A stretch of 32,526 nucleotides of DNA, from contig JAUWIX010000015.1 in the NCBI GenBank assembly GCA_030608005.1, positions 1-32,526 of the forward strand. The letters run 5' to 3'. Made by a program: the position numbers and the translations under genes. The notes under the pieces are model-generated. The model searched no databases. It saw only the letters and a program-made list of their open reading frames with translations, and was not told where the DNA came from. Of the stretch, positions 1-32,526 are shown piece by piece; positions within the stretch are counted from its first letter, which is position 1, and every line of letters starts with the position of its first letter. This stretch comes from Dehalococcoidia bacterium. GTDB taxonomy: Bacteria > Chloroflexota > Dehalococcoidia > Dehalococcoidales > BS750m-G39.

Positions 1-209
1 AGCTTAAGCAGCCCACGTTGCGTGTGATAATCATGCCGATTAGCCATCATATGCCCTGTCAATTGGTTTATCCTTTCTGTGAGCAAGGCTATCTGAACTT
101 CAGTCGAGCCTGTGTCTCCTTCACGGAGCCCAAATTTACTTATGATTTCTGTCTTTTTCTCTTTGTCCAAATTATAACCCCTGTATTCCCCACTTATTCT
201 AGCAGACAT
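1..209 (-). CDS. rpsO: 30S ribosomal protein S15, N-terminal part (C-terminus lies beyond window start)
   Basis: Reverse complement of 1-209 translates without stops as [69 protein letters not shown]..., carrying the S15 signature ([17 protein letters not shown]......D...RRGLL). Not in the supplied ORF track because it is open at the edge. Confidence 0.93.
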
Positions 210-226
210 TAACTACAAATCAACCG

Positions 227-255
227 ATTATAGCATAAGTCGGGGCGACTGTAAA
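227..255 (-). promoter_or_regulatory. Sigma70-type promoter for rpsO
   Basis: On the minus strand: TTTACA (255-250), 17-bp spacer, TATAAT (232-227) with extended -10 TGC; 18 nt upstream of the rpsO ATG. Confidence 0.7.
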
Positions 256-260
256 TTGAC

Positions 261-289
261 TTGACTTTGTAACCCATAGCGGTTATAGT
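261..289 (+). promoter_or_regulatory. Sigma70-type promoter driving the rightward operon (zinc-ribbon protein onward)
   Basis: TTGACT (261-266), 17-bp spacer, TATAGT (284-289); divergent from the rpsO promoter. Confidence 0.5.
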
Positions 290-440
290 AAGCACTGTAG
301 TTGATACCTTGGTTTAGTGTCGTTTCTAAGCTTGACCCCGTATATGCCGGGAATCTTCTATAGCAGTTGGGCAAAGGGTTTTGGAGCCAGGAGACTGCAT
401 TGAAGACAAGGGGCTAACAAAATATATTGGAGGTGCAGTA

Positions 441-734
441 ATGGCTCTGGTAGACAAGACCCTGGTGTGCCGTGATTGTGGGCAGGAGTTCATTTTTACC
501 ACCGGTGAGCAGGAGTTCTATTTATCTCACGGGTTGCAAAATGAACCCAGTCGATGTCCGGAGTGCCGAGCTGCTCGGCGGAGAGACCGCTTGGGTAGCT
601 ATGACCGGCCACGACAGACGTATACTGTAATATGTGCTGGCTGTGGGGTGGAAACCACAGTTCCTTTTGAGCCCAAGGAAGGGCGACCGGTCTATTGCAG
701 AGAGTGCTACGCTAAGCAGAGAAAATCTGACTAA
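441..734 (+). CDS. Small zinc-ribbon protein (two CxxC pairs)
   Basis: MALVDKTLVCRDCGQEF...CPEC...CAGCG...CREC; GGAGGT RBS at 429-434 supports start at 441 rather than the ORF-track start at 381. Confidence 0.8.
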   Translation: MALVDKTLVCRDCGQEFIFTTGEQEFYLSHGLQNEPSRCPECRAARRRDRLGSYDRPRQTYTVICAGCGVETTVPFEPKEGRPVYCRECYAKQRKSD

Positions 735-767
735 GTTTTTGATTTATCTGGTTACCAACTATATATC

Positions 768-1061
768 ATGAGTGTCGGTGTCTGTCGGGTTAAGCTTCGC
801 TTTCCGGAGAACCTGTCGCTCAAGGGTAAGCGGCAGATATTGAAATCCATTACCGCCCGTCTCAGAAACAAGTTCAATGTCTCCGTGGCTGAGGTTGACG
901 ATCAGGAATTATGGCAGTTGGCTACTCTGGGGATTTGTTGCGTTAGCAATAATAACCGATATACTAATGAAGTCCTGTCCAAGGCGGTGGACTTTATTAT
1001 TAGTGGTCGCTTAGATGTAGAGATACTCGACTATGAAATTGAGATTCTGCCTGTTTCCTGA
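768..1061 (+). CDS. DUF503 (YlxP-like) family protein
   Basis: Length 97 aa; 'GVCRVKLRFPENLSLKGKRQILKSITARLRNKFNVSVAEVDDQELWQ' matches the DUF503 pattern. Confidence 0.85.
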   Translation: MSVGVCRVKLRFPENLSLKGKRQILKSITARLRNKFNVSVAEVDDQELWQLATLGICCVSNNNRYTNEVLSKAVDFIISGRLDVEILDYEIEILPVS

Positions 1062-1072
1062 CAAGGGCTATA

Positions 1073-3367
1073 ATGGATACCTCAGCCTTTCTTCGTCATC
1101 TTGCGGCTCAACCCACTTACAGCGCTCAGATAGCTCACATAGAGCATATTCCGCGCCGTGAAGCGAAATGTGCTCAGTTGGACCAGCCTCTGGTAGCGAG
1201 CCTTCAGGATTGTCTCAGTGAACATGGGTTATTACCCCTTTATACCCATCAAGCGGAAGCCATAAATTATGCCCGGCAGGGCAGGAATGTGATGGTGGCT
1301 ACCTCGTCTGCCAGTGGCAAGACCCTATGCTATAACGCCCCGGTTATGGAGGCAATCTTAACTGAACGGGGTAGTTGTGCCCTTTACCTTTTCCCAACCA
1401 AAGCCCTGGCTCAGGACCAGCTACGCGGTTTACGGGAATTATTTTACCCCGACCTATTCCAGATAGGGGAGGTTGCTACTTTTGATGGTGATACCCCTCA
1501 GGTGGAGCGGGCTGAGACAAGGAAACGAGCCAGGGTGATACTTACCAATCCAGATATGCTCCATATTGGCATACTGCCAAATCATCAACAATGGTCAAGG
1601 CTGCTACGCCACTTGAGGTATGTAGTAGTAGATGAAGCCCATACCTATCGTGGTGTTTTTGGCTCCCACGTAGCTTGTGTCATTCGTCGCCTGCGCCGTC
1701 TTTGTCAGCTTTATGGCTCAAATCCCCAATTCATTTGCTGCTCGGCTACTATAGCCAACCCTGGGGAGCATGCGGAAAGGCTGGTAGGTTTACCCTTTAA
1801 GGTAGTTGATAATGATGGTTCTCCCTATGGGGGGAAGGAATTTGTCTTCTGGAATCCTCCAATCATAGATGAGGCTAAGAGTGTTCGGCGTAGTGCTAAT
1901 AGTGAAGCGGCAAACCTTTTTACCGAGTTGGTGAGCCATAATATCCGCAGTCTGACCTTTGCTCGCACCCGTCGGCTGACTGAGCTTATTTATAACTACA
2001 CCAGACGGAGGCTAGCTGAAATCAGCTCTGCCCTGACCAAGAAAATCAAGGCTTATCGGGCTGGCTATCTACCAGAGGAACGGCGTCAAATAGAGCAGGA
2101 GCTATTCGGCGGTCAGCTTCTAGGTGTGGTAGCTACTAGTGCTCTGGAGCTGGGCATAGACATCGGTGACCTGGAGGCTACAGTGCTCACTGGCTATCCG
2201 GGAAGCATTGCCAGCGCCTGGCAGCAGGCGGGGAGAAGTGGACGAGGTAGAGATAAATCTATAAGTTTTCTTATCGCTCTGGATAATCCCCTTGACCAGT
2301 ATTTTATGCGCCACCCCGACTCATTTTTTGGTAAAAGCTTTGAGAACGCTCTGGTTAACCCTGATAACCCCTATATTTTGAGAACCCATCTCCTATGTGC
2401 TGCCTGGGAGTTGCCCCTAAGCAGCGATGACGAGAAGGTCTTTGGCTCCGCCTTGAACTGGGAAAGGACAGGGCTGGAGAGACAGGGTTTGCTTAGGCAG
2501 CGCAGGGGCAAATGGTATCTTTCACCTGCGATTGCCTATCCCGCTCAGGGCATAAATATTCGTTCCATCTCTGGGGAAAACTTTACCATTATTGATACTT
2601 CAACTGGCTCCTTACTGGAAACCATTGAGGCAAGTGTTGCTTTTTCTCAAATACATCCCGGTGCTATCTACCTCCATCAGGGGGAATCCTATCTAGTCAA
2701 TGAACTTGACCTGGCTGACCGCACTGCCTATGCCATGCCGACCCCCGCCACTTACTATACCCAGGCTAAGGAAATCACTGACCTTCATATTGTCAGGGTA
2801 GTGCGGGATAAAAGCTGCCCACAGACCAGGGTATACTTGGGCGAGGTTGAGGTTACTACTAGGGTAGTTGGTTTCAAGAAGAAGGCGCAATTCACTGAGG
2901 AGATAATTGGGGAGGAGTTCCTTGACCTGCCACCGCAGCATTTCCCCACCGTTGCCCTATGGTTTGACCTGCCACCTGAGGTGGTGGCTCGACTGGTTGA
3001 TGCGCAACTGGACTTCGCTGGCGGGCTGCACGCTGCCGAGCATGCTGCTATTGGCATTCTTCCCTTATTTGCCCTTTGCGACCGCAATGATATTGGGGGC
3101 GTATCTACCCTCTTCCACCCTGATACTGGGAGGGCGCAGATATTTATCTATGACGCCTATCCCGGTGGCATTGGTATTGCCGAGAAGGGCTTTGACCTGG
3201 TGGAGGAATTATGGCAGACTACGCTGAAGGCAATCGCTGAATGCCCGTGTCAAGAGGGCTGCCCTAGTTGTATCCAGTCGCCCAAGTGTGGTAATAATAA
3301 TAAACCGCTGGATAAAAAGGCAGCCCAGTTGCTGCTTGAAGGGTTGCTATCTAAAAGAATAGATTGA
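1073..3367 (+). CDS. DEAD/DEAH-box helicase with C-terminal DUF1998 Zn-binding domain (MrfA/YprA-like)
   Basis: Walker A-like 'TSSASGKT', 'DEAH', 'CSATIANP', 'QQAGRSGRGRD' motifs; C-terminal 'CPCQEGCPSCIQSPKCGNNN' cysteine cluster. Confidence 0.88.
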   Translation: MDTSAFLRHLAAQPTYSAQIAHIEHIPRREAKCAQLDQPLVASLQDCLSEHGLLPLYTHQAEAINYARQGRNVMVATSSASGKTLCYNAPVMEAILTERGSCALYLFPTKALAQDQLRGLRELFYPDLFQIGEVATFDGDTPQVERAETRKRARVILTNPDMLHIGILPNHQQWSRLLRHLRYVVVDEAHTYRGVFGSHVACVIRRLRRLCQLYGSNPQFICCSATIANPGEHAERLVGLPFKVVDNDGSPYGGKEFVFWNPPIIDEAKSVRRSANSEAANLFTELVSHNIRSLTFARTRRLTELIYNYTRRRLAEISSALTKKIKAYRAGYLPEERRQIEQELFGGQLLGVVATSALELGIDIGDLEATVLTGYPGSIASAWQQAGRSGRGRDKSISFLIALDNPLDQYFMRHPDSFFGKSFENALVNPDNPYILRTHLLCAAWELPLSSDDEKVFGSALNWERTGLERQGLLRQRRGKWYLSPAIAYPAQGINIRSISGENFTIIDTSTGSLLETIEASVAFSQIHPGAIYLHQGESYLVNELDLADRTAYAMPTPATYYTQAKEITDLHIVRVVRDKSCPQTRVYLGEVEVTTRVVGFKKKAQFTEEIIGEEFLDLPPQHFPTVALWFDLPPEVVARLVDAQLDFAGGLHAAEHAAIGILPLFALCDRNDIGGVSTLFHPDTGRAQIFIYDAYPGGIGIAEKGFDLVEELWQTTLKAIAECPCQEGCPSCIQSPKCGNNNKPLDKKAAQLLLEGLLSKRID

Positions 3368-3377
3368 GGGAGTTTGA

Positions 3378-3556
3378 GGGGGGCTGAGCCCCCCCTACAC
3401 CTTTTATATCTTTTCCCACCCCCCGCCCTCAAGGGGTGGGAAGGAGTGAAATAGAGGAAGTCCAAGAGGGACGAAGTCTCTCATCAGGGGTAGATTGAAG
3501 GGGCGGAGCCCCTTCAAAAACAAATTCTTCCCCTTCCCCTTGTAAGGGGAAGGGGA
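3378..3556. repeat. Intergenic cluster of four GC-rich perfect hairpins
   Basis: GGGGGGC-tga-GCCCCCC (3378-3394); TTCCCACCCC...GGGGTGGGAA (3413-3442); TTGAAGGGGC-gga-GCCCCTTCAA (3495-3517); TCCCCTTCCCCTT-gt-AAGGGGAAGGGGA (3529-3556). Confidence 0.85.
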
Positions 3557-3570
3557 TAAAGGGGATAGGG

Positions 3571-4476
3571 TTGACTGGTAATCTAATTGAACAAGGGTTG
3601 AAGCGCAGTCGTGATACCTGGTTTAGCCGGGTAACCCACCTGTTTGACCGCACCGCTATAGATGAGGCGGTATGGGCTGAGCTGGAGGAACTGCTTATTT
3701 CTGCCGATGTGGGGGTTGATACCACGGAGAAGCTTATTGAAAAGGTGAGGCGAAGAGTAAAAGAGGAGAAGATTGGCCAGGGGACAGTGGTGTGCGCTGC
3801 CTTGAAGGCAGAAATGGTCAACATCCTAAAAATTGATGTTCACGGAACGTCTATCCCCCTATCATTGCCCAGGGTTATTCTGGTAGTAGGAGTCAATGGC
3901 TGTGGTAAGACTACATCTATTGCTAAGCTTGCCTATAGGCTGAAAAACGAGGGTAAGAGGGTGATACTGGTTGCGGCTGATACCTTTAGGGCGGCGGCTA
4001 TTGACCAGCTCAAAAGCCTGAGCGAGAAGATTGGTGTTGATGTCATTGCTCACCAGCCCGGGGCTGATGCTGGGGCGGTAGTCTTTGACGCCCTGGAGGC
4101 AGCGCGGAGTAGAAACGCTCAGGAGTTAATTATTGACACTGCCGGTAGGCTGCACACCAAGTTTAACCTGATGGAGGAGCTTAAAAAGGTCAGGCGGGTG
4201 GCAGCCAAGGCTGATGCCACAGCGCCACATGAGGTGCTCTTGGTGCTTGATGCTACTACAGGTCAGAACGGCTTAACCCAGGCCAGATATTTCACTGAAG
4301 CTGTAGGGGTAACCGGCATTTTTCTGGCTAAGCTGGATGGCACAGCTAAAGGGGGTATAGTGCTGGCTATCTGCGATGAACTGAAAATACCAATCCTGTT
4401 CATCGGTGTTGGTGATGGGTTGGAGGATATGGCTCCTTTTGATGCTGAGACCTTCGTCGAGGCGCTATGCTCCTGA
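3571..4476 (+). CDS. ftsY: Signal recognition particle receptor FtsY (TTG start)
   Basis: NG-domain motifs 'GVNGCGKTTSIAKLA', 'DTFRAAAIDQL', 'DTAGRLHTK', 'AKLDGTAKGG'. Confidence 0.92.
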   Translation: MTGNLIEQGLKRSRDTWFSRVTHLFDRTAIDEAVWAELEELLISADVGVDTTEKLIEKVRRRVKEEKIGQGTVVCAALKAEMVNILKIDVHGTSIPLSLPRVILVVGVNGCGKTTSIAKLAYRLKNEGKRVILVAADTFRAAAIDQLKSLSEKIGVDVIAHQPGADAGAVVFDALEAARSRNAQELIIDTAGRLHTKFNLMEELKKVRRVAAKADATAPHEVLLVLDATTGQNGLTQARYFTEAVGVTGIFLAKLDGTAKGGIVLAICDELKIPILFIGVGDGLEDMAPFDAETFVEALCS

Positions 4477-4492
4477 CTTTTGGAGGTGAATA

Positions 4493-5278
4493 TTGCTCAC
4501 CATAAGTATAGACCCAATAGCCTTCACCATAGGGTCGATAAGCGTTAGGTGGTATGGCATTATGGTTGCCCTGGCGGTGTTGGTGGTAGTTTTGTGGATG
4601 CTGCGAGAGGTAAGACGGGGGGCTAATCTTTCCTATGATACCATTCTTACCGCAGCTCTGGTAGGCATTCCATCCGCGGTAATAATATCAAAGTTGCTCC
4701 ATGTTATTGACAGATTTGATTTTTATATTCAAAACCCGGGGCAGATTTTTGGTTTTGAAGGTTTGACTATCTATGGTGCTATTTTAGGCGCTGTCCTGGG
4801 TATCTGGATTTACAGCAAGTTTAGCAATTTCCAATTTGGCTATTTTGCCGATTTGGTGGCACCGAGTGTCATACTGGCTCAGGCTGTAGGCAGGGTGGGC
4901 TGCACCATAAATGGCTGCTGCTATGGCGTAGAAGCGCCAGCTTGGCTACCTTGGTCTGTGGTCTATACTCAACCTGAGAGCTATGCTCCTCTGGGGGTAG
5001 CCCTTCACCCCACCCAGCTTTATGAGATTATATTTTGTTTGATAGTCTTTGGCGTATTGCTCAGGTTGAGGGGTCATTTTAAGCCTGATGGCTCTCTGTT
5101 TCTAATCTACCTTGGTCTATACTCATTGTGGCGGGTTGGCATTGGCTTTCTGCGGGACGGGACACCCTTCCTCTTTGGCTTACATCAGGCTCAGCTAATA
5201 GGCATAATCGTATTAGCCATCGCCATCCCTTTGCTAGTTCTGAAGACACGGTGGGTTGAAAAAGAGGCCAGTAGCTAA
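4493..5278 (+). CDS. lgt: Prolipoprotein diacylglyceryl transferase (TTG start)
   Basis: Membrane protein with 'RWYGIMVA', 'GRVGCTINGCCYG', 'HPTQLYE' signatures. Confidence 0.92.
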   Translation: MLTISIDPIAFTIGSISVRWYGIMVALAVLVVVLWMLREVRRGANLSYDTILTAALVGIPSAVIISKLLHVIDRFDFYIQNPGQIFGFEGLTIYGAILGAVLGIWIYSKFSNFQFGYFADLVAPSVILAQAVGRVGCTINGCCYGVEAPAWLPWSVVYTQPESYAPLGVALHPTQLYEIIFCLIVFGVLLRLRGHFKPDGSLFLIYLGLYSLWRVGIGFLRDGTPFLFGLHQAQLIGIIVLAIAIPLLVLKTRWVEKEASS

Positions 5279-5901
5279 TGGACTGGGGAAATATTATTGG
5301 CACCATAGCTGCCCTTCTGGTGGCTATTTTATGGCTGCTGGCGTTAAAGAAGAGGAAGAAGGGTAGCCTCAGGAAAATAGAGCAACTCCTTCAACACCTC
5401 CAGGGAATAGGGGTCAGAGTGTCTCTGCTGGAAAAAGATGTTGAGCAGGGAAAGGTGGGAGTGAGTCATGCTTCGGGGCAAAGGTCTGAGGGTGTTATTC
5501 AAATAGCGGGAAGGAATATAGACTACATCAATGTCACCAGTGTCGCCAGCCAATATGGAGTCCGTTATTTTGTTGATTATTTGGTGAGGAGTCCTGGCTG
5601 GATAGGCGAAAAGAAAAGAAAGAAAACCAGGATGGTAAGAAAGAAAAGCTCGGCTCTCCGGGGCAAGGCGGTCGATATCCAGTGGAAGGGGGATGATTAC
5701 CTAGCCCAGGGACTCAACTATGATTATCGGCTGAAAGATAAGCTATTACAAGCCGAGCTTGATAAGCTCAAGGGTAGTATTTGGATTTTCCCTGAGCCGA
5801 AGTATGAATATGCCAGGGTCAGGACTTCTTACCTTCTGCCCTCATCTGATTTGTTTGAGGCAATAGATATTATTGCTGGACATATCAGGTCGGGGTGGTA
5901 G
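5278..5901 (+). CDS. Hypothetical protein with one N-terminal TM segment
   Basis: Start overlaps lgt stop as TAATG; N-terminal hydrophobic segment then basic stretch KKRKKG. Confidence 0.6.
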   Translation: MDWGNIIGTIAALLVAILWLLALKKRKKGSLRKIEQLLQHLQGIGVRVSLLEKDVEQGKVGVSHASGQRSEGVIQIAGRNIDYINVTSVASQYGVRYFVDYLVRSPGWIGEKKRKKTRMVRKKSSALRGKAVDIQWKGDDYLAQGLNYDYRLKDKLLQAELDKLKGSIWIFPEPKYEYARVRTSYLLPSSDLFEAIDIIAGHIRSGW

Positions 5902-7588
5902 GGGCAGGGGGAGCCGGCGCAAAATCCAGAATATTAAGCCTTAGCCTTTCCACCCCACCCCAGCGGTCTATCTCCAGGTTATAGACAATGTCAAGATAAG
6001 AGGATATCTCAGCCAGATAGTTGCCCAATCTGAAGCCTACCCCATCCCAAACTATGCCGCCCTGCTTTAGTTTCAGCCTCAGGTGCTCTCTATTACTGCC
6101 CATAGTGTGGCAGTCAACTACATCTGTCCTGCGGCTGAGAAAGGTAGGTGCTGGATTACCCCGACCAAAGGGAGCTAGCTGTTGAATTATTTGGAAGGTA
6201 TCCCCGCTGAGTTCAGGCAGTGTGACCTCAGCATCAATATCCAGTTGAGGACGAAGGTCAACCCCAGCTAGCTGTTCAGCTGCTAGCTGGGAAAGGTGCT
6301 GCTTGAGGTGAGTCAAATTCTTGGTGGGTAGGGTAAAGCCTGCTGCCTGTGAATGACCACCGAACTGGGATAGCAGGCTACTACACTGGTTCAGGGCGAG
6401 GATAATATTGAACTCAGAGATACTGCGACAGCTTCCGCTGCTTACTAGCTCGCCGGTTCTGACCACAATAGCCGGGCGGTAGAATTCCTCAGATAACCTG
6501 CCGGCTACCAGCCCGGCGATGCCAACAGGATAGTCCCTATCGCTGGCAATTAGCAAGGGTGAAATTCCTTGTGCTAATATCTGCTCTCTAGCCTTGGTTA
6601 AAACCTTAGTGGTTAGCCTTTGCCGCTCCGCATTTTTCTGTTCCAGCCATATAGCTAACTCGCGTGCCTCCTGTGGCGAGTTTGTCATCAGCAATTTATA
6701 GCTTGTCATGGCATGTGCTAATCTTCCGGCAGCATTTAGCCGCGGGGCGATAATCCACGAGATGCTCTCTGCGTCAAGGCTGCCAATGCTTAGTTCCGTC
6801 TGGGATATAATCTCCCTGATTCCGAGGCGTGGGGCGGCATTAATTAGCTTCAACCCCTGCTTAACCAGGTATCGGTTCTCCCCCGATAGAGGTGCCATAT
6901 CAGCTACCGTTCCCAGGGCTGCCAGGTCCATTAGTTCATCCAGTTGCTCTTCTTTACCAATGCCCTGGAATAGAGCCTGAAGCAGCTTGATGGCTACCCC
7001 AGCGCCAGTCAGTTCCGAGAAAGGATAACTTGAATCAGCTCGCTTGGGATTGACAATGGCAATGGCGGGCGGGATTTCTGGCAGGGGGGTGTGGTGGTCG
7101 GTGACAATTATATCCAGCCCCAGCCTTGTTGCTCTCTTAACCTCAGCCAGGGCGGTAATTCCACAATCAACGGTAATAACCAGGCTGATGCCTTGTCGGT
7201 GAAGATTTTCCAGGGCGGCTGTTTTAAGTCCATAGCCCTCGGTCAGGCGGTGGGGTATGTATGGGATGACCTTGCCGCCAAGGCTTGATAGCCCCTGGAC
7301 GAGCAGGGCAGTCGCGGTGATGCCATCAGCATCAAAGTCGCCATAGATAGCAATGTTTTCTCCTGAGAGCAAGGCTCGGTAAATCCTGGCTACCGCCAGG
7401 TGCATATCAGGTAGCAGGGACGGATCGCCTGACAGGCGTTTATCGGCGGTGATAAATGGTTCTAACTGGGAGGGCTCAGTAAGACCACGGTTATATAGAA
7501 GCTGAGCTATTAGTGGGGGGAAACCTGAACTATTGACCAGACGCTTGTCTGGAGCCGGCGGCAGCAAATTCCAGCGACAATGATTCAA
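5885..7588 (-). CDS. recJ: Single-stranded-DNA-specific exonuclease RecJ
   Basis: DHH phosphoesterase motifs 'YGDFDADGITATALL', 'TVDCG', 'VTDHHTP', and 'GHSQAAGFTL' (DHHA1). Confidence 0.92.
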   Translation of the reverse strand: MNHCRWNLLPPAPDKRLVNSSGFPPLIAQLLYNRGLTEPSQLEPFITADKRLSGDPSLLPDMHLAVARIYRALLSGENIAIYGDFDADGITATALLVQGLSSLGGKVIPYIPHRLTEGYGLKTAALENLHRQGISLVITVDCGITALAEVKRATRLGLDIIVTDHHTPLPEIPPAIAIVNPKRADSSYPFSELTGAGVAIKLLQALFQGIGKEEQLDELMDLAALGTVADMAPLSGENRYLVKQGLKLINAAPRLGIREIISQTELSIGSLDAESISWIIAPRLNAAGRLAHAMTSYKLLMTNSPQEARELAIWLEQKNAERQRLTTKVLTKAREQILAQGISPLLIASDRDYPVGIAGLVAGRLSEEFYRPAIVVRTGELVSSGSCRSISEFNIILALNQCSSLLSQFGGHSQAAGFTLPTKNLTHLKQHLSQLAAEQLAGVDLRPQLDIDAEVTLPELSGDTFQIIQQLAPFGRGNPAPTFLSRRTDVVDCHTMGSNREHLRLKLKQGGIVWDGVGFRLGNYLAEISSYLDIVYNLEIDRWGGVERLRLNILDFAPAPPAPTTPT

Positions 7589-8844
7589 GCTCGCCCCTCA
7601 GAGTACTCTCGGAAGACCAGGACTGAGTTATGACCGCCAAAGCCGAAGGAATTGGACAGGGCGGTGGCGACCTTGGCTCGGCGAGCTACATTGGGCACAT
7701 AATCTAAATCGCACTCAGGGTCAGGGTGGGTGAGGTTTATCGTCGGTGGTATTATGCCGTTCTGGATAACCATTATGCATATTGCGGCTTCAACGGCACC
7801 AGCACCCCCTATAAGATGCCCCATCATTGACTTGGTGGAGCTTATTGGAATGTTATAGGCATGGTCGCCAAATAACCTCTTTATCGCTTTGGTCTCCATC
7901 TTGTCATTTAGGGGGGTAGATGTGCCATGAGCGTTAATATAGTCAATTTCATTGGGTTTGAGTCCGGCTTTATTCAGCGCCCTCTGCATCGCCCGGGCGG
8001 CACCCTCCCCACTTTCAATTGGCGCGGTAACATGGTAGGCATCACCAGTAGCCCCATAACCGATAATTTCGGCGAGGATGTTAGCCCCGTGCCTTTGGGC
8101 GAAGGTAAGGTCTTCCAGAATAAGGGTGCCAGCCCCTTCGCTGAGAACAAAGCCATCGTGTTCAGCATCAAAGGGACGGGATGCCTTTTGTGGTTCATTG
8201 TTTCTGGTGGATATAGCTTTCAGGGCATTGAAAGCAGCAATGCCTACCGGGTTGATTATCGCCTCACTGCCGCCGGCTATCATAACTTGGGCATCACCGC
8301 GCTTGATAGTTTCATAGGCAACCCCTATGGCGTCTGAGCCGCTGGAGCAAGCTGATGCAGTGCACAGATTTGGCCCTTTCACTCCTAGCACAATGGATAC
8401 CTGGGCGGCAGCTATATTAGGCATCATCATTGGGATTAGGAACGGGCTCACCCTCCCTGCTCCCCTCTCCAGTAGTATTTTGGTTTGTTCAAATAAGGTA
8501 GTTAGACCGCCAATTCCACTACCAATTACGATACCGATATTGTCTTGGTTTGCGGCGTTGATTTTCATTCCCGATTGCTCCGCCGCTTCTATGCCGGCAG
8601 CTATTGCCAGTTGAGCGAAGCGGTCCATGCGGTAGACATCCTTGCGGCTCATGTAGTCGGTAGGCTCAAAGCCCTTTACCTCGCCAGCAAACTTGGTTTC
8701 AAAGGACTCAGCGTCAAACAGGGTGATATAATCAACCCCTGACTTACCGGCAACGAGACCTTCCCAGCTGGTAGTGACATTCAAACCAAGTGGGCACAGA
8801 ACCCCTATGCCAGTAACCACCACTCTGTTATTCATACTTGACAT
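7585..8844 (-). CDS. fabF: Beta-ketoacyl-ACP synthase II
   Basis: Cys-His-His KAS triad: 'TASACSSGSDAI', 'NAHGTSTPLND', 'KSMMGHLIGGAGAVEA'. Confidence 0.95.
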   Translation of the reverse strand: MSSMNNRVVVTGIGVLCPLGLNVTTSWEGLVAGKSGVDYITLFDAESFETKFAGEVKGFEPTDYMSRKDVYRMDRFAQLAIAAGIEAAEQSGMKINAANQDNIGIVIGSGIGGLTTLFEQTKILLERGAGRVSPFLIPMMMPNIAAAQVSIVLGVKGPNLCTASACSSGSDAIGVAYETIKRGDAQVMIAGGSEAIINPVGIAAFNALKAISTRNNEPQKASRPFDAEHDGFVLSEGAGTLILEDLTFAQRHGANILAEIIGYGATGDAYHVTAPIESGEGAARAMQRALNKAGLKPNEIDYINAHGTSTPLNDKMETKAIKRLFGDHAYNIPISSTKSMMGHLIGGAGAVEAAICIMVIQNGIIPPTINLTHPDPECDLDYVPNVARRAKVATALSNSFGFGGHNSVLVFREYSEGRA

Positions 8845-8892
8845 AACTAGAAAACAATTCCTCCTATCTATCTGAACTAGAGCAGTTAATGG

Positions 8893-9756
8893 TTAGCCCC
8901 GGCGCCCTTTCCCACCGCGCCTGTATTCCATCTTAGCCCGTTGACTAGACCGTCTATCACTCCGATAGTCAGGGGCAATGATAGGAAATACCATACTGAT
9001 ACGGGGGTCTATGAAGCGGGAGCTGATGGGGTCGTCAATCTCATCCAGTGCTAGGCGGGTAGTGATTACCGTTGCCAATCGGGCATTATAGCGATAGTTG
9101 ATAACCTGATAAAGCTTTTCCTGCGCCCAAGGGGTGGTTGACTGCTCACCAAAGTCGTCTAAGATGAGCAATAGTGCATTCTTTACCTCTTCAAAGAGCT
9201 GGTCATAGGACACCCTGCTCTCAGGGCTGAAGGTGAAGCGCAGATGGTCAAGAAAGTCAGGCACCACCTCAAATTTGACTGGCTTTCCGGCTCGGAGGCA
9301 GTAATTAGCAATGGCTGCTGCCAGGTGGGTTTTACCACAGCCGGTAACACCCTGTAATACCAGCCAGCCATCGGGTGATTTGGCGAAGTCAAGGGCTAAG
9401 CGGAATGCCTGCTCCAGGTTCTGGCGCTGTTCCGGCAGCAGATTAACACGCCTCCAGTCAAAATTATCAAAGGTCATGCTTCTAAGTAACTCTAGGTCAA
9501 GACCACTATATCGTTGCAGGCGGGTTTGGCGCTCTTTATCCAATTCTTTCTGGGTGCAGCGGCAGGCAATAACCCGGCCGAAATCCGGCTTGCCTGATGG
9601 TAGCCGAGGATGAACAAATCCCGCCCCCTTACAGATAGGGCAGACTGAACTTGGTGAGGCCTCTTCTGTTTCTTCAGCGCCAGACCATGTGTCCATATTT
9701 GCCCTTAAAGTATTTATCTGGGCTTGTCTTCTTAAAATCTCCCCTATATGTTCCAT
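8893..9756 (-). CDS. DnaC/DnaI-like helicase loader ATPase
   Basis: N-terminal Cys motif 'CPICKGAGFV...CRC', Walker A 'GVTGCGKTHLAAAIANY', Walker B 'LLILDDFG'. Confidence 0.85.
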   Translation of the reverse strand: MEHIGEILRRQAQINTLRANMDTWSGAEETEEASPSSVCPICKGAGFVHPRLPSGKPDFGRVIACRCTQKELDKERQTRLQRYSGLDLELLRSMTFDNFDWRRVNLLPEQRQNLEQAFRLALDFAKSPDGWLVLQGVTGCGKTHLAAAIANYCLRAGKPVKFEVVPDFLDHLRFTFSPESRVSYDQLFEEVKNALLLILDDFGEQSTTPWAQEKLYQVINYRYNARLATVITTRLALDEIDDPISSRFIDPRISMVFPIIAPDYRSDRRSSQRAKMEYRRGGKGRRG

Positions 9757-10387
9757 TGCCCTTACCTTCTGCTGACCAGCGCTCTAAAATCGCTAAAATA
9801 TAGCTAATTTTGCGTTTGTTTTGGTTAACCGCTTCTTTGATAGCATCTCTTATCCAAGTTTGGGGGTAGAGCTTCTCGGCATCACGCAGCTCATCGGCAA
9901 TCATTGGGGTTAGCATACCGATGTTCTGTTCATAAAGGGTGAAGATGTCAGGTTGCTCCTCAGTCTCAATATAGGTTGGTTCTTTTGCTTTCAGTCCACT
10001 CAAGCTGAGCTCGCCATTTTGAATTTTAGCCATAATCTGTCTGTCAGACTCAGTATTGAGAAAATAGATGTCCTCGGGCGTTCCATCCCTATCTAATACC
10101 ATATGAAGGATGGTACCCCGCTTGGTAGCCATTTCCAGGGTGTGGTGTAATACCTTGTCTGGCGCTCTTGCTGTCCCCTTGAGACTGCTCATCAGGCTCT
10201 TATTGCCCAATAGCTCTCTGTAGGTAATAAAGCGGGGATAGCCCCGCTTGCGGTAAAGTGCCCAGAAGATGTGGAGGGTTGTTTTCAGCTCAGCGATATC
10301 ACTGATTTGTGGTAGCAATGTGCTGAACAAAAGATTGGGCAGGGGGGTAAACTGCATCTTGGCTGGGAAACCGGCGAACTGTTTCAT
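9674..10387 (-). CDS. DnaD-like replication initiation protein
   Basis: 'IFTLYEQNIGMLTPMIADELRDAEKLYPQTWIRDAIKEAVNQNKRKISYILAILERW' is a DnaD-domain pattern; sits between dnaB and the loader. Confidence 0.8.
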   Translation of the reverse strand: MKQFAGFPAKMQFTPLPNLLFSTLLPQISDIAELKTTLHIFWALYRKRGYPRFITYRELLGNKSLMSSLKGTARAPDKVLHHTLEMATKRGTILHMVLDRDGTPEDIYFLNTESDRQIMAKIQNGELSLSGLKAKEPTYIETEEQPDIFTLYEQNIGMLTPMIADELRDAEKLYPQTWIRDAIKEAVNQNKRKISYILAILERWSAEGKGNGTYRGDFKKTSPDKYFKGKYGHMVWR

Positions 10388-11760
10388 AATAGAGTTAGCT
10401 CTTCGTTGGTAATATTGGCGAACTTAGCCATCCTGGGTTTAAACAGCAACTTGATTTCACCAGTAGGACCGTTACGGTGCTTGGCAATTATGATTTCAGT
10501 CGGCGGCGGGTAGCTTTCACCCGGGTGTTCCTTTTCCCACTCCTCTTTGGTGTAATAGACCTCGTCTCGATAGATAAACATAACCACGTCGGCATCCTGT
10601 TCAATGCTGCCGCTTTCTCTCAGGTCGGATAGTTGAGGCCTATGTGAAGCCCTCCACTCCACAGCTCGGCTGAGCTGCGATACCGCCAGCACTGGCACAT
10701 TGAGCTCGCGAGCTAATGCCTTAAGGGAACGGGAGATATAGCTAACCTCCTGGACACGGCTTTCCCCTCTGCCATCCCCCTGCATTAGCTGTAGGTAATC
10801 AACAATAATCAGGTTGATGCCGCGCTCAAAGTGCAGGCGGCGGGCTTTGCTTCGCATCTCTACCACCCGCAGTTGAGGGGTATCATCAATATAGATTGGT
10901 GCTTCAGAAAGCCTGCCGATGGCATCCATAATCCTTTTTTCCTGCTCTTCAGTGTGAAGCCCGAGGCGAACCCGCCTGGAATCAACTTCAGATTCGCTAG
11001 CCAGCAGGCGCAAGACCAATGGCTCCCGCGCCATCTCCAGGGTGAACAAAGCCACACAAGCCCCTTGCTCCACGGCGGCATTCCTGGCGAGGCTGAGAGC
11101 AAGACTTGTTTTGCCCAGGCTGGGTCTGCCGGCAATGATACACAGGTCAGAGCGCTGAAATCCGCCTAGGAATTCATCTAGACCAGCAAAACCTGACAGC
11201 ACATAGGGTATTGGCTCCCTGAGTTGACCTTCTGCCTCTGTGGCGGGAGCGGTGGTTTCAAAATACTTGTCTAGCACCTGGCGAATATGGATGAAGTCTC
11301 GTGGGCTTTGCCCGTGACGCAGTCTAAACAGGATATCCTCAGCTCGACTAAGGCTGGCATCAACATCTGGGTCAGCCTGATAACCAATATTGGCAATTTG
11401 CCCGGCGGCATCGATGAGGTGGCGCATTACCGATAGGCGATAAACAATTTGAGCATGATGCTCAATATCAAGAGAGGTTGGGCATATAGATATTAGGTGA
11501 CTTAAATAGGCAGCGCCGCCACAGGCCTCCAATTTCTCTCTTCGGTCAAGCTCTTGAGCCACTGTGATTTGGTCTATCGATTCATCGCGCTGGTAGAGTG
11601 ATAGGCATGCTCCATATACTAGCGAGTTTCGTTCGCTATAAAAATCTGACGGCTGAAGCAAGGTCGCAATTTTATAGATTGCTATCCCGTCTATCAGCAG
11701 CGAGCCGATTACCGCTTCTTCAGCATCAATATCATGCGGCGGCAATTTCTCGCTATACAT
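10384..11760 (-). CDS. dnaB: Replicative DNA helicase DnaB
   Basis: 'PPHDIDAEEAVIGSLL', Walker A 'GRPSLGKTSLALSLA', 'IIVDYLQLMQ', 'SQLSRAVE'. Confidence 0.95.
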   Translation of the reverse strand: MYSEKLPPHDIDAEEAVIGSLLIDGIAIYKIATLLQPSDFYSERNSLVYGACLSLYQRDESIDQITVAQELDRREKLEACGGAAYLSHLISICPTSLDIEHHAQIVYRLSVMRHLIDAAGQIANIGYQADPDVDASLSRAEDILFRLRHGQSPRDFIHIRQVLDKYFETTAPATEAEGQLREPIPYVLSGFAGLDEFLGGFQRSDLCIIAGRPSLGKTSLALSLARNAAVEQGACVALFTLEMAREPLVLRLLASESEVDSRRVRLGLHTEEQEKRIMDAIGRLSEAPIYIDDTPQLRVVEMRSKARRLHFERGINLIIVDYLQLMQGDGRGESRVQEVSYISRSLKALARELNVPVLAVSQLSRAVEWRASHRPQLSDLRESGSIEQDADVVMFIYRDEVYYTKEEWEKEHPGESYPPPTEIIIAKHRNGPTGEIKLLFKPRMAKFANITNEELTLL

Positions 11761-11761
11761 T

Positions 11762-12349
11762 CTAGGTCTTCTCCTCTTTCTTCGGAGGCTTCTTCTTTTC
11801 CTTCGTTGGCTTCTCTACTTTCTTTGTAGCCCTCTTCTCTTCCTTCGCTGGCTTCTCTACTTTCTTTGTAGCCCTCTTCTTTTCCTTTGGAGGCTTCTCT
11901 TCTTCCTTCGGAGCCTCCTCTTCAGTTACGGTAACCCTTATTTGGGGCACGATATCCTTAGCCAGTCTAATGGCTACCTCATAACTGCCTAGTTGACGGA
12001 TAGGCTCGTCTAATTCTAGCTTTCTTTTGTCAATAACTAGCCCGGTGGTGTCGCTTAGCCCGGAAGCAATATCGGCACCGGTGATTGAGCCATAAAGTCT
12101 GCCTTTTGCCCCAACTCGAGCTTTGAGGCTAACCTCCTTCCCTTCTAGCTGACGAGCCAGCTCAATCAATTCGGCATTTACCTGGGCTTTCACTTTGTCT
12201 CTTGTTTCTATCCGGGCAGTCGCCCGAGGCTTGGCTAGCAAGGCTAGTTTTTTGGGGATGAGGAAATTCCTGCCATAGCCATCGGCTACCTCTTTTATCT
12301 CACCGGCTTTAGCCACATGGGACACATCTTGCAGAAAAATGACCTTCAT
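11762..12349 (-). CDS. rplI: 50S ribosomal protein L9 with Lys/Glu-rich C-terminal tail
   Basis: '[36 protein letters not shown]' is L9; tail of [10 protein letters not shown] repeats. Confidence 0.93.
11801..11884. repeat. Two near-identical 42-nt tandem units in the rplI tail, with degenerate flanking copies
   Basis: 11801-11842 and 11843-11884 differ at a few positions; encode 14-aa repeats containing [10 protein letters not shown]. Confidence 0.85.
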
Positions 12350-12368
12350 AATTTTTCCTTACTTATAA

Positions 12369-13316
12369 TTATACTTCACTTGGTAGAGAAGTGAAAGGTT
12401 GTTGGGAGATGAATTCTTCGGCATAGATGGCGGCGGTGGCGCCATCCCCAGCAGCAGTTATCGCCTGCCGGGCGGAGTTCAGGCGTATATCGCCAGCAGC
12501 AAAAATGCCGGGTATTTCGGTCCCCATTCTCTCGTTAGTGATGATGTAGCTAGCGGCATCAAGAGGTAAAACGCCTTTGAGGTAGTCTGTACCAGGTGTA
12601 AGCCCAATAGATACAAAGACCCCGGATACATCCAGGGTGGATTTCTCCCCGGTTATCACCTGGCGAAGCTTTAGCCTTTTAACTGTGCCTTCGCCCTCAA
12701 TCTCCTCTACAACGGTATTCCACAGGAATTCTATTTTAGGTTCAGAGAAGGCTTTCTCCTGTAGAATGCGGGTGGCACGGAGCTGGTCACGGCGGTGTAT
12801 CACTATAACCCTGGAGACAAATTTTACTAGGTGAAGGGCTTCGGTAATTGCCGCATCACCGCCACCAACTACGGCTACTGGCTTTTCTTTGAAGAAGGGG
12901 GCATCACAGGTGGCGCAGTAGGATACCCCTTTGCCACTAAATTTCTCTTCCCCAGGTATGCCCAGTTTGCGCCGCTCTGAGCCGCTAGCTATAATTACCG
13001 CTTTGGCAGTAAAGTTGCCCTTGGTGGTCATTACCACCTTTTTCTCTCCTTGAAGCTCGATGCCAATAACCTCAGCGATAATAGTGTTCAGCCCATGTTT
13101 GGTTGCCTGCTGGTTCATTAGTTGTCCCAGCTCAGGTCCAGAAACACCCTCAGGAAAGCCGGGGAAGTTCTCCACCAGCTCGGCATCTGCTATCTGACCG
13201 CCCACCAGCCCCCTTTCTATGAGCAGGCTACTTAGCCTGGCTCTTGAAGTGTAAAGTCCGGCGGTAAGCCCAGCCGGACCGCCACCAATAACAATTACCT
13301 CATATTCGTTATTCAT
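12369..13316 (-). CDS. trxB: Thioredoxin reductase
   Basis: 'VIGGGPAGLTAGLYTSRA', 'YCATCDAPFF' active site, 'VVGGGDAAITEAL', 'IFAAGDIR'. Confidence 0.94.
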   Translation of the reverse strand: MNNEYEVIVIGGGPAGLTAGLYTSRARLSSLLIERGLVGGQIADAELVENFPGFPEGVSGPELGQLMNQQATKHGLNTIIAEVIGIELQGEKKVVMTTKGNFTAKAVIIASGSERRKLGIPGEEKFSGKGVSYCATCDAPFFKEKPVAVVGGGDAAITEALHLVKFVSRVIVIHRRDQLRATRILQEKAFSEPKIEFLWNTVVEEIEGEGTVKRLKLRQVITGEKSTLDVSGVFVSIGLTPGTDYLKGVLPLDAASYIITNERMGTEIPGIFAAGDIRLNSARQAITAAGDGATAAIYAEEFISQQPFTSLPSEV

Positions 13317-13321
13317 AGTCT

Positions 13322-13648
13322 TTATTCAAGGGCAGCATCCAATTCCCGTTTCAACTCTGCTTTGGGTCTATAGCCCACTATCTGTGAGGTTGGCTTCCCA
13401 TGTTTAAAGATAATGAGATTGGGAATAGCCATTATACCATATTTGACGGCAGTTCTGGCATTCTGGTCAACATCCAGCTTGGCAATAGTTATCCTGCCGG
13501 CGTACTCCTCAGCCAGCTCCTCTAGCACTGGGGCAGCCATAATACAAGGTCGGCACCAGGGTGCCCAGAAATCCACTAACACTGGTGTCTCTGACTTCAA
13601 TATAGCTTGGTCAAAATTGGCGTCATCTACTGCAATTGGTTTATTCAT
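13322..13648 (-). CDS. trxA: Thioredoxin with WCRPC active site
   Basis: 108 aa; 'VDFWAPWCRPCIMAAPVLEELA', 'GIMAIPNLIIFKHG'. Confidence 0.92.
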   Translation of the reverse strand: MNKPIAVDDANFDQAILKSETPVLVDFWAPWCRPCIMAAPVLEELAEEYAGRITIAKLDVDQNARTAVKYGIMAIPNLIIFKHGKPTSQIVGYRPKAELKRELDAALE

Positions 13649-14636
13649 TACTTTCCTCCCTAATTCTTTGACAGATGTTTCGTTCTACTGTTTGTTTAGC
13701 TAAACCGATAGCATTTTTAATAGCCCTGGCTTGACTACGACCGTGGGCTACGATGATATTTCCATTTACCCCCAGGAGATAGGCGCCGCCGTATTCTCTA
13801 TAATCCACCCTTTTAACCCAGGAGCCTAATCCTAAATCGCGGAGGAGAGTTCGCCCCTGAAGGTGGTAAGCAGCGGAAAAGGCATGCCCTACTTGTTGCA
13901 GGAGACCGATGAAAGTGTCACCTAACCCCTCAATAGTCTTGAGCACTATATTCCCGGTGAAGCCATCGGTAACGAGGACATCGGCTGTTCTCTTTGATAT
14001 ATCTTGCCCTTCTATGCTGCCTATAAAGTTTAAATTGGTCTTCTTGAGGAGACTATAGCTTTCTTGAATCAGACGGTTGCCCTTCGTTTCCTCTTCGCCA
14101 TTGCTGAGCAAGGCGACGCGCGGGGAGCTGATGTCCAGGAGATGTTTAACGTAGGTTGTGCCTAAGTGGGCAAATTGGACTAAATGGCTTGGTCGGCAAT
14201 CGGTATTGGCACCAGCATCAATAAGGAGGGTAGGGGTGGAGGGGGTAATGTCAAGGAAACTGCCCAAGGCGGGGCGCTCAATGCCTTTTATCTTCCCCAG
14301 GCTGAGGTGGCTAGCACATAATACTGCCCCGGTGTTGCCTGCGGAGACAAAGGCTGAAGCTACACCATCTCTTACTAGATTAATTCCAATCACTATTGAG
14401 GAGTCTGGCTTACTGCGCACTGCCTTCAGAGGTGGCTCATGAGGCTCAATAACCTGGTTTGCTTCAATGATACTGAGGTTCAACTTATTTATATAGCGAC
14501 CTGCCAACACATGGAGTATGGCTTTGTTCCCTACCAGTGCAATGCCAACATCATATTCTTGGGCTGCTTTTATTGCCCCTTTGACTATTTCATGGGGAGC
14601 ATATTCTCCACCGGCAGCATCAACAGCGATTATCAT
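13641..14636 (-). CDS. plsX: Phosphate acyltransferase PlsX (probable start at 14636, not 14720)
   Basis: 'MIIAVDAAGGEYAPHEIVKGAI' N-terminus, 'LIDAGANTDC', 'DVLVTDGFTGNIVLKT'. Confidence 0.92.
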   Translation of the reverse strand: MIIAVDAAGGEYAPHEIVKGAIKAAQEYDVGIALVGNKAILHVLAGRYINKLNLSIIEANQVIEPHEPPLKAVRSKPDSSIVIGINLVRDGVASAFVSAGNTGAVLCASHLSLGKIKGIERPALGSFLDITPSTPTLLIDAGANTDCRPSHLVQFAHLGTTYVKHLLDISSPRVALLSNGEEETKGNRLIQESYSLLKKTNLNFIGSIEGQDISKRTADVLVTDGFTGNIVLKTIEGLGDTFIGLLQQVGHAFSAAYHLQGRTLLRDLGLGSWVKRVDYREYGGAYLLGVNGNIIVAHGRSQARAIKNAIGLAKQTVERNICQRIREESNE

Positions 14637-14655
14637 CTCTTTCCCGCTCAAAATT

Positions 14656-15621
14656 TTAGCTGGTTGGGCTTCTTTCCCACAGGTCGCAACGACCCCCCCA
14701 TCGGGCAAGAACCTGACCATTGACGGAAAGCTGGGCTATCTCACATTGGTTAGGGCAGGCTTTGCATTCAAATGAGGAGGTATGATACTTTATCTCACTT
14801 ATGCCAAATCCCTTGAACTTGCTTCCATTGTGACTGTCCGCTATCTCTTCATGCACCAGTAAGGCGGCGCCTATTGCCCCCATCACCTCGTGGTGGGGTG
14901 GGACAATCACCTCGGTGCCAAGCTCTTCTTGAAGTGCTTTCACTATACCCTGGTTAAAGGCAACACCGCCCTGAAATATTATTGGGGGTTGAATATCTTT
15001 GCCTAAGCCAACATTGTTAAGGTAATTGCGCACTAATGCCTGGCACAGACCATAGAGAATGTCCACAGTCCGATGCCCCATTTGTTGTTTATGTATCATG
15101 TCTGATTCAGCAAAAACGGTGCATCGCCCAGCGATACGCACCGGTGTTGTGCTATCCAGTGCCCGCTGACTGAACTCCTCAATGCTTATATTGAGGCGTA
15201 GTGCCTGGTGGTCAAGGAAGCTGCCGGTACCGGCAGCACATACGGTGTTCATACCGAAGTCGGCCACTATCCCGTCTCTAATAATGATAATCTTACTATC
15301 CTGTCCCCCGATTTCGATGATGGTTTGCCCTTGGGGGAAATAGTGCAGGGCACCTACCGCATGGCTGGTAATCTCATTCTTGACTAAATCGGCACCGACG
15401 ATAACCCCGGCCAGGTAGCGAGCGCTCCCTGTGGTAGCCACACCGCAGATGTCCACATCTTTGGGCAGTTGCTGTTTGATTTGTTTCAACCCTTGCTGCA
15501 CCATATCGATGGGCTTACCCTGCGTCAATAAGTAAATGTGGGCAACCAACTCATCACTACCGTTTAGCACAGCAAACTTGGTAGTTACTGAGCCAACATC
15601 AATGCCCAAATAGGCTTCCAT
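14656..15621 (-). CDS. 2-hydroxyglutaryl-CoA dehydratase activator-type ATPase (BadF/BadG/BcrA/BcrD family) with extra C-terminal Cys motif
   Basis: 'LGIDVGSVTTKFAVL', 'TTGSARYLAG', 'EIGGQDSKII', 'NTVCAAGTGSFLD', 'GGVAFNQGIVKAL'; C-terminal 'CKACPNQCEI...GGRCDLW'. Confidence 0.88.
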   Translation of the reverse strand: MEAYLGIDVGSVTTKFAVLNGSDELVAHIYLLTQGKPIDMVQQGLKQIKQQLPKDVDICGVATTGSARYLAGVIVGADLVKNEITSHAVGALHYFPQGQTIIEIGGQDSKIIIIRDGIVADFGMNTVCAAGTGSFLDHQALRLNISIEEFSQRALDSTTPVRIAGRCTVFAESDMIHKQQMGHRTVDILYGLCQALVRNYLNNVGLGKDIQPPIIFQGGVAFNQGIVKALQEELGTEVIVPPHHEVMGAIGAALLVHEEIADSHNGSKFKGFGISEIKYHTSSFECKACPNQCEIAQLSVNGQVLARWGGRCDLWERSPTS

Positions 15622-15630
15622 AAACTCTCC

Positions 15631-16725
15631 TTAATCTATTTGTCGGTGCTTATTTTTTACCCGTCGCCTGTATTCCAGCAAGTCGACGAACGCTTCCAGT
15701 CTGGTTAGCATCCCTGGCTTGGCTATTTGTTCATCACAAAGGATGGTTAAAACTGGGATATTCTCTTTGGTCGATGACATGATATTTTGAGCTACTATCT
15801 CCGGCATACAGGTGAAGGGAGCAAGGTGCACCAGCCCATCATACTCCTTGGCGTGGAGCACCTTTTCCCCTACTGATTCCCAGCCATCGCCACCGATATC
15901 CCGCTTAAGATAGGGCAAAGCCGCCTTGTGAATCCTGTCCTTCTCATTCACGCCCATGGGATTAAGGAATAGGCTGAATTTAGTCCACTCTGAAATGAAG
16001 GTGGTTCTTCTTACCTCCACCCCCAGCTTGCCCAACTCCTTCTCTATATCTAGATTGGAAAAGGGCTCCAGTAATACATAAAATTCCCCAATTATGCCCA
16101 CTACCAGCGGTTGAGCCTCGCTGTCCTTGGTTACCTGGTTAAGCTGGTCAATGTAGCCTATTTGCACTCTCTTCAGGGTATTATAATCGTCTGCCTGGTC
16201 AATAGCCTCAATCGCTTTGGCAAATAGCTTATTTGCTGTCCCCTTTACCCGCTCTACAGGACGCACCTTTTGCACCACTCGTTCTATCCTGTCCAGGGCA
16301 TTTAATTTGGCTAGACCAAAGCGGAAGGCTGATATAATCTTAGACCAAGGGGCGTCATTTGACAAGCGCTTAATCATTTCCAGTAAGCCGAAAAGCTTTC
16401 GCTGTGAAACCCCTAAACAGACTATTTCTGCATTATACCCCAGGTCGTGAAGAATCTGCTCCTGTGTCTTAGCATAGTAGCCCAAGCGACATATGCCCGA
16501 GCCGGCAGGCATGAGTAAAGTATCGGCTCCAAGCTCGGCGGCTTCAATCAGGTTGCCCAGAGTTAGCTTGAATGGGATGCACATCCCTTCAGGGGAATAC
16601 CTGACCCCTAGCGATAGAGTGCGTTGGTTAGTTAGTGGTGGCATTACATAGTCAACATTAAGCCTTTGGAATAAAGCTTTAAACGGTATATATAGATTAC
16701 CCATATGGGGCATGCCTACACGCAT
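15631..16725 (-). CDS. Acyl-CoA dehydratase activase-related / DUF2229-like protein
   Basis: 'MGNLYIPFKALFQRL', 'SPEGMCIPFKLTLGN', 'LAPFTCMPEIVAQNI'; conserved cysteines of the 2-hydroxyacyl-CoA dehydratase D superfamily. Confidence 0.75.
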   Translation of the reverse strand: MRVGMPHMGNLYIPFKALFQRLNVDYVMPPLTNQRTLSLGVRYSPEGMCIPFKLTLGNLIEAAELGADTLLMPAGSGICRLGYYAKTQEQILHDLGYNAEIVCLGVSQRKLFGLLEMIKRLSNDAPWSKIISAFRFGLAKLNALDRIERVVQKVRPVERVKGTANKLFAKAIEAIDQADDYNTLKRVQIGYIDQLNQVTKDSEAQPLVVGIIGEFYVLLEPFSNLDIEKELGKLGVEVRRTTFISEWTKFSLFLNPMGVNEKDRIHKAALPYLKRDIGGDGWESVGEKVLHAKEYDGLVHLAPFTCMPEIVAQNIMSSTKENIPVLTILCDEQIAKPGMLTRLEAFVDLLEYRRRVKNKHRQID

Positions 16726-17735
16726 AGTTTAAGTCGTCTCCTCTTCTTTCTATGTATCATATCAAGGAAGGCTTCCAGTCGGGTAACTACACCGGCTTCA
16801 GCGGTATGTTCTTCCAGGGTAAGGCTCATAAAGGGGGTGGTCCTCAGCCTAGCTGCCCACCGATGCACTATGTCCATCATTAGAGAATCAGGTCCGCAGC
16901 CAAAGGCCATTATGCCAATAACACCATCAGTTCCGCTTTCCAGGTAGTGCCCTCCAGCCCCTACCATCTCTTCTTCATACGTCCAGTAGGCTCCGCCTAT
17001 TAATCTAGTTATAGCTAATTCAAGCTCCTCGGTGGTGAGCATCTCCGGGGTTAAAACCTTATAGTGAGCCTGCTCTAGTCGGTGGATAAGGCGGTAGTTT
17101 ATGTGGGCATCATAGAGGAGATAGGGGTGACCAATGACGGCGATGGTGGCTTGGTTTGGAGTGGGGTTGCCCGAGGGCGTTTTTGGCTCCACTTCAGTTG
17201 TATTTGATATTCTCTCTATTGCCTGTGATGGGGTTAAGCCATGGTTTGACATTAGCTGTTTATATTTCAGGTGAGCTTGCCAGGCGGCGATACTGGCTTG
17301 CCTCACCTTAAATGGATTCCAGGTGAAACGCCGACCTAATTTATAGATAGCTTGGTACAGCTCATGCTTTCCCTTATTAATATCTATATCTATATCTAAG
17401 ATAGGAGGGGACTCGGGGATAACCGCCTTAGTCATATCGGGTAAGCCGAGAAACTTAGAGCAGTTGCAAATCTTGCTTTTCACACTGCGAATGGCAGGAA
17501 TAAAGATATAGTCACACTCCCCCACCAGAGCCAGAACATGCCCGCAGAAGACCTTTACCGGCAGACAGGTATCAGCCACTACTCGAGATGAGCCTGAAGA
17601 TAATATAGCCTGGGTGGTTGGTGGTGAGACCACCACCTCTGCCCCCAGTCCCTCAAAGAAGGTCTTCCACATAGGGTAATATTGATAGTAGAGCAGAGCT
17701 CTGGGGATACCTACCTTAATCATTTGCCTTGTCAA
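16716..17735 (-). CDS. Second acyl-CoA dehydratase activase-related / DUF2229-like protein
   Basis: 'VGIPRALLYYQYYPMWKTFFEGLGAEVVVSPPTT', 'ADTCLPVKVFCGHV', 'IMAFGCGPDSLMMDIV'. Confidence 0.75.
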   Translation of the reverse strand: MTRQMIKVGIPRALLYYQYYPMWKTFFEGLGAEVVVSPPTTQAILSSGSSRVVADTCLPVKVFCGHVLALVGECDYIFIPAIRSVKSKICNCSKFLGLPDMTKAVIPESPPILDIDIDINKGKHELYQAIYKLGRRFTWNPFKVRQASIAAWQAHLKYKQLMSNHGLTPSQAIERISNTTEVEPKTPSGNPTPNQATIAVIGHPYLLYDAHINYRLIHRLEQAHYKVLTPEMLTTEELELAITRLIGGAYWTYEEEMVGAGGHYLESGTDGVIGIMAFGCGPDSLMMDIVHRWAARLRTTPFMSLTLEEHTAEAGVVTRLEAFLDMIHRKKRRRLKLCV

Positions 17736-18903
17736 ACTCCTGTTTAACCCTGATAACTATTTCAGGATTGGCTACCAGGTCGACAACCGTCATAGCTAGA
17801 GCCTTGGCAGCATCAAGCAACCCTTGGATACCTGCCTTAGAGGCAGCCGCCGAGGCAAACTCTGGAGAATGGGCTGCCACCTCCACCGGGGCTATGGCTA
17901 CTGTAGGGTGAATGCTGGGCACTATCTGGCTGACATTTCCCATATCGGTGCTGCCGAAGGCTTTACTGGGGTCGGAGAGCCGCATCTTGCGTCCCAGGGA
18001 CTGCATATTCAGCCTGAATACTCTGGCTAGGCTTAGATTATTACGCAGCGGGGCATAGTGTACCTTTCCCCAGCGGTATCCCAGGCGGGCGCCACTAGCT
18101 GTGGCGGCTCCAATAAAGCAATTTATGACCTTCTCTTCCAGCTCATCTAGATAGCTATCATCCTCAGCACGCACTATAAAGGTTCCAGCACTGTGAGCTG
18201 GGACAATATTAGCTGCTTGCCCACCGTCGGTAATAATCCCGTGGATGCGAGCCTTGTCCTTAATATGCTGCCTGAGCGAATTAATGGCGGCAAAGGACTG
18301 GAGCATTGCCTCTAGGGCATTGATGCCCGCCTCTGGTCGGGCTGCGGCGTGAGCCGCCTTGCCAAAGAACTCAACCTCTAAACCGATGCAAGCCAGAGCT
18401 TGGGTGGTGGCAGCATCATACACTCCTGGGTGCACCATCATAGCCATGTCTAGGTTATCAAAGGCTCCTCGCTCTGCCATTATTGCCTTACCCCCGTATA
18501 GCTCCTCAGCTGGGGTGCCGATAACAAGGAGGCTACCCCCAAATTGGTCGATAGCCGGTTTAGAAGCCACTGCAGCACCAACGGCGCAGCCAGCTATCAG
18601 ATTATGACCACAAGCATGCCCAAGCTCGGGCAGGGCATCATATTCAGCCAGAATTGCGATAGCTGGTTTCCCTTGTCCGTAGCTCCCTCTGAAAGCTGTC
18701 GGTAGCTCACAGATGCCCCGCTCTATGGAGAAGCCATTTTCCTCCAGGTATTGGGTTAGCCGGGCTGCTGCCTTGACCTCTTGAAAACCTAGCTCGGGGT
18801 TAGAGTGGATTTCTAGGCTCAACTGGCGAAGTTGGTGGCGGCAAGCTTCTATTTCTCCTATGACCGAAGCCTTTAATTCTTCTATATCTGAACTCCTCAC
18901 CAT
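17716..18903 (-). CDS. M20 family amidohydrolase (AbgB-like)
   Basis: 'HSNPELGFQE', 'AILAEYDALPELGHACGHNLIAG', 'GTPAEE', 'FGKAAHAAARPEAGINAL'. Confidence 0.9.
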   Translation of the reverse strand: MVRSSDIEELKASVIGEIEACRHQLRQLSLEIHSNPELGFQEVKAAARLTQYLEENGFSIERGICELPTAFRGSYGQGKPAIAILAEYDALPELGHACGHNLIAGCAVGAAVASKPAIDQFGGSLLVIGTPAEELYGGKAIMAERGAFDNLDMAMMVHPGVYDAATTQALACIGLEVEFFGKAAHAAARPEAGINALEAMLQSFAAINSLRQHIKDKARIHGIITDGGQAANIVPAHSAGTFIVRAEDDSYLDELEEKVINCFIGAATASGARLGYRWGKVHYAPLRNNLSLARVFRLNMQSLGRKMRLSDPSKAFGSTDMGNVSQIVPSIHPTVAIAPVEVAAHSPEFASAAASKAGIQGLLDAAKALAMTVVDLVANPEIVIRVKQEFDKAND

Positions 18904-19007
18904 TCTGAGGGCTGCCTTCTATATTTACTGCTCATTATAGCTTGGTGCCGATAGAATTTCTAGAGCAGTGGAAGCAAAATCAAAGAGAGGAGGTAAGGTG
19001 TCACTAA

Positions 19008-19250
19008 TCATATGAACGAGTACAATTCAAAACTTCTTGAGCCAACCCAGAATAAGAACTGCCTAATCTGCTTAGTGTCTAAGAGGTCAACCCAGCCAGG
19101 TCAGCCCTGCCCTTTAGTATAGCTTAGGAAATGTCCGAGGAGCTTATTGTAGTACTCATGCGTGCGAGGTGCGCGCCCTTCAACCTGGAGGGAAAACAGG
19201 AATCCCTCCACCAAATCTTGTAGCCCGATTGTCTTGTTTCCTTGCCTCAC
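19008..19250 (-). pseudogene. Decayed tyrosine-recombinase fragment (N-terminal SAM-like core-binding domain) with in-frame TGA
   Basis: Minus-strand translation from GTG 19250: MRQGNKTIGLQDLVEGFLFSLQVEGRAPRTHEYYNKLLGHFLSYTKGQG*PGWVDLLDTKQIRQFLFWVGSRSFELYSFI*. Stop at 19101-19103 interrupts a core-binding-domain pattern that continues in the same frame. Confidence 0.7.
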
Positions 19251-19360
19251 CTTTCATTGCGGTCGGCCCATAATTTCTTAATTTTGTTTAGTCAGCTGGT
19301 TACTCTCAGATTTGCCCCAGCTTTGAGACCTCGACCAAGTCAATTGCTTACCCAGCTTCG

Positions 19361-19436
19361 TGGTGAGCCGCACAGGACTCGAACCTGTAACCTGCTGATT
19401 AAGAGTCAGCTGCTCTTCCAATTGAGCTAGCGGCCC
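19361..19436 (-). tRNA. tRNA-Lys (anticodon CTT), 3' CCA encoded
   Basis: Reverse complement GGGCCGCTAGCTCAATTGGAAGAGCAGCTGACTCTTAATCAGCAGGTTACAGGTTCGAGTCCTGTGCGGCTCACCA: 7-bp acceptor, anticodon loop CTCTTAA, T-arm GGTTCGAGTCC. Confidence 0.93.
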
Positions 19437-19461
19437 GCGTATCTAGATTGGGGTCTTTTGC

Positions 19462-20643
19462 TTACATCTCGGGGTCTTTTGCCGACATTTTGCCGACATT
19501 TTTCCTCCCGACCAAGTTGTCAAACTGCTCAGCAGCTCTCTCCTGTAACCCCGGCAAGACATGGCTGTAAGTATCAAGGGTAATGCCTATGTTGGCGTGC
19601 CCCAGCCTTTCACTTACTATTTTAGGGTGTACGCCGCCTTTTAGCAAGAGGGTAGCATGGGTATGCCTGAGGTCGTGAAAGCGGATATGAGGCAGCCCTG
19701 CTTTTTTAAGAACCTTAGCAAAGGTGTGGCTGACTACCCCCGGGTCAAGAGGCTTACCATCAAGATGGCTGAATACGAGGTCACTATCGGCTGGAAGCTT
19801 TCCCAGTAAGATCCTTTGTGTCTGCTGCTCGGCTTTATACTCACGCAGTAGCAGTGCCAGAGAAGGTGACAACGCTATCCGGCGCCGGCTGTGAGAGCTC
19901 TTGGGCTTTATCATCTTGCAAACCCGGGAGCGCTTATACAACGCCTGGACTACAGAAAGAGAAGCCATATCAAGGTCAACATCACACCAGCGCAACCCCA
20001 GCAGCTCCCCTAAACGCATCCCAGTGTATAATGCCGTATAAAACAGCACATAGTAAGAAGTTTCACGGGCAGCTTCCAGGAATTGGGGAATGTCCTCAGG
20101 GACTAGGGTTGCCATATTCTTTTGCTCGGGGCGAGGAGGGTCTACAGCCTCAGCTACATTCCGAACCAGGATTCCCATCTTAACAGCGTGACTTAATGCC
20201 TCAGAAAGGATGCGGTGATGATACTGGACGGTTCGAGCAGAGAGACCACCTTTCCCATCAACGCGGCCCTCAGTGAGAGCTTGGCTGTAGTAGTTCTGAA
20301 GTTGCTGAGGTTGAAGCTGGGGCAGTGGTATTGCTCCTAAGGCTGGGATAAGATGACGCTTCACTTCAGACTGGTAACTTTGTGCTGTCCTCAGTGAGCA
20401 ATTTGTTGTCACGTAGCCACTAATCCAGTCCCTTAGCCACTCACCTAAAGTGACCCGGACTGGCTTGACATAGGCACCCTGCTCAAGGCTATGCAATAAC
20501 TCGTGCATCCGTTGCTGGGCTACCTTTTTGGTACCCTTAACATTCTCAAAATGTCGTAGGCGCTTACCTGTCACCGGGTCCCAGCCGGTATCGACACAAA
20601 TCTCCCAAGAACCTTTACTTCTTTGTCTAACGCTCCCTTTCAT
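19462..20643 (-). CDS. Phage-type tyrosine integrase
   Basis: 'YTALYTGMRLGELLGLRW', 'HIRFHDLRHTHATLLL', 'LGHANIGITLDTYSHV'. Start MKGSVRQRSKGSWEI at 20643 preceded by AAAGGAGA RBS (ORF track starts at 20694). Confidence 0.93.
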   Translation of the reverse strand: MKGSVRQRSKGSWEICVDTGWDPVTGKRLRHFENVKGTKKVAQQRMHELLHSLEQGAYVKPVRVTLGEWLRDWISGYVTTNCSLRTAQSYQSEVKRHLIPALGAIPLPQLQPQQLQNYYSQALTEGRVDGKGGLSARTVQYHHRILSEALSHAVKMGILVRNVAEAVDPPRPEQKNMATLVPEDIPQFLEAARETSYYVLFYTALYTGMRLGELLGLRWCDVDLDMASLSVVQALYKRSRVCKMIKPKSSHSRRRIALSPSLALLLREYKAEQQTQRILLGKLPADSDLVFSHLDGKPLDPGVVSHTFAKVLKKAGLPHIRFHDLRHTHATLLLKGGVHPKIVSERLGHANIGITLDTYSHVLPGLQERAAEQFDNLVGRKNVGKMSAKDPEM

Positions 20644-20681
20644 ACCTATCTCCTTTCTTTTGATTATTTCGTAGTCCTGAA

Positions 20682-21632
20682 TTACACCGGGCAAAGATGG
20701 CAGTGCCCAGGGAAAGCACGCATTATCTCAATGCCATCCAGGGCAGAGTCTATTTTACCAATGATGTCTTTTAGCTTCTTTTGCTTCTCCCCGTCCCTTA
20801 ATTGTGCAGTAGCAGACTCAAGCTCACTCCATTGAGGTTGTTGTTCAGCTTCTTTCAGTATGCCATCCAGGTATTCTTGTAACACCTGTCTACTGGCACT
20901 GTCTGCCGCTCGGGCAACTAGGTCCCCCGCTGGGGTTGTTAGGTCTCGCCCACTACCTATTAGCTCCTCGCCGGCGGCACCGCTCGTTAGAAGGAGAATG
21001 TTGCCACAGAGCCAATTTCGCACTAAATCCATGTATTCCGGGTCAATCTTTTGCCATCGCTCAAGCTCTGTCTTGTCGATGACCCATACAACGAGCTGCC
21101 CGCCCAGGGTTTCATAATCAGCCACTTCTTTTCGCCAGCTATCCCAGTGAACCCACAGATCCGAATCCTTGGTATGCTCCCTGAGTGCTTGTGTTAGATG
21201 TTTGACCTTTGGTAGTGGATTGTACATCCGCCCCCACTCGCTGACTGTGTATTTAGCTGAACCTGCGCCGGGCAATCCCAATCTTCCTGCTAAAGATATT
21301 GGCCCCGGTAAGCGTAGTGGCTGAAACCCCGTAGGGTAACTACTCTCAGAACGTGAAGCGTCCAAGCGCCATCTCAAGCTAACTGGCATACCGTTAGCCA
21401 GCTCTTGGAAGTGACCACGCAGCTCCTCTATTAATACCTGTTTTCTGGCTTCCTCAGCAACAATGTCCTCATGTTTCTCCCTCAGATGCATTCTCACTGT
21501 CTGACGATGGTAGCCAATAATCCGAGCTATGGCTGAAATTGACTTGCCTTCACGCTTGAGCCGCATCATCTCGGTTACCTGTTCGTCAGTGAGTCGAGCC
21601 TTTTTCGTAGGGCCTATCCCCCTTGTTGTCAT
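20682..21632 (-). CDS. Helix-turn-helix (resolvase-type) DNA-binding protein, possible element regulator
   Basis: 'LTDEQVTEMMRLKREGKSISAIARIIGYHRQTVRMHL' is an HTH; remainder uncharacterised; GGAGGT RBS upstream. Confidence 0.65.
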   Translation of the reverse strand: MTTRGIGPTKKARLTDEQVTEMMRLKREGKSISAIARIIGYHRQTVRMHLREKHEDIVAEEARKQVLIEELRGHFQELANGMPVSLRWRLDASRSESSYPTGFQPLRLPGPISLAGRLGLPGAGSAKYTVSEWGRMYNPLPKVKHLTQALREHTKDSDLWVHWDSWRKEVADYETLGGQLVVWVIDKTELERWQKIDPEYMDLVRNWLCGNILLLTSGAAGEELIGSGRDLTTPAGDLVARAADSASRQVLQEYLDGILKEAEQQPQWSELESATAQLRDGEKQKKLKDIIGKIDSALDGIEIMRAFPGHCHLCPV

Positions 21633-21774
21633 TTGAAACCTCCATTTTTATTTAATTTTCTAAAAAGGTTTTGCCAGCAAATCAGTAAGATTTCGGCATT
21701 TTTCTCACCACCTCAATGTAGTTTGTCGTCAGTTGGTCACTAATAATATGCCATTTCTAAAGTATTGCAATTAC

Positions 21775-21818
21775 TTGACACATACAGCCTTTCAATGCTA
21801 TTATACCACTGAAAGGCT
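21775..21818 (+). promoter_or_regulatory. Promoter with overlapping palindromic operator upstream of xis-like gene
   Basis: TTGACA (21775-21780), 18-bp spacer, TATTAT (21799-21804); perfect 9-bp inverted repeat AGCCTTTCA (21786-21794)/TGAAAGGCT (21810-21818) flanking the -10. Confidence 0.65.
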
Positions 21819-21844
21819 CACGCTGTCAAACCAGGAGGCATACA

Positions 21845-22054
21845 ATGGACGATATGGACAAGCAAAAACTAACAATAACAGTCGACGAATGCGCCAAGTT
21901 ACTTGGGATTTCCCGTGGACTCTGCTTTCAGATGGTGCATGAAGGGAAGATACCGCACTTAAGATTTAATAAGCGTATTGTCATCCCCAAGTGGGCTATC
22001 GAGAATCTTCTGCAGGAGCCCCCGCCCGTAAACCTGACGCCGGCAGCCAAGTAG
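21845..22054 (+). CDS. Excisionase-like HTH (DNA-binding, MerR-type winged helix) protein
   Basis: 'LTITVDECAKLLGISRGLCFQMVHEGKIPHLRFNKRIVIPKWAIENLL'; AGGAGG RBS upstream. Confidence 0.8.
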   Translation: MDDMDKQKLTITVDECAKLLGISRGLCFQMVHEGKIPHLRFNKRIVIPKWAIENLLQEPPPVNLTPAAK

Positions 22055-22083
22055 CTAGGCTATTCTAGGTAGGGAAATGCAGA

Positions 22084-22335
22084 ATGCAAATGAAACGGAA
22101 CGGACTTTACCGGACTTCTGATTTATACGTCACCGCCTGGCTGTTAACGAAGGGATTGGAGCTTCAAGACATTGACCGCAGTAATAGCCGGCGGTGTGAT
22201 TTTGTCTTCGCAGATCGGCAAGATAGGCCGGAGCTTGTTCACCAATTCCTATGTGGACGGGCTGTAGGCAATCTCGCCGATTTTGTTTTTAATCTCAGGA
22301 GGGTAAAACGGTTCCTCTATTCAACTGAGGTGTGA
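22084..22335 (+). CDS. DUF5659-like small protein
   Basis: 'YRTSDLYVTAWLLTKGLELQDIDRSNSRRCDFVFADRQDRPELVHQFLCGRAVGNLADFVFNLRRVKRFLYS' resembles DUF5659. Confidence 0.6.
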   Translation: MQMKRNGLYRTSDLYVTAWLLTKGLELQDIDRSNSRRCDFVFADRQDRPELVHQFLCGRAVGNLADFVFNLRRVKRFLYSTEV

Positions 22336-22340
22336 AAATG

Positions 22341-22372
22341 CCAGAGACTCGGCGGTGAGTCCGAGTCTCTGG
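22341..22372. promoter_or_regulatory. Perfect 12-bp stem hairpin immediately upstream of the prim-pol-like gene
   Basis: CCAGAGACTCGG (22341-22352), 8-nt loop, CCGAGTCTCTGG (22361-22372); no following T-tract. Confidence 0.8.
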
Positions 22373-22390
22373 TAGCGCAGGAGCTGAGCC

Positions 22391-25234
22391 ATGTCCATTA
22401 GGCAAACTAATACTACAAAACTGGAAGGCAAAGGTCAAGCCCGACCCCGATTTGATTGGTCGACGCTGCGTCAGGCCATCGAGTTCTACGAGAAAGAACA
22501 TCTGTGCTACCTGCCAGCCGGCTGGGGGCACAAAAAGCCCAGCGTAAACTGGGAAGAATACCAAACCCGTCTCCCCACCATGGCAGAGAAGGCTGAGTGG
22601 TTCCATGAGGGCAGAGCCAGCAGTGTTGGCGTGCTCTGTGGTGGTGTCAGTGGTGGGCTAGTAATACTAGCTTTCAACGACCAAAACGGTGCCCGTGAAT
22701 TTTTTGGTGAAGAGCGGTGGCAAAAGTTACCTCAGGCAACTTTTATCACCAAGAGTGTCCGGGGCCATCATGTTTGGCTGCGGTCAGATACCCCGATTAA
22801 AAGCCAAAAGGTCGGCAAGGGCAAGAACGAATCCTGGCTTGAGATCCGCTCCGACGGCAATTTTACCGTGGCACCGCCTTCCCTGCACCCCTCCGGTGTC
22901 CTCTACCAAACGGTGGGTGTTGACCATATCTACAAACCCGACGACCTGGCTGGCTTTATAGCCAAGCGCCTATCCGAGCTGGGCTTAAAGGCACGGGGAA
23001 GCGAGGAAGCTCCTAGGGAGAAAGCTAAACCATCTGACAGGAAGAGGCCCGAGCGGTCGGATGAATTTAATGCGCTAGCCATCGAAAAGCTGCTGGAGTG
23101 CTGCGCTTTTATCCAGCATTGCCGGGATAACGCTGCGACTCTCTCTGAGCCACACTGGTGGCCTATGGTTCATGTTCTAGCTGTTTTTGGCGAGCCGGGA
23201 AGAAAGAAAATACACGAGTTATCACAACCGTACCCCAGGTATACTGAAAAAGAGACCGAGCAGAAAATAGAGGAAGCTCGAAAAGCAGCCGATAAAGATG
23301 TTGGCCCTCATACCTGCCTATTTATTGAGCAGGACCTCGGGTTTGATTGCCCCGAGAATTGCTTGGCCAAGAAGCTAGGCACTAAGTCCCCGGCTGGCTT
23401 GGCATCCAAGGTGGCAACTCATGCTGGCTTCAGGAACAACGGCTTGCCTGTAATAGTAGTTAACAACCGCCAATTAAGAGATATAACCAAAGACGTGCTG
23501 ACTGCTTTGTACGAAGCTAATGTTTTAAACCCGAAAATCTTCACGCGTGGGGGTAACCTAGTCCGAGTAAGCATCGATGAAAAGCAGAACCCCTACATTG
23601 ACCCACTGACCGAGTCTTCGTTACGAGGGCTACTAACTCGTGCTGCCGATTTTATTAAGGTCAACACAAACGCAAAAGGCGAGGTAGTGGAAACCAAGGT
23701 ATCGCCACCATTGGATGTGGTGCGTGATACCTTGTCTCTTAGGGGGTGGCAGCTCCCCCCACTGTTGAGCATAATAGAGGTACCGGTGATATGCTCTGAT
23801 GGTACTATAATCGATAAAATAGGCTATGATGCGAAAACCTGCTTATATTACCACCCGTCACCAGAACTCAGAGTCCCCCCGGTGCCTGATACTCCGACAG
23901 AAAGCGATGTTAAGGCAGCCAAAGCCTTACTCCTAGAGGTCATTTGTAACTTCCCATTCGATAGCGAGGCCAGTGGTGCTAATGCAGTTGCCGCTATGCT
24001 CACACCCATTGTCCGGCCCGTGATAGACGGTCTAGTGCCACTGGCTGTTTTTGATAAGCCACAGCCGGGTACTGGTGCTAGTCTCCTAGCGGACGTGATA
24101 GCATTTATTGCTACGGGGCAAACGGCGGGCATGCTCGGCGGCCAGAGGAAAGAGGAGGAGTGGCGGAAAGCCATTACTACAATCCTACTCTACGGCCGTT
24201 CTGTCATCTGCATTGATAATATTGATGGCGATCTAGACTCCACAAGCCTATCAACGGTGCTCACAGCGAGAGTCTGGCGGGACAGGATACTTGGCCGGAA
24301 TGAGGAAGTACTTCTGCCAAACATGAGCACCTGGATTGCGAATGGCAATAATATTCGTCTAGCAGGCGACCTACCCAGGCGGGCTTACCGGGCTAGGCTC
24401 GATGCACAACTGGCACAACCGTGGCTACGCCGGCCTAGTGAGTTCGCACACCCTGACCTTATTAAGTGGGTGAGGCAAAAGAGGGGCGAGATCATAGCCG
24501 CTATGTTGACTGTGGCGCGGTCTTGGGTAGTAGCAGGCAAGCCTGCGCCGCAGGCTTTAGTTACAATAGGGAGTTACGAGAGTTTCTGCGAGGTTCTCGG
24601 GGGTATCCTGAGCTTCATGGAAGTGAAGGGTTTCCTCGGAAACCTTCAGCAAATGTACTCTGAGATGGATGTGGAAACGCCACAGTGGGGGGGTTTCCTA
24701 GAAGCGTGGCAGGAGGTCTTCGGCGATTCAGGGGTCACCGTGGCAGAAGTAACCAAAAAGCTTAATGAGAATGAGGGTTTTGCTGCCGCGTTGCCCGGTA
24801 GCTTAGCTGACAAAGACGAGAAAGGCTACAATCGAAAATTGGGCGGCGCCTTGGCTAGGCGCAAGGATGTTCGCTTCCCCAACGGGTTGATGATTCAGGC
24901 GGGCGAAATCAAACACCACGCAACCGCATGGAAAATTGTGAAGGCAAAAAGCGAACTCCCCTTTTTTAGCTTCGGCGGGGAGTTAGGGGAATTGGGTCAT
25001 ACCCCACGCGAGTGCGAGGATGAAAAAGAAAATGATAAGGATAAATATATTGATAAGGAATGGGTATACCGTAACTCCCCAGACTCCCCTTTAGATACGA
25101 AAAAAGGGGAGTTAGCAAAAGGCAATCGGCCCACCACGCCTTGTCCTACCTGTGGTGGCATTGACTGGTGGCAGAGGGTAACCGGGGAGTGGGTATGTCA
25201 AAAGTGCCATCCCGACCCAAACAAAACAGGGTAA
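22391..25234 (+). CDS. Prim-pol-domain / superfamily 3-like ATPase replication protein with C-terminal zinc ribbon
   Basis: Prim-pol fold signatures 'GVLCGGVSGGLVIL', 'VRGHHVWLRSD', 'LEIRSDGNFTVAPPSLHPSG'; ATPase part 'KPQPGTGASLLADVI', 'SVICIDNIDG'; C-terminal CPTC...CQKC. Confidence 0.8.
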   Translation: MSIRQTNTTKLEGKGQARPRFDWSTLRQAIEFYEKEHLCYLPAGWGHKKPSVNWEEYQTRLPTMAEKAEWFHEGRASSVGVLCGGVSGGLVILAFNDQNGAREFFGEERWQKLPQATFITKSVRGHHVWLRSDTPIKSQKVGKGKNESWLEIRSDGNFTVAPPSLHPSGVLYQTVGVDHIYKPDDLAGFIAKRLSELGLKARGSEEAPREKAKPSDRKRPERSDEFNALAIEKLLECCAFIQHCRDNAATLSEPHWWPMVHVLAVFGEPGRKKIHELSQPYPRYTEKETEQKIEEARKAADKDVGPHTCLFIEQDLGFDCPENCLAKKLGTKSPAGLASKVATHAGFRNNGLPVIVVNNRQLRDITKDVLTALYEANVLNPKIFTRGGNLVRVSIDEKQNPYIDPLTESSLRGLLTRAADFIKVNTNAKGEVVETKVSPPLDVVRDTLSLRGWQLPPLLSIIEVPVICSDGTIIDKIGYDAKTCLYYHPSPELRVPPVPDTPTESDVKAAKALLLEVICNFPFDSEASGANAVAAMLTPIVRPVIDGLVPLAVFDKPQPGTGASLLADVIAFIATGQTAGMLGGQRKEEEWRKAITTILLYGRSVICIDNIDGDLDSTSLSTVLTARVWRDRILGRNEEVLLPNMSTWIANGNNIRLAGDLPRRAYRARLDAQLAQPWLRRPSEFAHPDLIKWVRQKRGEIIAAMLTVARSWVVAGKPAPQALVTIGSYESFCEVLGGILSFMEVKGFLGNLQQMYSEMDVETPQWGGFLEAWQEVFGDSGVTVAEVTKKLNENEGFAAALPGSLADKDEKGYNRKLGGALARRKDVRFPNGLMIQAGEIKHHATAWKIVKAKSELPFFSFGGELGELGHTPRECEDEKENDKDKYIDKEWVYRNSPDSPLDTKKGELAKGNRPTTPCPTCGGIDWWQRVTGEWVCQKCHPDPNKTG

Positions 25235-25312
25235 AAAAAGGGACCTTTTTATCGGAGCTAGACCTATAACAAAGTAATTAAAAGAAGTGAGCAAAGAGGA
25301 TAACGAAAAACG

Positions 25313-25489
25313 ATGATAACAACCGTAATGCCTAAATCCTGGCTGCTGTTTGGTCCCTTCAGCAGAAGTTGTCCGCGGTGCATAAGGGGGTTTTTACTGT
25401 GGGATGGCCAGATGAATGAGGCAGTATGCCTGAATTGTGGTCATCGCTGTTATCAGCTAAAAATAAGCGTCAAAAGAAAGAAAAGGTAA
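25313..25489 (+). CDS. 58-aa zinc-ribbon protein (below ORF-track cutoff)
   Basis: MITTVMPKSWLLFGPFSRSCPRCIRGFLLWDGQMNEAVCLNCGHRCYQLKISVKRKKR; CPRC/CLNC; stop one nt before next gene's ATG. Confidence 0.6.
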   Translation: MITTVMPKSWLLFGPFSRSCPRCIRGFLLWDGQMNEAVCLNCGHRCYQLKISVKRKKR

Positions 25490-25490
25490 G

Positions 25491-26132
25491 ATGACACAGG
25501 TTACCCCGATACGCGACCTAAAAGGATACCTTTCGCCTGAGGAGGTGGAGAAGGTCATTGCCGCTGCCGCCAATCCCAGGGATGCCCTGCTTGTCCGCAT
25601 CCCGTGGCGGACCGGCATCAGGGTGTCAGAGCTCATTGGCATAAATGTGTCTGACATAGACTACGAGCGCAGGGGTGTCATCATCAAGGTGCAGAAGATG
25701 CGGAAGCGGGATGGCAAAACGGTCGAAAGGAGAAGGCTCGTCCCTATTGACCAAGGTACTCTGGATATGGTGAGGCAGTATCTGGAGTGGCGAGCAGTTT
25801 TCCCGTATAAAGGGGATTTACTCTTCCCCATAACCAGGCAGAGAGTTGACCAGATTTATTGGAAATTGGGAAGGAGAGCCGGGATAAAGGAGATAGGTGA
25901 CCCGGCTATCTCCAAGCATAGGAAATTACACCCACATGTGCTAAGGCACAGCTTCGCGATCCACTGTGTGAAACATGGTATGTCAATAGAGCGATTACAG
26001 AAAATCTTGGGGCACTCAAGCCCCACGACCACTTCGGTCTATCTCCAGTTTTCGGTGGCTGACTTGCACGAGGATTATGACAGGGTATGGGAAGAAGATG
26101 AAACAAGAGAGACCAAAGAGACCAAGGATTAG
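25491..26132 (+). CDS. Short tyrosine recombinase lacking a full core-binding domain
   Basis: 'RTGIRVSELIGI', 'HPHVLRHSFAIH', 'LGHSSPTTTSVYLQF' supply R/H-R/H/Y; only 213 aa. Confidence 0.88.
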   Translation: MTQVTPIRDLKGYLSPEEVEKVIAAAANPRDALLVRIPWRTGIRVSELIGINVSDIDYERRGVIIKVQKMRKRDGKTVERRRLVPIDQGTLDMVRQYLEWRAVFPYKGDLLFPITRQRVDQIYWKLGRRAGIKEIGDPAISKHRKLHPHVLRHSFAIHCVKHGMSIERLQKILGHSSPTTTSVYLQFSVADLHEDYDRVWEEDETRETKETKD

Positions 26133-26553
26133 AAAATCTAGGAAAGAGCCAACCAGGGAGAGGAAGCCCAGGAATCCTCCGCAAATAACCATCCCCTGGG
26201 GACGAGGCGCCAGTGATTATCGCCCTGGGCTCTTTACAAAAAAGTATTTTGAAAAGCATGATGAGGCATGCGCTGCTGATATCTACTATGCTCTAAGCCA
26301 GGAGATAGAGCATCTCAATAAGGAAAGGATTGAGATAGGCGAGCCACCATTTAGGAGGCCAAATTACTCCAGCTTTAGCCGCTACTTCCACTGGTTTCTG
26401 ATACTAGGGCTCATAGAGCGCACTGACAGACGAGAACCTGCCATCTACGATTTCTTGGAGAAGCGCGTATTTTACAGATTGACTGACAAGGGTAAAGCTG
26501 AAGTGGAAGCCTGGCAAGACCCGGTTAGGGCAGCACACCCGGAATTTGGCTAA
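26098..26553 (+). CDS. Basic N-terminus plus winged-helix-like hypothetical protein
   Basis: Continuation of ORF 26077-26553; 'SFSRYFHWFLILGLIERTD...VFYRLTDKGKAEVEAW' winged-helix-like; overlaps the recombinase 3' end. Confidence 0.5.
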   Translation: MKQERPKRPRIRKSRKEPTRERKPRNPPQITIPWGRGASDYRPGLFTKKYFEKHDEACAADIYYALSQEIEHLNKERIEIGEPPFRRPNYSSFSRYFHWFLILGLIERTDRREPAIYDFLEKRVFYRLTDKGKAEVEAWQDPVRAAHPEFG

Positions 26554-26693
26554 AGCTTACAATGGAAACTCGGCCTGAACAATTTGGCTTATTGTTATCC
26601 TGATATTGTTGAACTCTAACAATGGCAGCAGGGGTAAGTGACCATATTTGGACAATAGAGGAAATTGTGAGGCTAACTGATAGGTGTCAAATC

Positions 26694-27290
26694 TTAAGAA
26701 CGCTGATTTCTTTTCATGAAAGCTGAATCTATTTCGTATCTTTCGTCAGCTTCCTGCCATAATTCACTAGCGTAAGTGGAATAACCATCTTTTTTGGATA
26801 CTTGAGGCCCGTGAAAGAGCCAGACTAATATACCTTCTTCTTTGGCAACCTTGAATGCGGGTAATAAATCGCTATCCCCAGCAATAACAGCTGCGTGAGT
26901 AATCTGTCGCTTCCCACTTAACAGTGCGAAATCTAATCCCAATAGCAAATCGACTCTTTTTTGCTGAAAGATTGGATTCTTATCGATATCTAGTCCCTTG
27001 AAAGCCAAGCGTCCCTCTCTCACAACAAAGCGTGGCAGTCGATTTAAGAAACTAAAAAATCCTCGCTTCTTCCCGAATCTGTTTTTTTCATCTTCGGTTG
27101 GAGGGCTGCTTTGATACGGAAGACAATCATAATAAAATGTGCGTAGTAAGTCAATGCTGTCCGGTGTCTTACTATTTACAATCAATCTAATATCTTCACT
27201 AATCAAGGAAAGGTCAAGAGAAATACCATATTCGTCTCTAGATAGAGACTCAAGATAGTGACCATCAATAAAAATTGCCAGACGTGACAT
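26694..27290 (-). CDS. NYN-domain (LabA-like/PIN-fold) putative ribonuclease
   Basis: 'MSRLAIFIDGHYLESL', 'KRVDLLLGLDFALLSG', 'HAAVIAGDSDLLPAFKVAKEEGILVWLF'. Confidence 0.85.
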   Translation of the reverse strand: MSRLAIFIDGHYLESLSRDEYGISLDLSLISEDIRLIVNSKTPDSIDLLRTFYYDCLPYQSSPPTEDEKNRFGKKRGFFSFLNRLPRFVVREGRLAFKGLDIDKNPIFQQKRVDLLLGLDFALLSGKRQITHAAVIAGDSDLLPAFKVAKEEGILVWLFHGPQVSKKDGYSTYASELWQEADERYEIDSAFMKRNQRS

Positions 27291-27302
27291 ATGCCTTAAC
27301 AT

Positions 27303-27337
27303 AGAAGAGTCAAAGGGAAATGCCCTTTGACTCTTCT
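27303..27337. promoter_or_regulatory. 15-bp perfect hairpin in the leader of the NYN gene
   Basis: AGAAGAGTCAAAGGG (27303-27317), loop AAATG, CCCTTTGACTCTTCT (27323-27337). Confidence 0.85.
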
Positions 27338-27662
27338 TCCTTCAATCATTTCTTGACATGCTCCCCCGAAAGGAAGGACGTCAAGGACCATAATGCAACA
27401 TTATCTATATTACATATACTGATGTTTGTCAACCCCTATTTTAGCCTCAATCCGTGCCTAATTTCATCAGCCCTATATTTTCTCAATCCACGCACGGGCA
27501 AGCCCATTAGTTATTATCTCTTATATTGTATCATTCCTCACTTTAAAATGATACACTACCCACCATTTTAGTAACCAGTGATTACGGTTAAGAAAAATAT
27601 CACACATTATGACGGAATGTTACCACTGCGACTAACAGCACCTTGAGTTACCATGCTATAAT

Positions 27663-28406
27663 ATGATTCGTATGAGTAGAGCTCACGATGCAAAGCATAT
27701 CTTGGAAGCTTTCCCCATCGAGGACCTAAGAAGTGACCTTTTGCAATGGTGGTCTTATTCAAGGCGGCCCTTTCCATGGAGGGAAACGCGTGACCCCTAC
27801 AGGGTGCTTATTGCAGAAATATTGCTCCACAGAACTAGGGCTGACCAAGTAGTCCCGCTCTATGAGCTATTCTTGGAACGCTTTCCAGATGTCCCAGCCT
27901 TGGCAAACAGTACGCCAGATGAGCTGCTAGAATTGTTTCATTCTGCGGGGCTCCAATGGAGATGGAAACTGCTGCATGCGATGGCAGTTGACCTCGAAAG
28001 AAGATTTTGCGGACAAATACCTGACAGCTTTGAAGCCCTCAGTTCACTTCCCGGAGTAAGTCACTACATAGCTTCCGCCTTACGATGCTTCGCCTTCGCC
28101 TATCCGGAGGCCATACTGGATACTAACACGGTCAGAGTGACCGGCCGCCTTCTCGGGTTGCCGATCACTGATTCGTCTCGAAGGAGCAGGTTGTTCAGAG
28201 CTGTTCTCCAATCTCTCATAGACCCTGAACATGCGCGTGAGTTCAATTTTGCGCTGATAGATTTCGCAGCAACAATTTGCAAGGTAAAATCCCCTCTACA
28301 TTACAAATGTCCTCTTCAAGGTTATTGCTGTTTTTACAAGGCGACCATTAGTATGAATAGTGCCAACGAACATACCAGCGAAAAGAGCGGGAGTGGTGAG
28401 ATATGA
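27663..28406 (+). CDS. HhH-GPD DNA glycosylase, Mig/TDG-like (T:G mismatch) member of the EndoIII/MutY family
   Basis: 'RRPFPWRETRDPYRVLIAEILLHRTRADQVVPLYELFLERFP', HhH 'LPGVSHYIASALRCFAF', 'ILDTNTVRV', Fe-S-like 'CKVKSPLHYKCPLQGYC'. Tyr at the catalytic Lys/Ser position as in Mig.MthI-type enzymes. Confidence 0.85.
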   Translation: MIRMSRAHDAKHILEAFPIEDLRSDLLQWWSYSRRPFPWRETRDPYRVLIAEILLHRTRADQVVPLYELFLERFPDVPALANSTPDELLELFHSAGLQWRWKLLHAMAVDLERRFCGQIPDSFEALSSLPGVSHYIASALRCFAFAYPEAILDTNTVRVTGRLLGLPITDSSRRSRLFRAVLQSLIDPEHAREFNFALIDFAATICKVKSPLHYKCPLQGYCCFYKATISMNSANEHTSEKSGSGEI

Positions 28407-31021
28407 ACTGGCAGCAACTGAAGGAGTACCTCGACCGGAGCTACGATTTCTTTGACCGGATAGGTGTGGGGGGGCCTTCGAACCAGCAGAGTGAGGCAAT
28501 TCATCCAGTTTTGAAACTAAGTACCAGTCTGGCACTGAAAGCGCTATCGGACGCTAGCCACAACAGACTAGTTATCCTTCTCCCAAATCGCCTGCAGTGC
28601 GCACAGTGGATTGCTACTCTGTGTGCTCTTGAGATCGTGAAAAGGGACTACGGAAAGAGTCCTGACGGTGCAAAATTTTCTAAAGGCCAGAAACTAATGG
28701 TAAACAGATGTGTCGTGGAATACTCTGGGGAAGAGTTTATTCCTAGCCTTAATCGACGCTATATGTGGGTGGTATGCAGCAATGGAGATAGATATGGAAT
28801 TCCCTTGGACAGAAAACTAGTATTCCAGCCTGCTAACACGAATAGACCACTCTCTTCTCTGCAGAAAGTCAGTCAGGCCTGTCATTCTGCCCAAGTCGTA
28901 GATAATCAAATAGACTACATCCTCGGAATTAAAACCATGGGCAACAAAGCTCTGTTTAAAACAAACGTTCTCTTGGTTTCCAGAATTGGGGAAACCGAGC
29001 ATTTCGCCAAGGTTAACTACATAAATGGAACCAGCATCATTGATCTGTTTCTATGGGGTAAGCTAAATGTTGAAGGAGATGTCTCAATTATCGGACCCCA
29101 GCAAATACAGGCGAATCCCTGCTGTCTGGTTTCCACGGACCTTTTTGGTGTTTGGAATTACGTAAGTGATAATCCTCAGAGAAATAAAGGCGTAATCATT
29201 GATGGGTCGTCGAACTATATCAATAATGTTCAGGTTCTCGATGACATTTTGGACAAAAAAATTCCAGTCGTCGTTATATGTGACCTGCTGGAGACTGAAT
29301 ATCTTCAACTTCTGTTAGACCGGAAGTTCAAAATCTGGCAGTGGAATAGAGAGAATATTATACAGAGCGGGACAATAGTTGAGACGCGAAAGTCCTCGCC
29401 GTTTTCTTCCATTAATGATTCAATATCCAGTTTCTGCTACCAGAAAATAGACACGTTACTGTGTGAATACCCGGACCTGAATAGCGTGATCGAAGAAGCG
29501 ATGAACCTTGGCAGACTGATTTCGCGTGACCAGCAGCAGCTTAACGTTTCATATGGCAAATTGATTCAACTGATCAATGATTTCTCGCGGCTCATACGGA
29601 TTCCTCAGCAAACATGGTCAGAGACTTTCCTTCAGAAACTCCAGTTGTTACGGCAACAATTTCAATCCCAGCAGCTGTGGCTTTCAGACAAAGCCCTTCA
29701 GTGCATGAACACCATCTTTAGCATGCTCTCAGGCTTAGGAGAGAAACCATTCGCTGGGGAAAACCACAAGGCGAACAGGCTATTCGATTTTATCAGCAAG
29801 ATCCCAGAATCTGAAGCGCTAGGTATAGTCGTTGCAAAAACAGAAGAGATAGAAGAGTCTCTATCCTACTGGACAGCTTACCTTCCGGAGGAGAAGCTGA
29901 GCAGTATTCACTTTGCAACCATACACAACCTGCTTGATCCAGACAGGTCATTCGTTCCCACTCAGATCGTTATTTGTGGCTGGCTTGGCGAGGATAAAAT
30001 GTATCCCCTTCTACATTCACACATCACCTCTGAAATCACCATACTTGCGTATCCCTTTGAACAGAAATGGTTTGCATCTGCTCAGCGTAGGTGGACCCAG
30101 CAGAATAGCATTAACATTCGTGCCAAGGATTTCTTTGAGATGCTTGGACTGACAGAAAAAGAGCTTGAATCAATCGAGTACAAAGCAGAGGAACACATTG
30201 AACCCGTGAGGAAAGATGAGTTCGACATTATTGAATTTGAGTTGAAATTGAGAACATATCGGTATCAGGCTTATGCCTCTTCGGTGGGTACTCAGGATGA
30301 GGTTTCCAGAGCCAAACTCGTGATTTTCACCCAAGGCAGGTTTGCGTTTATCACCGAATCCCACCGCTTACCGGTTGTGACGGATTTGATGAAAGGAGAA
30401 ATTTCCGAGCGGGAAATCCCTCGCAGGTATATAGGTGAACTACGCCCCAGCGATTACGTTCTATTTCAGGAATCGAACAGGGATATTATACGTGAGATCG
30501 CAGATAGGGGTCTGGCTAAGGATGGGCAGCCCCATTTGAGAAAGGTCGCTGGACTCTGGAAAGAAGCCCTGCGTGAAGCGTACAGGAAAATACCGGGAGG
30601 TTCTGATGGGCTTGTTGAACTATTACGAAAGTCAGGATGCAGAAGGCACCCAGCAACCATCAAAAACTGGCTGGTCGATGAAGACCAGATTGGCCCGGGA
30701 ATCAGTACGGATCTGCAGCTCATTGCCAGAGCAACAGGTAATAAGTCATTGCTTGAAAGACTGGATAAGGTAAAAGAAGCCATCTCAAGAGTTCGAGGTG
30801 CTCATCTTCAGGCATCAACATATATAAGGAATAAATTACTGACCAGTTTACCTGAGATTGTTGAAAGTGAAAAGGGCTTACCCGATTATGGCAGTGGGTC
30901 GATGCTATTGAATTTGGATGAGTACGGTCAGGTAGCGATACTGCGAATTGAAGAGATCAGTGACGATTGGGAAGAAATTCCAATAAGTTCTGTAAACTGC
31001 TTGCTTTCGGAGGAGTATTAA
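28403..31021 (+). CDS. 872-aa DrmE-like protein (tentative; DISARM-associated family), degenerate helicase-like
   Basis: Overall size and layout, N-terminal 'HNRLVILLPNRLQCAQWIATLCALEIVKRDYG' and C-terminal 'RRHPATIKNWLVDEDQIGPGISTDLQLIARATGN...VKEAISRVRGAHLQASTYI' resemble DrmE family as I recall it. Start overlaps upstream stop (ATGA). Confidence 0.5.
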   Translation: MNWQQLKEYLDRSYDFFDRIGVGGPSNQQSEAIHPVLKLSTSLALKALSDASHNRLVILLPNRLQCAQWIATLCALEIVKRDYGKSPDGAKFSKGQKLMVNRCVVEYSGEEFIPSLNRRYMWVVCSNGDRYGIPLDRKLVFQPANTNRPLSSLQKVSQACHSAQVVDNQIDYILGIKTMGNKALFKTNVLLVSRIGETEHFAKVNYINGTSIIDLFLWGKLNVEGDVSIIGPQQIQANPCCLVSTDLFGVWNYVSDNPQRNKGVIIDGSSNYINNVQVLDDILDKKIPVVVICDLLETEYLQLLLDRKFKIWQWNRENIIQSGTIVETRKSSPFSSINDSISSFCYQKIDTLLCEYPDLNSVIEEAMNLGRLISRDQQQLNVSYGKLIQLINDFSRLIRIPQQTWSETFLQKLQLLRQQFQSQQLWLSDKALQCMNTIFSMLSGLGEKPFAGENHKANRLFDFISKIPESEALGIVVAKTEEIEESLSYWTAYLPEEKLSSIHFATIHNLLDPDRSFVPTQIVICGWLGEDKMYPLLHSHITSEITILAYPFEQKWFASAQRRWTQQNSINIRAKDFFEMLGLTEKELESIEYKAEEHIEPVRKDEFDIIEFELKLRTYRYQAYASSVGTQDEVSRAKLVIFTQGRFAFITESHRLPVVTDLMKGEISEREIPRRYIGELRPSDYVLFQESNRDIIREIADRGLAKDGQPHLRKVAGLWKEALREAYRKIPGGSDGLVELLRKSGCRRHPATIKNWLVDEDQIGPGISTDLQLIARATGNKSLLERLDKVKEAISRVRGAHLQASTYIRNKLLTSLPEIVESEKGLPDYGSGSMLLNLDEYGQVAILRIEEISDDWEEIPISSVNCLLSEEY

Positions 31022-32526
31022 TGGCAAGAATGCTTCCTCCATACGTTTCTGATGAGGTAAAAAGTACCGGCGAACGGCAGATTTTTGATCTTTTCAAGAA
31101 TGATCCCAATACGGAAAACTGGGTTGTCCTCCATTCCCTTGGGCTGGCACAACATACAAAACGATTGTATGGCGAAATAGATTTTCTTGTTCTTGCTCCC
31201 GACTTGGGTATTTTTTGCTTGGAAATCAAGTCGGGTGACATCAGGAGAGAAGAGGGACTCTGGAAATTCACAAACCGATTTGGAGAGGTGACCACCAGCA
31301 ACCGCAGTCCGTTTCAGCAAGCTGAGGAAGGAATGTTCAGCCTCATTAATGCGATCAAAAAGAAATTTGGAGAAGGCAACCGTCTAAGCCGACTTCTGTA
31401 CGGCTTCGGTGTAATGTTTCCACACGTACTGTTTCGGCTTGAAGAAACGGAAACAGAGTGGTGGCAAATCTACGACCGCGACTCACGACGAGTACCGATT
31501 AAGAAGTATATTGAGCAACTGTCCAAATATACCCGAGAGAAGGTGGAACATTCCAAATGGTTTAACCAAGCACAATCAATACCCAAGAAATCAGATATAG
31601 ACCAGCTGGTCTCCTACCTTCGCGGTGACTTTGAGCGACTTATCACCCCGAAACAGATGCTGAGTGATGTGGAAGAACAGTTGAATGAATACACAGCAGA
31701 ACAATACAGGTGTCTTGACGAATTACAGGATAATCCAAGGTCTCTTTTTCAGGGAGCCGCTGGAACCGGCAAGACGATGATAGCGCTGGAATCAGTTCAC
31801 CGTGGTTTGTTCAAAAACCAGCGTATTTTGATGGCCTGTTTTAATTCGCTGCTCGGGAACTGGCTGGTGTCTCAGTTTCCACCGGGTGAACTGGAAACCA
31901 GACTGACTGTAGGAAGTTTTCATCATCTTCTAACCAGCATCAGTCCGATTTCAGATGACACTCTCAAGTCAGTTAGCAACAGAGATGAATTTTTCAAATG
32001 TGAGTTGCCAATCTTGGCCCTTGAGGCCATTGACCGTGGCGGCATAGCGCCTTTCGACAAGATAGTTGTTGATGAGGGACAGGATCTGATACGAGCTGAA
32101 TATCTGGATGTATTTGATGCTTTGCTTAAGGGTGGTTTAGCAGGCGGAAGCTGGGAAATATATTGCGATTTTGAACGGCAGGCTATATACTCTGAGTTTT
32201 CAGCCCATGAGATGCTCCAAATACTCGAATCTCGCGCCACCTTTGCGAGGTTCAGGTCGACTATCAACTGCCGCAATACCAAGCCCATTGGTGAAGAAAT
32301 ACATCTGATCTCAGGATTCGAGTCACCGGCATTTTTGCCTGGGAAAATCACTGGTATTCCTGTTGAATACTACTTTTACACAGACGCCGAGCAAGAAGTT
32401 CAGAAACTGGAAAGCATGTTGTTGAAGCTGCGCCGACAAAAGATCCCGCCGAGTAACATAACCATTCTATCACCCTTCAGACTGGAGAACTCCTGTGTGG
32501 CCAGAGTTAATCGGGGAAATTTCCAG
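31021..32526 (+). CDS. NERD nuclease-domain plus UvrD/Rep-like superfamily 1 helicase (3' end beyond window)
   Basis: Continuous ORF from ATG at 31021 to window end: 'GEIDFLVLAPDLGIFCLEIKSG' (NERD), Walker A 'FQGAAGTGKTMIALE', 'VVDEGQDL'. Not in ORF track (open-ended). Confidence 0.9.
   Translation, partial: MARMLPPYVSDEVKSTGERQIFDLFKNDPNTENWVVLHSLGLAQHTKRLYGEIDFLVLAPDLGIFCLEIKSGDIRREEGLWKFTNRFGEVTTSNRSPFQQAEEGMFSLINAIKKKFGEGNRLSRLLYGFGVMFPHVLFRLEETETEWWQIYDRDSRRVPIKKYIEQLSKYTREKVEHSKWFNQAQSIPKKSDIDQLVSYLRGDFERLITPKQMLSDVEEQLNEYTAEQYRCLDELQDNPRSLFQGAAGTGKTMIALESVHRGLFKNQRILMACFNSLLGNWLVSQFPPGELETRLTVGSFHHLLTSISPISDDTLKSVSNRDEFFKCELPILALEAIDRGGIAPFDKIVVDEGQDLIRAEYLDVFDALLKGGLAGGSWEIYCDFERQAIYSEFSAHEMLQILESRATFARFRSTINCRNTKPIGEEIHLISGFESPAFLPGKITGIPVEYYFYTDAEQEVQKLESMLLKLRRQKIPPSNITILSPFRLENSCVARVNRGNFQ

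Follow-up and report, generated by a model that had tools for sequence, protein, structure and literature searches.

A predicted primase-helicase family in which the Walker A lysine appears to have moved seven residues upstream

The closest described relatives of the replication protein considered here are the SF3/D5 primase-helicases, a group that includes ASFV PrimPol, the poxvirus proteins D5 and E5, the NrS-1 polymerase, SaPI5 Rep and SCCmec Cch. These are its best structural matches, they have the same layout of a primase joined to a hexameric-type ATPase, and in one relative a D5 module has even been interchanged with its own. They differ from it in sequence, with an identity of about 10-15%, and in the lysine of the Walker A motif, which has moved in the protein described here. 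Unusual placements of this lysine occur in other ATPases. MinD and ParA have a deviant Walker A motif with a signature lysine near the motif start, but they also keep the canonical lysine, and their fold class and function are different. Deviant Walker A motifs are also described for terminases (Mitchell and Rao 2004, as cited in PMC5727402). In lambda gpA, for example, the classical position is without a lysine and one is found N-terminal to it, and K57 of HK97 is required for ATPase activity and has been proposed to contact the gamma-phosphate (PMC9410871). By analogy, these terminases would be the nearest precedent, since their lysine also lies N-terminal to the classical Walker A position. 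They are, however, DNA packaging motors of a different ATPase family, and the lysine offsets differ: in HK97 the offset is 3 and both lysines coexist, whereas in the present family the offset is 7 and the two are mutually exclusive. Among the primases of mobile elements, several uncharacterised fused helicase families have been predicted, with no mention of their Walker motifs (PMC5862659).

The protein is encoded in a stretch of 32,526 nucleotides from a Dehalococcoidia bacterium (contig JAUWIX010000015.1), which is called the window below. Upstream of its gene, a tRNA-Lys gene (19361-19436) adjoins a tyrosine integrase (19462-20694), a placement consistent with an integrated element running to the contig end. 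An exact repeat of the tRNA-Lys region, as expected of an attachment site, was not found elsewhere in the window, nor was a far border of the element up to the contig end. Directly downstream of the replication gene is a second tyrosine recombinase, short and with the catalytic domain only (25491-26132). It is followed by an NYN-domain gene (26694-27302) and an HhH-GPD glycosylase-like gene (27663-28406), which adjoin the gene for a large protein with the C-terminal domain of DrmE, known from DISARM defence (28403-31021). The host's own replication block, with dnaB, a DnaD/DnaB_2-domain gene and an IstB/DnaI-like loader, is on the minus strand at 8893-11760 and adjoins the gene for ribosomal protein L9.

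The replication gene (22391-25234, plus strand) is, as the initial annotation had said, uninterrupted, and its 947 codons specify a Prim-Pol-like N-terminus, an SF3/D5-like ATPase core and a C-terminal zinc ribbon. The Prim-Pol domain (PF09250; residues 37-175, 22499-22915, plus strand) is recognised with an E-value of 5.6e-14 and a score of 53.3 bits, which passes the gathering cut-off of 22.8, and it weakly matches the structures of ORF904 from pRN1. The zinc ribbon (residues 917-940, 25139-25210, plus strand) gives weak Pfam matches below the cut-off, and a ribbon is likewise C-terminal in the D5-type relative L003/L010. Only the Prim-Pol domain scores above the cut-off in Pfam; the ATPase core is matched by none of its models, D5 and DUF5906 included. 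Direct homologues of the core are found in the phage protein families PHROG 10537, 29234 and 19930 (E 1e-48 to 1e-66, best 2.6e-66), which are mostly unannotated, one of the three being listed as a DNA polymerase/primase. The best explanation is that the window protein is a primase-helicase for the replication of an integrated mobile element.

Selection on the gene, a check that the initial annotation had proposed, was read from divergence at the three codon positions in place of dN/dS, since synonymous sites are almost saturated (79 of the 112 fourfold sites differ between the gene and L002, the nearest homologue of the ATPase core). The values of 0.31, 0.25 and 0.66 against L002 are those of a gene under purifying selection. 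Pseudogenisation was rejected, the reading frame being open, conserved and constrained.

The ATPase core was modelled with AlphaFold (model m2f89b185a6fe, residues 341-870, built from 84 homologues) at a mean pLDDT of 94.5 and a pTM of 0.90, and a homologue with the canonical lysine that was modelled alike reached a pLDDT of 95.3. In a Foldseek search of the PDB, the best matches of the window model were ASFV PrimPol, NrS-1, SaPI5 Rep, MPXV E5, vaccinia D5 and SCCmec Cch, with E-values from 4e-8 to about 5e-6; the canonical-lysine model found largely the same SF3/D5 primase-helicases. The TM-scores are modest, mostly 0.3-0.5, as expected because the relatives are distant and the domains mobile. 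A sequence search of the PDB with the family profile gave weak matches only, mostly to unrelated P-loop proteins. The predicted structure is thus an SF3-type AAA+ fold with a primase-side N-terminal domain.

The peculiarity of the protein lies in its P-loop. Positions 24056-24091, within the replication gene, translate as KPQPGTGASLLA, in which the Walker A region reads DKPQPGTGAS. The loop itself, PQPGTGAS, spans residues 557-564 (24059-24082, plus strand). The initial annotation had reported a Walker A motif without its lysine, and this is correct: PGTGAS has Ala563 (GCT, 24077-24079, plus strand) at the canonical position. It had also pointed to the proline at the first glycine, which is there but is ordinary, about half of the canonical-lysine homologues having the same. 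What it missed is that the interval it flagged opens with a compensating lysine, K556 (AAG, 24056-24058, plus strand), seven residues before the canonical site (position -7, with the canonical site as position 0) and invariant in the homologues that share the exchange, here called swapped. In the model, K556 is the last residue of strand beta-1 of the ATPase core (residues 551-556, 24041-24058, plus strand; 211-216 in the numbering of the modelled segment), and A563 is the first of helix alpha-A, so that the two flank the P-loop. The alanine is no private mutation of the window protein: it is kept in the nearest homologues, L002 and L052, which are 54% identical, as well as in phage proteins with an identity of about 30-40%. 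The swapped class has the signature KPxxGTG[AG]. As the protein fails the canonical pattern GxxxxGK[ST] and has its lysine at -7 instead, it is described as SF3/D5-like and not as a standard SF3/D5 member.

The two positions are linked throughout the family. Among the first 24 phage and plasmid homologues, those without the canonical lysine have a lysine at -7 in the context KPxxGTG[AG][ST], with one exception (L024), and canonical-lysine members have alanine or another small residue at -7. In 188 distinct homologues, the lysine is at -7 only in 28 and at the canonical site only in 159, with none having both and one having neither. The vacated site is taken by alanine or glycine in swapped homologues, and position -7 by alanine, serine, glycine or threonine in canonical ones. 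The same split was seen in 122 representatives under 72% identity. It was also seen in 135 homologues from viral contigs that had been found independently of the P-loop, by two DNA patterns well downstream of it around the TGNN sensor: 7 have the lysine at -7 and alanine at the canonical site, 128 have the canonical lysine and none at -7, and there are no exceptions (Fisher p 7e-12, a descriptive value, the sequences being related). Viral contigs searched with the window protein alone gave no match, and a search with three roseophage proteins found no relatives. When the 20 swapped representatives were compared with the canonical members of the two tree regions that they occupy, only -7 and 0 among about 400 columns separated the classes perfectly (Jensen-Shannon 1.00 each; next 0.66). 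Among the swapped members are replication proteins of large phages, and the protein of Caulobacter phage phiCbK is swapped as well.

Some members depart from the pattern in other ways. The sole homologue with neither lysine, L024 (about 4001-5416 of the Methanothrix plasmid pGP6), reads MRQSAAGTGTT, which means that some members may do without either lysine or use another residue; the arginine at -8 is a possible substitute. The residue after the canonical lysine also varies, being glycine (GKG) in many members (L035, L038, L039, L041, L057, L058, L069, L136 and others), asparagine (GKN) in L012 and aspartate (GKD) in L128; the swapped L221 reads GTGAG. These proteins, L221 likewise, are therefore without the Mg-binding serine or threonine of Walker A.

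The exchange has probably not happened once only. On trees built without the P-loop columns, the swapped label needs 8 gains or losses on a quick tree of 122 rows and 6 changes on a careful tree of 57 rows, where the bootstrap range is 5-7 and no replicate gives a single origin. Forcing all swapped rows into one clade was rejected (AU p=0.0006, log-likelihood 81 lower), and constraints with two clades, an inner and an outer set, were not (p 0.39 each). The trees thus firmly indicate at least two state changes, either two exchanges or an exchange plus a reversal, and more than two are likely but not proven, the deep nodes being weakly supported. A starred-branch paired test had 2 pairs. Each exchange needs two residue changes.

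The rest of the ATPase site is in place in both P-loop classes. E590-x-x-K593 (24158-24169, plus strand) is conserved in both. In Walker B, D609-N610 (24215-24220, plus strand), the aspartate is invariant and the asparagine present in 85-97%; it belongs to the Walker B-like VICIDNID that had been noted at the outset and is indeed there. The sensor-1-like G652-N653-N654 (24344-24352, plus strand) is conserved in both classes, the arginine-finger-like R663-R664 (24377-24382, plus strand) is Arg-Arg in 99-100% of each, and R632 is kept as well. Walker B, the sensor-1 asparagine and the arginine finger are thus all present in the window protein, their roles being assigned by position. Less conserved is G659-D660, found in about half of the swapped class vs over 90% of the canonical one.

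We infer that the protein is most likely a hexameric replicative helicase of the SF3 type that is active and uses K556 in place of the Walker A lysine, a reading that covers ATPase activity, ring formation, unwinding and the phosphate contact. The lysine that grips the phosphates would be supplied by K556, at the end of beta-1, and not by the first residue of alpha-A (A563), as if the lysine and the small residue had traded places across the P-loop. In P-loop folds in general, the amino group of the lysine lies back over the loop toward its first residues, and therefore the side chain of K556 could plausibly fill the same place, most likely reaching the beta- and gamma-phosphates in cis. That the vacated site holds a small residue agrees with K556 occupying the place of the canonical lysine. 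D609, the GNN sensor, E590/K593 and R663/R664 would then make up the remainder of a normal ATPase site within a ring.

The make-up of related proteins bears on the same question. L003 (ORF 1-2598, minus strand) has the same Prim-Pol half (68% identity) and the zinc ribbon, but its helicase slot holds D5_N/DUF5906/Pox_D5 with the canonical loop GLGNNGKST, and the comparison with the window protein reads as a clean module exchange. In L002 and L050, a swapped core is joined to Toprim-type primase domains, and the domains fused to other homologues are Prim-Pol, NrS-1-like or Gins51-like; one swapped-lysine helicase from a viral contig, L047 (ORF 2920-4959), has a C-terminal Gins51-like fusion. 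The simplest reading of a core that turns up with different primases and has been exchanged for a D5 helicase is that it works as a helicase itself. The Prim-Pol half is a different matter. Motif I of the Prim-Pol domain reads A94-F95-N96 (22670-22678, plus strand), the usual D-x-D/E being absent. It is AFN or CFN in three Prim-Pol relatives from the same taxonomic order (L003, L004 and L005), and DxD in most other alignable homologues. With this conserved loss, the Prim-Pol half may well be catalytically impaired, and the pattern suggests that the Prim-Pol domains of this lineage are inactive or altered and remain under selection. The loss is independent of the lysine exchange because L034 combines a swapped P-loop with an intact DLD. 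Of the two enzymatic centres that the initial annotation described as carrying key substitutions, the primase is indeed degenerate, in a small lineage, and in the ATPase the loss is matched by K556.

One could consider instead that the protein is an initiator that has lost hydrolysis in its core and only binds the origin or recruits the host DnaB and its loader. This is close to the initial annotation, which had envisaged a subfamily of pseudoenzyme initiators recruiting the host DnaB/DnaC machinery. The absence of the canonical lysine and the degenerate motif I in the same protein speak for it, as do the dnaB, DnaD-like and IstB/DnaI-like genes in the window, but these belong to another block, among genes typical of a chromosome. 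The subfamily does exist, and the proposed check of homologues found GTGA[ST] conserved in it; it is the pseudoenzyme that is not supported. Catalytic residues have not been lost without compensation: all swapped homologues have a lysine at exactly -7, and D609, GNN, E590/K593 and the Arg-Arg pair are kept about as strictly as in the canonical class, a pattern that repeated decay would not give. Loss of hydrolysis is quite improbable, also given that replication proteins of large phages are among the swapped members, and recruitment of the host machinery is likewise improbable in view of the SF3/D5 fold and of the D5 helicase that fills the same slot in a relative.

Alternatively, K556 could serve the neighbouring subunit in trans, as its lysine finger or sensor, with hydrolysis proceeding without a P-loop lysine in cis. 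Lysine fingers are known in SF3 helicases, such as SV40 large T antigen, and the predicted fold matches helicases that form rings. Yet K556 ends beta-1 just before its own P-loop, which is a cis location, and its strict mutual exclusion with the canonical cis lysine suggests that the two use the same space for the same function. If it were a finger, some members should have the canonical lysine as well, and this is seen in 0 of 188, leaving an action in trans very unlikely. Least probable of all is that packing or folding makes the two columns covary, neither lysine being catalytically needed in the swapped class. Canonical members do have a small residue at -7, which suggests a tight contact between the sites, but 187 of the 188 homologues have exactly one of the two lysines, though other residues would pack too, and the canonical lysine is generally essential in P-loop motors. 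In HK97 TerL, moreover, neither K60 nor the upstream K57 is dispensable (PMC9410871).

The literature searched contained neither an offset of 7, strict mutual exclusion or recurrence in a replicative helicase family, nor an exchange of the P-loop lysine for proteins of PHROG 10537, 29234 or 19930, nor biochemical work on a swapped member. No published match was found for a relocated Walker A lysine in helicases; coverage of subscription journals was poor, so novelty is unproven. Taken as a helicase with K556 in the role of the Walker A lysine, the window protein belongs to a family in which this lysine likely has two interchangeable addresses, has moved more than once and, in its relocated form, serves a fully active helicase. 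The Walker A lysine, on which almost every ATP-driven motor relies to hold ATP, ranks with the best conserved residues of all biology. Its presence is the usual test of whether a P-loop protein is active; its absence is used to call pseudoenzymes, and the lysine-to-alanine change is the standard dead mutant. A natural and recurrent relocation with the signature KPxxGTG[AG] would alter the annotation of such proteins, and the family would be a ready system for asking where the charge of a P-loop must sit.
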